From: a virus
Strand: one strand, 5' to 3'
DNA: 63,574 nt
Virus record (IMG/VR): IMGVR_UViG_3300048672_000387
Span: 1 to 63,574 of that record
Position numbers and translations under genes: made by a program. Numbering within the stretch: the first letter of the stretch is position 1; every line of letters starts with the position of its first letter. This document shows positions 1-63,574 of the stretch, piece after piece. The notes under the pieces were generated by a model that did no database searches, was not told the DNA's origin, and was given only the letters and a program-made list of their open reading frames with translations.

Positions 1-1
1 T

Positions 2-337
2 GAAGTAATTGTATATTTAGGATTAGCAATGCAGCCTCCTCCTGGATATATGATTAGATTTAGCCCTAGAAGTTCATTTACTGGATTTGATTGGGTATTG
101 AATAATGCACCAACCCTAGGAGATGCTGATTTTTTAGACGAGTATAGGTTAAGATTTAGAGCTATACCTAATGATATAGATAATTATGATTTAAAATATC
201 CACCATTTCCATATAAAATTGGTGATAGAGTTGCTCAAATGTGGGTTGAACCTATTTTAAAACTTAATTTTATTGAAAAAGAATTAGTTAATAAAACTGA
301 TAGAAAAGGTGGATTTGGTAGTACTAATAAAAAATAA
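2..337 (+). CDS. dut: dUTPase, 5' end cut off by window start
   Basis: The frame is open back to the first bases of the window, so the true start lies upstream. The visible part carries trimeric dUTPase motifs: AMQPPPGYMIRFSPRSS at the start (motif 1, the PRSS pocket), GDRVAQMWVEP (motif 4) and a C-terminal DRKGGFGST (motif 5, the flexible nucleotide-closing arm). The enzyme hydrolyses dUTP to dUMP and pyrophosphate, keeping uracil out of phage DNA and feeding dTMP synthesis. It is followed after 3 bases by the next plus-strand gene, suggesting an operon of nucleotide-metabolism or early genes. The central substrate-binding motif is not cleanly recognisable, but the ends are diagnostic. Confidence 0.9.
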   Translation, partial: EVIVYLGLAMQPPPGYMIRFSPRSSFTGFDWVLNNAPTLGDADFLDEYRLRFRAIPNDIDNYDLKYPPFPYKIGDRVAQMWVEPILKLNFIEKELVNKTDRKGGFGSTNKK

Positions 338-340
338 AAT

Positions 341-607
341 ATGTTTATACATCAAAAATCAAGTGAAGAACAGCTAAAAGATTTAGCTAATTCTATAGAT
401 AAATTTAATAAACAAAAAGATATGACAGATTTAAATAAAAAATTAATTCAAGCTAGAATAGATGAATTAAAAACACAATTAACAGGTAAATTGTTATTAG
501 ATGGTGAATTACAAGATGAGATTTACAAATTAAAATTACAATTAAATCCTGAAATAGCTAATAATCCTAATTTAGATACAGACGAATGTTTATATTGTGG
601 AAGTTAA
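341..607 (+). CDS. small coiled-coil protein
   Basis: Unrecognised 88-aa protein. Residues 8-70 are rich in Lys, Glu, Leu and Ile with heptad-like spacing, so a coiled coil is likely. The last residues contain a CLYC pair that could bind metal or form a disulfide. It starts 3 bases after the dUTPase stop, and its last 22 bases overlap the next gene in another frame, so the three genes are probably co-transcribed. No function is assigned. Confidence 0.6.
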   Translation: MFIHQKSSEEQLKDLANSIDKFNKQKDMTDLNKKLIQARIDELKTQLTGKLLLDGELQDEIYKLKLQLNPEIANNPNLDTDECLYCGS

Positions 608-819
608 GAGAATGTTATAAATGTAAATGGAGTTATCCATTATTTATGTTTAAGAAATCTGAAACTCCACCAATAAAACATTTAAAAGGTAGATGTTATG
701 GATGTAAAATTTGTATGTTTAAAAAATCTAAATATAAAGTTATTAGAAGACAAGATAATGGAACTTATAAAGTTTTACAATTAACATTAAAAGAAAGAAT
801 AAAAGAATTATTCAATTAA
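586..819 (+). CDS. small zinc-ribbon protein
   Basis: A 77-aa protein with two CxxC knuckles, CYKC near residue 10 and CYGC near residue 37, followed by a basic stretch and a short helical C terminus. This looks like a zinc ribbon of the small nucleic-acid-binding type common in large phages. The ATG at 586 lies inside the previous gene. A TTG at 595 is a possible alternative start, but any later start would lose the first CxxC. It is the last plus-strand gene before the convergent terminator. Confidence 0.6.
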   Translation: MFILWKLRECYKCKWSYPLFMFKKSETPPIKHLKGRCYGCKICMFKKSKYKVIRRQDNGTYKVLQLTLKERIKELFN

Positions 820-824
820 AATAT

Positions 825-886
825 AGTGTTACCATAAAGCACTTTAACATAAATGGTGGAAGGTCTCTATAATGTCAGGGAACACT
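825..886 (+). other. candidate folded RNA in 3' UTR
   Basis: Between the last plus-strand gene and the terminator, AGTGTT (825-830) can pair with AACACT (881-886). It encloses a second helix, ACCAT (831-835) with ATGGT (853-857), which itself caps AAAG/CTTT. This is a small branched structure found by eye. It could be a 3' UTR stabiliser; no known family is recognised. Confidence 0.3.
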
Positions 887-918
887 TGTAAGTTGCAATG
901 ATAAAACTTTCAAAATAT

Positions 919-950
919 AATAGAAGGAGATAACCTCCTTCTATTTTTTT
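919..950. terminator. bidirectional terminator between convergent genes
   Basis: Perfect 11-bp stem AATAGAAGGAG (919-929) / CTCCTTCTATT (935-945) with a 5-nt loop, followed by a run of T on the plus strand and an AT-rich tract on the other side. It sits between the plus-strand gene ending at 819 and the minus-strand gene ending at 950, so it can serve both. Confidence 0.85.
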
Positions 951-3900
951 TATTTTGTATTATCAAAATTCCAATTAAATTCATCTGTAGAAAATATATT
1001 AAATCCTACATTATTTCCAGATTTTACATTATTTAAAGCTTTATCAACATCGTATATAGTTGAAAAAGGAGGAAGAATTTTTGCTAATTCATTACTTCCT
1101 TTATATCTACCTTGTTTTGTTTTATCTCCCGTTACTACACTAGTTAAAAATTCTCCTAATGCTTTAGATATTTTCATTAATTTAGCAACTGAAACACTTG
1201 AATATTGAAAATTTTCTAACATATCTAATGGATTCATCCCATCTGAAAGATCTTTAAATATTTTAAACCAACTTTGTGCTAAATACTGTTCTTCTTCATC
1301 ATCATCAAAAGCTAAATTAGTTAAAATCATGCCCATTACAGAAATAAATATTGTTACATAAGAAGATATTAAATCTTCTTTTTGTTTAGAAGATAGTTTT
1401 TCAAAATCATATCTACCGGCTCCAATACCAATTACGTTTTTTAAATGCCCAAACATTAATCTCATTTTACCTTCTATTACTTCTGGTTTCCAAGAGTAAA
1501 TAGATATGCCATCTTTATCTTTACCTATTTCTTGAAATTTACCTAAAGAAGTTGATAATTGTTTACTTTGACCTAAATTCATTAATTGTTGAGGTACAAA
1601 TCTTTTAAATTGCATCATCATTCTACCCCAAGCATATAATTCAATAGCTGCTTTTTCATCATCTCTATAATTTCCATGAATTACAGAACTTATTTTTTTA
1701 TATTTATTTAATTCTTCATAAGTAATTCCTTCAATAATAGACCCATCTTCTCTTTTACCTCTTATTCCACCTTTCCATTCTAAATTATTATTTTCTATTT
1801 CATAACTATCGTAAATAGATTTTCCAGTTTTTTCATTTTTTTTATGTAATAAAATAGCTGTAAAAATAGATCCTGTCCCCCAATCTTCAAATACCGAATG
1901 AAAAACATATAACATATCTTTAGAAACTATGCTATTTTTTTGAGATAAAATATCTTGCCTTTTAACTTTAAAATCAAAAGCATCAGGTAAATAATTATAT
2001 TTTTTTAACAAAAGATGTAATTTATTATCTTTTATTTCTTCTCCAGTAGCATAAGATTTAAGAAAAGCGGTTTGATATTCTAACCAAATTTTATTAGCTT
2101 GCATTAAATTTTCTGTTGTATAATCTAAATCTTCTTCTGGAACTCCATATCGTTTAGCAATTGTTTTAATAATTCTATTTTTATTATTTTGCATTAATGT
2201 ATAAACACCATTTTTTAAACCTGCAAAAGGTTTTAACCACATAGTTCCAGCTGTAACAAATCCTTTTATAAAATCAATTACATTATCTACATCTATTTCA
2301 GAAATTTTATTATTTGAAATCGCTCTTAATCCTTTTTTAGTAAAAGAAGTAGATTTTTTCATTTGAGTTATTTCTATAACTAATCTATCATCTAAAAATT
2401 CTGCATTTTTAAATTTACCTTGTTCAGTAAATTGAGAAGATATTCCATTGCCTAACATTTGTATAGAATCTAAATGTTTTTTTCTTAATAAATTTTTAAC
2501 AAATTGTTTATAAGCTATTTCTGCATTAAATGTATGCATTTGAGAACCTATAATAACATCAGAACCCATGTGTTTAAAAGGTAAAACTTCAGTACCATTT
2601 TTAGCATAAAATTCACTTCTTAAAAAATTATTTTTAAATTTATTGTATTCCCATAAAGCTACATTTTTAGAAAGTCCTTCTTTATCTATAAACTCTCCTA
2701 AATCTAAATATACTCTAGGCATGAAATCTTTTGGTAAAGAAATAGGTTGATTGTTAAATGAAGCATTTGTAACAGGTCTTCCATAAACGTCTATTGAAAC
2801 AACACTATTAGCAACTTCTCCATATAATTTTTCTAAACTTTCTGAAAAAAATTTGACGTACTTTTTTTGAGTATCAGTTAAAGTTTTCCATTTTTCTTTA
2901 TCTAATTCTTCGTTTATTCTATAATACCCTTTATTAGAAGTAGTATTTCTTTCTACCCACATAAAATCGTATAATCCAGTTTGATCTTTAGATTTATATT
3001 TTAACCCTATATTTTTATAATTACCATTAAATTCTTTAAGTAATTGTTTTTGTAAATTATCAAATTCTTCAAATAAAACATCTTCTTCTGTTTTCATTGT
3101 AAATTTAGCTTTATCTAATAAAGTTTTAAATGTTGAAAGAATTGGATCTGAAACTGAAGATAAATTACCAAAATGTCTTTTAAACCAACTAATAGGCCCT
3201 TCTTCAGAAATTAAAGAAACCGGTAATGCAGAACTATATTCTAATCTTTTAGAAGTAGCTTCTCTAAGTTTCCATTTTAAAATACCTTTAGTTTTTTCAT
3301 TTTTTTCTACTTTAATTTGATTATTTAAAATCACTATTTCTTCATCTAATTTTTTTAAAGTATTTTCTTTATTTTCAATAATTTTTTCATCTTGTACAAT
3401 TTGTACACCGTATTCAAAATAATCAAATAAATTTCTATCATTTAATTCTTTATATAAAACAGGATCTGTTTTACTAAAATGCTCTTCTAACATTTTTAAA
3501 TAAGAAGGTAAATGAATATCGTAAGTAGTAACAAGAGTATTTTTATTTAAATGTTCAATAGATAATTTTCTAAATTTAACTTCTGGATTTTTAAATTTAA
3601 TCATTAAAGCTCTTAACACTACTTCTAATCTAGCTTTATCTAATTTACTATCTTTAATATCTTCTATTTGATTTCCAAATTCTCCTAATAATGAAGTAGT
3701 TAAAGAATCATTTAATAAATTACCTGTTTTCCAATCTTTAATAGAAATTGTACCGTCAGTATGTTCAACTAACCCATCTATTGTAGTACCAATACCTAAT
3801 TGTTCTAAAACATAAGGTAATTCTGATAAAATTTTATCTTGTTGATCTTTTGTAAAAGTTTTATCTAATACATTAATTCCAACAATATTCATTATTTTTT

Positions 3901-5350
3901 CTATATTATTTTCAATCCAATTTAATTTAACTAAATTAATTGCAGATGATTCTGTATCTCCAGCAGCTAAAGCTTCAATTTTAGCGTTAATGTCAGCAGT
4001 ACTTACACCAAGTTTTATTTTAATTGCTTTTTCTATTAAAGCATGTGCTATTATACCATAATTTTTAGCAGTATTAAAATCTAATTTAATTTCATTTGTT
4101 AATTCTTCTAATGTAATTTTTGTACCATCAGGTTTTAATCCATAAACTATTCCATTTTCAGTTTCTTGAGGTAATTTAGAAAATCTTTTTTCAGCATATT
4201 CTTTTTGCCAATTTTGACTTTTACTTTTACTAAAAGTATTTCTAACCCATTCTGTTAAACGAATATATGTTTTATTATTTTTATCTTGATAAGTGGCTCC
4301 TTCAACTCTCCATTGTCCATCTTTAGCTTGTTGTTCAATATTGTCTATAATACTGTAAGTTGGTTTAAACAAAAACTCTACTGGAAGTATTACATTTTCA
4401 GTATTAATTATTTGAGCTAAAGTATCTAATGACATTTTAGGAGATAAATTTTCAAATTGAATATTATTTTTACTTTGAAATATAGAATTAAAAAATTTAC
4501 TTAGTTCTTTATATAAAGTTTTTAATAAAGAAGTTGTTTCTTCTATATTTTTTTTTGAATTATTAAATTCTTTATTTAAAATTTGAGCTAATTTTTGGGT
4601 TACTAATTCTTTTTCTTTATCTTTTACAGTAAAACCTACATATCTAGTAATAATACTTGTTTTTAATTTTGTATCTAACATAGCTTCAGCTAACAAATTA
4701 TCAAAAAGTTCTTTATTATTAGTAGAAAGATATTGAATAAAAGGGTGTAAAAATTCTTCTATCATTGTTTCAGAATTTACTTTTCCTTTTATAAAATAAA
4801 CAGTATCATTTAATATAAAACTATTTGCATTTTGTCCTTTTTCTCCTACTAACTCTACAGCCTGTTCTACAGAAATTGTTTTGTATTTAATAGATGGAAA
4901 TTTAGATTGTATTTTTTTTAAAATATATTCATCAAATTTTTCTATTTTTAAAGTATCTTTTTTTAATATATCCACTTTAAAAGTATTACTATCAATAGGT
5001 TTTAATTGAGCAATTAAAGTTTTATATTTATTATTAATTGCATTAATTAATTTATATATTTCAGTAGGTTCAATTGATTTATTTATAAAAGGGTATTCTT
5101 TTAACAAATCTTGATATTCTTTGTTAAAAGAAGGTATGTCTTTATTTAAACTAAAAGTAGGTTTAATATAATTTATATTGCCTAATATTTCATTTGCTTC
5201 AATTATTGAAGGTATAGTTGGCTCATTAGTAATTTTATTATTTAAAATATTTTTATTTTTTAAATACCAAGCACTATAAGCACCTGCTTCTCCAAATTGA
5301 GAAACAAGTGCTTTATATTCTTGTGATGATTTATTAGGGCAAAAACTCAT
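950..5350 (-). CDS. large virion-associated protein with RecB-like PD-(D/E)XK nuclease core
   Basis: 1466 aa. The opening MSFCPNKSSQEYK and the position next to the polymerase giant fit the very large crAss-like phage proteins thought to be packaged and ejected. Around residues 433-545 there is a RecB/Cas4-type nuclease signature: GIIAHALIEKA (the G-x3-H-x2-E element), then DGLVEH and IKDWKTG, giving the D...DxK catalytic pattern. Near residue 200, EEFLHP resembles a degenerate zincin helix. A hydrophobic segment followed by an acidic DDDEEE cluster lies near 1340. The middle is mostly helical and charged. It starts 1 base after the stop of the 4265-aa gene, so the two are translationally linked. 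A role in processing host or phage DNA at entry is inference. Confidence 0.7.
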   Translation of the reverse strand: MSFCPNKSSQEYKALVSQFGEAGAYSAWYLKNKNILNNKITNEPTIPSIIEANEILGNINYIKPTFSLNKDIPSFNKEYQDLLKEYPFINKSIEPTEIYKLINAINNKYKTLIAQLKPIDSNTFKVDILKKDTLKIEKFDEYILKKIQSKFPSIKYKTISVEQAVELVGEKGQNANSFILNDTVYFIKGKVNSETMIEEFLHPFIQYLSTNNKELFDNLLAEAMLDTKLKTSIITRYVGFTVKDKEKELVTQKLAQILNKEFNNSKKNIEETTSLLKTLYKELSKFFNSIFQSKNNIQFENLSPKMSLDTLAQIINTENVILPVEFLFKPTYSIIDNIEQQAKDGQWRVEGATYQDKNNKTYIRLTEWVRNTFSKSKSQNWQKEYAEKRFSKLPQETENGIVYGLKPDGTKITLEELTNEIKLDFNTAKNYGIIAHALIEKAIKIKLGVSTADINAKIEALAAGDTESSAINLVKLNWIENNIEKIMNIVGINVLDKTFTKDQQDKILSELPYVLEQLGIGTTIDGLVEHTDGTISIKDWKTGNLLNDSLTTSLLGEFGNQIEDIKDSKLDKARLEVVLRALMIKFKNPEVKFRKLSIEHLNKNTLVTTYDIHLPSYLKMLEEHFSKTDPVLYKELNDRNLFDYFEYGVQIVQDEKIIENKENTLKKLDEEIVILNNQIKVEKNEKTKGILKWKLREATSKRLEYSSALPVSLISEEGPISWFKRHFGNLSSVSDPILSTFKTLLDKAKFTMKTEEDVLFEEFDNLQKQLLKEFNGNYKNIGLKYKSKDQTGLYDFMWVERNTTSNKGYYRINEELDKEKWKTLTDTQKKYVKFFSESLEKLYGEVANSVVSIDVYGRPVTNASFNNQPISLPKDFMPRVYLDLGEFIDKEGLSKNVALWEYNKFKNNFLRSEFYAKNGTEVLPFKHMGSDVIIGSQMHTFNAEIAYKQFVKNLLRKKHLDSIQMLGNGISSQFTEQGKFKNAEFLDDRLVIEITQMKKSTSFTKKGLRAISNNKISEIDVDNVIDFIKGFVTAGTMWLKPFAGLKNGVYTLMQNNKNRIIKTIAKRYGVPEEDLDYTTENLMQANKIWLEYQTAFLKSYATGEEIKDNKLHLLLKKYNYLPDAFDFKVKRQDILSQKNSIVSKDMLYVFHSVFEDWGTGSIFTAILLHKKNEKTGKSIYDSYEIENNNLEWKGGIRGKREDGSIIEGITYEELNKYKKISSVIHGNYRDDEKAAIELYAWGRMMMQFKRFVPQQLMNLGQSKQLSTSLGKFQEIGKDKDGISIYSWKPEVIEGKMRLMFGHLKNVIGIGAGRYDFEKLSSKQKEDLISSYVTIFISVMGMILTNLAFDDDEEEQYLAQSWFKIFKDLSDGMNPLDMLENFQYSSVSVAKLMKISKALGEFLTSVVTGDKTKQGRYKGSNELAKILPPFSTIYDVDKALNNVKSGNNVGFNIFSTDEFNWNFDNTK

Positions 5351-5351
5351 A

Positions 5352-8300
5352 TTAACAATTATTTTTTATTTTATGTAAAGCTATTTCTGATATAAATCCT
5401 TCAGCTATTAATTTTTTAAATTCTTGTGAATTTACAATTTCTGCTTCAGAAACAATAGTATTTACAAAAGTAGGTGAAGTTAAAGTATAATCAAAAGTTT
5501 TATTTTTATTTTCTTCTACACTTTCTATTTGATATTCTATCATATTCATTCTAGTAATGTCAGAATAATTTAATAATCTAATTTTAGAACCTATTTGATA
5601 TTTATATTCACTTGTAAAAGATTGTTCTTTATTGTTACTAACTTTAACAGTTCTTACATTAGAGTCAAAAGCTATATTAACATTATATTTTCCTATTAAA
5701 TTAATACTACTAAATTGATAGCCTTTAATTTTAGTAAAATCTCCAACATTTGCATATTTCCATTCAGTATTAGTAGAATCTTCTAATTTAACATATAGTG
5801 TATCACCAATAGTATAAAACATTTCAGGTTCTGAAAATTTTTCTTTATTTAATAATATTCCAGAAAAATTAGTAGCTTTTGAATATTGTTCTTTATTTAA
5901 ATATTTTACATATTTTTTAGCGTTATTCATAGCAAATTGTAACACAAAATTAGATTTTACTTGATCTAATAAAGTTTTAAATTCATTTGGAATAGAAGAT
6001 AATTTAATAAAATAACTATTATATTTTTCCATTAAAGGTTCGTACATTTCATTAGGTATTATTAAAGAATAAGAACTATTTCCAAATCTAAGTCCTTGAT
6101 TTATAACAGCATATTTAATAAATTCATATTGTAATTTAGTATATTGTCCATTTTCTTTCAAAGACATAAAATCTAATTGTAATTTTAAAAGATCTGCTTG
6201 ATCTATATTTTTAGCCACATCAAATGAAAAAGTTTTAGTTTTTTTATTTAAATATAAATTATTTAAAAATTTATTGTTAGGATTAGCTTTTCTAAGTGCA
6301 AAAATTTCTTCCGTAAATCTTCTGTTAAAAGCATCTGTTCCTGTATATGTTTTTCCATTAGAACTAACATATTCAGGTTCGTCTAAAGTTGAATTATTAA
6401 TTTCATACCCTTCTTTAGTAGTATAAGACATACCTGAAAGTAAATATTGTAACAAAGATTCTCTCAAATTACTTTCAGCTTCTAATTCTTTATTTCCTAA
6501 TTTAAAAATATTTAAACTATTAATTTCTTTAGAAAATTCTTGCAAAACAGGATTGTGAATATAAAATAATCTTTCCATTTTACTTTTAAGAGTTTTAAGA
6601 ACATTAAAAGCTTTATTTATATGAGGAAGCATTATAGGATCAACATTTTCAAAAACATTTTCAGTTTTATCTACAGTATTTTCATCTATTTTATCAGTTT
6701 TTAATTTAATAGCATCAATTGTTTCTATTACATTTTCTAATTTATCAAAAGTAATATCAAATCCTTTCAAAATAGAATAGGCTGTTTTACCCTTACCTAT
6801 ATTAGAAGCTATCATTTCTCCTTTTCTAATTGTATCTGTTAAAACTTTTAATTGAAGAATTAAATCTTCATAATTCATTTCTTCTAAAGGTTTGTTATAA
6901 ATGTTTTCTAAAAGTTCATTAGTTATTTTTAAATTTTCAATATCTAAATTAATTTTAACTTTATCTTCTTCAGTTACATCTTCTACGTTTTTATTTAAAA
7001 GTTTATAAACATTTTCTATATACATAGTTCTAGCTTTTTTATACCCTCTATTAAAACTGGTTTCAGTATTAAGTAAGTTAATAATAGGCTGTTTCATTAA
7101 CAAAACAATATCATTTAAAGGAATACCCATTGCAATCATAGATACAGCTACATTACCTGTATTGTTAGTAAATCCTATAATAGATAAAATTTGTTCTTTA
7201 ACATTATCAATAGCTGCATTTACTAACGAATCTATACTTTCAGTTATTGTAGGTTTTGATTTAATGGCATTGCCTTTATCATCATAATTAACTATAATAT
7301 CATCTATATTTTCATAATAATCAAATCCTTTATATGTTTTACCGTTTATTTCTATATGGTAAGCTTCTTTTAGTTCTGGATATTTATTATCAACAGTAGA
7401 TTGAAAGTAATAAGCTATAACTTTAGCCATATCAGCAAAAACACCAGTTAAAGCTGTTCCACTAAAATTATCTTTATGCATGAGCATTTGTTCTTCTAAA
7501 TTATATAGATCTCTTTCTTTAAAAATATATTCATTTCTTTTTTTTTCCCATGCTTTAATAGCTTCGTTATAATCTTCTTTTTTGTTAAAATTTTCAAAAA
7601 AAGGTTTAGGAACATTAAATCCTTCTAATCTAGATACTAAATCAAAAGTAGATTCTGTTTCAATTCCAGTACCTTTAAATCTATCCATTGTAATAGGTGA
7701 CACCATTAATTCTTCATTTACTTTATCAGTTATAATTTTTAAAAATGAATCTACTACTACATTTTTATAATAAGATACTTTTAATTCTTTAAGAGCTTTA
7801 TATTTATTTTTATATTCTTTTAAACCTATTATATCTTTATTATTTTTAGCAGTATGTATAGAATTTAAAACATTATACATTTCTTCTTGTACTTCATTTA
7901 ACCATTCTTTACTTAATTTATTATTTTTATACCCAATCATAGAACCTTCTTCTTGAAGAATTGTTCCGTCTTGTTTGTATATAGTTTTAGAATCATGTGA
8001 ACTTCTTCTCATTACATATAATTTATCCACATCATAATCTGAACCGTGAAAAAATGTAATTGCTCCTGGGGCTATAATAACATTTTTATTACTAGGGTAA
8101 TACCCTACAACTTTAAGCGGAATAGCTGAATGGAGTTCTGTAGAGGGAATACGAAATCCTAACATAGTATCAAACATTATAGAATCTCCTATTTTAATTT
8201 TATCTTTCCAAAAATCAGGTAAAACTACTTCTGCATATCCGTCTTTATCTCTCCATTTTAAATCTTCTTTTATTAACTGCCCTTCTTTATTATAGTATTC

Positions 8301-11300
8301 TGTTGTACCAAAAGCAGATTGTAATACTAAACCTCCCCCTGGAATACGAATAGCTACAGTAGCTTTTGAAAAAAAAGAAGATAAATTTATAATCATTTTT
8401 TTAACTAAAAAAGGAGTATTTATTCCTAATTTAGAATTAGCTATAAATTCATTTTGTCTTTGATCTGTTTCAGTATTTTGTTTACTAATAGATTTTTTTC
8501 TTAAAGCATCTTGTTGTTTAATAAGTTCTTCAGTACCAGATTCATTATCTTCAATCCTATTTTGCATTTTTAATTCAGATAATAATTCATTTCTACCCAT
8601 TTCCATTAATTGAGCTTGAGCATCAAATAAATCTGCTGTAACTTCAGTATTTTTACCACTAAAATTAGCAAAATAACCTAATTGTGTAGGAAAAGCAGAT
8701 TCTTCTTTTTCTACATTATGTTCAGGATTAGATTGTATTCTATAATTTTCATTTTGTAAAGTAATTATTGAATTTTCATTAAAAATTAATTCATTGTTTT
8801 CATTAATTTTAGCAATTTGTAAAGGCTTGCCTACTTTAACTGCTGATTCAAAAACCATTTCATCTACATTATTTTCTTCTAAAATTGTTCTTATTTTAGC
8901 TAATTGAGGGAAAATTTTTATTAATTCATCTGTTAATTCAACACAAGAATATTTTACAGCTCTAGGTATTCCATTTTCATCAATTTCAAAATGAACAGGT
9001 TTAATTATACTACCTAAATTAAAAGCTTCTCCAAAACCTAATCTTAATTCTGATGCTCTTTTAGGAGTCATAAATCCTTGAGCATCTGTAATATCATAAT
9101 CTTTACCCCATATTTTTAAAAATTGTACAAAATCATTTCCTAAGACACCTTTTACATCTTCAACAACTAAAGACTTATATTTTTCAGGTAAAGCAAATTC
9201 AGAAACTACCCCTTTATATCCAGTTGCAAAAGCAATAGACATACGTTTAATAACATCAAATGAATTTTTATAAAATGCTTCATCTCCAGCAACTAATTGA
9301 TTTAATTGATGAGAATTAATATAATTATTAGCATAATATAAAGCACCTAAATTTTTTATATTTTCAGCATCCTGTTCTTCAGCAGTATCAAAACTTTTTT
9401 GTTTAAATTTATTAGCTATTGTTTTTAATTGATTAGTGTTTATATAATTTTCTATTTCTAAAATATTATTTACATTTTTATTTTTAAATAAATTTAAAAG
9501 TTCTTTAGAATATTCTTCAATAGATCTTTCTCCTTTAGGTAATAATTTTTCAAAACTGTTAAGATTTTTATATTTAATTTTTTTATAATTTCTTGATTCT
9601 TCTTGTTTTAAAATAGCAGTTATAGCTTTTTCAATTTTATCCCAATTTAAAAAATCAATTTCAGCACTAACAATATTAGGTTTATTAGAAATAGTTAAAA
9701 ATTGTTGAATGTACTTTCCATTAGATGACATTTGAGATAAAAAGAAATATTTAAAATTTCTTCTAAACCAATCTGTTTCAGATTCATTTTTATATCTAAC
9801 TCCACCTTCTTCATTTTCTTTTTTAATACCGTCAAAATTTATATATCTATATATTTTATTAATATTAGCACCATTAAAAATATTTTGTTTAAAAAAATCA
9901 GAATTTAAAAAACTAGGTTTTTTAAATAAATTTTCATCTACAAAACTTTGTAAAGTATTAATAGCTTGAGAAGCTAATGTAAATAAATAAGCAGTTTTAC
10001 CATCTATTCTTCTATAATTAGGGTTTCTTAAATCATTTTCTTCAACTATTTGAGTATCAGCTAATGTATTCATATAACCATTAAAATTTTGTAATATTTG
10101 AGATTCAAATTCTTCTATATCTCCTTCTTTAACTACAAAAGATTCAAATCCTGACATTAATGCTATAATAGCATCTTTTGTAGAAGTATCTGAAGATTTT
10201 AAAGAAACCCCAAACATTTTTTCAAAAGTTTGTTTAATAGTTTTATTTATTTCTTCAATAAAAGCAGTTGATTTTTTATCTTGATTTTTGCTTTTATCTA
10301 ATTTAGAAAGTTTATAATATAAATCTAAAATTTCTTTTTTATTTGAATTTAAATTTTCTATTAAATTGGTTATTAAATTATTTACAATAGTAACTCTTTG
10401 GATTTCTTTAGTTGCGTTTTTAAGAGTATGTCTATAATTAGTTTTTCCTCCTCCATATTCACCATACATTACTTGCTGTCTATACAAAGAAGATACTTGA
10501 GTTAATAATTCAACTAAAGTATTTTGATAACTTTTTTGTAAAAATAAAATAGACAATTGTTGTAAATCTAAATTAGAATTATTTTCTAAATTTATTATAC
10601 GATTAAAAAAAGTAGCATTGTTTTCATTTTTATTTCTTTTAATATAAGATGTTTTACCAGTATCTTCTATTTTAGATATTGTATTTTCATTTATAAATTT
10701 ATATCCTTTTATTACTTTTATTCCTTTAAAATACCCATTTATAGGATATGAATAATCTATTAAAGTATTTATATAATTTTGAATAGCATCAACATCTGAA
10801 TGTCTAGAAGATAATTTTTTAAATTTAGCAAATCTTTTATTTATTTCTTTACTTAAAGAATCAGAATCCATATTAGTATTAAGATTAGACAATGTTTCTA
10901 AACAAGTTAAATAAGCAAATCTAAAAGATACTATTTTATTTTTATTTATAATAGAAGAAAGCCCTCTTTTTACACTTTCAGATATATTAGTTTCATGATT
11001 TGTTTGTTCAGCATCGTTAATATCTTCAGTCCAATCTCCTCCTAAAATTTCAGAACCTTCAGCAGTTTCAGTATATATAACATTACCTTGAAATAAATCT
11101 TTTATCATATTATCATATATTTTTTTATTAGATAATGTAGATAATGATTTAATATTTAAAATATCTTCTTCAGTTTTATCTTTAATTTCTAAAAGTTCTT
11201 TTAAATGGTCTAAAATATCATCGTATATAATTCCATAAACATCTTCGTTTCTTTCCGGAACTTGTTCTTGCTCTAAATTTTCTTTAGAAATATCTAACAT

Positions 11301-14300
11301 TTGTTCTTTTAAAGAATCGTATTTTTTTATTATCCAATTTTGTGAAGTTTCAAAATTATTTATTGTTTCAAAATCTTTTAATATTTCATTATAATATTTA
11401 GTAGTTTCATTTAAATTAATAACTTTTTTAAATTGTTGGTTTTCAATATTTTTAAAAAAAGCATCTATACTAGGAATTAAAGTATAATTCATACCTAACC
11501 ATTTTTTTATTCTGTTAAAAAGAATATTTAAAAATGAAGAAACTTTAAATTTATTTTTCCATTCTTGATACATTTCTGCTAATGCTTCTTCTATTTCTAT
11601 TTCAGAACTATTAAAATTTAATTGCAATTCTTCAACTGCTTTTTTATAAACTAATTTTTTTTGTTCTGGAGTTAGCATCATATCAAATATTTTATGAAAC
11701 AGTTCATGTTTAGCAACATTTAATTTGGAAGTGCCATTTTCATCTAATAAATAAATTATACCGTCTTTAAATAATCCCCAAGATTCAATACCTTCTGCTA
11801 AAATTAACATTTCAGCTTCAGTTACAAATTGAATTTGTTCTTTAGTTAAAGTAGGATCTATTTTCTTTAAATAAGAAACAATATCATTAATATTTTTAGA
11901 TTCTCCTAATTTAGAATTTTTATTTTTTTCTAACCTAGCTAATTTTCTTTTAGCTGTGGGTATAACAGGTGTATTATTAGAATTGTTATTCGGAGGATTT
12001 AAAGTTACAGAAATACTACTAGATTCTATATTTTGTAAAGGATCTTCAAAAAATAAATTATCAGCTGAGGTAGATATATAAGCTTCTGTATAATTAATTT
12101 CTCTATCTTGAAATATGTTTTCTTTAGATGAAACAATAGGTACTGGAACTAATAAATCAGAAATATTTTGTAACCCGTTTATTTGAAATATATTTTCTAA
12201 TTCTTCAATTGTTAAAGTAGGATACATTATAGCTTTTAAATTTTTAAAATCTTCTGGGCTATAATTTTTTAAATCAAAATCAGAACCATATTTTATTTTA
12301 TATTTATTTAACAAACTATGTTGTTTTTTAGAAGGTAATACTCCAAATTCAGCTATAAATTCAGAATTTGTTTTAGTATCTCCTTTAGGTAGTAAATTTT
12401 TACCTTTACTAAAAACATTACCATCACTTTCAAAAGTAGTTCTAATAATAATACCGTTAGAATATTGATTTCCTTTAGCTATTAAATTAAAAGAATGTTG
12501 TGCTTTACCTGGTCTTCTTTTTTCAAATCTTTTTAAATCAGAAACATTAACTTCTAAAACTTCATCTTTAACTTTTACTTTAGCTATTTCATTTGTAATT
12601 TCTATTACTTTACCACTAACTTCTTTTCCTTCTACAATAAACGGATTGTTTATATTTTTAACATTTTTACCTACAATTATTTTTGTATCAGTTTCAGATA
12701 AAGGCTCGTGTAATAAATTATCAATTTCTTTAATTAAATCTAATTCTTTATTAGTTAATTTAACTTCTGTTCCAGTTTTAGTTTTAATTTTATCTAATAC
12801 AAAATTTAAATTTGAAGCTGAAATAATATCATAAATGTCTTTAGTAGATAAATTATATTTTGACACTAAATTTGTAAATTCTTTATATTTAGCTATAAAT
12901 TCATAAATAGGTTCAACTAAAGCTGAATGTTCTTTTTTATTAAGATTTTTACGTTTAAGTTTAATAAAATTAGTATCTCCTATTACCATATAAGGAACTC
13001 CAGGTAAAGGTTTAAATTTAGTATTTAAAGCGTCAATTTCTTTTTTAGTATATATTCTAATTTTATAATCTTTTGAATTTAATTTTTTATTTTTAGAAAA
13101 ATAATTAGCTATTTTATTTCTAATGTTTTCCCAATTAAATTCAGATGTATTTTCATAATCTGTTATAAAATTAGCTTTTTTAAAAGCTGTTATTTTTCCT
13201 TCTGCTAAAATTATTAAAGGAGTAGTTTTAGAAACTTCTAAAAATCCATCTTGTATATTTTTAAGTTTAGCAGGAGTTTTTAAAGAATCTATAAAAGATG
13301 TGTATAAAGATGGATTAATATTTTTTAAATTTTCTATTTCATTACTGTTTAATACACCTACTTCTAATAATCCTTCTGGACGTTTAACATATATTCCTAT
13401 CATAGATACACCTTTTATTAAAACCGGTATATATATAATTTTTTCATTTTCTTCAAATTTTGATATATTAACTCCATGTGGATACTCTAAATCAAAAGAA
13501 TTATTATTTACAATAGGAATTTCTTCTTCAATAACAGGTTCTTCAAATATTTCTTCTTCAACATCTTCTTCTTCTTCATTTTCTATAATTGATTCTTCTT
13601 CTACAGTTGTAACAAGAGAAATAGTTGGTGTTTTAGGCAATATAATTTCTTTATCTAATTGTTCTATTTCTTCTTTTCTATTTTTTTGAAAAGTTTCTCT
13701 GTTTTCTTTAATTTCATTTACATTTTTACTAGTAGAATTATTAATATTGTCATTTAAAGTATTTACTGTTTTTAAACCTTGAATAAATATAAAATTAGTA
13801 GCTCTTGAAGTAGCTGTGTACATTGCTTTATTAAATAAAACAACATCTTGAATTTTAATAGGATCAATAGCTACATATACTTCATCTATTGTTCTGCCTT
13901 GAACATCAACATACGATATTATTTCAACACCTAATTTTTTATTTTTCCAAAAATCAACATCGGACGGATGAACAATAATTGCTCTAGTTTTACCATCATT
14001 TAAATCTTTAGTTTTTAATATTTTTTCTATTCCTGATTTATCTTCAGAACCTTTACTTCCTAAAGTATTATCAGAATTAGAAGTTAAATATAGTGTTTCT
14101 TTTCTTAAATCTCTATTATTTCCTATAAACAAATCTTGAACATCATTTACTTCTGCTACATTACTTCTATACCTTACTGTTAAAGGTGTAATTAATATAT
14201 TATTATCAAAAATAGGATCTGTAGAATCTTCTAAAGCAACAATAGTTCCTCCAAATGCAGAGTTGCTTGTAATTTGATTAGGGTCTCCCATACCAATTAT

Positions 14301-17300
14301 TTTAATATCAGTTTTATTTCTAATATTATAATCTTGAACTCCTTTTAAAATTCTAGTTATTGTAGCAGTAGGAAGAGCATTGATTTCATCAATTACTATT
14401 AATTCAGTATTTTTTAAAATATTTGATTCTAGTTTTATTATTAAATCATCTATTGATGTATTTTGAGTTGTGCCTAATGAATCATTAATAGTTTTTGTAG
14501 AATGTTCGTTATGCCCAACAGCATATACATTTTCTGTTTTTAAACCAGAAACTTTAAATAACCATTTTATTACAATAGTAGTTTTTCCAGTACCGGCATA
14601 ACCTTTCATGTAAGCAAATGTTTTTTTACCTGTTACAAAAGACATTAATTCTTTAATAGCAAATAATTGTTGATTAGAAGGAACTACTGTTTTTTCGTCC
14701 CTACTTAATTCATTTTCAGTTACAATGTCAGTTACAGGATTTGATTTTCCTTCTACAAAATTTAATAAATTATCTAAAGCTAAAACTTTTTTATGTAAGT
14801 TTAAAAAATCTTTTGTTTTAGAAACATCATATTTTATATCTTCATCTATAACAGAATTTATTAATTTTTCAAAATTTAAATCTTCTTTAAAAATATTTCT
14901 AATTCCAGGAGTAAATAAATTTTCAACAGCTGCTCTAAAAGCTAATTTAGGATTGTTTTTATAAACTCTTGTAAAAAACAATAAACTTGTAGAAATAGAA
15001 GGAATACCTATATTATTATATAAATCTATAGCTTCTTGACTTAATTTTTCTTTTAAATTATAAAGTATTTCTTTTTGCTCTTTAGACATTTGATCTTTAA
15101 GAGAAATTAAAATATTTGTAATATAACCTATTTTTTCAAAAGGTGTAAAATCTTTAATGTCTTCTAATACATTTTTACCGGTTATAATTTTTATCAAGTC
15201 AGCTAATTCAGGAATCAATACGATTTTTTTATCAAATCCTAATTCATTTAATTGACTTTCTACTTTATTATCAGTTATTCTATCTTGTTCTAATTTTCTA
15301 TTAGCTTGTCTTTCTTTTACTATTTCAATTTGTTTTTTTATTTCTTCTAGGCTATTTTTATACTCATTTATAGCATCTTTATAATCAGAATCATTTTTTT
15401 CTTCTAAAACTTTAATCATATTAGAAAGTTGTTTTTCAACAGTTTCTAGTTTTTTTAAATCTACAAAGTCTTCAGATTTAGTAGCAAATAATATACTTTT
15501 TACAATATTAGTAAACTCATTAATTAAAAGTTCTTTAATTGTTTTTTTATTAATTTCTTTTTTTTCAAATGTTTGTGTAGAATTTAATTTTTCTAAAGTT
15601 TTATTTAAATTTAATTGTTCTAAATCTATATTATCTTGAATACTAGTATCTCCATTAAGAATATTATCAGCTAATTCTACATCTTCAGGTAAAAAATTTG
15701 ACGTATCTTCATCATTCATTATAGCACCGGCTATTTCATTTATTTCATCTAATTTAGATTGTTTGACATTTATATCATTTTGAATATCATTTAAACCGTT
15801 TTCTAAAATAGATTTAGATTTTGCTGTTATAGGAATATTATCAGAAATAACATCATCTATTATTTCTGTAACGTCTTCACCATTATTTATTCTTTCTTCG
15901 AGAGATTTATTAAAAAAATCATTTTCTATATTATTACTTTTTTGTTCTAATTCTTTACTATATAAATTAGATTTTTCAAAATCATTAAATTCTTTTAAAG
16001 TAGTAGTTTCTGGATTAAATTTATTTACTTTATTAACAATAGATTTTTTCCAATCCTTATCAAAATATTTTTGACCATTTTTTACATCAGCTATTTTAGT
16101 AAATTCATCATTAAATTTAGTATTAACTTGTTCTAATTCAGATAGTTTTAAATTTAAATATTCTATTCTTTTAGATGCTAATAAAGCTGTATTAGGATCA
16201 GATTCTAATTCTGCTTTTTCTATACCAAGCCTTAAAATTTCAGATTTTACATTTGATAATGTGGTTCCAATATTATATAATTCAGATTTTCTTTTATTAT
16301 ACTTTTCAATATCTTCTTTTTTATTAGAAGAAGGTAATACATGAGCATCAATTGTTTTAGCTAATTTTAAAAACTCTTGTTTTTTAGCTTTCATTTCAGC
16401 AATCATTCGGTCTTTATTAGAAACATCTAATCCTAATTTTTCAAATTCTTCATTTGAAGTTTTAGATAAAAAATCTATTTTATCATCTAAAAGATTTTCA
16501 GTAGCTGTATCATAATGTACTTTAACCCATTCAGCTAAAGCTGCTTTTTTAGCTAAATTTGCTAGTATTTCATTTTTATTTTCCTCTCCTAAAGTAGAAA
16601 TATCATCTAAATATTCTAGTTGATTTCTTTTCATTAAAAGATTTTCAAGTTTTTCATTACTAATTGTTAAATTACCGTTAGCATCTTTTTTACGTTGTTT
16701 AACTTTAACAGTTTTACCATCTATTTCTTGATCAACTTCTTCATCTTCGTAAATATCATTAGTGTCTAACATTTTATGTAAAGAACCTAATGAAGCTAAT
16801 TTAGCGTTTCTTTTCTTTTTTTCATTATTACCATAATCAATAAATCCACTTTTAGTGCCTCCTAATCCTCCAATCAATCCTCCTAATAATATTGATTTTT
16901 GACCTTCTTCATTTGAAAAATTATTAACCCCTCTACTTCCAATACCTTTTAAAGTATTCCAATCAAATAATTCTGAATCTGGATTATTTTGAAACATGTT
17001 TTGAATAGAAGTTTGTAAATTTTCTTCTACAAATCCTTCCATAGCAATTCCTTCTAATCCTTTTAAAATAGTAGAACCTGCTTTAGTAGAAGCAAATTTA
17101 TTAAAACTTTTAATTCCGGCGCCTAAACCAGGTATTTTACTTGTTGCTAATTTACCAATATTACCAGTAATTTCAGCATCTACGGTATTTAATCCTTTTG
17201 CAGCTAATCCTTTAACAGTATTACTACTTCTTCCTACATTTTTCATCAAATTTTTCATCTGTAAAAAATTAGTACCTGATAATAATATTGCATTTGCAGC

Positions 17301-18149
17301 AAATGTTCTAGCGGCTAATGGTGCTACTTCAACATTTAATTGATGTTGTTGTTCTGGTGTAAGAGCATCAAAAGACATTCCAAATTGAGTTTGTGCTTTA
17401 TTTTCTCTTACAGTATCTCTAATATCTTTAGCTTCAAACATAGCTTCAGAAGCTGTTTGTAAAGCAGTAGCTGTAGCAATATCTATATTTCCAGCAACTT
17501 TAGCTGCTTTATTTATTATACCCATTGCAGCTAATTTAGGAGCAATTTTAGTTCCTATTTTTAAAGCACTTACACCAATTCCAGTTCCGTAAGCTGATAA
17601 TAAAAAAGAAGTAGCATCAACAGCATCACTAGCCCAAAAATCTCCATCAAAAAGATTATTAAAAACATTAACTTTATTAGCTTGTTTATCTTCTATACTA
17701 TTATATAAAGGAGTAGCATTTTCTAATTGTTTTTCTATATCAGTTGATATTTTAGCTAATCCGTTATCAGCCGCTCCAGCAATCCAAGCTGCTATATTTT
17801 GACCTATATTAGAATTTTCATTTTTATAATTTTCATTAGCATTATCAATTCCTAACAACCCTCCCAATAATCCTATTCCAGCTGTAGTTTTTAAAACAGT
17901 TTTTCCTATTAATCTTTCAGTAGCTATTCCTAAAGCATCCATTCCATTTTGATTTCTACTTCTTCTTTCTTCTACATTTTCAGTTAAAAAAGTACCTTTA
18001 TCATAATTTGAATATTCTTCTCCTAAAGAAGCAAATGATAAATCTGTTGGAGCAATGTCAGAACCTGTATTTTGTCTTTGTACTATATCATTACTTTTTG
18101 TTAAATCAAAAAGATAATTATCTAATTCGTTATTTAATTTTTTTGCCAT
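5352..18149 (-). CDS. giant 4265-aa polypeptide: SF1 helicase, zincin motif and crAss-type RNA polymerase
   Basis: One uninterrupted frame. The N-terminal ~350 aa have Gly/Ala-rich hydrophobic segments as in ejected proteins, followed by long coiled coils. Residues ~1165-1450 form a RecD/UvrD-like helicase: GYAGTGKTT (Walker A, ~1184), LIVIDEIN (Walker B, ~1252), GMGDPNQ, and YTATSRA (motif VI region, ~1445). Near 2149 is HELFH with a downstream EEALAE, a gluzincin-like metallopeptidase pattern. Near 3374, FRIPSTELHS...GSDYDVDK matches the double-psi beta-barrel DxDxD motif of the crAss-like/YonO RNA polymerase, whose three Asp bind catalytic Mg. By analogy with the characterised phage phi14:2 enzyme, it would be a virion RNA polymerase injected to transcribe early genes. 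The fusion of all these modules in one chain implies later cleavage or a very elongated packaged form; the HExxH domain is a candidate processing protease (inference). Confidence 0.85.
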   Translation of the reverse strand: MAKKLNNELDNYLFDLTKSNDIVQRQNTGSDIAPTDLSFASLGEEYSNYDKGTFLTENVEERRSRNQNGMDALGIATERLIGKTVLKTTAGIGLLGGLLGIDNANENYKNENSNIGQNIAAWIAGAADNGLAKISTDIEKQLENATPLYNSIEDKQANKVNVFNNLFDGDFWASDAVDATSFLLSAYGTGIGVSALKIGTKIAPKLAAMGIINKAAKVAGNIDIATATALQTASEAMFEAKDIRDTVRENKAQTQFGMSFDALTPEQQHQLNVEVAPLAARTFAANAILLSGTNFLQMKNLMKNVGRSSNTVKGLAAKGLNTVDAEITGNIGKLATSKIPGLGAGIKSFNKFASTKAGSTILKGLEGIAMEGFVEENLQTSIQNMFQNNPDSELFDWNTLKGIGSRGVNNFSNEEGQKSILLGGLIGGLGGTKSGFIDYGNNEKKKRNAKLASLGSLHKMLDTNDIYEDEEVDQEIDGKTVKVKQRKKDANGNLTISNEKLENLLMKRNQLEYLDDISTLGEENKNEILANLAKKAALAEWVKVHYDTATENLLDDKIDFLSKTSNEEFEKLGLDVSNKDRMIAEMKAKKQEFLKLAKTIDAHVLPSSNKKEDIEKYNKRKSELYNIGTTLSNVKSEILRLGIEKAELESDPNTALLASKRIEYLNLKLSELEQVNTKFNDEFTKIADVKNGQKYFDKDWKKSIVNKVNKFNPETTTLKEFNDFEKSNLYSKELEQKSNNIENDFFNKSLEERINNGEDVTEIIDDVISDNIPITAKSKSILENGLNDIQNDINVKQSKLDEINEIAGAIMNDEDTSNFLPEDVELADNILNGDTSIQDNIDLEQLNLNKTLEKLNSTQTFEKKEINKKTIKELLINEFTNIVKSILFATKSEDFVDLKKLETVEKQLSNMIKVLEEKNDSDYKDAINEYKNSLEEIKKQIEIVKERQANRKLEQDRITDNKVESQLNELGFDKKIVLIPELADLIKIITGKNVLEDIKDFTPFEKIGYITNILISLKDQMSKEQKEILYNLKEKLSQEAIDLYNNIGIPSISTSLLFFTRVYKNNPKLAFRAAVENLFTPGIRNIFKEDLNFEKLINSVIDEDIKYDVSKTKDFLNLHKKVLALDNLLNFVEGKSNPVTDIVTENELSRDEKTVVPSNQQLFAIKELMSFVTGKKTFAYMKGYAGTGKTTIVIKWLFKVSGLKTENVYAVGHNEHSTKTINDSLGTTQNTSIDDLIIKLESNILKNTELIVIDEINALPTATITRILKGVQDYNIRNKTDIKIIGMGDPNQITSNSAFGGTIVALEDSTDPIFDNNILITPLTVRYRSNVAEVNDVQDLFIGNNRDLRKETLYLTSNSDNTLGSKGSEDKSGIEKILKTKDLNDGKTRAIIVHPSDVDFWKNKKLGVEIISYVDVQGRTIDEVYVAIDPIKIQDVVLFNKAMYTATSRATNFIFIQGLKTVNTLNDNINNSTSKNVNEIKENRETFQKNRKEEIEQLDKEIILPKTPTISLVTTVEEESIIENEEEEDVEEEIFEEPVIEEEIPIVNNNSFDLEYPHGVNISKFEENEKIIYIPVLIKGVSMIGIYVKRPEGLLEVGVLNSNEIENLKNINPSLYTSFIDSLKTPAKLKNIQDGFLEVSKTTPLIILAEGKITAFKKANFITDYENTSEFNWENIRNKIANYFSKNKKLNSKDYKIRIYTKKEIDALNTKFKPLPGVPYMVIGDTNFIKLKRKNLNKKEHSALVEPIYEFIAKYKEFTNLVSKYNLSTKDIYDIISASNLNFVLDKIKTKTGTEVKLTNKELDLIKEIDNLLHEPLSETDTKIIVGKNVKNINNPFIVEGKEVSGKVIEITNEIAKVKVKDEVLEVNVSDLKRFEKRRPGKAQHSFNLIAKGNQYSNGIIIRTTFESDGNVFSKGKNLLPKGDTKTNSEFIAEFGVLPSKKQHSLLNKYKIKYGSDFDLKNYSPEDFKNLKAIMYPTLTIEELENIFQINGLQNISDLLVPVPIVSSKENIFQDREINYTEAYISTSADNLFFEDPLQNIESSSISVTLNPPNNNSNNTPVIPTAKRKLARLEKNKNSKLGESKNINDIVSYLKKIDPTLTKEQIQFVTEAEMLILAEGIESWGLFKDGIIYLLDENGTSKLNVAKHELFHKIFDMMLTPEQKKLVYKKAVEELQLNFNSSEIEIEEALAEMYQEWKNKFKVSSFLNILFNRIKKWLGMNYTLIPSIDAFFKNIENQQFKKVINLNETTKYYNEILKDFETINNFETSQNWIIKKYDSLKEQMLDISKENLEQEQVPERNEDVYGIIYDDILDHLKELLEIKDKTEEDILNIKSLSTLSNKKIYDNMIKDLFQGNVIYTETAEGSEILGGDWTEDINDAEQTNHETNISESVKRGLSSIINKNKIVSFRFAYLTCLETLSNLNTNMDSDSLSKEINKRFAKFKKLSSRHSDVDAIQNYINTLIDYSYPINGYFKGIKVIKGYKFINENTISKIEDTGKTSYIKRNKNENNATFFNRIINLENNSNLDLQQLSILFLQKSYQNTLVELLTQVSSLYRQQVMYGEYGGGKTNYRHTLKNATKEIQRVTIVNNLITNLIENLNSNKKEILDLYYKLSKLDKSKNQDKKSTAFIEEINKTIKQTFEKMFGVSLKSSDTSTKDAIIALMSGFESFVVKEGDIEEFESQILQNFNGYMNTLADTQIVEENDLRNPNYRRIDGKTAYLFTLASQAINTLQSFVDENLFKKPSFLNSDFFKQNIFNGANINKIYRYINFDGIKKENEEGGVRYKNESETDWFRRNFKYFFLSQMSSNGKYIQQFLTISNKPNIVSAEIDFLNWDKIEKAITAILKQEESRNYKKIKYKNLNSFEKLLPKGERSIEEYSKELLNLFKNKNVNNILEIENYINTNQLKTIANKFKQKSFDTAEEQDAENIKNLGALYYANNYINSHQLNQLVAGDEAFYKNSFDVIKRMSIAFATGYKGVVSEFALPEKYKSLVVEDVKGVLGNDFVQFLKIWGKDYDITDAQGFMTPKRASELRLGFGEAFNLGSIIKPVHFEIDENGIPRAVKYSCVELTDELIKIFPQLAKIRTILEENNVDEMVFESAVKVGKPLQIAKINENNELIFNENSIITLQNENYRIQSNPEHNVEKEESAFPTQLGYFANFSGKNTEVTADLFDAQAQLMEMGRNELLSELKMQNRIEDNESGTEELIKQQDALRKKSISKQNTETDQRQNEFIANSKLGINTPFLVKKMIINLSSFFSKATVAIRIPGGGLVLQSAFGTTEYYNKEGQLIKEDLKWRDKDGYAEVVLPDFWKDKIKIGDSIMFDTMLGFRIPSTELHSAIPLKVVGYYPSNKNVIIAPGAITFFHGSDYDVDKLYVMRRSSHDSKTIYKQDGTILQEEGSMIGYKNNKLSKEWLNEVQEEMYNVLNSIHTAKNNKDIIGLKEYKNKYKALKELKVSYYKNVVVDSFLKIITDKVNEELMVSPITMDRFKGTGIETESTFDLVSRLEGFNVPKPFFENFNKKEDYNEAIKAWEKKRNEYIFKERDLYNLEEQMLMHKDNFSGTALTGVFADMAKVIAYYFQSTVDNKYPELKEAYHIEINGKTYKGFDYYENIDDIIVNYDDKGNAIKSKPTITESIDSLVNAAIDNVKEQILSIIGFTNNTGNVAVSMIAMGIPLNDIVLLMKQPIINLLNTETSFNRGYKKARTMYIENVYKLLNKNVEDVTEEDKVKINLDIENLKITNELLENIYNKPLEEMNYEDLILQLKVLTDTIRKGEMIASNIGKGKTAYSILKGFDITFDKLENVIETIDAIKLKTDKIDENTVDKTENVFENVDPIMLPHINKAFNVLKTLKSKMERLFYIHNPVLQEFSKEINSLNIFKLGNKELEAESNLRESLLQYLLSGMSYTTKEGYEINNSTLDEPEYVSSNGKTYTGTDAFNRRFTEEIFALRKANPNNKFLNNLYLNKKTKTFSFDVAKNIDQADLLKLQLDFMSLKENGQYTKLQYEFIKYAVINQGLRFGNSSYSLIIPNEMYEPLMEKYNSYFIKLSSIPNEFKTLLDQVKSNFVLQFAMNNAKKYVKYLNKEQYSKATNFSGILLNKEKFSEPEMFYTIGDTLYVKLEDSTNTEWKYANVGDFTKIKGYQFSSINLIGKYNVNIAFDSNVRTVKVSNNKEQSFTSEYKYQIGSKIRLLNYSDITRMNMIEYQIESVEENKNKTFDYTLTSPTFVNTIVSEAEIVNSQEFKKLIAEGFISEIALHKIKNNC

Positions 18150-18150
18150 T

Positions 18151-20181
18151 TTATTTAATTTTATTAATCCAATTTTTAAATTGTTCGTTATTCATTGTTA
18201 TTTGTTGACCGTTTTTAAAAAACAAATCTACAGTTCTACCATCAGATTGAAATTCCATTTCTGTTGGTTGTCTTCCATTTAAGTGTAAAGTTACTTTTTC
18301 TTTAGGATAAACACCGTAACTAAATTTAGATAATTCAGATTTAGTAGCGTTAGTTGTTTCAGCATCTAAAGGGTTAAATACAATTATTTCATTACCTCCA
18401 ACATCTAATGTATAAGCATTACCAGCAGCTTTAGCTATATTTCTATTAGAATTATAAGGATTACTACTATTTGCTGTCATTATTGAACCAGGTTCAACTT
18501 TACCACTTGTTTTAATTATAGTACCGTCAGGAATATTTAAATCTTTTAAATCTTCTTTTAAATAATCTGAAAGAGGTTTTATTTTACCGCTAATAGGATC
18601 AATTGTCATAAGTCCTTTAGCAGCATGAGTAGAAATAGTTGTTTGATCTGAACCCCCAATCAATCCTTTTACTTTTTTAAGTTCTAAACCATTTTTATTT
18701 CCAAATAATTTAAAGTTAAGTTGTTCATCAGCTTTAAGTGCGTCATATTCACCTTTAGAATTTTTAGCATTTTCTCCAAAATTTTCTATCATTTCTTGTG
18801 CGTATGATTGATCGTCTGTATTTCTTACTTTATATGCAGAACCTAATTGAATGTTTTGATCTTTCATTAACTCTGTAACAAATATTAATTCATCTGAATT
18901 TAATTTTTTATTAGAATTTAATTTATTTTGGATGCCGTATATATTAAACCCTTTTTCTCCATTAGAATTTCCATCATTTGTTCTACTCATTTCAGGAGTA
19001 GTTATTTTTTTATAAGTTTCTGGATTAATTTGTTGTAATTCTTTTAAATAAGGAATAGATAATCCTCTAACAAATAGTTTTAAAATATTATAATTTTCTT
19101 TATTGTCTTGAAATTTAGGAGTATCAGTTTTATAATCAGCAACATTTTTATTAAATCTATCTATAAATGAAGATATTGCTTTATTTTGAGGAGCTGGTAC
19201 ATTAGTACTTTCTCTTACAGATCTAACTGGTGAAGATTCATCTAAAGGTGTAAAATTAGGATCATTATAAGCTCCTAATATTTGAAAATTACCTTTATCT
19301 CCTACATTATTAACATCAAACATTGTTGACATTGAGTTAGCAGCAGCATCAACTTTTTGATGAAACATTTGTTCTCCTATTATTTTTCTTTGAATAGGAT
19401 CTTGAATACCTGCTCTATTTAAATCTCTTTCTATCATAGCTTGTATTCCTGTATGAGCTTTTCCATATTTTAACATTTCTTGTTTAAGTTCTGAAGAACT
19501 TAATTTTTCAGTTTTTCCTGAAGCATCTATTTTAGCTAAATAATCTCCTTGTTCTGGTTTAGTAGTAGGAAATCCTGTTTTTGCACTAATATATCCTAAA
19601 TGAGCAGCTTGGCCGGCTCTAGTTGTAGTTCTTACATGAGGAGCTACTTTTAAAAGTTCATTTGCTACATCAATATCTGGAGCTTCACTAAAAGAATCTA
19701 CATTTAAATTTTCTAAAGTATTATTTTCAGGATTAAATTGAGCGCTTTTTAATTGTTGATTATACATTCTTACAGCTTCTTTTCTTGAAAAATCTGATTT
19801 ATAATCTGGACTAACGGCTATTTTTTCTAAACCTTGTTGTATTTGTTTATTCCTATTACTTAGCCCTTCAAACATTCCAGCTGCATCTAAAGCATCTTGT
19901 TGTGTTTGCCAAACTATATCTTGATAATTACCAGATTTAGCTCTTTCAGTTAATCTTTTGTTATTATAATCCATTATTTGTTTAGCTGTTTCATGATCTA
20001 CTGGATTACTAGAAGCTAATAATTTTTTAGTTATTGCTCCCATTTTAGCATCATTATCCATTGAAGTATCATATCTACCTTGAATTACATTAGATGTTTT
20101 TTCTAATTGTTCTAAAGGTATTTCTTCTCCTTTTATCTGTACGTTAGGATTAACGTATGTGTCTTGAAAATTAAATGGCAT
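18151..20181 (-). CDS. putative virion cargo protein upstream of the polymerase giant
   Basis: The frame is open to 20280, but the upstream part covers a promoter and a G-rich tract, and MPFNFQDTYVNPN at 20181 gives a sensible start, so 676 aa is annotated. The protein is hydrophilic, Gln/Asn-rich and helical, with no enzymatic motif recognised. Its position directly before the giant polymerase gene matches the cargo protein gene of other crAss-like phages, which fills the capsid or tail and leaves with the DNA. That role is inferred from synteny only. It is the first gene of the three-gene minus-strand block. Confidence 0.65.
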   Translation of the reverse strand: MPFNFQDTYVNPNVQIKGEEIPLEQLEKTSNVIQGRYDTSMDNDAKMGAITKKLLASSNPVDHETAKQIMDYNNKRLTERAKSGNYQDIVWQTQQDALDAAGMFEGLSNRNKQIQQGLEKIAVSPDYKSDFSRKEAVRMYNQQLKSAQFNPENNTLENLNVDSFSEAPDIDVANELLKVAPHVRTTTRAGQAAHLGYISAKTGFPTTKPEQGDYLAKIDASGKTEKLSSSELKQEMLKYGKAHTGIQAMIERDLNRAGIQDPIQRKIIGEQMFHQKVDAAANSMSTMFDVNNVGDKGNFQILGAYNDPNFTPLDESSPVRSVRESTNVPAPQNKAISSFIDRFNKNVADYKTDTPKFQDNKENYNILKLFVRGLSIPYLKELQQINPETYKKITTPEMSRTNDGNSNGEKGFNIYGIQNKLNSNKKLNSDELIFVTELMKDQNIQLGSAYKVRNTDDQSYAQEMIENFGENAKNSKGEYDALKADEQLNFKLFGNKNGLELKKVKGLIGGSDQTTISTHAAKGLMTIDPISGKIKPLSDYLKEDLKDLNIPDGTIIKTSGKVEPGSIMTANSSNPYNSNRNIAKAAGNAYTLDVGGNEIIVFNPLDAETTNATKSELSKFSYGVYPKEKVTLHLNGRQPTEMEFQSDGRTVDLFFKNGQQITMNNEQFKNWINKIK

Positions 20182-20196
20182 ATTATATCTTTTGTG

Positions 20197-20204
20197 CAAA
20201 TATA
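20197..20204 (-). promoter_or_regulatory. Bacteroidota-type -7 element
   Basis: TATATTTG read on the minus strand matches the Bacteroidota -7 consensus TAnnTTTG. The start codon at 20181 is about 15 bases downstream, so the leader would be very short. The surrounding 12-mer TTTTGTGCAAAT (plus-strand reading, 20190-20201) also occurs in front of the portal gene at 44074-44085, which supports a shared promoter class. A clear -33 TTTG is not seen. Confidence 0.55.
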
Positions 20205-20232
20205 CAACTTTATTAAATAAAAAAGATAATAT

Positions 20233-20246
20233 CCTTCCCTCCCTCC
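20233..20246 (-). other. purine tract with four G-runs upstream of promoter
   Basis: On the minus strand this reads GGAGGGAGGGAAGG, four G-runs of two or three in a very AT-rich genome. It lies about 30 bases upstream of the -7 element at 20204. It could form a two-layer G-quadruplex or bind a regulator; neither is shown. Confidence 0.4.
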
Positions 20247-20337
20247 ATATTATGTTCCCCGACCTCAGAACAGTCGTCATTTTCCCTATCCATTTAAAGT
20301 TTGGATAAACTATTTAAAATTAATTTTTTATTTTAAT

Positions 20338-20355
20338 GTTGTGAATAATCACAAC
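20338..20355. repeat. 18-nt inverted repeat, operator- or hairpin-like
   Basis: GTTGTGA and TCACAAC are separated by ATAA, a perfect 7-bp dyad between the upstream terminator and the promoter of the 676-aa gene. It could be an operator or a small RNA hairpin. Confidence 0.4.
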
Positions 20356-20404
20356 AAAAGCCTCCATACATTAATTGGTATTGCTCTTTCTAAAGGACAA
20401 TTTC

Positions 20405-20445
20405 TAATAAAAGAAAACCCTAACTGTTCCGAGCAATTAGGGTTT
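20405..20445 (-). terminator. rho-independent terminator downstream of the 466-aa gene
   Basis: 9-bp stem AAACCCTAA/TTAGGGTTT with a 13-nt loop, followed on the minus strand by TTTTCTTTT. It separates the late structural transcript from the 676-aa/polymerase block, which has its own promoter. Confidence 0.75.
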
Positions 20446-20536
20446 GATTATAGAATACTATTCTATAAGTAGTTATAATGGTTTTAAATATTATACAAAT
20501 CTAAATAATTGCTCGGAACAATCAAATGCAAATATA
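20405..20536 (-). ncRNA. candidate small RNA or attenuator with own promoter and terminator
   Basis: This intergenic stretch lies after the 466-aa gene (stop at 20558). A TATATTTG element (20536-20529, minus strand) would start RNA near 20522. The RNA begins with TGTTCCGAGCAATTA (20520-20506), which is the exact reverse complement of 20439-20425. The latter lies in the loop and stem of a terminator hairpin (stem 20445-20437 with 20423-20415, then TTTTCTTTT). A 19-nt palindrome at 20450-20468 sits between. The 5' end can therefore pair with the terminator loop, giving either a closed ~115-nt RNA or a switchable terminator. A -33 box is not evident. Confidence 0.45.
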
Positions 20537-20557
20537 ATATAATTTTATTAATTTATA

Positions 20558-21958
20558 TTATCTTTTTATTTTTGTTTTTATCATTCCACCGTTTCTAAAC
20601 TCTAAAGGCTGTAATCCTTTTTGTTGTCTTCTAGCATTATGTTGTGCTTTTTGAGTTGGATTTAATTGATTATAATATTGTTTTTCAAAATTAGTATTAA
20701 ATGAAGCATCATTAAATACAGTTCCATCTTTAGAATTAGCCATAATCTTAGCTTGTTCCATTTGATTATTATAACCAGTTCTATTGTTAAATATATTAGT
20801 TCCTATTTGAGTAGCATTAGCAATAGCTTCATTATTATTTTTAGCTCTCCATTGGTCATATCCTAATCTATTATATTCATTTTCTTTACCAATTTCAAAA
20901 TTCATTAATTGAGATTTATTTGCATTTTCAGCTACTCTATTTTTATACTCATTCATTAATTGAGTATTAGCATTTTCCTGACCTTGCATTACTTTACCTC
21001 TAGCATTTAATTGATCAGCTCTCATTTTACCTAAATTACCTACTTGAGTTGAATATGAACCAGAACCTAATCTCAATCCTTGTTTAGCAGAATTAAATTC
21101 ATTATTTATTCCATTTAATTCAGCAGAATAATCTACCATATCAGGTCTAGGACCATTTCCTAAATAAACATTATTAAAAGCATTTGGAGCTTTAATATTA
21201 TTGTTATTTCTAATTTGACCATACATTCCAGCTAATCCAGTTAATCCAGCTCCAATTTCAGAATAATTATTAAAAGAAGTTGATTTAGGATTTATAGCAC
21301 TTTCAGCGTCTAAACTACGTTGTTTTTCATATTCGTCACCATAACCTGTACCATTACCGTTAGGTACATTATTATTCATATAAAACTTACCTTGTGGAGT
21401 TTTAGTTAATGCTTGATAAATAGCTTGATTATTATTTGATGGTACATATTGAGGGTTTTCTATAGGTAATCTATTATCTAAACTTTCTTGAGGTGTAAAT
21501 TTAATACCTCCTTTAGCAAATATATTTTTTTTCATATTTTGTTCTTGTTTTAAAGTTTCTTGTTCATTAAAAACATTATCTAATTGTTTGTTAAACAACA
21601 TTTTAGTATTTTCTAAAGCTTTAGAAGTTGGTTTATTGTCTAATTTAGATATTTTACTTTGAATAGGTTTAGCTATTTGAGCAAATGTTTTACCATTAAA
21701 TTTTAATCTATCAGAAAATATTCTAGTATTAGGCTCTAAATTTGTTTTAATTCCTCCATTTTCATGTTTTGGTCCAATTGCTTGATAATTAGTACCATCT
21801 GGAGTTTGTACAGTTTCACCACCTTCAATTTCTTCTTGAACTTTATTTCCACTAAAAGTGTTAGGTGTTATTTTAGCCATCCCTCCGTTTCCATATTTAT
21901 TAGAATATGGCACAAATTCATATTCTGGGCTATTTTGGTATTGTTTATATTTTTCCAT
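20558..21958 (-). CDS. conserved crAss-like late protein with NGG(M/I) motifs
   Basis: 466 aa, Asn/Gln-rich and largely hydrophilic. It has the crAss-type stretch HENGGIKTNLEPNTRIFSDR near residues 60-85. Short NGGM/KGGI motifs recur (near residues 25, 65, 150 and at the very C terminus), and one is shared with the 188-aa protein two genes upstream. No enzyme motif is seen. It is encoded at the end of the late operon, just before a terminator, and is probably a virion or assembly protein; this is an inference from context. Confidence 0.6.
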   Translation of the reverse strand: MEKYKQYQNSPEYEFVPYSNKYGNGGMAKITPNTFSGNKVQEEIEGGETVQTPDGTNYQAIGPKHENGGIKTNLEPNTRIFSDRLKFNGKTFAQIAKPIQSKISKLDNKPTSKALENTKMLFNKQLDNVFNEQETLKQEQNMKKNIFAKGGIKFTPQESLDNRLPIENPQYVPSNNNQAIYQALTKTPQGKFYMNNNVPNGNGTGYGDEYEKQRSLDAESAINPKSTSFNNYSEIGAGLTGLAGMYGQIRNNNNIKAPNAFNNVYLGNGPRPDMVDYSAELNGINNEFNSAKQGLRLGSGSYSTQVGNLGKMRADQLNARGKVMQGQENANTQLMNEYKNRVAENANKSQLMNFEIGKENEYNRLGYDQWRAKNNNEAIANATQIGTNIFNNRTGYNNQMEQAKIMANSKDGTVFNDASFNTNFEKQYYNQLNPTQKAQHNARRQQKGLQPLEFRNGGMIKTKIKR

Positions 21959-22741
21959 TTAATAATTTATTAATAAATTTTTTACTTTTTTATTTGTTAA
22001 ATTAGCTTTAGTTAATAAATATTTAGATATTTTTAATTTTTTACTTGCTTCTTTTAAAGAATCAAAAATATAAACTAAAATATCATTTTCGTACACATAA
22101 ATATTTTTTGTTTTATTATTTTTATAAGGTTTAATATTTTCTAATTTATTTGAAAACATATAATTGTTAGTCATGTTTCTTTTTTTATTTAAAACTAAAG
22201 ACACTAACCCCATATTTAATTTTAATTCTAGGCAGCATTCAGTTAAACTTTTAAAATTTTTAATATATTCTCCTTTTAAATTATAAACAAATATTTCTTT
22301 ACTTACTAAAGACAACTCTCCTTTTTTACCATAAAAATAATTTTTTATTCCGTATTTAATTGAATTTACTCTATTTGGATATGTTTTAATATTGTATCCT
22401 CCTTTTTTTAAAATTGTTTCTTTTATCTTATCAGGATTTGATATAATATGTAATAAAGGATATGCTTTTTCACGTATATTATACCCTATAAAAGAGTTGT
22501 AACATTTAGTTTTATCTAACCAAAACTGTTCAATATTTTTTAAATCTTCTTTATTACATTCTTCTAAAACTTCAAATTTAAAATTTTCTTTACCATATTT
22601 ATTTATTGCATTTTGTAAATATTTATTACTTTTAGTTGTAGAATTAACTAAATGTTCTTTATATCTTTTGTCAATATTTACTGAGCTACCAATATAAATT
22701 TTACTATCTACTAAATTAGTTATTTTATATATTCCAATCAT
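21959..22741 (-). CDS. GIY-YIG homing endonuclease
   Basis: 260 aa. The N terminus has the GIY-YIG nuclease core: GIY at residues 3-5, YIG at 16-18, then R26 and H30 in DKRYKEH, and a conserved Glu further on. The C-terminal half contains a NUMOD1-like helix-turn-helix segment (EIFVYNLKGEYIKNFKSLTE) that recognises DNA in such enzymes. It sits as a free-standing gene between two late structural-type genes, 2 bases after one stop and touching the next start. That is typical of a mobile endonuclease gene inserted at a gene boundary. Confidence 0.9.
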   Translation of the reverse strand: MIGIYKITNLVDSKIYIGSSVNIDKRYKEHLVNSTTKSNKYLQNAINKYGKENFKFEVLEECNKEDLKNIEQFWLDKTKCYNSFIGYNIREKAYPLLHIISNPDKIKETILKKGGYNIKTYPNRVNSIKYGIKNYFYGKKGELSLVSKEIFVYNLKGEYIKNFKSLTECCLELKLNMGLVSLVLNKKRNMTNNYMFSNKLENIKPYKNNKTKNIYVYENDILVYIFDSLKEASKKLKISKYLLTKANLTNKKVKNLLINY

Positions 22742-22743
22742 AT

Positions 22744-23310
22744 TTATTTTCTTTTTCTAAAATAACCATTTAATTCAGGAGCATCTATATAATCTTCTGT
22801 TGGATTAAAATGGTCATTATTAATAATTTTCATTCCTCCATTAGCATACATAGATTGATTATTAGTTTTAATTCCTAAAGTAGAATTATCCCCTTTACCA
22901 AATATATTTTTATAATTACCAAATTGTATTTTAGCTTGTCTAGCTTTTTCTTCAGCTATTTCTCCTTGTGATTTACCAAACATAGCATCCATAGCACCAG
23001 TACTTTCTAAAATTCCTCCTGCTAAAGGACCAGTTAATGTTCCTACAATTCCTCTACCTACATCTCCATTAGCTATTCTATCAAAATTAGCAGCAGGATT
23101 TAAATAGGATAAATTCTTATCAAATTGAGTTTTATAATTACCGTATTCATTCATTACTGAATCATTATACATTCCACCAATATTTAAACCAGCAGATATA
23201 GCAGTACCATAACCAGGTATCATTGAAGCTCCTGTAGAACCTACTTGAGCACCCATTCCATATTTAGGAATTTTACCTCCTAATTTATATTTATTTATTT
23301 TATTTTTCAT
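22744..23310 (-). CDS. glycine-rich late protein
   Basis: 188 aa, unrecognised. It begins with a basic Lys/Gly segment, then a Gly/Ala-rich stretch GAQVGSTGASMIPGYGTAIS that looks membrane-active or internal-virion-like, and ends near YANGGMKI, sharing the NGGM motif with the 466-aa protein. Its start overlaps the end of the 128-aa gene by 4 bases (ATGA), indicating translational coupling. It is possibly an ejected or internal protein (inference). Confidence 0.55.
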   Translation of the reverse strand: MKNKINKYKLGGKIPKYGMGAQVGSTGASMIPGYGTAISAGLNIGGMYNDSVMNEYGNYKTQFDKNLSYLNPAANFDRIANGDVGRGIVGTLTGPLAGGILESTGAMDAMFGKSQGEIAEEKARQAKIQFGNYKNIFGKGDNSTLGIKTNNQSMYANGGMKIINNDHFNPTEDYIDAPELNGYFRKRK

Positions 23311-23693
23311 TTTAAATTCCTCAATTTATACAAAGTACTAAATATTAATGTTTTAACTTCATCTAATTGATTTTGTAAATCAGAATAAGGTGCAGCTAAT
23401 CTACTTTGTTCTACAAAAGTAGCTAATTTAATTAAATAATTTACTGGTGTAGAATCATTTAATGTTGGAGCCGGTATTTCTATACTATTATTTTCCCAAG
23501 CAAATGTTTCAAATATTGTATCAGCTAAATCTCCTATTGAATTATAAAACTTTTCAAGAGCTTTATGTTCAGCATAAGATTTAGATTTTAAATGAAATTT
23601 ATGTATAATAGTTACAGACTCAAGTAATTCTGAAACTACTTGAGGTATTGTGTATTTAGGTATTGATGGTTTTATTTTATCTTTTAAATTCAT
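23307..23693 (-). CDS. DUF5856-like helical protein
   Basis: 128 aa, all-helical. The segment HKFHLKSKSYAEHKALEKFY, with its His/Glu spacing, resembles DUF5856 proteins encoded by crAss-like and other Bacteroidota phages, which have a ferritin/Dps-like four-helix look. The biochemical role is unknown. Its start touches the stop of the 1563-aa muzzle gene, placing it in the tail operon. Confidence 0.55.
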   Translation of the reverse strand: MNLKDKIKPSIPKYTIPQVVSELLESVTIIHKFHLKSKSYAEHKALEKFYNSIGDLADTIFETFAWENNSIEIPAPTLNDSTPVNYLIKLATFVEQSRLAAPYSDLQNQLDEVKTLIFSTLYKLRNLK

Positions 23694-26600
23694 TATCTGT
23701 TATTTTTTATAAATGTTGATGTTACTTCTAATAAAGAAAGTTTAATTCTTTTAAATCTATCTATTGTAGTAAGTTCTACTCCTCCTTCTATTGTTACTTT
23801 ATTAATTAATTTAATATAATAATAATTATCGTCTTCTTTATACACAATTCCTCTAGAATTAAAATCAATAGATATAATATATAAATTAAGAATATCGTTA
23901 ATATTTAAAGTATTTAATTTAGTTATTTTAATATAATAATCAAAAGGAGCATTTACATTAACTTGAGAAACTAAAGTTCCTCCTTGTACTGGTAAAGTTT
24001 CTAATTTATAATTATTATAATTAAATCTTACTGTTAACCAATTATCTACCATTCTTTTAAGTTTAGAAAAATGTTTATTTGGATTTACAGAATTTAAAAA
24101 TAAATAAATAGCATCTGTAAATATATTAGTTCCGTTATTAAACCAATCTCTAAAATTATTAATTGACCAATATCCTTCTATATTTCTAGCATTTGTTTTA
24201 TTAACAATATTAATTTGTTTAGATAGTTGATAACTATTATAAGTTTGGTAATTATCAAATGTTTCTAAATATTCTTGAGATGATAAATTATCTTTAAATA
24301 AACTAGCTTTAGTTTTAAATTGAATAGATTTCCATTCTTTTACGTCATCAGGAGCTTCATTAAATACAGCTTCAATAGTTGAACCATTTACAGACCATTC
24401 ATAGAATATAGGAATAGTTATTTCATTATGTTTATATAATTTATTTATTATTCCTCCAGTAGCTTCATCTCTAGCTACAGAATATACTGAATCATTTGAA
24501 TTAAATAAAATAGATGGATTATAAGTTAATAAAGAACCCCAAGCTTTGTATTCAGGATAATAAGATATAGTCCAATAAATAGGATTAAAATAAGTTCTAT
24601 TACTGTAAGATATAGGTTCATAATAATCTCCAGTCCATTTTTTAAGTTGATTATCTACAAAATAAATTTTATTAATTGTAGGTTCAACAGGTATTCCATC
24701 AAAAAGAGTAAATAAATCATTTGTAAAAATTAAATCTGTTTTATTTAATATAACTCTTTTATATTGAGCATCATATACAGATTTTAATCCTAAAAATAAA
24801 GAATCTAATCCTTCAATTGGTATTGATTCTTCATCAAATAATTTAATCCAATAGTTAATATCAGTAGGTATATGTTCACTTGTAGTGTTTATACATTTAT
24901 AATAAGCATTAGAATATTTAACTATATCTCCAATATTATTAACATTACCGTAAACAAAAGGTAAATAATAATCATTAAATAATTTTTTTAACTGTTCATA
25001 AAATTTAAATTTTAATTCATCTCTAAAAAAATAAAACATATCAGCAGCTGATATTTCTTCTAAATCTCCTTGTTTATCATTTACTCTTAAAAATATTTTA
25101 CCTCTATTTATATCAGCATAAAATATTCCATAAGGGGTAACTGTAATAGCTTTTTGAGATACAGATCCTGCATACCCTCCATCAACAGTTAATATATCTT
25201 TAGGATAAACAGCAAATATATCTCCAGCTCCTACATAAGATTCAGCAGATTCTGTTAATATTCTTTCCCTACCTAAAGTTTCTTTATAAGTATTTTCAAA
25301 AAATATAGATAATTTATTAAAAGCTCCTTTTAATGACCATATATCACCTTTATCTTTAGATAAATCTAAATAGTCATTAGGTAAAACAACTCTATAATTA
25401 TCATAAATAGATTCATTATTATCTTTACCTGTTCTAATTATCCTGGTAGGAAATTCACTATTTTCTGTTTTAGGAATCATTTCAGCTATTATAGGCTGAT
25501 GTAAATCATTAACAGATGAATAAGCTTTATTATAATTATAATAATTAGCTTCTCCATTGGGAACAAGTGGATTTAAAGATAAATCGTAAGCACTAGTAAA
25601 TGGAAAATAAGTATCATAAGTTGATGTTCCATTATTTCTATAATTAATATTAGAAACAGATTGACATATAAAATAATGAAGAAACTTTAATTCAAAAGTT
25701 AACCATTTCCATTCATAAGTCATTTTTTCATTCCAAACACCGGCAATATCTGAAGCAGATACATACCCATAATAATTACTAAAAGTATCTCCTCCCCATA
25801 TATCATTAGTTTGATTAGTTATTATTTCTGAATTACCAGCAAATACTAATTCTTGAGAATCAAAATTACTATAAATATCTGATTTAAAGACACATAAATT
25901 AACAAGGTATATTTCAGAAGGAGTTGTTTCTAAATTATTATTAGTTAAATCAGCTAATCTACCTTCAGTTATATCTTGATTATATTCAAAAGTAACTTGA
26001 GGAGAAGAAGGATCATCTAATTTATTTTCTAATTCCATCAATACTACTTTATCAGCTCTATAATGATAAATACTTTTAGAAGTTCTATATTGAGCTGAAT
26101 TATTTAAAACATAAGGATATTGGGCATTAGTTGTTAAATCTTCAGCAGTAGTAGGGTAACTAGGTACAGATTCTATATAATTAGAAACTTTAATTTTTCT
26201 ATTAAATATATTTAAATTAACAGGATTAATATCTACTCCAGCCGGAGCATTGTCTAACACCCATTTATGCCTACAAGAAACAGATGGATTTGTAACTCTA
26301 CCAGGATTTGAATTTCCTGTATCAGATACAAATTCATAAGTATTAGATATATTGTATAATACATTAATATAATCTGGTTGTCTATAAGTATCAGTTGAAA
26401 CTATATCAAATGGAGAGCTTCTAATAAATTTTTTATTAGGTTTAATTTGCAATATGTCCCCTGGGCCTCCTGCAACTTGACTATTTTGATTGTATATATT
26501 TATATTACCTCCTAAATGAGTTGTAATATTAGATATTTCTTGACTTGTATTTTGATTCCATAAATAACCATCATGTAAAGCTATAGATTGCCCAAGTATA

Positions 26601-28384
26601 GTTTTATTATTTTGAGTTCTTTTAGCGTAATAAATATTAATAGATTTAATTTTACCTACAAATTGAGTAGGTATAACTATATTAGATAGATTTAAATATA
26701 AAATATTAGTTTCAGCATAATCATTTGATGTTATTCCTCCTAATTTATTATGAAAAAATTCAGGAGTACCTGTTACATTTGGTGACTTAGATGCATGAGG
26801 AAATTTATGGTGTCTAACATTTTCCGATTGTATGTTATTTGTTGTTGTACCATTTTCATCTTTAACAAGCCAATTACTAGTATTTGTGTATGTTTCGTTT
26901 TCATTTTCCCAATAACCCATTTTATTATTAGAAGGATTTCCTTTATCTACAATATAACCAGTAGGGAAAGCATGAAATAATTTAGCATTATTATTTACTC
27001 TATACATTTCTCCACCTGGAGTTACATCATTTATTCCTCCTCCTGTAACAATATTACCATTGCCATCAGTTCCCCAAAGCCAATCATTAGATCCTCCAAA
27101 TGTTGTACCAATACAAGGTGCGTTTTCCATTCTAGTTAGTCCACTTCCTCCTTTAGTAGCCATAGTAAATTCTTCAGCTCTTCTCCCAGGTATATGATAA
27201 GCTTTAGTTTCATAAGAACCAAATTCATCTTCTATATTAAATGAAGCATACATAGCATATACTTCACCATACATAAATCCTTTTTTATTATAAATCTGTA
27301 TTTCATTTCTATAATCAGTTCCCCAAAAAGATTGTGTATCCATTTTTTCAGAACCTGGATTTACTCTAATATTATTTATATAAGGTTGAAAATCAAATAC
27401 TTCTCTATCTTTTAAATTACCCCAATACATTACTGAATCTAATTGAGTAACTGTTTTAGCTGTTTTATAATTAGGAGAAGGTATAAGAATAGCATCTAAA
27501 GGTACAGTAGATAAATTATCTAAATTATTAATAGTTATTGTAGTTGGAGTTGATATTATTTTATATCCACAATCATATACTACATAAACTGATTCAGCTT
27601 TATAAACTAAATATAAATGAATATAAGAATATCTAGGATCTGGATTTTCTATTTTTAATTGAATAGATTTACCGCTAATTGTATTAGGTGCAGCTCCATC
27701 ATATTGATTTCCTAAAGCACTACCATCACCTATTGAAATAACAGATGAATTAAATATTACATTAGTATCATTATAATTATTATCTGCATATTTATAAACA
27801 GGAATGTACACACCAGTAGGTAAAGAACCTCCAGATAATACTTGGTTTAATAATACAGGTTTAGATTCTGTTGGTGGAAAATATAATAATTTATCTATTT
27901 CAGATGTTAAAAGAGTAGGTAAAACTGTTACTTGAGGATTGGTTAAATTTAACCATCTTTGACCATTTTTAAAATCAGTCCAGTAAATAATAGTTTCTCC
28001 TTTATTGTTTATTTTAGAAGTTCCTTCAATTGGAAATTTTTCATCACAATTAAATAAACCTCTAAGAACAGGTTTGTATATTTTGTTATTTAATATTCCT
28101 ATTTCAGTAAATCCTGGAGTAGGTCCTTCATCTGTATAATTACTAAATAAACAAATAGAATTATCCGGAAGTAATATAGAGCCTATACAAGTTTTATCTA
28201 CTTCATACAATACACCAGTTTCTCCAACTATAGAAGGATATTCTACTAATACATCAAAACCATCTTCAGTAGTATTACTACCAAATTCATAATTAATATT
28301 CATGTTAATTATTAATCTTGAACTAGAAGGTGGTTGATTCTTAGGGTCAGAATTTCTATGTAATTTTAATATTTTCATTACCAA
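23693..28384 (-). CDS. large tail muzzle / tail stabilisation protein (P22 gp10-like)
   Basis: 1563 aa, beta-rich, with many aromatic and Gly-Asn turns; the N terminus reads KILKLHRNSDPKNQPPSSSR. Its size, composition and position directly after the tail tube/ring genes match the crAss-like tail stabilisation (muzzle) protein. That protein forms the distal collar of the short tail and is related to P22 gp10 and T7 gp12. No enzymatic motif is seen. The 7-bp overlap with the preceding gene suggests coupling. An in-frame Met at residue 3 is an equally good start. Confidence 0.7.
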   Translation of the reverse strand: MVMKILKLHRNSDPKNQPPSSSRLIINMNINYEFGSNTTEDGFDVLVEYPSIVGETGVLYEVDKTCIGSILLPDNSICLFSNYTDEGPTPGFTEIGILNNKIYKPVLRGLFNCDEKFPIEGTSKINNKGETIIYWTDFKNGQRWLNLTNPQVTVLPTLLTSEIDKLLYFPPTESKPVLLNQVLSGGSLPTGVYIPVYKYADNNYNDTNVIFNSSVISIGDGSALGNQYDGAAPNTISGKSIQLKIENPDPRYSYIHLYLVYKAESVYVVYDCGYKIISTPTTITINNLDNLSTVPLDAILIPSPNYKTAKTVTQLDSVMYWGNLKDREVFDFQPYINNIRVNPGSEKMDTQSFWGTDYRNEIQIYNKKGFMYGEVYAMYASFNIEDEFGSYETKAYHIPGRRAEEFTMATKGGSGLTRMENAPCIGTTFGGSNDWLWGTDGNGNIVTGGGINDVTPGGEMYRVNNNAKLFHAFPTGYIVDKGNPSNNKMGYWENENETYTNTSNWLVKDENGTTTNNIQSENVRHHKFPHASKSPNVTGTPEFFHNKLGGITSNDYAETNILYLNLSNIVIPTQFVGKIKSINIYYAKRTQNNKTILGQSIALHDGYLWNQNTSQEISNITTHLGGNINIYNQNSQVAGGPGDILQIKPNKKFIRSSPFDIVSTDTYRQPDYINVLYNISNTYEFVSDTGNSNPGRVTNPSVSCRHKWVLDNAPAGVDINPVNLNIFNRKIKVSNYIESVPSYPTTAEDLTTNAQYPYVLNNSAQYRTSKSIYHYRADKVVLMELENKLDDPSSPQVTFEYNQDITEGRLADLTNNNLETTPSEIYLVNLCVFKSDIYSNFDSQELVFAGNSEIITNQTNDIWGGDTFSNYYGYVSASDIAGVWNEKMTYEWKWLTFELKFLHYFICQSVSNINYRNNGTSTYDTYFPFTSAYDLSLNPLVPNGEANYYNYNKAYSSVNDLHQPIIAEMIPKTENSEFPTRIIRTGKDNNESIYDNYRVVLPNDYLDLSKDKGDIWSLKGAFNKLSIFFENTYKETLGRERILTESAESYVGAGDIFAVYPKDILTVDGGYAGSVSQKAITVTPYGIFYADINRGKIFLRVNDKQGDLEEISAADMFYFFRDELKFKFYEQLKKLFNDYYLPFVYGNVNNIGDIVKYSNAYYKCINTTSEHIPTDINYWIKLFDEESIPIEGLDSLFLGLKSVYDAQYKRVILNKTDLIFTNDLFTLFDGIPVEPTINKIYFVDNQLKKWTGDYYEPISYSNRTYFNPIYWTISYYPEYKAWGSLLTYNPSILFNSNDSVYSVARDEATGGIINKLYKHNEITIPIFYEWSVNGSTIEAVFNEAPDDVKEWKSIQFKTKASLFKDNLSSQEYLETFDNYQTYNSYQLSKQINIVNKTNARNIEGYWSINNFRDWFNNGTNIFTDAIYLFLNSVNPNKHFSKLKRMVDNWLTVRFNYNNYKLETLPVQGGTLVSQVNVNAPFDYYIKITKLNTLNINDILNLYIISIDFNSRGIVYKEDDNYYYIKLINKVTIEGGVELTTIDRFKRIKLSLLEVTSTFIKNNR

Positions 28385-29094
28385 ATAAAGTTGTTTTTAG
28401 GGTAGTTAATATCTTCAGGGTTGTTATCTACATTAAAGTTTTCAAGAGGATGAATGTTTGGAACCAATCTTCTCCATCTATTCATAAATTCTTCAGTTTT
28501 AGGTAAATCCATTAATTTAGATTCAGCTTCTGCTTGTGAACAATATTTTAACCATTGTGAATATACAAATTGAAAATTAATTTGTTTGTTAGGATGTTCA
28601 AATCCTCTCATTTCCATTTTATAAAGTATATACCAAAACAATGCTTCTTTAAAAGAATAAACATCAGGTATTTTAGGATAACCATTTTCGTCAGTTGGAA
28701 ATCCTTTATAATGAAAATAAATACATTCTCCAGTTGGAACATTAGTTTTTAACCAGCCTCCACTTATGTGATAACTGTATAAACCATTAACTTCTAATTT
28801 ATCATCAAAAGCTTGATTGCCATAATCGTATGTTTGTGAAGAAGTTGGAAGTAATTGACCATTGTAAGTTACCATGTTTAAAAAAAATAAATCATTAGGT
28901 AAACATACTCTATTGTCTTTTACAGTTCCTTTGTGTGTTTTTATTTCTAATTCGGATGAACCTATTCCTTCAAGAGCTTCACCAATCCATTCAACCATAT
29001 CAGTTAAATAATCAGTTTCTTGAGCTATAGTAAATCCTAAATCTCTAAAGACTTTATTTAATATTACGTTGCAGCTTACTAAGTTGTATATCAT
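28378..29094 (-). CDS. tail tubular / ring protein (P22 gp4-like)
   Basis: 238 aa from the Met at 29094. The frame is open to 29124, but the extra N terminus is unlike the rest. The protein has the length and pattern of the crAss-like tail tubular protein: an early helical part (FRDLGFTIAQETDYLTDMVEWIGEALEGIG), then RVCLPNDLFFLNMVTYNGQLLP, the fold class of head-tail adaptor rings. It overlaps the upstream gene by 41 bases and precedes the muzzle gene. Confidence 0.65.
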   Translation of the reverse strand: MIYNLVSCNVILNKVFRDLGFTIAQETDYLTDMVEWIGEALEGIGSSELEIKTHKGTVKDNRVCLPNDLFFLNMVTYNGQLLPTSSQTYDYGNQAFDDKLEVNGLYSYHISGGWLKTNVPTGECIYFHYKGFPTDENGYPKIPDVYSFKEALFWYILYKMEMRGFEHPNKQINFQFVYSQWLKYCSQAEAESKLMDLPKTEEFMNRWRRLVPNIHPLENFNVDNNPEDINYPKNNFIW

Positions 29095-29587
29095 ATTCTG
29101 GAAAATTAAGATAATATAATTCATTATCTTTCAGCAAAGATACTATTTTATTTTTATTTCCAGACTTACATTTTGTACCATTTGTACGAGAAGCTTCAAA
29201 TTTTAAGAATTTTAACCATTTAGCTCTTTTATTAGCAGGTGGTCTTAACCATTTAACTCCAACATTCCATGTATTAAGGTAATACACAAAGTTTTTATTT
29301 TTAGTAGTTGGATCATCTTCCCACAATTTTCTAGTTTCTTTCCAATTAACAGCATATAAAATTTTACCTTTATCATTAACTGCTTGTTTTTTCATTCTAA
29401 AATATTGCATTTGACCAAATCCAGGAATTAACTCTATTCTATTTCCATTACCTAATTGCATATAATCAAACATTTTTTGATTAGTTTGAAAACATACTTT
29501 TCTAAAAACAGTAAGTGAAACAGGATTTTCTACAGTTAATTTATAACTATCGTAAATTTCCGTTAGGTTGAGAGTTGTTATTTTCAT
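29054..29587 (-). CDS. conserved crAss-like tail-region protein
   Basis: 177 aa, strongly basic in the C-terminal half, with Trp-rich patches. The beginning MKITTLNLTEIYDSYKLTV is typical of a small conserved protein of crAss-like structural blocks; its role is not known to me. It overlaps both neighbours by 41 bases, a compact arrangement that suggests translational coupling within the tail assembly operon. Confidence 0.55.
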   Translation of the reverse strand: MKITTLNLTEIYDSYKLTVENPVSLTVFRKVCFQTNQKMFDYMQLGNGNRIELIPGFGQMQYFRMKKQAVNDKGKILYAVNWKETRKLWEDDPTTKNKNFVYYLNTWNVGVKWLRPPANKRAKWLKFLKFEASRTNGTKCKSGNKNKIVSLLKDNELYYLNFPEYDIQLSKLQRNIK

Positions 29588-30215
29588 CTGGAGCTGTTTT
29601 TAACATATAATTCATTTCTTTACTAAGAATTAATTCTGTAAGTGGTTGAACCATATCTGCCGGTAATGGATAATTACTATCAGCAGTATAACAAGCTTCA
29701 CCATCACATAAAAAACTATTAGCTTCTTCTGGATTTTCTATAATAGCTCTAACATTTAAATTTGTAAGTTCAAGAGTATTAGGTACATATATGTAACCAT
29801 TTAAATAATATACTCTAGGAATTGCAGCTGTATATTTACTATATTTAATATAAGGACTTCTTTGAGGAAGAATAACATCTAAAGTAGTTTGTTTATCAAC
29901 AGCATTAACTATTATAGCTACTTTTGTTTTTAATCTTATAGGTTTAGGTAATTTAATTTCAGTTCTAAGAATATCACAATCTAAATCTATTTCACAACAT
30001 TCTGCTTTATCAACTTTAATTAATTTAATACAACCAAGATCTTGATAATAATCTGGATTAATATCCCAATTTTCATTAGCATCTCTACGAATAAGCATAG
30101 CTCTAACATACTTTACCATAAAAGCTACTTGATTGTAACTTGGTATAAAGTCATCAGATAATCTCCCCCCAGAATGTGTGTTGAGAATATTGTAAACTAT
30201 TTCTTTTTCAGTCAT
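29547..30215 (-). CDS. structural ring/adaptor protein
   Basis: 222 aa. An N-terminal helical segment with SGGRLSDDFIPSYNQ is followed by a beta-rich body containing paired cysteines (CCEIDLDC). This pattern occurs in crAss-like structural proteins encoded just before the tail tube and muzzle, where ring proteins of the neck/tail are found. It starts directly after the small membrane gene at 30215 (TAATG overlap). Confidence 0.55.
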   Translation of the reverse strand: MTEKEIVYNILNTHSGGRLSDDFIPSYNQVAFMVKYVRAMLIRRDANENWDINPDYYQDLGCIKLIKVDKAECCEIDLDCDILRTEIKLPKPIRLKTKVAIIVNAVDKQTTLDVILPQRSPYIKYSKYTAAIPRVYYLNGYIYVPNTLELTNLNVRAIIENPEEANSFLCDGEACYTADSNYPLPADMVQPLTELILSKEMNYMLKTAPDENNNSQPNGNLR

Positions 30216-30376
30216 TATTGTTTTAATTTAATACCTGCTATTGCAGCACCAGCACCTATAACTGCTAAAAAAGCAGTACTATCAATTTTTGTTTGATAAA
30301 ACATTACACTACCTATTACAATTACACCTAATCCCATTAAGGTAGTTTCCCAGTTTTTTATAAATCTATTGTACAT
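30215..30376 (-). CDS. small membrane protein, holin candidate
   Basis: 53 aa, short but with clean overlaps on both sides (1 base with the next gene, 11 bases with the previous). It has two hydrophobic segments, TTLMGLGVIVIGSVMF and FLAVIGAGAAIAGI, with a basic N terminus and C terminus. It lies in the lysis cassette with the u-spanin and DUF5675-like genes, so a class II-like holin is a reasonable guess; no direct evidence. Confidence 0.6.
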   Translation of the reverse strand: MYNRFIKNWETTLMGLGVIVIGSVMFYQTKIDSTAFLAVIGAGAAIAGIKLKQ

Positions 30377-30611
30377 TTTTTATTTTAGTTTCTTCTGGTT
30401 TAACAAATAACATAGTTTCATGCTTTGATAACATTGCATCTTGTTCTATGTTTTTAATTTTAATATATTCAATATCTTTTTTAGAATCACCTGTAACTTC
30501 TATAAGTTTAGTCATTTGATTACTAATATTAAATTGGATTGCTATACAAATAGAAGCTAAAGCTCCTAAAGCCCATTTAAATAAAGTGTCTTTGTCTTGT
30601 GTGTATGCCAT
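30366..30611 (-). CDS. small membrane-anchored coiled-coil protein
   Basis: 81 aa. One predicted transmembrane helix (WALGALASICIAIQF, residues ~13-27) is followed by a charged helical tail. In the lysis cassette it could be a holin, antiholin or accessory protein. Its start touches the u-spanin stop. Confidence 0.6.
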   Translation of the reverse strand: MAYTQDKDTLFKWALGALASICIAIQFNISNQMTKLIEVTGDSKKDIEYIKIKNIEQDAMLSKHETMLFVKPEETKIKNVQ

Positions 30612-31072
30612 TATTTTTTAATTAATTTTATAATTAGGAATGACAAAAATAATATAATAGCTATAATAATCAAAGTCTTATTGTATTCTGGCTCAACAAT
30701 TTCATTAATAAATTGAGGAGGACAGTTACAAGGTACACTATCTTTAATATGTACAGGTACTTCAACTTTATATGGTTTTTTAATAACTTTAGTTTTTAAA
30801 TTACCCAAAGAATCAAGTTGTTGTGTTATATTTAATAAACTATCTTCATACACATTAGCAGTTGAATCTTTAGCTTGTTGATACCATTTATTATATTTAA
30901 TAATTTGATCAAATGTATCTCCTATGATATTAATCACAATATTTGTATCTTTATAATAAGGTACATATTTAGTTGTTGAATCTAAAAGCTTAGGATTTTT
31001 CTTTATTGCCTGTTTTAAATGCCAAGAAGCTGAACAACTTGTTAATAGTAAAAGTAATATTAAATATCTCAT
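30611..31072 (-). CDS. unimolecular spanin (u-spanin)
   Basis: 153 aa. The N terminus is a lipoprotein signal, MRYLILLLLLTSC, with lipobox LTSC and Cys13 as the acylation site. The C terminus has a transmembrane helix (TLIIIAIILFLSFLIIKLI) and a basic end. This layout, outer-membrane lipoprotein at one end and inner-membrane anchor at the other with a periplasmic linker, defines u-spanins such as T1 gp11, which fuse the two membranes at the last step of lysis. It overlaps the DUF5675-like gene by 4 bases. Confidence 0.85.
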   Translation of the reverse strand: MRYLILLLLLTSCSASWHLKQAIKKNPKLLDSTTKYVPYYKDTNIVINIIGDTFDQIIKYNKWYQQAKDSTANVYEDSLLNITQQLDSLGNLKTKVIKKPYKVEVPVHIKDSVPCNCPPQFINEIVEPEYNKTLIIIAIILFLSFLIIKLIKK

Positions 31073-31491
31073 TTTATTTCTATTGTTATTTTTTCTTTAG
31101 TTTTACTAAGAATATCCATTAATTTAGCAAATGCCATTTTAGATCCTCCAATAAAATCTTTACCTTTAGATTCTCCTACAAGAACACAGCCATGTGTATC
31201 TTCTGAAGTATTTCCATTATGGATACGAATGCCTTCAAAACCAGGTACATTATTTAATAAAGGCATTACAATTTTAAATCTATTAGACATTGTAAGTGTA
31301 ACAGGATATACTCCTTTAGGAATAGCTGTTTTACCATAAACTTTTTGTTCACCGGCATCATTTAAATCTCCATCCTTGTTTTTATCTCTATCAACATCTT
31401 CAAGAGTATAGCAAAAAAATCTACCTCCTATGTACATTTTACCAATAGTACTTTTATCAGTAAATGTTTCTCTAATTACTTGTATATTCAT
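31069..31491 (-). CDS. DUF5675-like protein, lysis-associated
   Basis: 140 aa. It has the DUF5675 pattern: an N-terminal strand GGRFFCYTLEDVDR, a central GVYPVTLTMSNRF, and a C-terminal RIHNGNTSEDTHGCVLVG. The His...HGC arrangement recalls the L,D-transpeptidase (YkuD) active site. In phages this family lies next to lysis genes and is a candidate peptidoglycan-acting enzyme; activity is not proven for the family as far as I know. Here it leads the lysis cassette, directly after the fibre gene. Confidence 0.75.
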   Translation of the reverse strand: MNIQVIRETFTDKSTIGKMYIGGRFFCYTLEDVDRDKNKDGDLNDAGEQKVYGKTAIPKGVYPVTLTMSNRFKIVMPLLNNVPGFEGIRIHNGNTSEDTHGCVLVGESKGKDFIGGSKMAFAKLMDILSKTKEKITIEIK

Positions 31492-31492
31492 A

Positions 31493-33904
31493 TTATGTGT
31501 TATTAATTGTTGTATTCCAAAAAGCTGCTTGTGTTAAAGACCCTGTTTTATTAGGGTGCAATCCATCACTTGTGTCAGTAACGGGATTAAATCCTGGCAT
31601 TGTACTTTGATTAACTAAAGTAAATCCATATTGAGCAACCATTTCTTGTATGGCTTGATTGTTTAAAGCGTATTGAGCAGTAGTAAAATCAGTTCTAGGT
31701 AAAACATTACCAACAAATACCTTAGCATTAGGGTAAGTATTTTGAATAGTCCAAAAACACCACCTAATAGCTTCATAATAAACTGTTTTATCTAAACTAG
31801 CTAAAGTTGGTTTAGCCATAGCACTAGCAAAAGTTCCTAAAGTATCTCCCGCAGTAATAGCACCATCGTTTGTTCCCGCATTTATAAAAATAACGTCTGC
31901 TGTTAGGTTATTAGCAATTGCTGTTGTTATCTGAAAGTCTATTTTTTGAACATCATTTATGCCACCAACATTTCTGTATCTAGCACCACTAGAAGCATAG
32001 TTTCTACTTGACCTATTTAGTTTTTGAAGACCTGTAATATATGTAGTCCAATTTAATCTATCGTCACCTATACTTTGAGGTAAATCAGGGGCAGTCCAAA
32101 AATCTGTTTCAGTAATTGAGTCGCCAAAAGCTAAAAACTTTTTATTCCAAAGTTTAGTGTCGTGTAAAGGGTAATCAGAATATTTGACAAGCGTTTCGGC
32201 ATAATTACTGTAAGATGTTTCGCTATAAAATTCTATTTGGGTACTTGTAGTGTCTATTGTTCCTGACGTTCTATATTCATATAATGATACTGTTACAAAT
32301 ACTGCATTTGAAGGGATAACCACTTGTTCATAAGTATCATCTTTTGAAAAACTATAATGTGAAATATATGTTTTACTTGCATCTAAAAAAGTAACTCTTC
32401 GACTAGCAGTTCCAGCATACACACTAAATCCACTTAAATAAATAAAAGCAGCATCTATTGGAATTTTTATATAATCTGTTACAGAGCTATTTGCTTGCGC
32501 TTGAAATCCTGTTCCATCATCGTATCTAAAACCTAATTTATAATTATATTTATCAAAATAGTTTTTAGTTGGTAATAACCCATATTTTTTAGTAGTAGCG
32601 TCAATCCAATAAGCATCTGTTTTAACATTATCAAATAATAATATTTTTCTAATATTAAAAGGTCTTCCTGCTGGATTACTATTACCTTGTCTTAAAAACG
32701 GTAAATTTCCTGTTACAAAACTTGTAGCAGATACAACTTTAATTCCATCTACAAAAACATCAGCTGTTGTTCCATTCCATACGATAGCTACTGTTGCGTT
32801 ATCAGTTAAAAATGTGTAAATTAAAGTACCTACGCCTCCTACATATTTATACAAACTAGCTCTTTGAGAACCCCCTCCTTGTCTAAACAAAAAAGAATTT
32901 CCACTAGTTCCACTAGAAGCACTTGTTCCTAAATAAGGAGCAGATAAATTATTGGCTGACATTGAAGCAATGTTATTAACTAATTCAATAACCATAGCAC
33001 CTTGACCTGTAGCTCCTGTATTATTACCAGTAAAAAAATCTCCGGCTTTATTTACTGCAACTGTTGTGGTCGGAATGTAGCTTACTAAATAAGAACCGTC
33101 AGTAATTTGTAGTGCTGTAACTTCTATTGTTCCTGACCTATTAGAACTCCATCTCAAAAAGCCCGTTGAGGCTACAGAAGCGCCACAAACTCCACTTGCT
33201 GAAACTCTAAAAATTCCATTAGCTATGTATTTAACAGTATAGCTTGAACTTGAACTTATCGCAGTTCCTCCTATATTAAAATATCCTTGTGCCGTAGAAG
33301 CTGTTCCAAACATAGGTAGTAAAGTTTCTCCATCAGTTATTTTTACAAAACAGCTAATATTATAAGTTTGTGTTGGAACTAAACCTGTAACATTTGTTGT
33401 GTAAATTAATGCTCCCGAAACTCCATTTACACTTGTTAAAGTACATTTATTAGTAAAGCCTAAATTCCAATCATTTGCAGCGAAAGTAGTATTGATACCA
33501 CCGCTACTAGGGTCACTAGGTGTAAAGTAGTTTGTAGCAGCGGGTTCAAATAAAGTAGTAGGTTCTTGTCCTACATAATCTATTCTACCAACATTTGCAG
33601 CCATTAGCTGAAATTGATTATTGGCATTAAATCTCATTGCGGGGTCGGTTCTACTAAAACCAAAATCTTGGCTTCCATCAGTAGGAACTTCGCAATACAA
33701 TTTATTGACTTTATAACTTGAAGAAAGATATACCAATATTGCGTCATTGGTATTTGTAAGGTCTTGCGTTAATAGATAGTTTTCTGCTTCAAACGTACCC
33801 CCGTCAGCAAGTACTCTTGCTTTAAAACTAGCAACCAAAGCTGCAACAGCAGATCTAATATACTGAAAATTAACTAATTTAAATCCTAATCCTAATTGTG
33901 GCAT
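31493..33904 (-). CDS. tail fibre/receptor-binding protein with C-terminal SGNH hydrolase
   Basis: 803 aa. The N-terminal ~450 aa are beta-rich with Ser/Thr/Gly repeats, resembling lectin-like or carbohydrate-binding fibre domains. Residues ~590-800 hold an SGNH/GDSL hydrolase: FGDSITE (~594, catalytic Ser), GTNDG (~679, Asn of the oxyanion hole) and DGLHPN (~782, Asp and His). Such domains deacetylate or de-esterify surface polysaccharides, suggesting modification of the host capsule at adsorption. It starts exactly at the stop of the 98-aa gene, downstream of a promoter at 34220-34227. Confidence 0.8.
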   Translation of the reverse strand: MPQLGLGFKLVNFQYIRSAVAALVASFKARVLADGGTFEAENYLLTQDLTNTNDAILVYLSSSYKVNKLYCEVPTDGSQDFGFSRTDPAMRFNANNQFQLMAANVGRIDYVGQEPTTLFEPAATNYFTPSDPSSGGINTTFAANDWNLGFTNKCTLTSVNGVSGALIYTTNVTGLVPTQTYNISCFVKITDGETLLPMFGTASTAQGYFNIGGTAISSSSSYTVKYIANGIFRVSASGVCGASVASTGFLRWSSNRSGTIEVTALQITDGSYLVSYIPTTTVAVNKAGDFFTGNNTGATGQGAMVIELVNNIASMSANNLSAPYLGTSASSGTSGNSFLFRQGGGSQRASLYKYVGGVGTLIYTFLTDNATVAIVWNGTTADVFVDGIKVVSATSFVTGNLPFLRQGNSNPAGRPFNIRKILLFDNVKTDAYWIDATTKKYGLLPTKNYFDKYNYKLGFRYDDGTGFQAQANSSVTDYIKIPIDAAFIYLSGFSVYAGTASRRVTFLDASKTYISHYSFSKDDTYEQVVIPSNAVFVTVSLYEYRTSGTIDTTSTQIEFYSETSYSNYAETLVKYSDYPLHDTKLWNKKFLAFGDSITETDFWTAPDLPQSIGDDRLNWTTYITGLQKLNRSSRNYASSGARYRNVGGINDVQKIDFQITTAIANNLTADVIFINAGTNDGAITAGDTLGTFASAMAKPTLASLDKTVYYEAIRWCFWTIQNTYPNAKVFVGNVLPRTDFTTAQYALNNQAIQEMVAQYGFTLVNQSTMPGFNPVTDTSDGLHPNKTGSLTQAAFWNTTINNT

Positions 33905-34200
33905 TATACTTTTTGAGTTATATTTCCATACATTCTAACATTACCTGATGTTAAAGTAATAGAAGTGATTTTACCATAAATAATTTTACCTTCAGCTTGA
34001 GTTAATGCCGACCAGCCAGTATCTACTGCTCCATCAATTGTTATTGATGCTATTACAGTATTACTAATCATTTGAACTGCCATCCAATCTCCATCTGTTT
34101 TAGTAGTATTATTAATATTAATATTTTTATTAGTGTTTCCACTAACTAATAAATAGTAATTTGATAATATTGTTTTTATTACGTTTAATATATATTCCAT
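33904..34200 (-). CDS. small beta-rich protein preceding the fibre gene
   Basis: 98 aa, probably beta-stranded, unrecognised. It begins MEYILNVIKTILSNYY and ends in alternating hydrophobic/polar strands. An unbroken run of A (at least 10) lies just before its ATG on the coding strand, an A-rich leader of the kind used for initiation in Bacteroidota instead of a Shine-Dalgarno. Its stop overlaps the fibre start, so it may be an accessory or attachment protein for the fibre. Confidence 0.55.
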   Translation of the reverse strand: MEYILNVIKTILSNYYLLVSGNTNKNININNTTKTDGDWMAVQMISNTVIASITIDGAVDTGWSALTQAEGKIIYGKITSITLTSGNVRMYGNITQKV

Positions 34201-34219
34201 TTTTTTTTTTTAATTTTTA

Positions 34220-34227
34220 CAAAGTTA
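34220..34227 (-). promoter_or_regulatory. Bacteroidota-type promoter for fibre/lysis genes
   Basis: Minus-strand TAACTTTG fits TAnnTTTG, and a TTG lies 19 bases upstream (in CATTGAAT), matching the -33/-7 spacing of Bacteroidota sigma factor promoters. It is about 20 bases before the ATG at 34200. Confidence 0.55.
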
Positions 34228-34231
34228 ATTT

Positions 34232-34513
34232 TTATTTACAATAATTCAATGTTGTAGCAAGCAATGTATCAAATTGTTCTCTAGTAATTGAATTATATAT
34301 TCCATCATTAGATCCATCATCATTTTGATGCCAATCTTGAATTACTCTTTTAAATAAATACATTTTATAATACATACATAAATCAGTACAATTAATACCT
34401 AATCCATATTTATTATAAATTCTATTAGAGTATTTTAAACTTGCTTGGTCTAATTTATCTAATATATTATTTAATTGTTCAGTTGTATAGTTAGCATCCA
34501 CAATTATGTCCAC
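34232..34513 (-). CDS. conserved small late protein
   Basis: 93 aa, helical, unrecognised. It contains NYTTEQLNNILDKLDQASLKY and CTDLCMYYKMYLFKRVI. It overlaps the end of the 261-aa gene by 23 bases. Its position between structural genes suggests a virion or assembly role. Confidence 0.55.
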   Translation of the reverse strand: MDIIVDANYTTEQLNNILDKLDQASLKYSNRIYNKYGLGINCTDLCMYYKMYLFKRVIQDWHQNDDGSNDGIYNSITREQFDTLLATTLNYCK

Positions 34514-35276
34514 AATAAGTTGTTAATAAATCAAAAATTTGTTGAGCTTTAGTTGCATTACCTTCTTTACAATTAACAAACATTGCATCATAAAGTAAAT
34601 ATTTATTAACTAATTCACAATCAACATCTTCACATTCACAATTAGTAATATCAGCTACTTTATTGTCTAAACATTCTTTAATTTTTTTAGCAAAAACTGT
34701 ATAATTTGTTACTCCTATTCCTTGCCATACTCTATCTATACTTCCTATTTCAGTTAAATCATCTCCTGTAAAAGTAATAACACCTGTAGTAAAATTTATA
34801 TTAATAATTAAAACGTTAAATGATATAGCAAATTCATCAACTAATAATAATCTAGTGTTATTTTTAAAATATAATTTATCTGCTACATCAAATACTAAAG
34901 TATTATCTGCAAGATTATACGTTAAATTAGTTGGATTAGGATAATTAAAATAAGGTATATATTCTACTTTCCAAATTCCATCAGTAATAGTTTCATCTGT
35001 TAATAATCCTAAATCAGTATTTAAAATTGTTTTAGGAGTAGATAACATATTAAAAGCAGCAGTAGCATTTAATTCAAATAAAGTTTCAACAGCATCTGGA
35101 GATGTAACATAAATATTAGTTTGTTTAATATCTTTATTAATTGCACTAGCTTGTCTTTCACCTACAGGATCTTGATTAGCTCCATAACCAGTAATACCAG
35201 TTCCAGATATATCTTCTAATAAAATTGATTTCCAATTATAATTAGGAGTAAGTTTTGTTTTAGCTTTAAATGACAT
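34491..35276 (-). CDS. late structural protein, unrecognised
   Basis: 261 aa from the Met at 35276. The frame is open to 35354, but the extra 26 residues overlap the upstream gene and the downstream Met follows its stop by 2 bases. It is beta-rich in the middle (strands around TNLTYNLADNTLVF) with a Cys-rich C terminus (CECEDVDCEL, CGHNCGC) that may bind metal. No family is recognised. Confidence 0.6.
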   Translation of the reverse strand: MSFKAKTKLTPNYNWKSILLEDISGTGITGYGANQDPVGERQASAINKDIKQTNIYVTSPDAVETLFELNATAAFNMLSTPKTILNTDLGLLTDETITDGIWKVEYIPYFNYPNPTNLTYNLADNTLVFDVADKLYFKNNTRLLLVDEFAISFNVLIININFTTGVITFTGDDLTEIGSIDRVWQGIGVTNYTVFAKKIKECLDNKVADITNCECEDVDCELVNKYLLYDAMFVNCKEGNATKAQQIFDLLTTYCGHNCGC

Positions 35277-35278
35277 AA

Positions 35279-35551
35279 TTACATTGTTGTGTGTGAAACT
35301 TTTCTCCAACCTGAACCATCGTAAAAACAAAGTACTTTTAAAGTAGTGTTCCAAACAGTTAAACTTTCTTGAGGATTTACAATAGCATTTATTTCAGTAG
35401 TAGTTAAACTAAGAAATGTAATATTATTTACAACTATTGTTGCAAACAAATCTGATAATTTAACATCAAATGAAGCTCCGTCTTTAAATATAGTAACAAA
35501 AGATTTATTTTTATCTTCTGTAGATAAAGTTGATAATATTGTATTATTCAT
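35279..35551 (-). CDS. small late protein
   Basis: 90 aa, unrecognised. The sequence around NPQESLTVWNTTLKVLCFYDGSGWRKV looks like a beta-structured phage tail or fibre accessory domain, of a type often seen near fibre proteins. It is the first gene after a terminator, with a TACTTTTG promoter element ending 6 bases before its ATG. Confidence 0.6.
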   Translation of the reverse strand: MNNTILSTLSTEDKNKSFVTIFKDGASFDVKLSDLFATIVVNNITFLSLTTTEINAIVNPQESLTVWNTTLKVLCFYDGSGWRKVSHTTM

Positions 35552-35556
35552 GTGTA

Positions 35557-35564
35557 CAAAAGTA
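35557..35564 (-). promoter_or_regulatory. Bacteroidota-type -7 element after terminator
   Basis: TACTTTTG on the minus strand fits TAnnTTTG and ends 6 bases before the ATG at 35551, so the transcript would be nearly leaderless. It lies just downstream of the terminator at 35583-35610, a terminator-then-promoter order. No good -33 element is seen. Confidence 0.45.
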
Positions 35565-35582
35565 GTTAATATTATTAAATAA

Positions 35583-35610
35583 AAAAAGAGGATATTTCTA
35601 TCCTCTTTTT
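35583..35610 (-). terminator. terminator with GAAA tetraloop
   Basis: 12-bp perfect stem AAAAAGAGGATA/TATCCTCTTTTT; on the minus strand the loop is GAAA, followed by T. It lies downstream of the 464-aa structural gene. Confidence 0.85.
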
Positions 35611-35634
35611 AAAAATTAAAATATAAATTAAAAA

Positions 35635-37029
35635 TTACCAGTTAGGGTAAGTAACTGATGGGAATGAACCACTAACAGTTCCTGAAGGCAATCCAGTTAA
35701 ACTGGCCAACATTGCAACTAAATTAGTCATTGTTTGAGCAGTAGTACCAGATTGATAATTGTTAATACAAATATCTACTGAACCAGCTTCTACTCTACCT
35801 TGACCTTGAGCAGATTTATCGGATACAGGATTTTCGTAATTTAAAGTTATAATAGTATAACCATTTACAGGTGAACTAGCACCAGTTCCTAAATTAGAAG
35901 CTGCATAAGTATCATTAGGTAAAGGCATCCAAATACGATTTTCTACACCTAAATCTCCTAAAGCTTGCATTTCTTTTTTAACTACTTCACTTACAGTTCC
36001 AGAACCATAAACCATTTGAGTTCCAGTTGTAATAGGAGTACCAGCTAAAGTATCCATTAAAGGAATGTTGATATAGTTATTTAATTTACCAGCAGCATAA
36101 GCATTAGTAGTAAAGTAAGAACCTATAACTTGTACATATAAACCTGATAAAGAACTTGAAGTTGGTAATACAGAAGCAGAAGCTCCTACTTTTAAATTAG
36201 CAATTGCTACACCAGTTGCAGTAGTTCCAACAAAAGGTCTAGTTAAAGTAATTGTTGCAACAGTACTATCATTAGTTACACTTGCAATTTGATAAATTGG
36301 ATTTGTAGCAGCAGAACCACCAACTCTAACCCAACATCCAGCAGCAGTACCAGCATTTAAAGCTAAATCAGCAGCACCAGCTGTAATTGTTAAAACAGGA
36401 CTTCCATTAGTAACAGCATAAGTTGGAGTTGTTCCAGCAGAATGAGGAGCAGTTGCTAAAGTAATATCACTTAATACATCAACAGTTGCAAATGTACCAC
36501 CATCAATTTGAGGAAATACAGTCAATTGTTGGTTTAAATCTTTAGCTAATTGATCAGCTACATAAACTGGATTGTTATTAACAGTTCCAATAGAAGATCT
36601 TAAAGTAAATTGAGAATAAGCTTTAGGATATGGAGGAGTTGTAGTCACCATATTTTCCAGCTTAATACCATAAGGTACATTAGATGTTCCTGAAGCAGCT
36701 AAAAAATTAATAGTGTTAACACCTGAACCTGTATAACCTACAAAAAACTTAGGTTGTACTGGAGCTACAAATGATTTAAACTCAATGTTTTTTACTGCAC
36801 CGGCTTTAATTACTGGAGTAATTCTAGGATTACGACCTGACGGTACACCCATTCCAATATAAAATGGAATAAGTCCTGGAGTTGCTGTGTCAATAATTGC
36901 AGCGTTAGTATTTGCATTATAGAAAGCCAATTGACCATCTGTTAACAAACTAGGGTTTGCTACGTTTGCTAATACTTGGGTAGACGAAACAGCAGCGGAC
37001 TGTTTGTTAATTAATACATGTTTTGCCAT
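35635..37029 (-). CDS. abundant structural protein candidate (capsid/tail)
   Basis: 464 aa, low in charge and rich in Ala, Gly, Thr and Val, with beta-strand periodicity, as in abundant virion proteins. It begins MAKHVLINKQSAAVSS. Its position two to three genes downstream of the MCP, and the strong terminator after it, suggest it is expressed at high level. I cannot tell whether it is a head auxiliary or a tail protein. Confidence 0.6.
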   Translation of the reverse strand: MAKHVLINKQSAAVSSTQVLANVANPSLLTDGQLAFYNANTNAAIIDTATPGLIPFYIGMGVPSGRNPRITPVIKAGAVKNIEFKSFVAPVQPKFFVGYTGSGVNTINFLAASGTSNVPYGIKLENMVTTTPPYPKAYSQFTLRSSIGTVNNNPVYVADQLAKDLNQQLTVFPQIDGGTFATVDVLSDITLATAPHSAGTTPTYAVTNGSPVLTITAGAADLALNAGTAAGCWVRVGGSAATNPIYQIASVTNDSTVATITLTRPFVGTTATGVAIANLKVGASASVLPTSSSLSGLYVQVIGSYFTTNAYAAGKLNNYINIPLMDTLAGTPITTGTQMVYGSGTVSEVVKKEMQALGDLGVENRIWMPLPNDTYAASNLGTGASSPVNGYTIITLNYENPVSDKSAQGQGRVEAGSVDICINNYQSGTTAQTMTNLVAMLASLTGLPSGTVSGSFPSVTYPNW

Positions 37030-37071
37030 GATTTTTTTTTGTTTTATTTATTGTTATTAAAAATTAAAAAT

Positions 37072-38169
37072 TTACTCTGTTGTTAAAACTGTTGTTTGAT
37101 GGGTTTGTTGCCTTTGAGCTTCAAATTCTTCTAAAAAATATTGAGCTGTCATACTAATAATTTCTTGATGAGTATGATCTGGTAAATCACAACTAACTTC
37201 TGCATAATAAGATACAGTTTTAGGTTTGCGAATATAAGTCATTTCTATTTCATTTACAACAAATTTATTTTTGTCGTAAAGTACATAGTAATAATTGTTT
37301 TCAAAAAATGCTAAAGGAAAATCCATAACAGTTTTATTAAATGGATCTGCTTGCATAGCATATACTGAATCATGTGTTACCATTTTATCTGAAGTTACAA
37401 TTTGTGTAAATTGTAATGGATAATAATCTTCTTCAATACCAACTAAATTTTCAAATGTTACCCATGTACTTCCATTAAAATATTCTAATAGTTTAGTATT
37501 TTGACCTTCTGGATCTGCATTATATATTACTAATAAATAATTATTATTAGTATAAATATAAAAATTTTCAAAATAAACAGGTTTAGGTATTCCAGTTAAA
37601 TTTAATATTTTATCATTTATTTCTTGAATTACTAATTCTTTAAATGTATCAAAATCTTCAGCAGTTAAAACATCTAATCCTGGTTTAGGACTAAATAAAA
37701 CATTTGTGTTAGGATTTTTAACTCTAATACTAAAAGTATCAAAATTAGTTACATTAGATAAATCCATTCCATATACATAATAAGTTAAAGTAGATTGTTG
37801 AGGAGCTATTGTTTTATCACAAGAATCTGCTGATGTTAAAACTCTAGTAGCTACTTTAAATCTATAATCTTCAGGAAGTACTAACAAAGCTCTTTTATCG
37901 TAATCAAATGAGTTTTGAAAATTAGTTCCTAATATAGCTTTATTTTTATATACAGTTACAAGAGATTTTAAATCATCAGTTCTTTTTTGTGATTGTTCAA
38001 AACCTTCTTGTTTTTTATTAGATTTATTAGCATACCTCTGGTTAATAAACATTTCAATGTTTTTATTAAAAGCCATGTCTATTTCTTGAGGTAACAAAAC
38101 ATCATAAAGAGCTGAATTTATTTTATTCAGCTCTTGTTGAAGTTGTATGTGCCATTCTTTAATTAGCAT
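37072..38169 (-). CDS. conserved crAss-like structural protein
   Basis: 365 aa. An N-terminal helical region (LQQELNKINSALYDVLLPQEIDMAFNK) is followed by a mixed alpha/beta body with LVTVYKNK. The pattern is typical of crAss-like structural-block proteins between the MCP and the tail genes, possibly a head-tail connector; the role is inferred. It overlaps the upstream 289-aa gene by 11 bases. Confidence 0.55.
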   Translation of the reverse strand: MLIKEWHIQLQQELNKINSALYDVLLPQEIDMAFNKNIEMFINQRYANKSNKKQEGFEQSQKRTDDLKSLVTVYKNKAILGTNFQNSFDYDKRALLVLPEDYRFKVATRVLTSADSCDKTIAPQQSTLTYYVYGMDLSNVTNFDTFSIRVKNPNTNVLFSPKPGLDVLTAEDFDTFKELVIQEINDKILNLTGIPKPVYFENFYIYTNNNYLLVIYNADPEGQNTKLLEYFNGSTWVTFENLVGIEEDYYPLQFTQIVTSDKMVTHDSVYAMQADPFNKTVMDFPLAFFENNYYYVLYDKNKFVVNEIEMTYIRKPKTVSYYAEVSCDLPDHTHQEIISMTAQYFLEEFEAQRQQTHQTTVLTTE

Positions 38170-39028
38170 CTTTTACTTTTTTAGTTTTATTTACTTTATA
38201 ACCAAGATTTTCCATCTTAGATTTTAATTTAATATATTCGGTTTGATTTTTAGCAGATTTGAAAAAAGCAAGTGTTTCTTCTATTGAATCTCCTATTGGT
38301 TCAGTACCGTTTATAAATTTATTTCCTACTCTTGTTAATACTTGATAATCAACCATAGCTAATATTTCAGCTCTAAGTTCTAAATCTTTATCCATAGCCA
38401 TTTCTAAAAACAATTTAGGCATAGAAGTTAACATTCTATCTAGCACTAAAGTTTTTTCTTCAACAGGCAATGAAGTATATTTTGTAGTTTTATTACCTTC
38501 TCTTTGAGCAAATACTTGAAGTAAAGCATCAGTTAATATTTCTGAATCTTTAACTTTAAAATATTCTCTTTGAGCATTTTCTTTTTCTTTTAATGTTGCT
38601 AATTTTTTACTTAGCTCTTCATTTTCATCGTTAATGTAAAATGAATATCTTTGATCTTGCATCATTTCAGTTTTAGATTTTGCTACTAATCTATCAGCCA
38701 AAGCTCTTTTATAAATTAAAAAATCAATAGGAGCTTCAGGCATACCTGTTGTTGCACTTAATGAAATATTTAATTTAATACCATTTTTATCTACTGGTTT
38801 TGATAAATTATTATACCAAGTATTTACTTTATTAGCAAATTCTACATGTGATGCTGGTACACCTACTATTGAAGGAAGCCATTTTTCTTCTTCTTCAATT
38901 GAAATACCTTTTAATGGAATACCTGATGAAGTAATTCCAGCACTTAATTTTTTAATAGCTGCGTCTTTAATTTCTTGTGGAAGTTTAGCTGCTGATTCTC
39001 TTCTGTATATTGTTACAAATTTTGTCAT
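38159..39028 (-). CDS. conserved helical structural-block protein
   Basis: 289 aa, mostly helical and charged, with a Lys/Glu-rich C terminus (MENLGYKVNKTKKVK). It is encoded directly after the MCP terminator and may be an assembly or neck protein. No catalytic motif is recognised. Confidence 0.55.
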   Translation of the reverse strand: MTKFVTIYRRESAAKLPQEIKDAAIKKLSAGITSSGIPLKGISIEEEEKWLPSIVGVPASHVEFANKVNTWYNNLSKPVDKNGIKLNISLSATTGMPEAPIDFLIYKRALADRLVAKSKTEMMQDQRYSFYINDENEELSKKLATLKEKENAQREYFKVKDSEILTDALLQVFAQREGNKTTKYTSLPVEEKTLVLDRMLTSMPKLFLEMAMDKDLELRAEILAMVDYQVLTRVGNKFINGTEPIGDSIEETLAFFKSAKNQTEYIKLKSKMENLGYKVNKTKKVKDAN

Positions 39029-39055
39029 TTTATTTTTCTTTATTTCGTTTATTTT

Positions 39056-39088
39056 AAAAAAAGTAGAGGATTTTACTCCTCTACTTTT
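39056..39088 (-). terminator. terminator downstream of the major capsid gene
   Basis: 12-bp perfect stem AAAAGTAGAGGA/TCCTCTACTTTT with a 6-nt loop; on the minus strand it ends in a run of seven T. It lies immediately after the MCP stop at 39100 and can cap or attenuate the MCP transcript. Confidence 0.85.
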
Positions 39089-39099
39089 ATATTATTTAA

Positions 39100-40533
39100 T
39101 TAGCTTAAATTACATTGTAAATCAATTGAAGTATTAAACCTTCTAAGTACAATACCAGAAGCTTTTAATAAGTGGATGCTTGAAGCATCTTTATCCGAAG
39201 CTCTAAAATCGTTACCTTTAAAATCAGATGGTAATTCATTGATACCAGCTACAACTCTACGAATCATTGCTCTGCCTTTTTTGTTAACCATAATTAAATT
39301 AGGTTTACCATTATAGGTTGAAGTATCTACAAACACCATACGATATGATTCTAATGGTAATCCTGAAATAGGATGTTTAGGGCTATTTAAAGCTTTAGGA
39401 CCATCATCAAACAAATTGATTTTTTTAATGGTAATTGTATGACCATCTATATGTTGATAAGTTGTGAAGAAACCACTTAACTCTAAGTTACGACCAGTTC
39501 CGTAAACAAATTTACCAGCATCTAATTTGATATAACCTCTACTAGAAACATCATCTTTCATAGCGTTATCAAATTCTTCACATCCACCTACACCTGTAAA
39601 TAAAGTAATAGATTTTTTAGAAGCATCTGACATACCATATAAAGCATCACGAACTACTTGTTTAATTTTTTGAGTAGTTAAAATACCATAAGTATCTTTA
39701 TTAGTAATTTGTTCTAACAAACCATCACCGATAGGAATAGCTACACCGTTTTTATCTTTAAGTGTTACAATACCTCTATCATCACGGTTATCTTTACCAT
39801 ACCAATAAAGCATTTCACATTCTAATTTAAATGCAATCATGTGCTGATACTCTTCAAAATCCCACCAATAATTAGTAGTACCTTTATCAGTTTGTACTTG
39901 CATTGTCATAGTACGTTCTACTGCATTACCTTCCCATGCGTAAGATTTACGAATAGTAGTAATTTGACCTCTCACCATACCTGGAGCAGCTGCAAAACTT
40001 TCATTACCTGTTGAACCATAAGAAGCAACTGGAGCAAAAGCTTGGCTAAATAATTGACCTGCAACTAATTCACTTAAAGGTACAAATTCAGAAGCATTAG
40101 TAGCTGCTAACATGAATGTGTATTCCCAGTTAGTACCACGTTGCACAGGTTCTTCACTTACACGAATTTGATAACCGTTTGGAGTAAAGATAATATAATC
40201 TTTAGCAAAACGTCTTTCAGAAAATACTAATTTAAAAGGAGTAAATCCAATACCAGGTTGTGTTGAAGCTGAATAAGTTTCAGCTAACATTACAGGTGAA
40301 TATAAACGACCTATAATATTGTACTCGTATTCATTACCTTCAATTTCCATAGTATTTTGCATACCTTCAGTTAAAAAAGATAATGGAAAACGCTCATCTT
40401 CCTGACCCATTAAGTATGTTAATACTGGAGTCAATTTTTCAGGTTTAAGTAACAACTGTCTTTGTAATGAGTTGTCGTTAGTTTTACCCTGTTCATTCCA
40501 GATTACATCTGGGGTTAGTTTAAAAACTGCCAT
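39100..40533 (-). CDS. major capsid protein (crAss-like HK97 fold)
   Basis: 477 aa. It has the length and the characteristic start of crAss-like MCPs, including the segment LMGQEDERFPLSFLTEGM near residues 40-60. The rest is a mix of helices and strands consistent with the HK97 fold. It forms the icosahedral shell. It is encoded after the scaffold candidate and before a strong terminator, and its codons are richer in GC than its neighbours', as expected for a highly expressed gene. No separate protease cleavage site is evident. Confidence 0.85.
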   Translation of the reverse strand: MAVFKLTPDVIWNEQGKTNDNSLQRQLLLKPEKLTPVLTYLMGQEDERFPLSFLTEGMQNTMEIEGNEYEYNIIGRLYSPVMLAETYSASTQPGIGFTPFKLVFSERRFAKDYIIFTPNGYQIRVSEEPVQRGTNWEYTFMLAATNASEFVPLSELVAGQLFSQAFAPVASYGSTGNESFAAAPGMVRGQITTIRKSYAWEGNAVERTMTMQVQTDKGTTNYWWDFEEYQHMIAFKLECEMLYWYGKDNRDDRGIVTLKDKNGVAIPIGDGLLEQITNKDTYGILTTQKIKQVVRDALYGMSDASKKSITLFTGVGGCEEFDNAMKDDVSSRGYIKLDAGKFVYGTGRNLELSGFFTTYQHIDGHTITIKKINLFDDGPKALNSPKHPISGLPLESYRMVFVDTSTYNGKPNLIMVNKKGRAMIRRVVAGINELPSDFKGNDFRASDKDASSIHLLKASGIVLRRFNTSIDLQCNLS

Positions 40534-40562
40534 GTTTATTTATTATTTGTTTTAAAATTTAT

Positions 40563-41654
40563 TTATTTTTTAGCAAAAGTAATTTCTTCTTCATCCCAAC
40601 TATCATTATTAGAATTAGATCTTGGATCAGAAGATTTTAATTTTGATTTACCTGCTTCAAGTTTTTGTTTTAAACTTGATACAGTTTGTGTTTTAGCTGC
40701 TTGATTAATATACTTATCTAATTTAAAATCATTTTTTAACATAATTGCTAATTGGATTCTACCTTCAGGAGAACTCCACATTTCATTTAATTTATTAAGT
40801 GCTTCACCTTTAGCTATATAATCAAATGTTGCTTTTCTTTCATTTACAGGTATAGTAAAATTATTTATTTTACCTGATTCAATTGTGTTTTGCAATGTTT
40901 GATAATATTTTTTAGTTTGTTCTTTTCTAGCATCAGCATCAGCTTTTTCTTTTGCTATTATTTTTTTAGTTTCTTCTTTTTGAATTTTAACTAAATGTTC
41001 AATAGCATCTTCAGCTTCGTCTTTTAACATACCAGCAATTTCAAACTTATCTAATTTCTTAGCAATTTGTTCATCACTAAATCCATTCTTTTTATAAAAT
41101 GTTTTAAGAACTGATTTTTGTGTTGATTCTTCTTCTAAATTAACAGATTCAAAATCTATTTCAGGACTTTTACCTTTATAAAAATCATCTAATATTTTAT
41201 CCTGTTCTTCAATTGGTAGATCAGAAATCATATTTACTAAATCAAACATTTCTGCTGCTTTAGGATGTACACTTTGAAAATAGTTTTCAACCATTTGTTG
41301 AGCACCAATTTCTTGTTGCTTCTGAATGAAAGATACTAATCCTTCTTCAGTTTCTTCATACGACTCATCTTCACCAAATTCATAACCTAATTTAGCAGCT
41401 AATCCTGTTATTAATCCTTCTTCATCACCTTCTGGTTCTGGTTCTGGATCTTTAACTGGTTCTTTTGCCGGTTCAGGTTCTGGTTCTTTATCTTTTGGTT
41501 TAGGACCTCTTTTTTTAGGTTCTGGTTTGTCTGGTTCAGGATCCGGTGTTGGATTATCTAAATCAGGCGGTGTTTGAGGATCCAAAGTGTCTTCTACAAT
41601 TGGTGTTCCTCCTTCTAGGAAATCATCTCCTAAGTCTGTTCCATCTATTTTCAT
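40563..41654 (-). CDS. scaffold / capsid assembly protein candidate
   Basis: 363 aa. The N-terminal third is acidic and Pro-rich, with repeating PEP/KEPE units flanking a basic KKRGPKPK stretch. The remainder is a long charged helical region rich in Glu, Lys and Gln, and the C terminus is basic then acidic. Position between portal and MCP and this composition are what scaffolding proteins show. A TAATTTTG element at 41670-41663 could be a weak promoter for it. Confidence 0.6.
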   Translation of the reverse strand: MKIDGTDLGDDFLEGGTPIVEDTLDPQTPPDLDNPTPDPEPDKPEPKKRGPKPKDKEPEPEPAKEPVKDPEPEPEGDEEGLITGLAAKLGYEFGEDESYEETEEGLVSFIQKQQEIGAQQMVENYFQSVHPKAAEMFDLVNMISDLPIEEQDKILDDFYKGKSPEIDFESVNLEEESTQKSVLKTFYKKNGFSDEQIAKKLDKFEIAGMLKDEAEDAIEHLVKIQKEETKKIIAKEKADADARKEQTKKYYQTLQNTIESGKINNFTIPVNERKATFDYIAKGEALNKLNEMWSSPEGRIQLAIMLKNDFKLDKYINQAAKTQTVSSLKQKLEAGKSKLKSSDPRSNSNNDSWDEEEITFAKK

Positions 41655-41732
41655 ATTCTATTCAAAATTAAATTTTATTTTTCTTATTTATTTTACTTTT
41701 TGATTGCTTAATTATATAGCACTTGACTTTTA

Positions 41733-44072
41733 TCAACTTTTAGGTTTTGGTTTTGTTTTGGCAATTGCTAGTTTATTTTGCATTTCTTTTTCTTTTATTT
41801 TAATATCTTCTTGTTTCATTTTAGATTCATGAGCCATTCTTAAATTATCGTTAGTTTGATTAGCAGCAATTTCTTGTTGTTTTAATCCTATTTCTTGTTG
41901 TTTTAAACCAGCTTCAACCATTACTTTTTGAATATCAGCATTATCATCTCCTTCATCTATAGCATAAGCAGTCATTTCAGCTTTACGAAGATCCCATTCA
42001 CCTTTACGGTCTATAAGTTCTAAATCATAAGCATGTTTTTTATCTTGCATTTGATCTTGCATTTGAAGAGCTTGTTGCTGTTGTTGAGCTTTCATTTCTT
42101 CCATGTGCTTTTCAAATTCTTGAGTTTTTAATTCAGCTTTTCTAAGTGCATCTTTAATTTGTACAAAAGATTCTTGTTCTATTATTTCAACTACAGTAGA
42201 AGCAGGAGTACCGTTTTGTACCATAGCTTGAGTAAGCTGTTCCAACTTTTGCATTTTTTGCATATCTTTAGTAGAATTAGACATAAATATACCTAATTCA
42301 GCTTCAGAATATTCTGATGGATCAATATCTAAATAAATAGTATTGCCATATTCAGGATGTACAAATGAAGTTTTTTTACCGTTAATCCAAGCAAGTCTAG
42401 AATAATCTAAAATAGCTTGATATTCTCTTTCTTTAAACTGATCAAATAATCTAAAATACATTTCTGTAATTAAAGAAGATTGAACTACAGCTCTTTCTAC
42501 TCCTCCTACAGTTTCAGATGAAGATATTTGACCTTCTCTTTGACGACTAATTCCACATACATCATCCCACTCCATTTTAATTTGAGCAAGTAATTGAATA
42601 TATGCTTGTATTGTATCTGATGCTAATTTAATAGCTGTTTGATGTTGAGCATTAAACCTAACACCTTCTTTATTATAATCTACAAATCCTATACCGGTAA
42701 GGTCTAGGTAGTTCATCCATTTTTCAGTATCCCAACCTTTAGGTATTATGTTAATATCCATAATAGCCATTTGATCTTTCATTTTAGAAATAGCTAATTC
42801 CATTCTATAATGAATACCATTATAAAGAACTTGGAAAGGAACTCCTAAAGATACAAGTGATATATTTTTAGAATTTCTATTAGACATTACTCTACCATTA
42901 TAAGGAGATTTACATTTAGAACCATTATCTAAAGAACCTCTTTGTACAGGACAAGGTCTAATTTTTTTATAATATTTATTGTTAATTCTATAACCTTCCC
43001 AAAATTCATTTTCCCAATGCCATTCTATTTCTTCTCCTTGAGCAGGTTTATAATCTTCAGTTACATCTAACATTTGTTCTTGACCATATTCATCCATGAA
43101 TTTTACAATTCCTACTTTTTTACGAGATTTCCAAACAACATGAATTACTTCTAATAATCTACCATAAGATTTAAATGGTTGTTGCCTATCTTGTATTTGA
43201 GCAAATGGTATAAACCATTCAGAATTTATAGGAGCAGATTTTTCTAAGTCAGCTATTTCCTCTTTAGTAAATGGATCATCTCCTTGAAAATAATCTACTA
43301 TACCTGAAACAGTCATGTATTTTCTTCTACAAACCCAATCAGCATCTTCAACAAATTGAATATCAGGATCTTTATCAAAATCCATATCTAATGGATTAAC
43401 ACATTCATATACATTTTCATTTGAAATAACATCTCTAAATGAATATGTTTCTCCTGCTACTAAAAAATCTAAAAACTCTAAATCAAAATGTTCTTCTAAC
43501 TTTAAATATTTTTTTAAAAAACTAAGTGCATGTTGTCCTGATATAGCTCTTTTATCTCTATAAGTAGATTCAAATTCTTTAGCTATGTATTCTGGTGTTT
43601 GTGTTTCTTGACTAGGAACTCCAGTATCTACACCTTGTTCATTAAGAGTATTTATAAATAACTGTTCAATAGATTGATTTAATTTTTGATTAAGTTCTTC
43701 TGTTTTTCTATTTATAACATCTCCGTTAGTAACTACAACTGTAAAATTATCAGGTCTTTTAGCAAATTCTCCTCTAAGTAAATCTATTTTAGGTTTAATA
43801 ATAGGATAATTTTTAACTTGGTTAGGTGAACCTGTTCTTGTTTGTCCGTAAGGAGCTATAAAAGATTCATAATCTTTAGGATCTACAACACCATTATAAT
43901 AATCATATAGTTTTTTCATATATACCTTATATGAAGAATTACTAAATGAAGCTAAACTAATAAATGCTTTTATATTAGTTTTTCCCCATTGATTATCTTT
44001 AGCTATTTTTTCACTATAACTAATTGTTTGTATTGGTATATTAAAAAATCCTGTTGATTTAACTTCTTCCAT
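41733..44072 (-). CDS. portal protein
   Basis: 779 aa from the ATG at 44072 (a TTG at 44081 would add three residues). It has the typical portal layout: an N-terminal segment, a long central body including ISRQREGQISSSETVGGVERA, and a Gln/Glu-rich coiled-coil C terminus with KQQEIGLKQQEIA repeats that would form the barrel. It is encoded between TerL and the scaffold/MCP genes as in other crAss-like phages. It forms the dodecameric vertex for DNA packaging. Confidence 0.85.
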   Translation of the reverse strand: MEEVKSTGFFNIPIQTISYSEKIAKDNQWGKTNIKAFISLASFSNSSYKVYMKKLYDYYNGVVDPKDYESFIAPYGQTRTGSPNQVKNYPIIKPKIDLLRGEFAKRPDNFTVVVTNGDVINRKTEELNQKLNQSIEQLFINTLNEQGVDTGVPSQETQTPEYIAKEFESTYRDKRAISGQHALSFLKKYLKLEEHFDLEFLDFLVAGETYSFRDVISNENVYECVNPLDMDFDKDPDIQFVEDADWVCRRKYMTVSGIVDYFQGDDPFTKEEIADLEKSAPINSEWFIPFAQIQDRQQPFKSYGRLLEVIHVVWKSRKKVGIVKFMDEYGQEQMLDVTEDYKPAQGEEIEWHWENEFWEGYRINNKYYKKIRPCPVQRGSLDNGSKCKSPYNGRVMSNRNSKNISLVSLGVPFQVLYNGIHYRMELAISKMKDQMAIMDINIIPKGWDTEKWMNYLDLTGIGFVDYNKEGVRFNAQHQTAIKLASDTIQAYIQLLAQIKMEWDDVCGISRQREGQISSSETVGGVERAVVQSSLITEMYFRLFDQFKEREYQAILDYSRLAWINGKKTSFVHPEYGNTIYLDIDPSEYSEAELGIFMSNSTKDMQKMQKLEQLTQAMVQNGTPASTVVEIIEQESFVQIKDALRKAELKTQEFEKHMEEMKAQQQQQALQMQDQMQDKKHAYDLELIDRKGEWDLRKAEMTAYAIDEGDDNADIQKVMVEAGLKQQEIGLKQQEIAANQTNDNLRMAHESKMKQEDIKIKEKEMQNKLAIAKTKPKPKS

Positions 44073-44078
44073 TTTGTG

Positions 44079-44086
44079 CAAATTTA
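44079..44086 (-). promoter_or_regulatory. Bacteroidota-type -7 element for portal/MCP operon
   Basis: TAAATTTG (minus strand) followed by CACAAA and the portal ATG. It overlaps the TerL stop codon. The surrounding 12-mer TTTTGTGCAAAT is identical to that of the promoter at 20197-20204. This suggests head genes have a promoter separate from TerL. Confidence 0.5.
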
Positions 44087-47000
44087 ATAATTAGAATTGA
44101 AATTACCTAATGAATCAAATTTTGTAAAAAAAGGGTCTGTATTATAAACATATTGAGGTCTATCAATAGATTTACTTTCAATTTGTTTTTGATAATACAT
44201 AGCAATTATACAAGCAGAAACCCTATCAAAATTTCCATCGTATTCAAATTTAATTAATTCTTCCAACAAAGGTACAGAATAAATCATATTTAAATTTAAT
44301 TTAATTTTACCAGATGGATCTACTCCTCTTCTACATAATAACCAATCTCTTAAATATAAACATCCTTGTTGTTTCTTTTTTAAATTAGACATAGACATTC
44401 CATATCCTCTACTTAATGAATTAGAAACTTTTTCTCCTTTATCGTAAATATCAGCTTCTTCTTGTAACCAACTTAATACTTTATTAGTTCTACAATATTG
44501 AATAACATTTCCCCTATCATTTTCAAATCCTATTTTAGCATTATAATATTTGGCAATCATTATCATAATCCTATTATATTCATCTTGACCAGCTGAAGGT
44601 CTAGCTGTATATTCAGCTACAATTAAATCGTCAGGTTGTGATATATTATTTACTTGTTTAAATACAAATAATGAACCTAAAGATTCTCCTTTTTCTGAAT
44701 CTACTCCATAAGGGTCATGTCCTATATAATATAAATTATTAGGTACTCTATTTTCTTCTTTATATGGAGCTTGATATTGAACAAAACATCCTTCTCTATC
44801 AGAATCTTTTTTAAGTGGAAAAGAATCTATTGGTTTAGCTTTATCTGAAGGATTAAATATTATTTCTCCATCTTTATCTACAAGTTCTCCACATACACCT
44901 AACGATTCATCTATTCTACTAGATTTAATATAATTAATTTGAGCTTGAAGTTCTGCTTTAGGAAATATGTTACTAGATGCTTTAATAAAGGCCTCTTTCG
45001 GCGTCCTGGGAAATTCGGCCAGCATTACATCTACTGCATTAGGATCTTTAGAAGTTCTTTTTTTATTTTCTATTTCTCCTTCAATATATATTTTAGCTTC
45101 TTCAATTTGAGATTCACCTTTTTCAGATATAAATCCACCTTTAGAATAATAATCTGGTAAAAAATAACCTATTTGAGTTAACTCCATTCCTTCTTCAAAT
45201 ACATTTTTATATGCTCTAAAGTTATAAGGTTCAGGATTATAAAACATTTCATCAAAATCTACTATACCGGCAGAGAAATCTCCACCTGTTCCAAAAGCAA
45301 AAATTTGACCTGATACTCCTAAACCTTCTTCTACTGTTGGTCTTGTTGCTGCATAGGTAGCTTTAAGGTTAGTAAAAGACCCACAATTATGCACAATTGT
45401 AAAATCAGATAATAAAAATAAATTATCTTTATCTACTGTAATTCCATAATATTCTCCTTTTCCAAAATCTTCTATTTTTATTCTAGTATTTAATGGGTTA
45501 GAGGTAGGTTCCCAGTTTACAACTTTTTTTCTTTTTATTTTAACAGGTATTTTTCTGTAATCTCCTTTTATATGTAATCTAAAATAAACTCCATTTTTTC
45601 TATATCCTTCTTTTGATTCTTTTAAAGCTAATGTAGTAGCAAAACCACAAGAGTTAGCTAAAAACTCTAAATCTTTTATAAGTCTATAATTTGCTTGAAT
45701 AATTTCGTATGAAAAAGAATGGCTGGTTCCTTTATGTAAAAATCCATCACTATCAATAAACCCAGCTAAAAGTTCTAATCTTTGTTCTAAAGAAGAAAAT
45801 TTATAAATATTAGGAATATGCTTATTACAATGTATATTTAAATCTTTAAGTAAAGTAGTAAATTTATTTTTTATTTGCGGCTTTTCTCGTAAAGTAAATG
45901 TTTTACATTTAGGTGTTTTATTACATTTATTAATTCTTAATTCTGCGTTTAATCTAGTAGCATATTCTTTTATATAGTTTTCTATTTCACAATCTGCTTC
46001 AACATTAATTACAATATTTGCTTCAGTTTTATCTCCATCACCTAACCACAACCCTAACCAATAAGGCTCAAAAGGTAATTTTTTTTCTTCAAAATGTAAC
46101 CCTGAACTTTTTATTCCGTAACTAGTTTGCTGCTTATATTTAATTAATTTTCTAAATTCACCTACTGTATATTCTTTAATACCATCATTTGTGTAACATT
46201 TATTGTTACATTTTTGTTCTAAAACAAGTTTGTGTTTACTGTTTACAACATAGTTAATTCCTTTTTGTTGTTTAACTAAATATAAATCATCTGTTCCAGT
46301 TGTAGTATTCAAAACAGTTCTTTTAGAACCATCTTTACCCATAACAAAATCTCCAATTTTAATATTTTGAATATTTTTAATAGAACCATCATACATTAAA
46401 ACTGGAGTGTCTTTTCCAAAACATTCTTCAAATAAAATAACATTAGCATCTTTACCCCTGGCAACTGAAGCATTATTTTTAGCTGTCATTGCTAACAATC
46501 TACTAAAACTTCCACTTCTTGTTTTGGTTCCATCAGCTAATACTTCTTCATAACCTGCTAATATTTCATCTTTAGGTTTATTAATTAATCTATTTTTACC
46601 AAAATCAGTATATTTCATTAAGAAATCTAAATAGCTTACAGCCATTCCCATAGTTTCTTCTGAATAATCGGATGATTCTGCTATAATAAGTGATGTAGAT
46701 TTTCTAAGAAATGTATAATTATATGCACATTTAGCTGCATTTTTATATGAATACCCTCTACGTCTAGGTTTAAGAATAATCATGTGTTGTCCAGCTTCTC
46801 TAGCTAATTCACATTCAGTAAAATAAAACCAATCACTATCCCAAAAATCTGGAAAAGTTACTAATTTTTCTACTTTCTTTTTACCTTTTAATACTTCTGA
46901 TCCAAATCCTGTTTTTAATTGTATTTGACAAAAGTTTAAATAAAAATAATGTTCTCCTGTAATACGCACTCCACCAACAGAATAACCATTTTTACAATAG

Positions 47001-47155
47001 TATTCTTGTTCATCCCAATATTTAATCCATTCATAAGAATGTTTAGGAGCATCTATATAAAATCCAACACCTGTATTTTTAAAATTTTTAAGCCATTCAT
47101 TTGCTGGCAACCTAAAATTTTCTATATTAATGTGGCTAAGATCTAACGTAAACAT
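44084..47155 (-). CDS. terL: terminase large subunit interrupted by an intein
   Basis: 1023 aa including a 346-aa intein (residues 245-590). The N-extein has an Arg-rich adenine/Walker A region ILKPRRRGYSYKN (128-140). The ATPase Walker B is NVILFEE, cut directly after the catalytic Glu. The C-extein resumes CGSFTNLKATYAATRPT and carries the RNase H-like nuclease with YIGHDPYG and FENDRG. After splicing the enzyme would be about 677 aa, normal for crAss-like TerL. It packages DNA through the portal and cuts concatemers. It lies directly before the portal gene. Confidence 0.93.
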   Translation of the reverse strand: MFTLDLSHINIENFRLPANEWLKNFKNTGVGFYIDAPKHSYEWIKYWDEQEYYCKNGYSVGGVRITGEHYFYLNFCQIQLKTGFGSEVLKGKKKVEKLVTFPDFWDSDWFYFTECELAREAGQHMIILKPRRRGYSYKNAAKCAYNYTFLRKSTSLIIAESSDYSEETMGMAVSYLDFLMKYTDFGKNRLINKPKDEILAGYEEVLADGTKTRSGSFSRLLAMTAKNNASVARGKDANVILFEECFGKDTPVLMYDGSIKNIQNIKIGDFVMGKDGSKRTVLNTTTGTDDLYLVKQQKGINYVVNSKHKLVLEQKCNNKCYTNDGIKEYTVGEFRKLIKYKQQTSYGIKSSGLHFEEKKLPFEPYWLGLWLGDGDKTEANIVINVEADCEIENYIKEYATRLNAELRINKCNKTPKCKTFTLREKPQIKNKFTTLLKDLNIHCNKHIPNIYKFSSLEQRLELLAGFIDSDGFLHKGTSHSFSYEIIQANYRLIKDLEFLANSCGFATTLALKESKEGYRKNGVYFRLHIKGDYRKIPVKIKRKKVVNWEPTSNPLNTRIKIEDFGKGEYYGITVDKDNLFLLSDFTIVHNCGSFTNLKATYAATRPTVEEGLGVSGQIFAFGTGGDFSAGIVDFDEMFYNPEPYNFRAYKNVFEEGMELTQIGYFLPDYYSKGGFISEKGESQIEEAKIYIEGEIENKKRTSKDPNAVDVMLAEFPRTPKEAFIKASSNIFPKAELQAQINYIKSSRIDESLGVCGELVDKDGEIIFNPSDKAKPIDSFPLKKDSDREGCFVQYQAPYKEENRVPNNLYYIGHDPYGVDSEKGESLGSLFVFKQVNNISQPDDLIVAEYTARPSAGQDEYNRIMIMIAKYYNAKIGFENDRGNVIQYCRTNKVLSWLQEEADIYDKGEKVSNSLSRGYGMSMSNLKKKQQGCLYLRDWLLCRRGVDPSGKIKLNLNMIYSVPLLEELIKFEYDGNFDRVSACIIAMYYQKQIESKSIDRPQYVYNTDPFFTKFDSLGNFNSNY
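45386..46423 (-). mobile_element. LAGLIDADG-containing intein in TerL
   Basis: It runs from Cys1 (in CFGKDTPVL, codon at 46423-46421) to the terminal Asn of IVHN (codon 45388-45386); the +1 extein residue is Cys. Block B-like NSKHKLVL lies near residue 305 of the fusion. Two LAGLIDADG motifs, LGLWLGDG (367-374) and LLAGFIDSDGF (462-472), show a double-motif homing endonuclease. All splice-site residues appear intact, so it is probably active in splicing. Confidence 0.9.
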
Positions 47156-47156
47156 A

Positions 47157-47759
47157 TTATCTTTCTCTATTACTTATTTCTGTATTTCCTCTAGCTTTAG
47201 TATTAAGCTGTTTTTCATTTTTAATTCTTTGTTCTAAAGATTCGAGTTCTTTAAGAATTGCAGGTACTCTTTTACCTACATCCATAAGAGCATTTATATC
47301 ATCAACAGTTACTTGAACACCTGTTTTAACTGCATTACCCATTTTAATAATTGCTTGTTTATGAGTTTCATTAGTTAAATTTTCTTCAAGTTGTTCAATA
47401 AGTGCTTTAATAATTTTATCTGTTTTATGTAATGTTTCATTAAGTGTTACTACTAATTTTTCAGATGGAGTAACATTTAATTTTTGATACAATTCTATAC
47501 AATCTAATATTTCTTTATCGGCTTTCCAATTTTTATCTTGAAATATATCATTAGCTAAATGAGAATGTCTTTCTTTTTCCGGAAAATTAGAATAGTTAGA
47601 CATATTGTCTGACATGTGATAAACATAACATAATTCTTTTTTACAATTTTTTTTATATCTATCTTTATCTCTAACAATTACTTTTCTAAAACATTCTATA
47701 TCTCTAACTTCTGGAGCTGGTTCAGCTTCTAAATTTTGATTAAGTATTAGCAGTTTCAT
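47157..47759 (-). CDS. conserved protein upstream of TerL
   Basis: 200 aa, helical and charged, with heptad-like spacing in the C-terminal half. It is encoded 1 base before TerL, the place where a small terminase often lies, but no DNA-binding motif is clear. TerS is therefore only a suggestion. It overlaps the upstream gene by 20 bases. Confidence 0.5.
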   Translation of the reverse strand: MKLLILNQNLEAEPAPEVRDIECFRKVIVRDKDRYKKNCKKELCYVYHMSDNMSNYSNFPEKERHSHLANDIFQDKNWKADKEILDCIELYQKLNVTPSEKLVVTLNETLHKTDKIIKALIEQLEENLTNETHKQAIIKMGNAVKTGVQVTVDDINALMDVGKRVPAILKELESLEQRIKNEKQLNTKARGNTEISNRER

Positions 47760-48021
47760 TTAATTTCTTTTTTAATTCTTCTACAGTCATGTTTACTACA
47801 ATTGAATTACTACCATAAAAAGATATAACTGATTGATCTTCATGGTCTTTTCTAGATTCTATCATTAACACTTTATCTTTTAAAGGGTCATAATTTAAAA
47901 ATATTGTTTTCCAATAATATTCTCTATCTCTTTCAATATTTAATTCTTCTAATAAATCAGAATAACCTGGATGAGAGGTTTCTGTTTTTTCACATAATAC
48001 TTCTAAATCTATAAATTTCAT
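47740..48021 (-). CDS. small late protein
   Basis: 93 aa, unrecognised alpha/beta protein beginning MKFIDLEVLCEKTETSHPGY. Overlaps of 20 and 4 bases with its neighbours place it in the same operon. Confidence 0.5.
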   Translation of the reverse strand: MKFIDLEVLCEKTETSHPGYSDLLEELNIERDREYYWKTIFLNYDPLKDKVLMIESRKDHEDQSVISFYGSNSIVVNMTVEELKKKLNETANT

Positions 48022-48296
48022 AATACTTTTTCGTAAGTTTTTTCAAAAATATCTGGTTTACATGGATAGAATTCTCCTTGTACTCCTTTTATGATGAAAT
48101 CACCAACTGAAGCTTTCATATTACCTTCAAGAGTTTGTATTGTAAGAGTATTTGGTTCTTCAAAAAACAATACCTTATTTCCAAACTCACTAACCAACCA
48201 TTCTGGTCTGTCTGATAACATTACTTGACCTGTCTCTTCATCAAATCCATTAAATTGAACTGCTTCAATTACTACTGGTTTTTTTCTAAATTTCAT
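48018..48296 (-). CDS. PGDYG-type phage protein
   Basis: 92 aa. It has the hallmarks of a widespread phage family: MKFRKKPVVIEAVQFNG at the N terminus, TLEGNMKASVGDFIIKGVQGEFYPCKPDIFEKTYE at the C terminus (the PGDYG box, here VGDFI). The family's function is unknown. It overlaps both neighbours by 4 bases (ATGA-type). Confidence 0.8.
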   Translation of the reverse strand: MKFRKKPVVIEAVQFNGFDEETGQVMLSDRPEWLVSEFGNKVLFFEEPNTLTIQTLEGNMKASVGDFIIKGVQGEFYPCKPDIFEKTYEKVL

Positions 48297-49066
48297 ATTT
48301 TATCCTTTCTATTTCTATTATTCATTTCTTTAACATAAGTAGTTGCTGCTACTAAATACCATTTACCACAATCTTGACATTGGCATTTATTTTTTTTAAC
48401 GCCAACAGCAGATATTGTATAACCTCTTGAATGTGTGTTAGTTGAACTACATTCTGGACAATCTATTTTAGTAAATCCATTTAATACAGCTGCATGAGTT
48501 CTATGTTTAGTATAAGGTATCATTTCTTGATGAACTTTTTCTAATAATAAAACATCTTTCATAGCATAATCAACCATTTTACTCATTGCTTTAGAATCAT
48601 TTTCTAAAACTATTTTAGTCCATAAATTATATTCAGTATGTATTTTATTACCATGTCCTAAAAAAGATGACATATAATCTAACTTATTAGAGTTAAATCT
48701 AAAATATTTTTTAGCTAATTTATAAGTATCTACTTGATTATATTCAGGTAACATACCTATTTTATGTTTTAAACATCTAGTTCTTAACCATTTAACATCA
48801 AAATTATCAGAATTTTGTCCTACTATTTCATCAGCTTCATTTAATATTTTTAAAAAATCTTTAAGTAATTGTTTATCTTCTCCTCTATTCCACTCCAAAC
48901 AATGAACTTTGTTTTCATGCGCCCATTTGTATGCTATACAAATTACAGCTCTTTCTTTAATAATATTAGTATGAGGTATATTTAATTTATACCCTGCTTG
49001 CCAAAAAAATCCTATGTTTGGCGAAGTTTCGATATCGAAGTACAATCTTTTAAAGATATTTTCCAT
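48293..49066 (-). CDS. DEDDy 3'-5' exonuclease with C-terminal zinc ribbon
   Basis: 257 aa. Exo I is FDIET (D11, E13). Exo II is GQNSDNFD (D90). Exo III is Y167-x3-D171 in DYAMKD, the DEDDy arrangement of PolB proofreading domains. The C terminus has a zinc ribbon (C203, C206, then C228/C230/C233). It is free-standing without a polymerase domain, and could act in DNA repair or end processing. It lies among small genes upstream of TerL in the minus-strand late operon, an unusual place for replication enzymes. Confidence 0.85.
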   Translation of the reverse strand: MENIFKRLYFDIETSPNIGFFWQAGYKLNIPHTNIIKERAVICIAYKWAHENKVHCLEWNRGEDKQLLKDFLKILNEADEIVGQNSDNFDVKWLRTRCLKHKIGMLPEYNQVDTYKLAKKYFRFNSNKLDYMSSFLGHGNKIHTEYNLWTKIVLENDSKAMSKMVDYAMKDVLLLEKVHQEMIPYTKHRTHAAVLNGFTKIDCPECSSTNTHSRGYTISAVGVKKNKCQCQDCGKWYLVAATTYVKEMNNRNRKDKI

Positions 49067-49284
49067 TACATTTCTACTATATGTTCTCCAGACGTTATCA
49101 TATCTAATTTTCCTGAATATCTTCCTAGTATATTATTACAAGCTGTAATAATACCAGGTTCATGAGGAACTCCTAAATGCTGTGCATCTAATTGAGTTTT
49201 AAGAATTTCATTAATTACAGTAAGTAACTGAATTTCAATGTTTATTCTAGGTAGTTCCGGTAATTTTGCTTTCTCTGCTATCAT
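49066..49284 (-). CDS. small helical protein
   Basis: 72 aa, unrecognised. The long helix RINIEIQLLTVINEILKTQLDAQ is followed by HEPGIITACNNILG. It overlaps the IHF-like gene by 38 bases and shares a single base with the exonuclease gene. Possibly a small terminase-related or regulatory protein; no evidence beyond position. Confidence 0.5.
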   Translation of the reverse strand: MIAEKAKLPELPRINIEIQLLTVINEILKTQLDAQHLGVPHEPGIITACNNILGRYSGKLDMITSGEHIVEM

Positions 49285-49495
49285 AATTTTTCTTTATTTC
49301 TTTATATTTAAGTATTTGATTTACATTAGGTTTAAATGTACCAAATCCTTCTAATTTTACTTTTGGAGCTGTTTCATCATAAATGTTTTTTTTAGCTAAA
49401 TCCATTATAAATTGAAATTGATACTCCCACATTTTTCTAACATCATTTGGTGAAAGTTTAAAATCTTTAGCAATTTCTTTAAAAATTTCTTTCAT
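49247..49495 (-). CDS. IHF/HU-like DNA-binding protein
   Basis: 82 aa. The N-terminal helices, then PKVKLEGFGTFKPNVNQI, match the helix-turn and beta-arm entry of HU/IHF proteins. crAss-like phages regularly encode IHF-like proteins in their structural block, where they may bend DNA during packaging or regulation. The protein is shorter than classic IHF (about 90-95 aa) and the DNA-binding arm is reduced. Confidence 0.7.
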   Translation of the reverse strand: MKEIFKEIAKDFKLSPNDVRKMWEYQFQFIMDLAKKNIYDETAPKVKLEGFGTFKPNVNQILKYKEIKKNYDSRESKITGTT

Positions 49496-49730
49496 TAAGT
49501 TTTTTTGTTTTAACTTTCCACATAGCTACAGTAGTAATATAACTACACATTATTAATTTATTATCTTTAAATAATTCTATTTCTAAAGGAAACATATTTC
49601 TTCTAGTTCTAATTTTATATTTACCTTTAGTATAAAATCTATACATGCCTTCTCTAACAGGTTGATCATCAATCTGTTCTTCAACCCAACCTCTAAGTAA
49701 TAAATAATCTACTGTAAACTGTTCTCTCAT
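49479..49730 (-). CDS. small protein of late operon
   Basis: 83 aa, unrecognised alpha/beta protein with basic stretches (GKYKIRTRRNMFPLEIELF). It overlaps the 57-aa gene by 4 bases (ATGA) and the IHF-like gene by 17 bases. Confidence 0.5.
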   Translation of the reverse strand: MREQFTVDYLLLRGWVEEQIDDQPVREGMYRFYTKGKYKIRTRRNMFPLEIELFKDNKLIMCSYITTVAMWKVKTKKLNERNF

Positions 49731-49900
49731 TGTTTATATTTAAAATCAATTCCTAATCTTTTTCTATCTTTAATTTGTTGTTTTACAAAATGTTTTCTCA
49801 TTTTATATTCCTGTTGAGTTTCTCCTGGTTGTCTTGTATCAGATATTGTTTTATACAACTTTAATTCTGTACCGTCTATTTTAACTATGTGATATTCCAT
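49727..49900 (-). CDS. 57-aa basic protein
   Basis: A short frame from ATG at 49900 to TGA, MEYHIVKIDGTELKLYKTI... ending in a basic helix with KQQIKDRKRLGIDF. Its stop overlaps the next start by the ATGA arrangement, which supports it as real. Unknown function. Confidence 0.6.
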   Translation of the reverse strand: MEYHIVKIDGTELKLYKTISDTRQPGETQQEYKMRKHFVKQQIKDRKRLGIDFKYKQ

Positions 49901-49908
49901 AAACATTT

Positions 49909-49941
49909 AAATAGCTTGTATAATAAATACACAAGCTATTT
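49909..49941 (-). terminator. intergenic hairpin, weak terminator
   Basis: Perfect 11-bp stem AAATAGCTTGT/ACAAGCTATTT with an 11-nt loop, 9 bases before the ATG at 49900 and just after the stop of the 72-aa gene. It has no real T-tail, so it may be an attenuator or processing site. Confidence 0.5.
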
Positions 49942-49955
49942 TTAATTAATTAAAA

Positions 49956-50174
49956 TTATTTTTTAAAAGAAAATTTAGAATTTAAAATTTCTAATCTTTG
50001 TCCTAAAATTTGCAAATATTCATTCATAATTCTTGATTGTTTATAAAGCAAATCTTTATTTTGACGATCTAAATCAACAAAAGCTTGTGTACGCATAAAA
50101 TCGTTTAAAGCGTTTGTTTTAATTGCTAATTCTTGAGCTTCTATTAAAAGCCTGTCTAAAAATGATTGTTCCAT
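49956..50174 (-). CDS. small conserved helical protein
   Basis: 72 aa from the ATG at 50174, just after the GroES-like stop; an upstream Met at 50210 would overlap that gene. MEQSFLDRLLIEAQELAIKTNAL is a helical segment typical of small conserved phage proteins. No function is assigned. Confidence 0.55.
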   Translation of the reverse strand: MEQSFLDRLLIEAQELAIKTNALNDFMRTQAFVDLDRQNKDLLYKQSRIMNEYLQILGQRLEILNSKFSFKK

Positions 50175-50182
50175 TATTTTTT

Positions 50183-50548
50183 TTAAATTAAAGTTTCTGC
50201 ATAAATCCAACTAATTGTAGAAGGATAGATAATTGATACTGGTGTTCCTTCAATAAATTGAAGTGGTATTTGACCATGAGTAAATTGTAAAGCTACAATA
50301 TCTCCTCTTTTAACATCTGTTACATTTTCAGCAACTGCTACTACTGCAAATTTAGGTTCACCTGATCCAGGTAACACAATACCTGAAGGAAGAGTTACTT
50401 CTTTATCAGTTAATTTAGTTACTACAATAGTACCTGTTAATGCTCTACCTTTTAATTCAGGTAATTTTTCTACTCCTTCAAAAGTAGTTACTTCTTCCAT
50501 TTGACCATTAGGTCCAACTGTTAGTTTCTTTTTTACTCCGTTATTCAT
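50183..50548 (-). CDS. GroES/Cpn10-like co-chaperonin
   Basis: 121 aa. The central beta-domain has the Cpn10 order: LTGTIVVTKLTDKEV, LPSGIVLPG, then EPKFAVVAVAENVTDVKRGDIVAL (roof and base strands), ending QFIEGTPVSIIYPSTISWIY. A phage co-chaperonin, as T4 Gp31, would redirect host GroEL to fold phage capsid proteins. The mobile loop is not obvious. It lies in the late operon upstream of the head genes. Confidence 0.65.
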   Translation of the reverse strand: MNNGVKKKLTVGPNGQMEEVTTFEGVEKLPELKGRALTGTIVVTKLTDKEVTLPSGIVLPGSGEPKFAVVAVAENVTDVKRGDIVALQFTHGQIPLQFIEGTPVSIIYPSTISWIYAETLI

Positions 50549-50560
50549 TTTTCTATTTAT

Positions 50561-50710
50561 TTATTCAATTACAAAAATACTATAATATTCATTATTACCA
50601 ACAAACATTTTATATTTTACTTTTAAACCTGTTGCTAATATTTGAGTTTTATAATAATCTAATTTATCTAACATTAATTCTAATGTGTTAAAGTTATATT
50701 TTATTGTCAT
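50561..50710 (-). CDS. 49-aa protein
   Basis: A short frame, MTIKYNFNTLELMLDKLDYY... ending EYYSIFVIE. It overlaps the previous gene by 17 bases and fills the gap before the GroES-like gene. Unrecognised; kept because of tight packing and codon usage like its neighbours. Confidence 0.55.
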   Translation of the reverse strand: MTIKYNFNTLELMLDKLDYYKTQILATGLKVKYKMFVGNNEYYSIFVIE

Positions 50711-50942
50711 TTTCTAAAGGTGCTGGTATATAAGGTGTTAAACCTAATGATTTTAATTCTTCTTTCATAATTTTATCAAATTGAATCATTCCTTCTTTAG
50801 TAAAATATACTGTCATTGGTTGTTGAACGTATTCTTTCATAAATTTATTAAATTCTTCTAAAGTTATTGGTTTACAATTATTTATATTAGACTGTTCTAT
50901 TTCTTTTAATAGTTCATCTCCTTTTTTATTTTCATTTATCAT
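50694..50942 (-). CDS. small late-operon protein
   Basis: 82 aa, unrecognised and acidic. It contains CKPITLEEFNKFMKEYV and LTPYIPAPLENDNKI. Overlaps with both neighbours (4 and 17 bases) place it in the operon. Confidence 0.5.
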   Translation of the reverse strand: MINENKKGDELLKEIEQSNINNCKPITLEEFNKFMKEYVQQPMTVYFTKEGMIQFDKIMKEELKSLGLTPYIPAPLENDNKI

Positions 50943-51313
50943 ATTCTATATTTTTTAAATGTTGTTTCAAATGAATAACTATATACTAAAAAAGCATATA
51001 TAGTATAAATAATTAATTGCCAAATATTTAAATTTATAAATCCTATTCCAGATATAATTAAACATATTATTTCTACTATTTTAACTCTATGTCCTCCATC
51101 ATTAGGAAAAGCATTTTCAATAGTACTTACTTTACCATCATTATTTCTATCTTTATTAGAATAAAATAAATCTCTTGAAAAATAATTACCTAAATATTTT
51201 TTAACTGAATCAAAAAATATAATACATTCAAATATTGCTCTACACCAACCGGCTGTAATTAATAAAGCAGTACATAATAATATTTGAAGTGTGTATAAAT
51301 CAATGTTTTTCAT
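50939..51313 (-). CDS. membrane protein with EF-hand-like loop
   Basis: 124 aa. Three hydrophobic segments (residues ~8-30, ~80-95, ~98-113). Between the first and second is NKDRNNDGKVSTIENAFP, a DxNxDGxxxxxE pattern like an EF-hand calcium loop, followed by NDGGHRVK. The combination resembles a conserved small membrane protein of crAss-like phages. Its role is unknown, possibly membrane or superinfection related. Confidence 0.55.
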   Translation of the reverse strand: MKNIDLYTLQILLCTALLITAGWCRAIFECIIFFDSVKKYLGNYFSRDLFYSNKDRNNDGKVSTIENAFPNDGGHRVKIVEIICLIISGIGFINLNIWQLIIYTIYAFLVYSYSFETTFKKYRI

Positions 51314-51360
51314 ATTATTTTATTTTAAAAGGTGGAAATATGATTGATTCTGTTGTTATT

Positions 51361-51573
51361 TTAATTGATGCCATATTTTTCTTTATATAATTCTTTTATT
51401 TTATCACTACATTTAAACTGATCAAATGCAAATTCTAATGCTTTTTCTTTATTCATTTTACCTACAATAGTTATTTGATGATAAACATCTTTAACTAACC
51501 ATAATATAAAATTAGGATTATGGTTTTGAGGTATATTTAAATAAGCCGGTAATATATAATCTTTATTGTTCAT
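51361..51573 (-). CDS. small protein near repL
   Basis: 70 aa, unrecognised. NPNFILWLVKDVYHQITIVGKMNKEKALEFAFDQFK looks helical. It starts 1 base after the 62-aa gene. Confidence 0.5.
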   Translation of the reverse strand: MNNKDYILPAYLNIPQNHNPNFILWLVKDVYHQITIVGKMNKEKALEFAFDQFKCSDKIKELYKEKYGIN

Positions 51574-51762
51574 TTAATTTGTTATTTTTAAACCTAGTAA
51601 TTTTTCTGTTACTAACATTTGAATTTGAGATTTAGTTAAATCTTTACCTAATATTTTTATTTCTTTAAATTTAGGATTTGTAATACTTTTATTCCATTTA
51701 CGATAAATAAATTCTGTATTTGGTTGATTTTCAATATCTTGTTTTATTTCTTTTCCAGTCAT
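51574..51762 (-). CDS. small basic protein near repL
   Basis: 62 aa, unrecognised, basic. The C-terminal LTKSQIQMLVTEKLLG could be a helix-turn-helix-like element. It is the second gene after the minus-strand leader promoter. Confidence 0.45.
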   Translation of the reverse strand: MTGKEIKQDIENQPNTEFIYRKWNKSITNPKFKEIKILGKDLTKSQIQMLVTEKLLGLKITN

Positions 51763-51774
51763 TATTATTTATTT

Positions 51775-52233
51775 TTATATTCTTTTTCCATTATAAAAAG
51801 TATTTACGTTTATAAAGTAATTACTTGAGCCTACTTTTCTATAAAGTATTTTTTTATTTAGCAATTCTATTATACCATTATAAACATTTACTTTACTTTT
51901 ATACCCGGTAAATTCTAAACAATCTGATAATACAATTGTTATATCATCTTTTTTAACTCCAATATTTTTAAGTACATAACATAATACTTTAAGTCCAGAA
52001 GTAGATAAATCTTTAATTGTATCTAATTCATCTACATATAATTTTCTATATTCTTTAGAATCTATAACATTAACTATTTCATCACCAATTTTTTGCCATT
52101 TAGTTAATTCACCATCTTTAGTAATAAATTCATTTACTTCACCTTTTTTTACAAAGTGAAGTTTTTTTAAATCTTTATCTAAAACTTTAGACGGATTGGT
52201 ATAATAAGACTCAAAGTCATTTATCTTTTTCAT
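51775..52233 (-). CDS. RepL-like winged-helix replication/regulatory protein
   Basis: 152 aa. The segment ALKVLCYVLKNIGVKKDDITI-LSDCLEFTGYKSKVNVYNGIIELL is the winged-helix core of plasmid RepL-family initiators; the C terminus FINVNTFYNGKR matches the family's INPNIFFNG end. RepL-like genes are a known hallmark of crAss-like phages. It is the first gene of the minus-strand operon and lies beside the divergent control region, so it may bind there to start replication or control transcription. The ATG almost abuts the TATCTTTG promoter. Confidence 0.8.
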   Translation of the reverse strand: MKKINDFESYYTNPSKVLDKDLKKLHFVKKGEVNEFITKDGELTKWQKIGDEIVNVIDSKEYRKLYVDELDTIKDLSTSGLKVLCYVLKNIGVKKDDITIVLSDCLEFTGYKSKVNVYNGIIELLNKKILYRKVGSSNYFINVNTFYNGKRI

Positions 52234-52241
52234 TACAGGTA

Positions 52242-52249
52242 CAAAGATA
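52242..52249 (-). promoter_or_regulatory. promoter of minus-strand operon
   Basis: TATCTTTG fits TAnnTTTG, with a TTG 20 bases upstream. It ends 9 bases before the repL-like ATG, giving a nearly leaderless transcript. The -33 box falls in a perfect palindrome at 52268-52281. Confidence 0.65.
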
Positions 52250-52736
52250 TGTTACTATAGTAATTAAAACAAGTACTTGTTCAATATAATGAACTAATTT
52301 TACACTATTTTAGCTAATGTATTGATAATCAATAAAAATATTTTTAAAAGTAATTGAATTATGAACTTTTAGTATTTAAATCAATTACTAACCTATCAAT
52401 GTTTATTGGGCTTGGCAGCATTTGCTTCTTAGATATATTAGAAAAAAGAATAACAATTTATAATTTAATAATTTTTTTTTGAAATTTTTTTAAATACCTA
52501 TTTTATTTTAACAGATGAAAATTTTAAAATTAGCCCCTTATTCATTTTTTAATTTTAAATTTTATAGCGTAAATGTCTGAGAATGAGTTTTTTGGAAAAT
52601 TTTTTATATGATAAATGTATATGCTTGAGTCACCCCAAATAAAACCCCTCTAGGTTCTGCTCCGCAGCTTGGTACCGTATGGTCTTGCTGTGTTAAATTT
52701 AATTATTCACACACTTAAAAACAAAAACTTAAAAAA
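52250..52736. other. divergent intergenic control region, origin candidate
   Basis: About 490 bases without a gene between the minus-strand and plus-strand operons. It holds a promoter and palindrome at its left end, a very AT-rich middle with A/T tracts (52440-52560), and a GC-richer right end. The right end has a hairpin CTGC-TCC-GCAG (52657-52667) and a longer imperfect one (around 52665-52690). A TTG and TAAATTTA before 52737 may be the plus-strand promoter. Strand switch, AT-rich stretch and neighbouring repL gene suggest a replication origin; unproven. Confidence 0.4.
52268..52281. promoter_or_regulatory. 14-bp perfect palindrome, candidate operator
   Basis: AACAAGTACTTGTT is its own reverse complement and overlaps the -33 element of the promoter for the repL-like gene. 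It is a likely binding site for a dimeric regulator, possibly RepL itself or the other small early proteins. Confidence 0.55.
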
Positions 52737-53033
52737 ATGTTAGTAGAAAATAACAAAAAAGAAGGCGTAAAAAGTTTATTTATTAATTCACCTTCAAAGG
52801 GTATTGAAAATGGCAATTATTCAGCCAAAATTGTAGGTAGTTCAATAGACTATATACAAATTAAGGTAGATTTACAAATTGCACAAATTAAAGTGCAAAT
52901 TGATAATTTCCCTGCTTTTATGGCTTCAATTGTCAATACTTCAATTGATGAAATTAAACAGCTAGAAACTGGAGGGTTTGTAAAATTAACAATTAGTGAA
53001 AATACTAAAGGTTACAAACAAGCAAGTATTTAA
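52737..53033 (+). CDS. first plus-strand early protein
   Basis: 98 aa, unrecognised. It is Ile/Val/Lys-rich with likely beta strands around YIQIKVDLQIAQIKVQI and GGFVKLTIS, which might indicate an OB-like or small beta-barrel fold. It is the first gene of the plus-strand arm and is followed by a strong terminator, so it is probably expressed early and as a separate unit. Confidence 0.6.
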   Translation: MLVENNKKEGVKSLFINSPSKGIENGNYSAKIVGSSIDYIQIKVDLQIAQIKVQIDNFPAFMASIVNTSIDEIKQLETGGFVKLTISENTKGYKQASI

Positions 53034-53035
53034 TT

Positions 53036-53060
53036 AATAGGGAGAAATCCCTATTTTTTT
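53036..53060 (+). terminator. terminator with GAAA tetraloop
   Basis: 8-bp stem AATAGGGA/TCCCTATT, loop GAAA, then T-run. It directly follows the stop codon of the gene before it. Confidence 0.9.
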
Positions 53061-53126
53061 AATCTATTTTATGTGACTTGGAATTAAAACAAAAATAATG
53101 TGAAGTGGATGTCCGATTAATAATTA

Positions 53127-53165
53127 TACCTAATTAATTTTAATTAGGTATTTTATTAATTTTTA
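53127..53165 (+). terminator. second hairpin with T-rich tail
   Basis: Perfect 10-bp stem TACCTAATTA/TAATTAGGTA, loop ATTT, then TTTTATTAATTTTT. It may end a short non-coding transcript from 53060 onward or act as a backup terminator. Confidence 0.6.
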
Positions 53166-53213
53166 TCTACAATTTTACTTTACATTTTATATCGTAAGTT
53201 GTTGATAATGAAC

Positions 53214-53295
53214 GTGTGGGAGGGACTGGAATCAGTCAAACGTATTAACAGTCAGTTAGAAATAGCTGACTTTAATACTAGTTTTTATATCACAC
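53214..53295 (+). ncRNA. candidate three-way-junction RNA
   Basis: Nested helices seen by eye: closing stem GTGTG (53214-53218) / CACAC (53291-53295); hairpin GACTG-GAAT-CAGTC (53224-53237); stem GTATTA (53242-53247) / TAATAC (53273-53278) enclosing an 8-bp hairpin with GAAA tetraloop (53251-53270). It lies in a 330-base gap ahead of a 54-aa gene. It could be a riboswitch-like leader, a small RNA or a packaging/RNA element. No known class is recognised. Confidence 0.5.
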
Positions 53296-53362
53296 TCTCT
53301 CAATTAACTCATTCAATTTAACACATCATTTTAACCAATTAAAAATACTAATAAATACAATT

Positions 53363-53527
53363 ATGAAAACAGTTATTTATAACATTCAAACTAATGAAAT
53401 TATTAACATTACAGAAGATAATGTTGATTTTTCTAAATTACCAAACAATCAAGATGGTTGTCCTATATCATTTTTTGAACAAACTGATGATGGTAAAAAA
53501 CATTTAGCTAATTATTATAATAATTAA
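53363..53527 (+). CDS. 54-aa acidic protein
   Basis: MKTVIYNIQTNEIINITEDNVDFSKLPNNQDG-type sequence, ending NYYNN. It is preceded by an A-rich leader and flanked by structured RNA on both sides. Unrecognised. Confidence 0.55.
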   Translation: MKTVIYNIQTNEIINITEDNVDFSKLPNNQDGCPISFFEQTDDGKKHLANYYNN

Positions 53528-53544
53528 ATAAAACATTAATCATA

Positions 53545-53732
53545 TTAACTGTACAGTTGTAATAGTGACGGATTATGATAGGGAAATTAATGCACACCGA
53601 ATTACTGTGCAGCTATTACAATTTGTACAGTTAATTTAAAATATTAAACTTTATCCAATTTATTGGTGTGATTGTAAAGTTTAATTAAATGTAGTGTTAT
53701 TGTTTGCAATAAAAGAGCAACAGCCTACATTT
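53545..53732 (+). ncRNA. multi-hairpin structured RNA region
   Basis: Three consecutive folded units. (a) TTAACTGTACA (53545-53555) with TGTACAGTTAA (53624-53634), continuing TTGTAATAG/CTATTACAA, about 20 bp, enclosing GCACA/TGTGC. (b) TTAAACTTTA (53644-53653) with TAAAGTTTAA (53675-53684), enclosing CCAA/TTGG. (c) AAATGTAG (53687-53694) with CTACATTT (53725-53732), enclosing ATTG/CAAT. All main helices are perfect, unlikely by chance even at this AT content. It lies 5' of a tRNA-like element, reminiscent in placement of large ornate phage RNAs such as GOLLD or ROOL, but I cannot match either. Confidence 0.55.
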
Positions 53733-53839
53733 TAACAAATCTATGTATAACAGGTTGGCATAGCAACAAAACAAAAGTAATATGTTTAGTGGTCACATTA
53801 GTGTAAGATAATTTCACAAACTAAAAAACACTTTTAAAT

Positions 53840-53926
53840 GGAGAAATGAGTTATAAATGGCGTAATGGTTATGTCAACCAAGTTAAAACTGGTTACTAAG
53901 TATAGGTTCGAATCCTGTTTTCTCCA
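53840..53926 (+). tRNA. tRNA-Leu(UAA)-like with an 11-nt insertion
   Basis: Acceptor GGAGAAA/TTTCTCC is perfect. T-arm ATAGG-TTCGAAT-CCTGT is good. D-arm is TG-GCGT-AATGGTT-ATGT. The anticodon arm ACCAA-GTTAAAA-CTGGT has loop U33 and anticodon UAA. An extra 11 nt (TGAGTTATAAA) lies between acceptor and position 8, flanked by the direct repeat AAATG. Without it the tRNA would be regular. The variable region is short for a class II Leu tRNA. Encoded CCA is absent (ACA). UUA is a preferred Leu codon in this AT-rich phage. Confidence 0.55.
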
Positions 53927-53960
53927 CAAACAATTAAATTAACAATTAAACAATAATATT

Positions 53961-54089
53961 ATGAAACCTAACTTATTAGAAAAATCTTTATTTATAGCTT
54001 TAACAGTAGGAGGAATATTAATATTATTTATAATATTTGATATTTTATCATTAACTGTAGCTTATTTATTAACTGAATTATTTAAATAA
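53961..54089 (+). CDS. 42-aa single-pass membrane peptide
   Basis: MKPNLLEKSLFIALTVGG... one long hydrophobic segment through residues 10-40, ending TELFK. It lies after the tRNA-like element and 8 bases before the next gene. Function unknown. Confidence 0.55.
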   Translation: MKPNLLEKSLFIALTVGGILILFIIFDILSLTVAYLLTELFK

Positions 54090-54097
54090 AAACACAC

Positions 54098-54325
54098 ATG
54101 AAATACATTTTTAAAATAGCTGAAATAGCTACTGAACCAGAAAAAGCAATTGAATTAGTAAATGAAATTAATACAATTTGTAATTCTAATTCTAAATTAA
54201 GAAATACTGTTTATAAATCTAATGATGAATTTTTATTTGTTGCAGATGCTTGTTTAAAAGCTATTGAAAAACATAAAGAAATAAACAATCCTAATTTATC
54301 AATTATTATTGAACCAATAATTTAA
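54098..54325 (+). CDS. small helical protein
   Basis: 75 aa, unrecognised. It is acidic and helical (KIAEIATEPEKAIELVNEINTI). Same operon as the membrane peptide and the next gene (8 and 7 bases apart), all with ACACAC-type leaders. Confidence 0.5.
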   Translation: MKYIFKIAEIATEPEKAIELVNEINTICNSNSKLRNTVYKSNDEFLFVADACLKAIEKHKEINNPNLSIIIEPII

Positions 54326-54332
54326 AACACAC

Positions 54333-54500
54333 ATGAAAACAATCACATTAACACCAGCAGAATACATAGAATTTTGCTTGTACTACAACAATTTACCTTG
54401 GAAAAATGCTAACATGCAAGTTCAAACTACATTTCTTAAAGGTAAAGTAGAAATTACAGGTAATGAAGAATTTTTAACTAGAATGGGGTACATTGAATGA
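54333..54500 (+). CDS. 55-aa protein coupled to the HNH gene
   Basis: MKTITLTPAEYIEFCLYYNN..., ending TRMGYIE. Its TGA overlaps the ATG of the HNH gene (ATGA). Unrecognised; the homing endonuclease is apparently inserted directly at its end. Confidence 0.6.
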   Translation: MKTITLTPAEYIEFCLYYNNLPWKNANMQVQTTFLKGKVEITGNEEFLTRMGYIE

Positions 54501-55018
54501 GCTATTTAAATTTAAATATTGAAAATATTGAGGGTGAAATATGGAAACAATTACAAAACCCTCAATATTTTATTAGTAATAAAGGAAGACTTAAAAGTCA
54601 TTTTTTAACAAAAGATAAAATTTTAAAACAATTTATTAATAAAAAAGGATATTGTACTTATGTAATTAAAAATGTAAATACTATATTAATTCATAGATTA
54701 GTTGCTTTATATTTTATTTCTAATCCTAATAATTATCCTCAAGTAAATCATATTGATGGAAATAAAGATAATAATAAATGGAATAATTTAGAATGGTGTA
54801 CTAATCAAGAAAACCAAAATCATTCTAAATATATTTTAAAATCTATAAAAAAAGGAAAATCAATATTACAATTTACAAAAAATAACATTTTAATAAAAAA
54901 ATATATAAGTATTAGTCAAGCAAGTAAAGAAACAAAAATTAATACAAGTAATATTAACAGTTGTTGTAAAGGTAAACTTAAAACTGCTGGAAAATTTAAA
55001 TGGAAATATGAAAATTAA
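54497..55018 (+). CDS. HNH homing endonuclease (NUMOD4-HNH)
   Basis: 173 aa. The N terminus EGEIWKQLQNPQYFISNKGRLKS is a NUMOD4 domain. The centre has the HNH core HRLVALYFI...VNHIDGNKDNNKWNNLEWCTNQENQNH. The C-terminal TKNNILIKKYISISQASKETK resembles a NUMOD1-type helix-turn-helix. It is a free-standing mobile endonuclease embedded among small early genes, coupled to the upstream gene by an ATGA overlap. Confidence 0.9.
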   Translation: MSYLNLNIENIEGEIWKQLQNPQYFISNKGRLKSHFLTKDKILKQFINKKGYCTYVIKNVNTILIHRLVALYFISNPNNYPQVNHIDGNKDNNKWNNLEWCTNQENQNHSKYILKSIKKGKSILQFTKNNILIKKYISISQASKETKINTSNINSCCKGKLKTAGKFKWKYEN

Positions 55019-55032
55019 TTATAAATAAAAAC

Positions 55033-55314
55033 ATGGCTCAAATATCATTATTTGGTATTAAAACAGTGAATTTAAATGGATTTAAAGTTTATACTTTAAA
55101 AGTTAGAGTTAAACAAAATCCATTTAATTCACAATTAATTACTAAACATTCTAAATCATTATCAGTCAAATACTTACCTAATAGTATAGAATTAACATAC
55201 ACAACAATGGATAAATTAATATTTAAACAAGCTGTTGATGTAACTAATTTTATATTAAAAGAAATAGCATTAAATAATGTTAATGATAAATATCAAAAGA
55301 TTATTTTTTATTAA
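55033..55314 (+). CDS. small early protein
   Basis: 93 aa, unrecognised, probably beta-rich (FGIKTVNLNGFKVYTLKVRVKQ) with a helical C terminus. It is separated from the HNH gene by 14 bases. Confidence 0.5.
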   Translation: MAQISLFGIKTVNLNGFKVYTLKVRVKQNPFNSQLITKHSKSLSVKYLPNSIELTYTTMDKLIFKQAVDVTNFILKEIALNNVNDKYQKIIFY

Positions 55315-55351
55315 CTTATGGAATTTAAACATTTAAAAACAAAATAAAATT

Positions 55352-55615
55352 ATGCAATCAACAATTAAAACAACTTACACAGCTCAAGAAAAAGCTACTG
55401 CTGCTATTAGAAATGAAGCAATGCACAAAGAAATTAACTTAAATAAAGTTAATATTGATCATTCAGTATTTATTAAATCTGTTGCTGAAAAAATAGCAAT
55501 TAAAAAAGCTAAAATATCAGCTAAAATTCAAAATACAGTATTAAGAAATGAATTTATTAGAGAATTAATTAATTCAAGTCCTAATTTTGGCTCACTTAAA
55601 TTTACCGTAAACTAA
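55352..55615 (+). CDS. small basic helical protein
   Basis: 87 aa, Ala/Lys/Ile-rich helices (EKIAIKKAKISAKIQNTVLRNEF). Possibly DNA- or RNA-binding by charge. Its stop abuts the ATG of the next gene. Confidence 0.5.
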   Translation: MQSTIKTTYTAQEKATAAIRNEAMHKEINLNKVNIDHSVFIKSVAEKIAIKKAKISAKIQNTVLRNEFIRELINSSPNFGSLKFTVN

Positions 55616-55876
55616 ATGACAAAACTAAGTAAAATATTAACTATTTGGTATGTATTATCAATGTTATTGTTTTTGTTTTTACAATCAAGAACTGGTGTAG
55701 ATTATGATTATATATTAAATCAAAATATTTATTACATAGAATTTTATTATGTAAAAATATGGATGATGTTTATGTATATTATATCAGCTATATATTTATT
55801 ACATTGGTTATTGTTATTAGCTGGTAAAACACTAAAAAAACAAACAACTTTTGAAAATCATTTATCAAAATATTGA
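55616..55876 (+). CDS. small membrane protein
   Basis: 86 aa. Two hydrophobic segments at residues ~8-24 and ~48-68 and a basic C terminus. It abuts the preceding stop. It is the last protein gene before the RNA cluster at 55953-56648. Unknown role. Confidence 0.6.
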   Translation: MTKLSKILTIWYVLSMLLFLFLQSRTGVDYDYILNQNIYYIEFYYVKIWMMFMYIISAIYLLHWLLLLAGKTLKKQTTFENHLSKY

Positions 55877-55952
55877 ACCTTGAACCTATTATACTTTAAG
55901 TTTATTAATTATCCGTAATTATTAAATTGTATGATAGACGCGGAAAGAGTAC

Positions 55953-56056
55953 ATCAGATACATTCTAGAACGTAATTCTGATTAGCTGTATTAAATGATG
56001 AATGTTATTACAAATACACTAAGCTAAAGTCGTGTGTAGTCTTTGTTACCTAGACT
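55953..56056 (+). ncRNA. candidate folded RNA upstream of tmRNA
   Basis: In the 330-base gap after the membrane gene: hairpin ATCAGA (55953-55958) / TCTGAT (55977-55982); helix TTAGCT-GTATT (55982-55992) with AATAC-acta-AGCTAA (56013-56027, 4-nt bulge); hairpin AGTCT/AGACT (56038-56056). Found by eye; class unknown. Confidence 0.35.
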
Positions 56057-56074
56057 TAAATATAATGGTAAGGT

Positions 56075-56144
56075 TTCGGGAATAGCTTAACGGTAAAGCA
56101 GCAAGGGCTAACTTGCAGATTAGGGTTCAAATCCCGTTGTCGAA
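56075..56144 (+). tRNA. tRNA-like element with competing 3' hairpin
   Basis: The D-arm is tRNA-like (TA-GCTT-AACGGTA-AAGC), the anticodon-like stem GCAAG/CTTGC is perfect but has a 6-nt loop, and the T-loop is TTCAAAT between GGG and CCC. The acceptor is imperfect (TTCGGGA against TGTCGAA, one G-G clash). Its 3' strand can instead form a perfect 7-bp hairpin with bases just beyond (56138-56155). Either a degenerate tRNA or a tRNA mimic. Confidence 0.35.
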
Positions 56145-56212
56145 CAACTTCGACATCTAAAAGAAGTAAAAAAGTTATACTAATCAAATTCTTTAAAAAT
56201 TAGATTATTTAT

Positions 56213-56648
56213 GGGGCATAACGGTATTGATTCGAGAGTTCAGCCTTATTACAATCAACACAAGGAAGATGCTATACTTGTAAATGTGTATCAAACAACA
56301 AACGACAAAATCTCTAATGAAAGCAGAGCTTTCGCAGAAGGTGTAGAAGCTAGAATTATCTCATTGTTTAACAATGAAGTAGAATTAGCAGCGTAGTAAG
56401 TTTAAAAGAAATAATAGAAAAGTAGGTTGGGAAGTAACCATCTTCTAAGGAGTAGCTGAAATAGTGCTTTTAGTGTAACAACACATCTGTTATTTTAAAA
56501 TCAACGAATCCTAACGTTAATAATTGGAGGTGGTAAATGACCGTAACTGGTCAATCCCTACTACTCAGTAGTAATACAGAGTGAATTGTTGTAGAGAATT
56601 TGTAATATAGCATCTAGGAAGACATGGGTTCGACTCCCATATGCTCCA
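56213..56648 (+). ncRNA. ssrA: transfer-messenger RNA (tmRNA)
   Basis: The 5' end GGGGCAT (56213-56219) pairs perfectly with ATGCTCC (56641-56647). Next comes a D-like segment with TGATTCGA, close to the GGATTCGA of bacterial tmRNA. The T-arm is ATGGG-TTCGACT-CCCAT. A P2-type helix joins TATTACAA (56247-56254) and TTGTAATA (56600-56607). Inside is a tag frame ending ...NNEVELAA with stops TAG TAA (from 56394), the usual hydrophobic LAA degradation tail. The length, ~436 nt, is slightly long for tmRNA. The resume codon is not certain; an Ala codon giving a 15-aa tag (ARIISLFNNEVELAA) is plausible. CCA is not encoded. Phage tmRNAs are known in some mycobacteriophages; for crAss-like phages I know of none. 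Confidence 0.85.
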
Positions 56649-56650
56649 CA

Positions 56651-56667
56651 ATTGATTGATAATCAAT
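56651..56667 (+). terminator. hairpin directly after tmRNA
   Basis: Perfect 7-bp stem ATTGATT/AATCAAT with loop GAT, 2 bases past the tmRNA 3' end. There is no T-run, so it is more likely a processing or stability element than a full terminator. Confidence 0.4.
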
Positions 56668-56753
56668 GAACTGTCCTTTATCAGTATAAAAGATGAAAGA
56701 GAAAGTGCCATCTAAAAGAGCACGTTTAAAAAAACATAAATAACATAAATAAC

Positions 56754-57182
56754 ATGACAAATTTAAAATTAGTATCAATTACAGAACCTAAAACAGAAAA
56801 AGAAAGATCAGATTCAAAAGTAAGCAGAATGTATTATACAGCTACTTTTAGTAATCCATTAAATCCATTTAGTAAAACAGTATCAAGAACATTTTGGCAA
56901 CAACATAATGCTGATGGTACACAAGCTACTTGGAAAGGTGCTGATCCTGTACAAGTTAGACCTTTTGTTGGTAAATTAATACCAGGTCAAATTGTTGCTG
57001 CAAATGTTGAACCTTATGAAATTGATGGTAGCACAGGTAGAATGGCTACAACATTTACATCAGTTGTATTAGATGGTGAAATTGCTGAACAAGTATTTAA
57101 AGCATCAGGTAAAATCATTGTTAAAGCTGCTAATTTAGCTATTGCTGAACAACCGGCTGTAGCTGAAAATGTACCATTTTAA
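56754..57182 (+). CDS. putative ssDNA-binding-like early protein
   Basis: 142 aa. Beta-rich (YYTATFSNPLNP, TVSRTFWQ, GQIVAANVEPYEI, TTFTSVVLDGEI) followed by a helix and the C-terminal end AENVPF. The strand pattern and a Pro-Phe end resemble SSB proteins, whose acidic tail ends in (D)IPF. The tail here is less acidic. SSB is a guess from pattern; a different beta-barrel protein remains possible. It is followed by a strong terminator. Confidence 0.45.
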   Translation: MTNLKLVSITEPKTEKERSDSKVSRMYYTATFSNPLNPFSKTVSRTFWQQHNADGTQATWKGADPVQVRPFVGKLIPGQIVAANVEPYEIDGSTGRMATTFTSVVLDGEIAEQVFKASGKIIVKAANLAIAEQPAVAENVPF

Positions 57183-57197
57183 TTAATTTAATTTTAG

Positions 57198-57227
57198 AGA
57201 GTAGGTAGAAATATCTACTCTTTTTTT
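57198..57227 (+). terminator. terminator with GAAA tetraloop
   Basis: 10-bp stem AGAGTAGGTA/TATCTACTCT (one G-T), loop GAAA, followed by TTTTTT. Confidence 0.9.
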
Positions 57228-57252
57228 ACACACTAAACACAAACAAAATATT

Positions 57253-57495
57253 ATGATAAATCAACCAATTAGAAAATCATTAGATGAAAATGGAAATAAA
57301 GTTTATACAGGCGATGTTACATCTCAATTTCCTAATAGAGCATTAAGAAGAAATATTCTTCAAAAAAGTACAAGAAATTTAATGTTTGGAAAAGATCCAC
57401 ATATTTGGCATATACAAAAAGTTTTTAATAAAAAACAACAAAAAACAATTCAAATATTACATTTAACAAAACCTATTTTAGGTATTAATTATTAA
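57253..57495 (+). CDS. small basic protein
   Basis: 80 aa, unrecognised, strongly basic (NRALRRNILQKSTRNL, KVFNKKQQKT). Could be nucleic-acid binding. Its stop is followed by a GAAA-tetraloop hairpin and a tRNA-like element. Confidence 0.5.
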   Translation: MINQPIRKSLDENGNKVYTGDVTSQFPNRALRRNILQKSTRNLMFGKDPHIWHIQKVFNKKQQKTIQILHLTKPILGINY

Positions 57496-57500
57496 TTTTA

Positions 57501-57520
57501 AATAGGTAGAAATACCTATT
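57501..57520 (+). other. GAAA-tetraloop hairpin next to tRNA-like element
   Basis: Perfect stem AATAGGTA/TACCTATT with loop GAAA, no T-tail. It ends 2 bases before the tRNA-like element at 57523 and may position RNA processing. Confidence 0.6.
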
Positions 57521-57522
57521 AT

Positions 57523-57598
57523 GGATAAGAGGGATGAATGATTTTAACGCTTTCTAACATCTGGTGGTACTACGGCAGTTCGAATCTGTCCTTATCCA
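57523..57598 (+). tRNA. tRNA-like element lacking a clear anticodon arm
   Basis: Acceptor GGATAAG (57523-57529) / CTTATCC (57591-57597) and T-arm GGCAG-TTCGAAT-CTGTC are excellent, with a 76-nt total length normal for tRNA. The intervening bases show no 5-bp stem with a 7-nt loop; a short GTG/TAC variable-arm-like hairpin precedes the T-arm. This may be a tRNA mimic or a decayed tRNA. ACA follows, with no encoded CCA. Confidence 0.45.
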
Positions 57599-57644
57599 CA
57601 TTATCTAACTGTATTTAGGTCGTGTAATGTGTGTGTTTTGTTCA

Positions 57645-57674
57645 TATAAAAGAGAGATACAGCTCTCTTTTATA
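57645..57674 (+). terminator. long hairpin before a 49-aa gene
   Basis: Perfect 12-bp stem TATAAAAGAGAG/CTCTCTTTTATA with loop ATACAG. No long T-run follows; it lies 12 bases before the ATG at 57686. It could be a terminator for the tRNA-like transcript. Confidence 0.55.
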
Positions 57675-57685
57675 ATAATAAAAAA

Positions 57686-57835
57686 ATGAATATATTAAAT
57701 AGAAATCAAACAATAAAAAAAATTAAAAATAAAAAATGGTGGTATAACTATTTTAAAACTCGAAAATTTGGAATATCAGTTAGACCAGAAAATTATTATT
57801 TTGGTATATTTTCAAAAAAATTAAATAAAAAATAA
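57686..57835 (+). CDS. 49-aa basic protein
   Basis: MNILNRNQTIKKIKNKKWWYNYF..., Lys- and aromatic-rich, 4 bases before the next ATG. Unrecognised. Confidence 0.5.
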   Translation: MNILNRNQTIKKIKNKKWWYNYFKTRKFGISVRPENYYFGIFSKKLNKK

Positions 57836-57839
57836 ACTT

Positions 57840-58235
57840 ATGAAAACATATAAAGATGTTTATCAATTTCCATTACATTTAACAAATACTTGGATTTTTG
57901 ATAATAAAAATCAATTTGTAGCTCAATTTGAAAGACAATATGATAATAAAGGAAATTATGATAATTTATGGATGGAATTTGAATTTAAAATATTAAATTG
58001 TTTAAATGGAGTTGGAAAACATCCGTATTTAATTGATTCTGTATTTGAATATGATGTAAATAATCAACATATATATTTAAACGATGGAGAAACTAAAACT
58101 CTTATTATAACAATTAGAGGATTTGGTAATTTAGCTGGACAAAGAGGACATAATCTTTCAAATAAAGAAGCAGCTAATATTCAAGATACATTTGCTGAAT
58201 TTATAGTTAATAAATTAAATAATAAAAAAACATGA
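57840..58235 (+). CDS. early protein, unrecognised
   Basis: 131 aa, alpha/beta, with LTNTWIFDNKNQFVAQF at the N terminus and IRGFGNLAGQRGHNLSNKEAANIQDTFAEFIV at the C terminus. It looks like a small accessory protein; similar sequences with WVFD...FQF patterns occur in phages of Bacteroidota, role unknown. Its stop overlaps the next ATG (ATGA). Confidence 0.5.
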   Translation: MKTYKDVYQFPLHLTNTWIFDNKNQFVAQFERQYDNKGNYDNLWMEFEFKILNCLNGVGKHPYLIDSVFEYDVNNQHIYLNDGETKTLIITIRGFGNLAGQRGHNLSNKEAANIQDTFAEFIVNKLNNKKT

Positions 58236-59662
58236 CAGAATTTAAACCAATAGCAATGCGTTGCAATCAACAGCAATATGCTGAAATAAAACAAATATTA
58301 ATAGATAATGGATTTAAATGTAGTTTAGACGGTACTTTTACAGAATACCCTTATTTAACTAATAATTATGATGGTAGTAAAAACAATATATGTAATTGTT
58401 TTTCTGAAAATAAAACAAATTTTAATAGAACAGTATTTGAAACATGGAATAAAGATATATTTTTAGAATATTGTGGTATTACAAATAAAAAACCAGAATT
58501 AATAGAATTACCTAATACATGGTATGTACAATTAACAGAAGATAATTTTGATATTGTTAAAAATTGGCATGAATCATTAAAACAAGGTATAATGTATCAT
58601 ATTGGAAGTTATTATGGTATGTGTAATAATAAACCAGATGCTTGGGGAAAAGAATATTTACCTAATAATACTAATGTAATTACAACTGAACAATTTAAAA
58701 AATGGGTATTAAAAGAATCTAAACCTGAATTTATTGTTGGTAAATGGTATAAATATAATGGTTGTTATATTAAACTTAAATGTATAAAAAATGGTTCATT
58801 TTTAGCTTCTGACGATATTGTTTACTCAAGATATGATGGTAAAGGAGGATATTATGGTCAAATAGATGGTTTTAAAAAAGAATATATATTATTAACAGAT
58901 TTATCAGAAATTCAACAATATTTACCTGATGGACATGTTGATAAGCAAAATAATACTTTAAATATGTATAAAATATTAGAAGAAGCTAAATTAAAATATC
59001 CTATAGGTACAAAATTTAAACCTATTAGAAGTACTGGTGAAATTTCTGATAATATTATATTACAAGAAAAAGAATGTTATTTATATAAAGATAATGAAAA
59101 TTATGAATGGGTTATAGGTTCTGATAATATTTATAATCCTGTAATAAATAAATGGGCTGAAATAATAGAATCACCTAAAACAAATACTAAATGGAAACCA
59201 CAAATAGGAGATTATGTAATTACTAAAGGTTATACAAAAGATTATGATGGTAGAATTTTAAAAATTACTAGAATAGATGGTGAATTTTATTGGTTTGATA
59301 TAACTGATAATGGCTATCATCAACCTAATGCTAATTTTGGAAAATACCATATTTTAAGAAAAGCTGAAGCACATGAAATTCCTAAAACTGAATCTTTATT
59401 AGAAAAAGTATTACATTTTACACCTGATCCTTTTCTTAGTTTACAAGGAATAGGTTATGAAACATCATTTTTTGATTCATTACCTAATAAATCATCAAAA
59501 TTAGAACAAAAAAGACAAGAAGTTTTAAATAAATTTATGTCAACATCTACAGGATTACAATTTTTAGATGAATTTGATGATAAATACCCTATAGAAACAA
59601 ATCAACCAACAACAAATAATAAACAATCAATTAATCAATTATTAAAAGTCAAATTAAATTAA
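58232..59662 (+). CDS. multi-module early protein with WYK-type repeats
   Basis: 476 aa built from recurring small modules: FKPIAMRCNQQQY...FKCSL near the N terminus; ITTEQFKKWVLKE followed by IVGKWYKYNGCYIKLKCIKNG (~165-190); TDLSEIQQYLPDGHVDK (~225-245); and AKLKYPIGTKFKPI...NPVINKWAEIIESP (~258-310). The last two modules recur as separate small proteins downstream (60165-60434 and 61009-61236). The function of the family is not known to me. Confidence 0.6.
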   Translation: MTEFKPIAMRCNQQQYAEIKQILIDNGFKCSLDGTFTEYPYLTNNYDGSKNNICNCFSENKTNFNRTVFETWNKDIFLEYCGITNKKPELIELPNTWYVQLTEDNFDIVKNWHESLKQGIMYHIGSYYGMCNNKPDAWGKEYLPNNTNVITTEQFKKWVLKESKPEFIVGKWYKYNGCYIKLKCIKNGSFLASDDIVYSRYDGKGGYYGQIDGFKKEYILLTDLSEIQQYLPDGHVDKQNNTLNMYKILEEAKLKYPIGTKFKPIRSTGEISDNIILQEKECYLYKDNENYEWVIGSDNIYNPVINKWAEIIESPKTNTKWKPQIGDYVITKGYTKDYDGRILKITRIDGEFYWFDITDNGYHQPNANFGKYHILRKAEAHEIPKTESLLEKVLHFTPDPFLSLQGIGYETSFFDSLPNKSSKLEQKRQEVLNKFMSTSTGLQFLDEFDDKYPIETNQPTTNNKQSINQLLKVKLN

Positions 59663-59669
59663 AAACAAA

Positions 59670-60101
59670 ATGGAAACAACAAAAAAATCATTAAAAGACA
59701 GAATTTTAGCTATTTTAAAATTAGATGAAGCAGGAAAAGTAGGATCATTTTTAGAAAAACAAGTTAAATTAATTAACAAATCAATTGTAGTTCATCAAAA
59801 AAACTTAGAAAAATTTATTTCTAATGTTAAAGAAGAAATTGAACAGTTTGAAGAAAAATTAGAAGATGCTAAAGAAGCATTGGAGGAAGCTTATACTGCT
59901 ATTACATTAGAAGATGTACATAACAATGAAGCAATGAATTCATTTAGTAGTTATTATTGGGATAACATTGTTGCAAAAGAAGAAGTAATTGAAAAATTAA
60001 ATGATAAAATTGCAAAATGTAAAGAAACAATTGAAAAAGAAACAGAACGTGTTAATAAATCAATTGCTACAATGAAAACTCATTTAGAAAAAATATCTTA
60101 A
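59670..60101 (+). CDS. coiled-coil early protein
   Basis: 143 aa, almost all helical, with two Glu/Lys-rich heptad stretches (residues ~45-75 and ~105-140). Structural or regulatory role possible. Followed by a terminator hairpin. Confidence 0.55.
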   Translation: METTKKSLKDRILAILKLDEAGKVGSFLEKQVKLINKSIVVHQKNLEKFISNVKEEIEQFEEKLEDAKEALEEAYTAITLEDVHNNEAMNSFSSYYWDNIVAKEEVIEKLNDKIAKCKETIEKETERVNKSIATMKTHLEKIS

Positions 60102-60120
60102 TATTTAGTTGGTTTGTTAT

Positions 60121-60150
60121 AACTCCTATTGCAGAAATGTAATAGGAGTT
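60121..60150 (+). terminator. 13-bp hairpin with GAAA tetraloop
   Basis: AACTCCTATTGCA/TGTAATAGGAGTT (one G-T) with loop GAAA, then TTAAATAAAA. Same tetraloop style as the others in this genome. Confidence 0.75.
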
Positions 60151-60164
60151 TTAAATAAAATAAT

Positions 60165-60434
60165 ATGGAACAATTAATTAAAGGACAATGGTATAAAAGA
60201 ACAGATGTAATACTTGAAAATTATTTAAAATATATTAAACCTATAAAATTAGATTTACAAAATAATGAATTTAAATATATTTATTCTATATATGAAACAA
60301 AAGGATATTTAAATAATAATAAAATAAAAATTTGTACAGCTAATAATTTTATACCAATAGATATATCAGAAATAGCTCATTTATTACCTAAAAATCATTC
60401 AGATTTATTAAACAAAATATATGAATTATGGTAA
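60165..60434 (+). CDS. small WYK-family protein ending in YELW
   Basis: 89 aa. Starts IKGQWYKRTDVILENYLKYIK, contains IDISEIAHLLPKNHSD, the same module as in the 476-aa protein, and ends KIYELW. TATGG at the stop provides an overlapping ATG, but the frame from it ends after four codons. Confidence 0.6.
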   Translation: MEQLIKGQWYKRTDVILENYLKYIKPIKLDLQNNEFKYIYSIYETKGYLNNNKIKICTANNFIPIDISEIAHLLPKNHSDLLNKIYELW

Positions 60435-60481
60435 TTCGTTAAATAAATTAAAACAAAACAATTAAAAATAAAATAAAAATC

Positions 60482-60958
60482 ATGGCAAAAAAAGAAACAA
60501 CAGCAGTAGCAACAGTAGGTTCAGGAATTGAATTAACACCAGCAAATGTAACATCAACTATTAATGATTTAAAAGCTAAATTACAATCATTAAGAAGTTC
60601 AGCACCAGAAGCAGTATCATTAGATATTGATTATAATGGTACAACAATTAAAAATGTAACTAAAGTATCAGAATTATTAGAAATTTCTGCATCAATTCAT
60701 GCTAGATCAGCAGCTTATGATGCTGAAATTGAAAGATTTAACCTTAAAGGTAAAGTAAAAGCTTTTAGTCATTCAGAAAAAACAGTAGCTCAATGGGAAG
60801 AAATTATTGAAAAAGCTATATTTGAGCTTGTTAATAAAAAACAAATTGAGCAAATTGAAAGTGCTATTAAGAAACTTTCTAAATTTGAAGATGAAAAAAC
60901 TCAACTTCAAAGAGAATTTGATAGCATTGTAGGTAATGCTTCAGAATTATTATCATAA
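60482..60958 (+). CDS. conserved early protein, coiled-coil C terminus
   Basis: 158 aa. Ala/Thr-rich N terminus, then a small alpha/beta region and two helices rich in Lys/Glu. Of a type conserved in Bacteroidota phages near replication genes; function unknown to me. Codons are less AT-extreme than in neighbours, suggesting good expression; followed by a terminator. Confidence 0.55.
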   Translation: MAKKETTAVATVGSGIELTPANVTSTINDLKAKLQSLRSSAPEAVSLDIDYNGTTIKNVTKVSELLEISASIHARSAAYDAEIERFNLKGKVKAFSHSEKTVAQWEEIIEKAIFELVNKKQIEQIESAIKKLSKFEDEKTQLQREFDSIVGNASELLS

Positions 60959-60964
60959 TTAACT

Positions 60965-61000
60965 AAGTCCTGTCTATTAATTTAGGCAGGACTTTAATTT
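60965..61000 (+). terminator. terminator
   Basis: 12-bp stem AAGTCCTGTCTA/TAGGCAGGACTT (one G-T) with loop TTAATT, followed by TAATTTTT. Confidence 0.85.
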
Positions 61001-61008
61001 TTAAAAAT

Positions 61009-61236
61009 ATGAATAAAAAAGAAATTTTAAAAATTGCTAAACAAAAATATCCTATTGGATGTGTAATTGATAGTTTAGGAGGTTGTTATAATTATAAACT
61101 TGATGAAAAAATGTATATTGAACATCCTATAAAATGGTCAAATCAAGATATTTGTGGATATGGAGTTACTTTATACAATAACGGTAAATGGGCAAAAATA
61201 ATAAGTACACCAATTAAATGTTATGAATTATGGTAA
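61009..61236 (+). CDS. small module protein ending in YELW
   Basis: 75 aa. AKQKYPIGCVIDS and LYNNGKWAKIISTP match the last module of the 476-aa protein (KYPIGTKFKPI...INKWAEIIESP). Ends KCYELW; the TGG-TAA overlaps the ATG of the next gene by 7 bases. Confidence 0.6.
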   Translation: MNKKEILKIAKQKYPIGCVIDSLGGCYNYKLDEKMYIEHPIKWSNQDICGYGVTLYNNGKWAKIISTPIKCYELW

Positions 61237-61439
61237 CAGAAAAAGATTTATATACTGGATTACAATTTAAACATATAAAAGATAAAAATACTATATATTC
61301 TTTAGATTTAACTAAACAAGAAAATATTATTTGGTATAATGGAGATGTAAGATTTTCTATACAAGCTATATGTGATAATATTAATAGTGGTGTTTGGAAA
61401 TTAGTTAAACCTATTAATAAAATATATGAAACATGGTAA
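61230..61439 (+). CDS. small module protein ending in YETW
   Basis: 69 aa, related in layout to the previous one (GVWKLVKP near the end; terminus KIYETW). It starts from the ATG inside the previous TTATGG-TAA and passes on the same overlap to the next gene. Confidence 0.6.
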   Translation: MVTEKDLYTGLQFKHIKDKNTIYSLDLTKQENIIWYNGDVRFSIQAICDNINSGVWKLVKPINKIYETW

Positions 61440-61690
61440 ATAACTTTCCAACAGTAGGGTATACAGAATTTAATAAAATTGTATATGATAAACTAAAATA
61501 TTTATATAAATTAAAAAATTTAGATTTAAAAGATTTTGATTATTATAATAAAATACCTAAAAAATATATTGCTTGGAATATGAGCCAAAATACCGGATTT
61601 GTTGATTTATATTTTTGTAATAAAAGCGCTAAAACGTATTATACTTTAGAACAATTAATGTTAACAGAAAGGATTTACGAATTATGGTAG
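61433..61690 (+). CDS. small module protein ending in YELW
   Basis: 85 aa. Contains KKYIAWNMSQNTGFVDLYF and ends RIYELW with a TAG stop, which shows TAG acts as a stop in this arm. Its end overlaps the helicase start (ATGGTAG). Confidence 0.6.
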   Translation: MVNNFPTVGYTEFNKIVYDKLKYLYKLKNLDLKDFDYYNKIPKKYIAWNMSQNTGFVDLYFCNKSAKTYYTLEQLMLTERIYELW

Positions 61691-62946
61691 ATCAAAATAG
61701 TCCAAGAACTTTATGGCAAAAACAAGTTATAAATAAATGGATAAATAATTGTAAAGCAAGAGGTTACACTGAAATTTGTACTGGAGCTGGTAAAAGTTAT
61801 ATTGGTATTTTAGCTATTAAATTGTGTAATGAAAGACATTCAACTAAACAAATAAATGTAATTGTTCCGACCACTGTATTAAAAGAAGCCTGGACTGATG
61901 AAAAAAAAGGACATATTAAATTACATAATTTAAAAAATGTAAATGTTTATGTAGTAAATACTTATGTAAAAACTAAACATGAATGTGCTTTGTTATTGTT
62001 AGATGAATGTCAACATTATACTAATGAAAACTCTAAAACTTTTAATAAAGTAATTGCTAATACTACATTTAATTGGATATTATGTTTAACTGCTACTTTA
62101 GAAAAAGAACATAAAGATTTTCTTAATGCTAGAAATATTACATTAATTGAAAAGTTTACAGCTCAACAAGGTGTAGATGCAGGTTGGTTAAGTCCTTATA
62201 AAGTTTTATGTGTACCTATTGAATTAGATGAATCTGATAGAGAAAGGTATGAAACTTTAAACAAAAATTATTACAAATACGGAAGTCCTTTTAGTAATGG
62301 TTATTCTATTGATTTTAAAGTAGCAATGGCGTGTATGAAAAAAGGAGAAACTTTAACTAATTATGCAAATTCTTTAAAATGGGAAGAACAAAAACTTAAA
62401 ATCATGGCTATTCAATGGAATTTAGCTATGCAACAAAGAAAACAATTTCTTTACCATATAGAATCTAAAATAAATGCTGCTATTGAAATTACTAAAAAAC
62501 TTCAAATGCAATCTATACTTTTTGGTCAATCTATTGTTGGTGCAGATAAAATATCTGAAGCATTAGGTGATGAATGTGTTAAATATCATTCTAAAATGAC
62601 TAAAAAACAAGCTAAAGAAAATCTAAAAAAGTTAAAAGATGGTAGAACTAAAGTAAAATATATATCTTCAGCTAAAGGATTAGAAGAAGGTTTTGATTTA
62701 CCAAATCTTCAATTAGGTATAACTTGGAGTCGTACTTCTAAAGCTCTTAGAGCTACTCAAATTACAGGAAGGTTACTTAGATATTACCCAGGTAAAATAG
62801 CTTATATGATAGAGCTTTATGTGCCAGCTACACAAGATTTGAAATGGCTTCAAACTTCACTTAAAGGACAAAAGAATGTTTTTTGGTTATCTAACATAGA
62901 CCAAGTATATCAAATAATTAACCAAGATAAAGAAAAACTAATATGA
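61684..62946 (+). CDS. superfamily 2 DNA helicase
   Basis: 420 aa. Motif Q-like LWQKQVINKW, Walker A CTGAGKSYIG (~residue 38), Walker B LLLDECQH (DECQ), motif III LTATLE, C-lobe motifs AKGLEEGFDLPNL (V) and QITGRLLRY (VI). The layout is that of compact SF2 helicases such as UvsW-like or RecG-type enzymes in phages. It would act in replication or recombination, and is translationally coupled to the upstream small gene. Confidence 0.9.
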   Translation: MVDQNSPRTLWQKQVINKWINNCKARGYTEICTGAGKSYIGILAIKLCNERHSTKQINVIVPTTVLKEAWTDEKKGHIKLHNLKNVNVYVVNTYVKTKHECALLLLDECQHYTNENSKTFNKVIANTTFNWILCLTATLEKEHKDFLNARNITLIEKFTAQQGVDAGWLSPYKVLCVPIELDESDRERYETLNKNYYKYGSPFSNGYSIDFKVAMACMKKGETLTNYANSLKWEEQKLKIMAIQWNLAMQQRKQFLYHIESKINAAIEITKKLQMQSILFGQSIVGADKISEALGDECVKYHSKMTKKQAKENLKKLKDGRTKVKYISSAKGLEEGFDLPNLQLGITWSRTSKALRATQITGRLLRYYPGKIAYMIELYVPATQDLKWLQTSLKGQKNVFWLSNIDQVYQIINQDKEKLI

Positions 62947-63209
62947 TAGAAATAAATAAATATTATTTAACTAAAAGATCTACTCAAGATTTAATTAAAA
63001 TTGTAAGCATTGAAAAAGAAAATTTAAAAGTTATTTATATAGGCTATGAACATATAGGAATATGTAATTTAAATAAAGATTTTGTAATTGTTAAGTCAAT
63101 AGAAGGAATAGATTTATTAAATGAATATTTAAATTTTAAAATAAAAAGTTTTAATTTATTGTTATTAAGTCAATTAAAAGAATTAAAAATAAAACAATGC
63201 AAGAATTAA
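62943..63209 (+). CDS. small early protein
   Basis: 88 aa, unrecognised. The N-terminal YLTKRSTQDLIKIVSIEKENLKVIYIGY suggests a small beta-domain; the C terminus is basic and helical. It overlaps the helicase by 4 bases (ATGA) and the following gene by 13 bases. Confidence 0.5.
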   Translation: MIEINKYYLTKRSTQDLIKIVSIEKENLKVIYIGYEHIGICNLNKDFVIVKSIEGIDLLNEYLNFKIKSFNLLLLSQLKELKIKQCKN

Positions 63210-63574
63210 TAGCTTACAACAAATGGTTAATTGATAATAATGAAAGGTTTTTTCAAGAATATTTAAATAGTTTACCTAAAAATGCAGAAATATTTAAAAC
63301 TAAATTAGATTTAAATCTACAAAATATTATTAATTATGCTTATGATTTATATGAAATACCTTTACAATTAAGAAATATTGTATTAGAAAATAGAATGAGA
63401 GAAAGTAATGAACTTTCTAACGCTAAATCAATGGTTGTCAATTATATTTTGAACAACAACATTAAGCCTTATGATTATAAAACTATTTATGATAAATTAT
63501 TTGGTTATAAAACTAATAGAACTACTTCTTTAAAAGCTAAAAGTAAAAAATTTGAAATAGAAGAACCTGTTAAA
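63197..63574 (+). CDS. unidentified early protein, 3' end beyond the window
   Basis: From the ATG at 63197 the frame stays open to the end (126 codons, no stop). The sequence is helical and hydrophilic (AYNKWLIDNNERFFQEYLN; NIVLENRMRESNELSNAK). No motif is recognised. Being downstream of a helicase, it may belong to the replication block. Confidence 0.5.
   Translation, partial: MQELIAYNKWLIDNNERFFQEYLNSLPKNAEIFKTKLDLNLQNIINYAYDLYEIPLQLRNIVLENRMRESNELSNAKSMVVNYILNNNIKPYDYKTIYDKLFGYKTNRTTSLKAKSKKFEIEEPVK

Follow-up and report, generated by a model that had tools for sequence, protein, structure and literature searches.

Does the region at 56213-56648 of this viral genome encode a tmRNA of a crAss-like phage, carrying its own tag, as the first-pass annotation had proposed, and what would such an RNA do in the infected cell? 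To answer this, the whole stretch of DNA analysed (hereafter the window), an IMG/VR virus record of 63,574 bases with a GC content of 25.6%, was considered together with related phage records.

The phage and the setting of the locus

By its capsid, portal and terminase profiles, the window belongs to the crAss-like phages (Crassvirales), in agreement with the initial proposal. Besides the major capsid protein (Table 1), profiles of the crAss type were matched for the portal (phrog_6547, 5e-125) and the terminase (phrog_6681, 7e-114). The capsid was about 30% identical to named members of the Crassvirales, and for this reason the phage is taken as a new lineage. The tmRNA locus sits within a non-coding stretch (55877-56753) flanked by small genes. 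The tRNA-like gene directly upstream, in which the anticodon loop (GGCUAA) has 6 nt and the T stem 3 bp, was rejected by ARAGORN and likely forms one RNA cluster with the tmRNA. Moreover, no SmpB gene was encoded in the 63.6 kb of the window or in 13 tmRNA-bearing records, so that the SmpB of the host would be used by the phage tmRNA. Base composition gave no sign of a chimeric assembly around the locus, and stop-codon reassignment in the window was discarded, as reading through TAG or TGA barely altered the coding density.

Two other genes of the window were recorded. In the terminase large subunit (44084-47155, minus strand, 1023 aa), the half at 260-632 and the half at 588-994 matched different families of terminases, and approximately 230 additional residues were present at the N terminus; an inserted element, for instance an intein, is possible. 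Furthermore, a single open reading frame of 4265 aa (5352-18149, minus strand) encoded a giant protein of the size found in crAss-like phages.

Detection of the tmRNA gene

The Rfam tmRNA model RF00023 aligned from end to end, with positions 1-374 of 374 matching 56213-56651 (25.3 bits, local E-value of 3.4e-8), and the E-value of the locus was 6e-10 when the whole record was scanned. The suggested check with the tmRNA covariance model was therefore satisfactory in length and E-value but not in score, which was under the gathering cut-off of 47 bits and included a composition bias of 16.6 bits. The outcome named as counting against the annotation, a model search without a full-sequence hit, did not arise. 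The match was obtained with an E-value threshold, while Rfam at the gathering threshold found only the upstream tRNA. The other proposed check went against the annotation, as ARAGORN reported no tmRNA in the window. When 42 further crAss-like records (1.16 Mb, largely fragments) were scanned with RF00023 in the same way, no tmRNA was detected, the best stray score being 9.6 bits. The folding energy of the locus had a z-score of -2.97. An interior-only profile of 36 other phage tmRNAs, with the acceptor and T arm removed from the training set, was searched against the window plus 10 shuffles, and its top match, although weak (E-value of 0.13), was 56285-56399, spanning from pseudoknot 1 (PK1) to the stop. 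Together with the acceptor, T arm, D-like loop, P2 helix and PK1 described below, the full-length alignment bears out the original assignment: judged from its sequence, 56213-56648 encodes a real one-piece tmRNA, in a divergent copy missed by ARAGORN.

No match to the locus was found by BLASTN against 50,697 phage records, and searches for related loci with the neighbouring proteins (56754-57182 and 61684-62946) returned no relatives. The records with 93-97% identical capsids were fragments without the tmRNA region, and gave no close homologue of the locus. A 36-bp match in record G017 was rejected as a chance start-codon context, no tmRNA being present there.

Structure of the RNA

The acceptor was paired at all seven positions; the third pair is a G-U (G3-U70) and the other six are Watson-Crick. 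The description of a perfect acceptor thus held for the pairing but not for that third pair, which is the alanine identity pair. The canonical T arm and the D-like segment ACGGTATTGATTCGA that had been noticed were both confirmed, and the three elements, the D loop being stemless, make up an alanine tRNA-like domain (TLD). Beyond the acceptor, the 3′ end reads ACAA and CCA is not encoded.

The P2 helix was likewise recovered as described, with 13 pairs in two helices, an arrangement equalled by 41 of 3000 shuffles (p ~0.013). The last A of CAACA is common to the inner helix and stem 1 of PK1, leaving 4-5 inner pairs. When either the 5′ or the 3′ arm was swapped with that of 37 other phage tmRNAs, none (0/37) paired equally well. 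These arm-swap and shuffle tests provide the support for pairing in place of RNAalifold and pair counting on alignment A2, where MAFFT leaves the P2 arms out of register by some two columns.

Regarding the pseudoknots, PK1 was located with five pairs in each stem: ACAAG/CTTGT in stem 1 (56260-56264/56277-56281) and GATGC/GTATC in stem 2 (56268-56272/56288-56292), equalled by 35 of 3000 shuffles (p ~0.012). For pseudoknots 2-4, only the conserved GGTGGTA with the GACC/GGTC hairpin and one further hairpin were seen. GGUGG is almost invariant in A2, and the hairpin after the motif recurs, with changed pairs, in L185, L229 and L239.

Table 1. Positions of the tmRNA, its elements and other features (window coordinates unless a record is named)
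Feature	Position	Strand	Basis or remark
tmRNA (ssrA-like), one-piece, 436 nt including discriminator A, CCA not encoded	56213..56648	+	RF00023 and homology to other phage tmRNAs
Acceptor 5′ strand GGGGCAT	56213..56219	+	Sequence
D-like loop AACGGTATTGATTCG, no D stem	56220..56234	+	Aligned with ACCGGTATTGATTCG of L139
P2 outer helix, 5′ strand TATTACAA	56247..56254	+	Pairs with 56600-56607
P2 inner helix, 5′ strand CAACA	56256..56260	+	Pairs with 56587-56591
PK1	56260..56292	+	Shuffle test; relatives have the same geometry
Tag frame DKISNESRAFAEGVEARIISLFNNEVELAA followed by TAG TAA; candidate resume codon GAC 56304	56304..56399	+	Homology
GGTGGTA motif, then hairpin TGACC-GTAACT-GGTCA	56529..56553	+	Pseudoknot 3/4 region
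Hairpin TACTAC-TCA-GTAGTA	56559..56573	+	Counterpart of TTACT/AGTAA in L220
P2 3′ strands TGTTG and TTGTAATA, with 8-nt internal loop TAGAGAAT between them	56587..56607	+	
T arm ATGGG-TTCGACT-CCCAT	56624..56640	+	Sequence
Acceptor 3′ strand ATGCTCC and discriminator A (56648)	56641..56648	+	Sequence; paired strand 56641-56647
Degenerate tRNA-like gene	56076..56144	+	Rfam tRNA, 33.9 bits; directly upstream of the tmRNA
Major capsid protein, crAss-like	39100..40533	-	PF23898 (Crass_capsid), 8.8e-80; identifies the phage group
TLD-only RNAs	L162:3260-3342 (-), L210:10-91 (-), L152:4494-4575 (+), L137:4660-4741 (-), L174, L182, L004:7793-7873 (+), 12 more		
TLD-only RNA, Stenotrophomonas phage Jojan60	ON045087 37724-37804	-	

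Tag frame and resume codon

The internal frame ending in NNEVELAA and its tandem stops were found as first reported, with the coding part of the tag at 56304-56393 and TAG-TAA at 56394-56399. The LAA tail attributed to the tag was thus retained, but the tag itself is longer by homology, at about 30 residues. The resume codon, which was to be located, could be given a candidate, its start being placed by homology: GAC 56304 lies 11 nt after PK1, the same spacing as in L220/L232 (resume GAC, tag DEMSTMTFDDLMAFVGADYALAA). The sequences preceding it at equal spacing are AAACAATAACT-GAC in L220/L232 and AAACAACAAAC-GAC in the window. Because the spacing and the aligned start are shared with phage tmRNAs that ARAGORN calls unaided, GAC 56304 is most likely the resume codon, which would give the 30-residue tag listed in Table 1. 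Position -5 of this site is C in the window vs. U in most relatives. A shorter tag read from GCU 56349 (ARIISLFNNEVELAA) is possible, and the UA common at -5/-4 is present there. It was nevertheless ranked second, since its start lies 56 nt downstream of PK1 and the corresponding inner site is not shared by L002 and L003.

In the tag block of the relatives, differences were found mainly at third codon positions and were often synonymous, including switches between the codon families of leucine and serine. Synonymous vs. nonsynonymous tag codons numbered 5 vs. 0 for L159/L134, 3 vs. 0 for L002/L006 and 7 vs. 5 for L131/L146. Such codon changes are direct evidence, at the level of sequence, that the long tags of related phage tmRNAs are translated and conserved as protein. 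It is further suggested, with considerable doubt, that in the tags of crAss-like and other Bacteroidota phages the stretch of 15-25 conserved residues leading up to LAA may form a peptide module evolved by phages beyond the degron, which would give tagged products a phage-chosen fate (for example, as an adaptor-binding helix or one for membrane or protease routing); the window tag would be a further type.

Related phage tmRNAs

The first-pass annotation had placed phage tmRNAs in a few mycobacteriophages only, and this was contradicted by both literature and genomes. PMC9004378 counts 402 tmRNA-bearing genomes among 18,146 phages by 2021, PMC7162821 mentions tmRNAs in huge phages, and the 2014 list given in PMC4131195 comprises eight mycobacteriophages, Bacillus phage G and DS6A, the last being TLD-only. 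Among the crAss-like genomes in RefSeq, a tmRNA is annotated in cr106_1 (Mahstovirus faecalis, NC_055871) and in cr114_1 (NC_055897) and cr125_1 (NC_055900), both Aurodevirus. A search mainly by title and abstract found no paper discussing tmRNA in crAss-like phages, which GenBank annotates. Therefore, tmRNAs were already known in phages, including crAss-like genomes, and the window gene is real but not unprecedented. What is new is this lineage, the divergent copy missed by ARAGORN and the evidence for protein-level conservation of the tag in related tmRNAs.

IMG/VR was scanned with a 3′-end pattern, and only matches with a D-like loop and a 5′ acceptor able to pair with the 3′ end were kept. 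Among the matches listed, at least 36 further candidates were one-piece and exceeded 110 nt in length; at least one of them (L175, 133 nt) falls short of a complete tmRNA. Most of the candidates were accepted by ARAGORN, with long tags such as VELSTMTFEDLMSFVGADEYAYAA, DEMSTMTFDDLMAFVGADYALAA and ANMQVVHNILNGIDELSVKSDTVIGELELAA. The crAss capsid profile was matched in at least seven tmRNA-bearing IMG/VR records (G064, G073, G074, G075, G079, G088 and G089); G088 is cr106_1, whose RefSeq entry reads 'transfer-messenger RNA, SsrA'.

Like the window, cr106_1, cr114_1 and cr125_1 are crAss-like phages having a tmRNA with its own tag, but none of these annotated copies shows DNA similarity to that of the window. 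In particular, cr106_1 also has its tmRNA beside tRNAs, whereas it differs in length (304 nt) and in its 8-residue tag (DNTYRVAA), and the tmRNA of cr114_1 has a circularly permuted form (RF04321, 50.9 bits). As a separate observation on cr114_1 (L247:1487-1805 and 1031-1198), the annotated span of the tmRNA includes a tRNA-His, and approximately 290 nt upstream there is a RAGATH-9 RNA.

The highest nucleotide similarity to the window among the matches listed (~67-68% identity) was shown by the tmRNAs with the ELSTMTFEDLMAFVGADYALAA tag (L220, L232, L139, L159, L002 and L006), which share the PK1-to-resume spacing and, in L220/L232, the resume GAC. However, their tag sequence is different and their records, which are fragments, show no crAss capsid profile. 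The long-tag tmRNAs of environmental crAss-like phages (L202, L223, L229 and L239) and of Cellulophaga phages (phi14:2 and Calle_1) are one-piece with tags of about 20-40 residues, as in the window, and, L202 excepted, their P2 is likewise in two parts and has an internal loop on the 3′ side. In contrast, their tags carry ANMxVVHNILN or a variant, a motif that the window tag lacks; of 12 tests against such tags, only the alignment with L239 reached p ~0.007, which is suggestive only.

The motif ANMxVVHNILN is common to crAss-like phage tmRNAs (L202, L223, L229, L239 and L246, the last being the cultured phi14:2); the unrelated Pervagoviridae phage Calle_1 (L248) has it in a weaker version, ANMEAVNAILN. 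This distribution suggests that phage families infecting the same hosts have exchanged the tag or converged on it. The tmRNA of Cellulophaga phage phi14:2 (L246:2001-2470; NC_021806 4031-4500) was called by ARAGORN and is unannotated in RefSeq; the tag assigned by the program, GSSVQKLAMVA, is probably too short.

Compared with bacterial one-piece tmRNA (ssrA), the window copy has the same TLD, P2, PK1 and tag frame ending in LAA, but it is viral, scores under the Rfam gathering threshold and has a tag of ~30 residues vs. ~10. The tmRNAs of mycobacteriophages (Bxz1, Wildcat and others) are also phage-encoded, but belong to another phage group and host. The 3′-end pattern was additionally matched in two records with phage tRNAs bearing a CTA anticodon (L004:6898-6972 and L191:1128-1202, both on the plus strand), called tRNA-Pyl by ARAGORN and possibly amber suppressors.

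TLD-only RNAs

At least 19 IMG/VR loci encode RNAs of 75-98 nt in which the tRNA-like domain of tmRNA is closed over one hairpin, with neither mRNA-like domain nor tag. The hairpin covaries, with double changes in 8 of 11 predicted pairs. Several of these RNAs exceed the threshold of the Rfam tmRNA model and are called tmRNA. In PMC4131195, mycobacteriophage DS6A is the only one recorded as TLD-only, and a similar molecule strongly inhibits tmRNA. TLD-only RNAs may thus be a widespread phage decoy against tmRNA.

Proposed function and alternative explanations

The locus is very probably a phage one-piece tmRNA working by trans-translation in the infected cell, which is probably one of the Bacteroidota. 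What can be read from the window is how the RNA is built, where its tag frame lies and that the phage is crAss-like, whereas charging, SmpB dependence and proteolysis would follow from established tmRNA biology. Host AlaRS would charge the RNA through the G3-U70 pair, and host SmpB and EF-Tu would deliver the charged RNA to stalled ribosomes. The broken messages on which these would have stalled are likely to be plentiful from the time when the genome and mRNAs of the host begin to be destroyed. The ribosome would then switch into the phage frame at about nt 92, add a tag of ~30 residues ending in VELAA and terminate at the tandem stops. The freed ribosome would go back to phage messages, and the tagged fragment would be passed to ClpXP-type proteases. 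The benefit to the phage would be ribosome recycling during the destruction of host messages.

A first alternative is a decayed or captured remnant, a former host or phage ssrA that is now non-functional. The low covariance score, the missing ARAGORN call, the lack of a SmpB gene and the lack of a tmRNA in the 42 other crAss-like records, mostly fragments, are in line with it. However, no damage is seen in the acceptor, the T arm, P2, PK1, the double stop or the tag frame, which is still open, whereas drift at 25.6% GC would soon break an RNA of ~436 nt. The P2 arms, moreover, pair only with their own partners in the arm swaps. These points make this explanation improbable.

Still less probable is a decoy tmRNA that would be charged and bind SmpB, blocking or diverting host trans-translation, with long-tag products escaping or being rerouted from proteolysis. 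It would have a parallel in the TLD-only molecules that inhibit tmRNA (PMC4131195), RNAs of a kind carried by many phages, and in the protein-level conservation of long tags beyond the C-terminal degron in related tmRNAs. Against it, a pure decoy would have no need of the complete mRNA-like domain, the degron end of VELAA type and the tandem stops that the window retains.

Lastly, a small protein gene starting at ATG 56211 (61 residues, MGHNGIDSRV...VELAA*, containing the tag) is very improbable: the frame stays open from 56211 to TAG, but in most homologous phage tmRNAs stop codons interrupt it before the resume site is reached, so that only its tag part is conserved (in L002, L220, L134 and L159 it opens only from about nt 59-61). 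A protein gene would also leave the structural elements of the RNA (acceptor, T arm, P2 and PK1) without explanation.

Significance of a phage-encoded tmRNA

The finding means that standard tools under-count the tmRNAs of AT-rich crAss-like phages. The phage tmRNAs found around crAss-like viruses bear long tags that evolve as proteins, and this is the part most deserving of work. Since related genes occur in cultured phages, such as Cellulophaga phage phi14:2 and the Bacteroides cellulosilyticus phage 'tikkala', what a phage would gain from its own ribosome-rescue RNA and the fate of the tagged peptides are directly testable.
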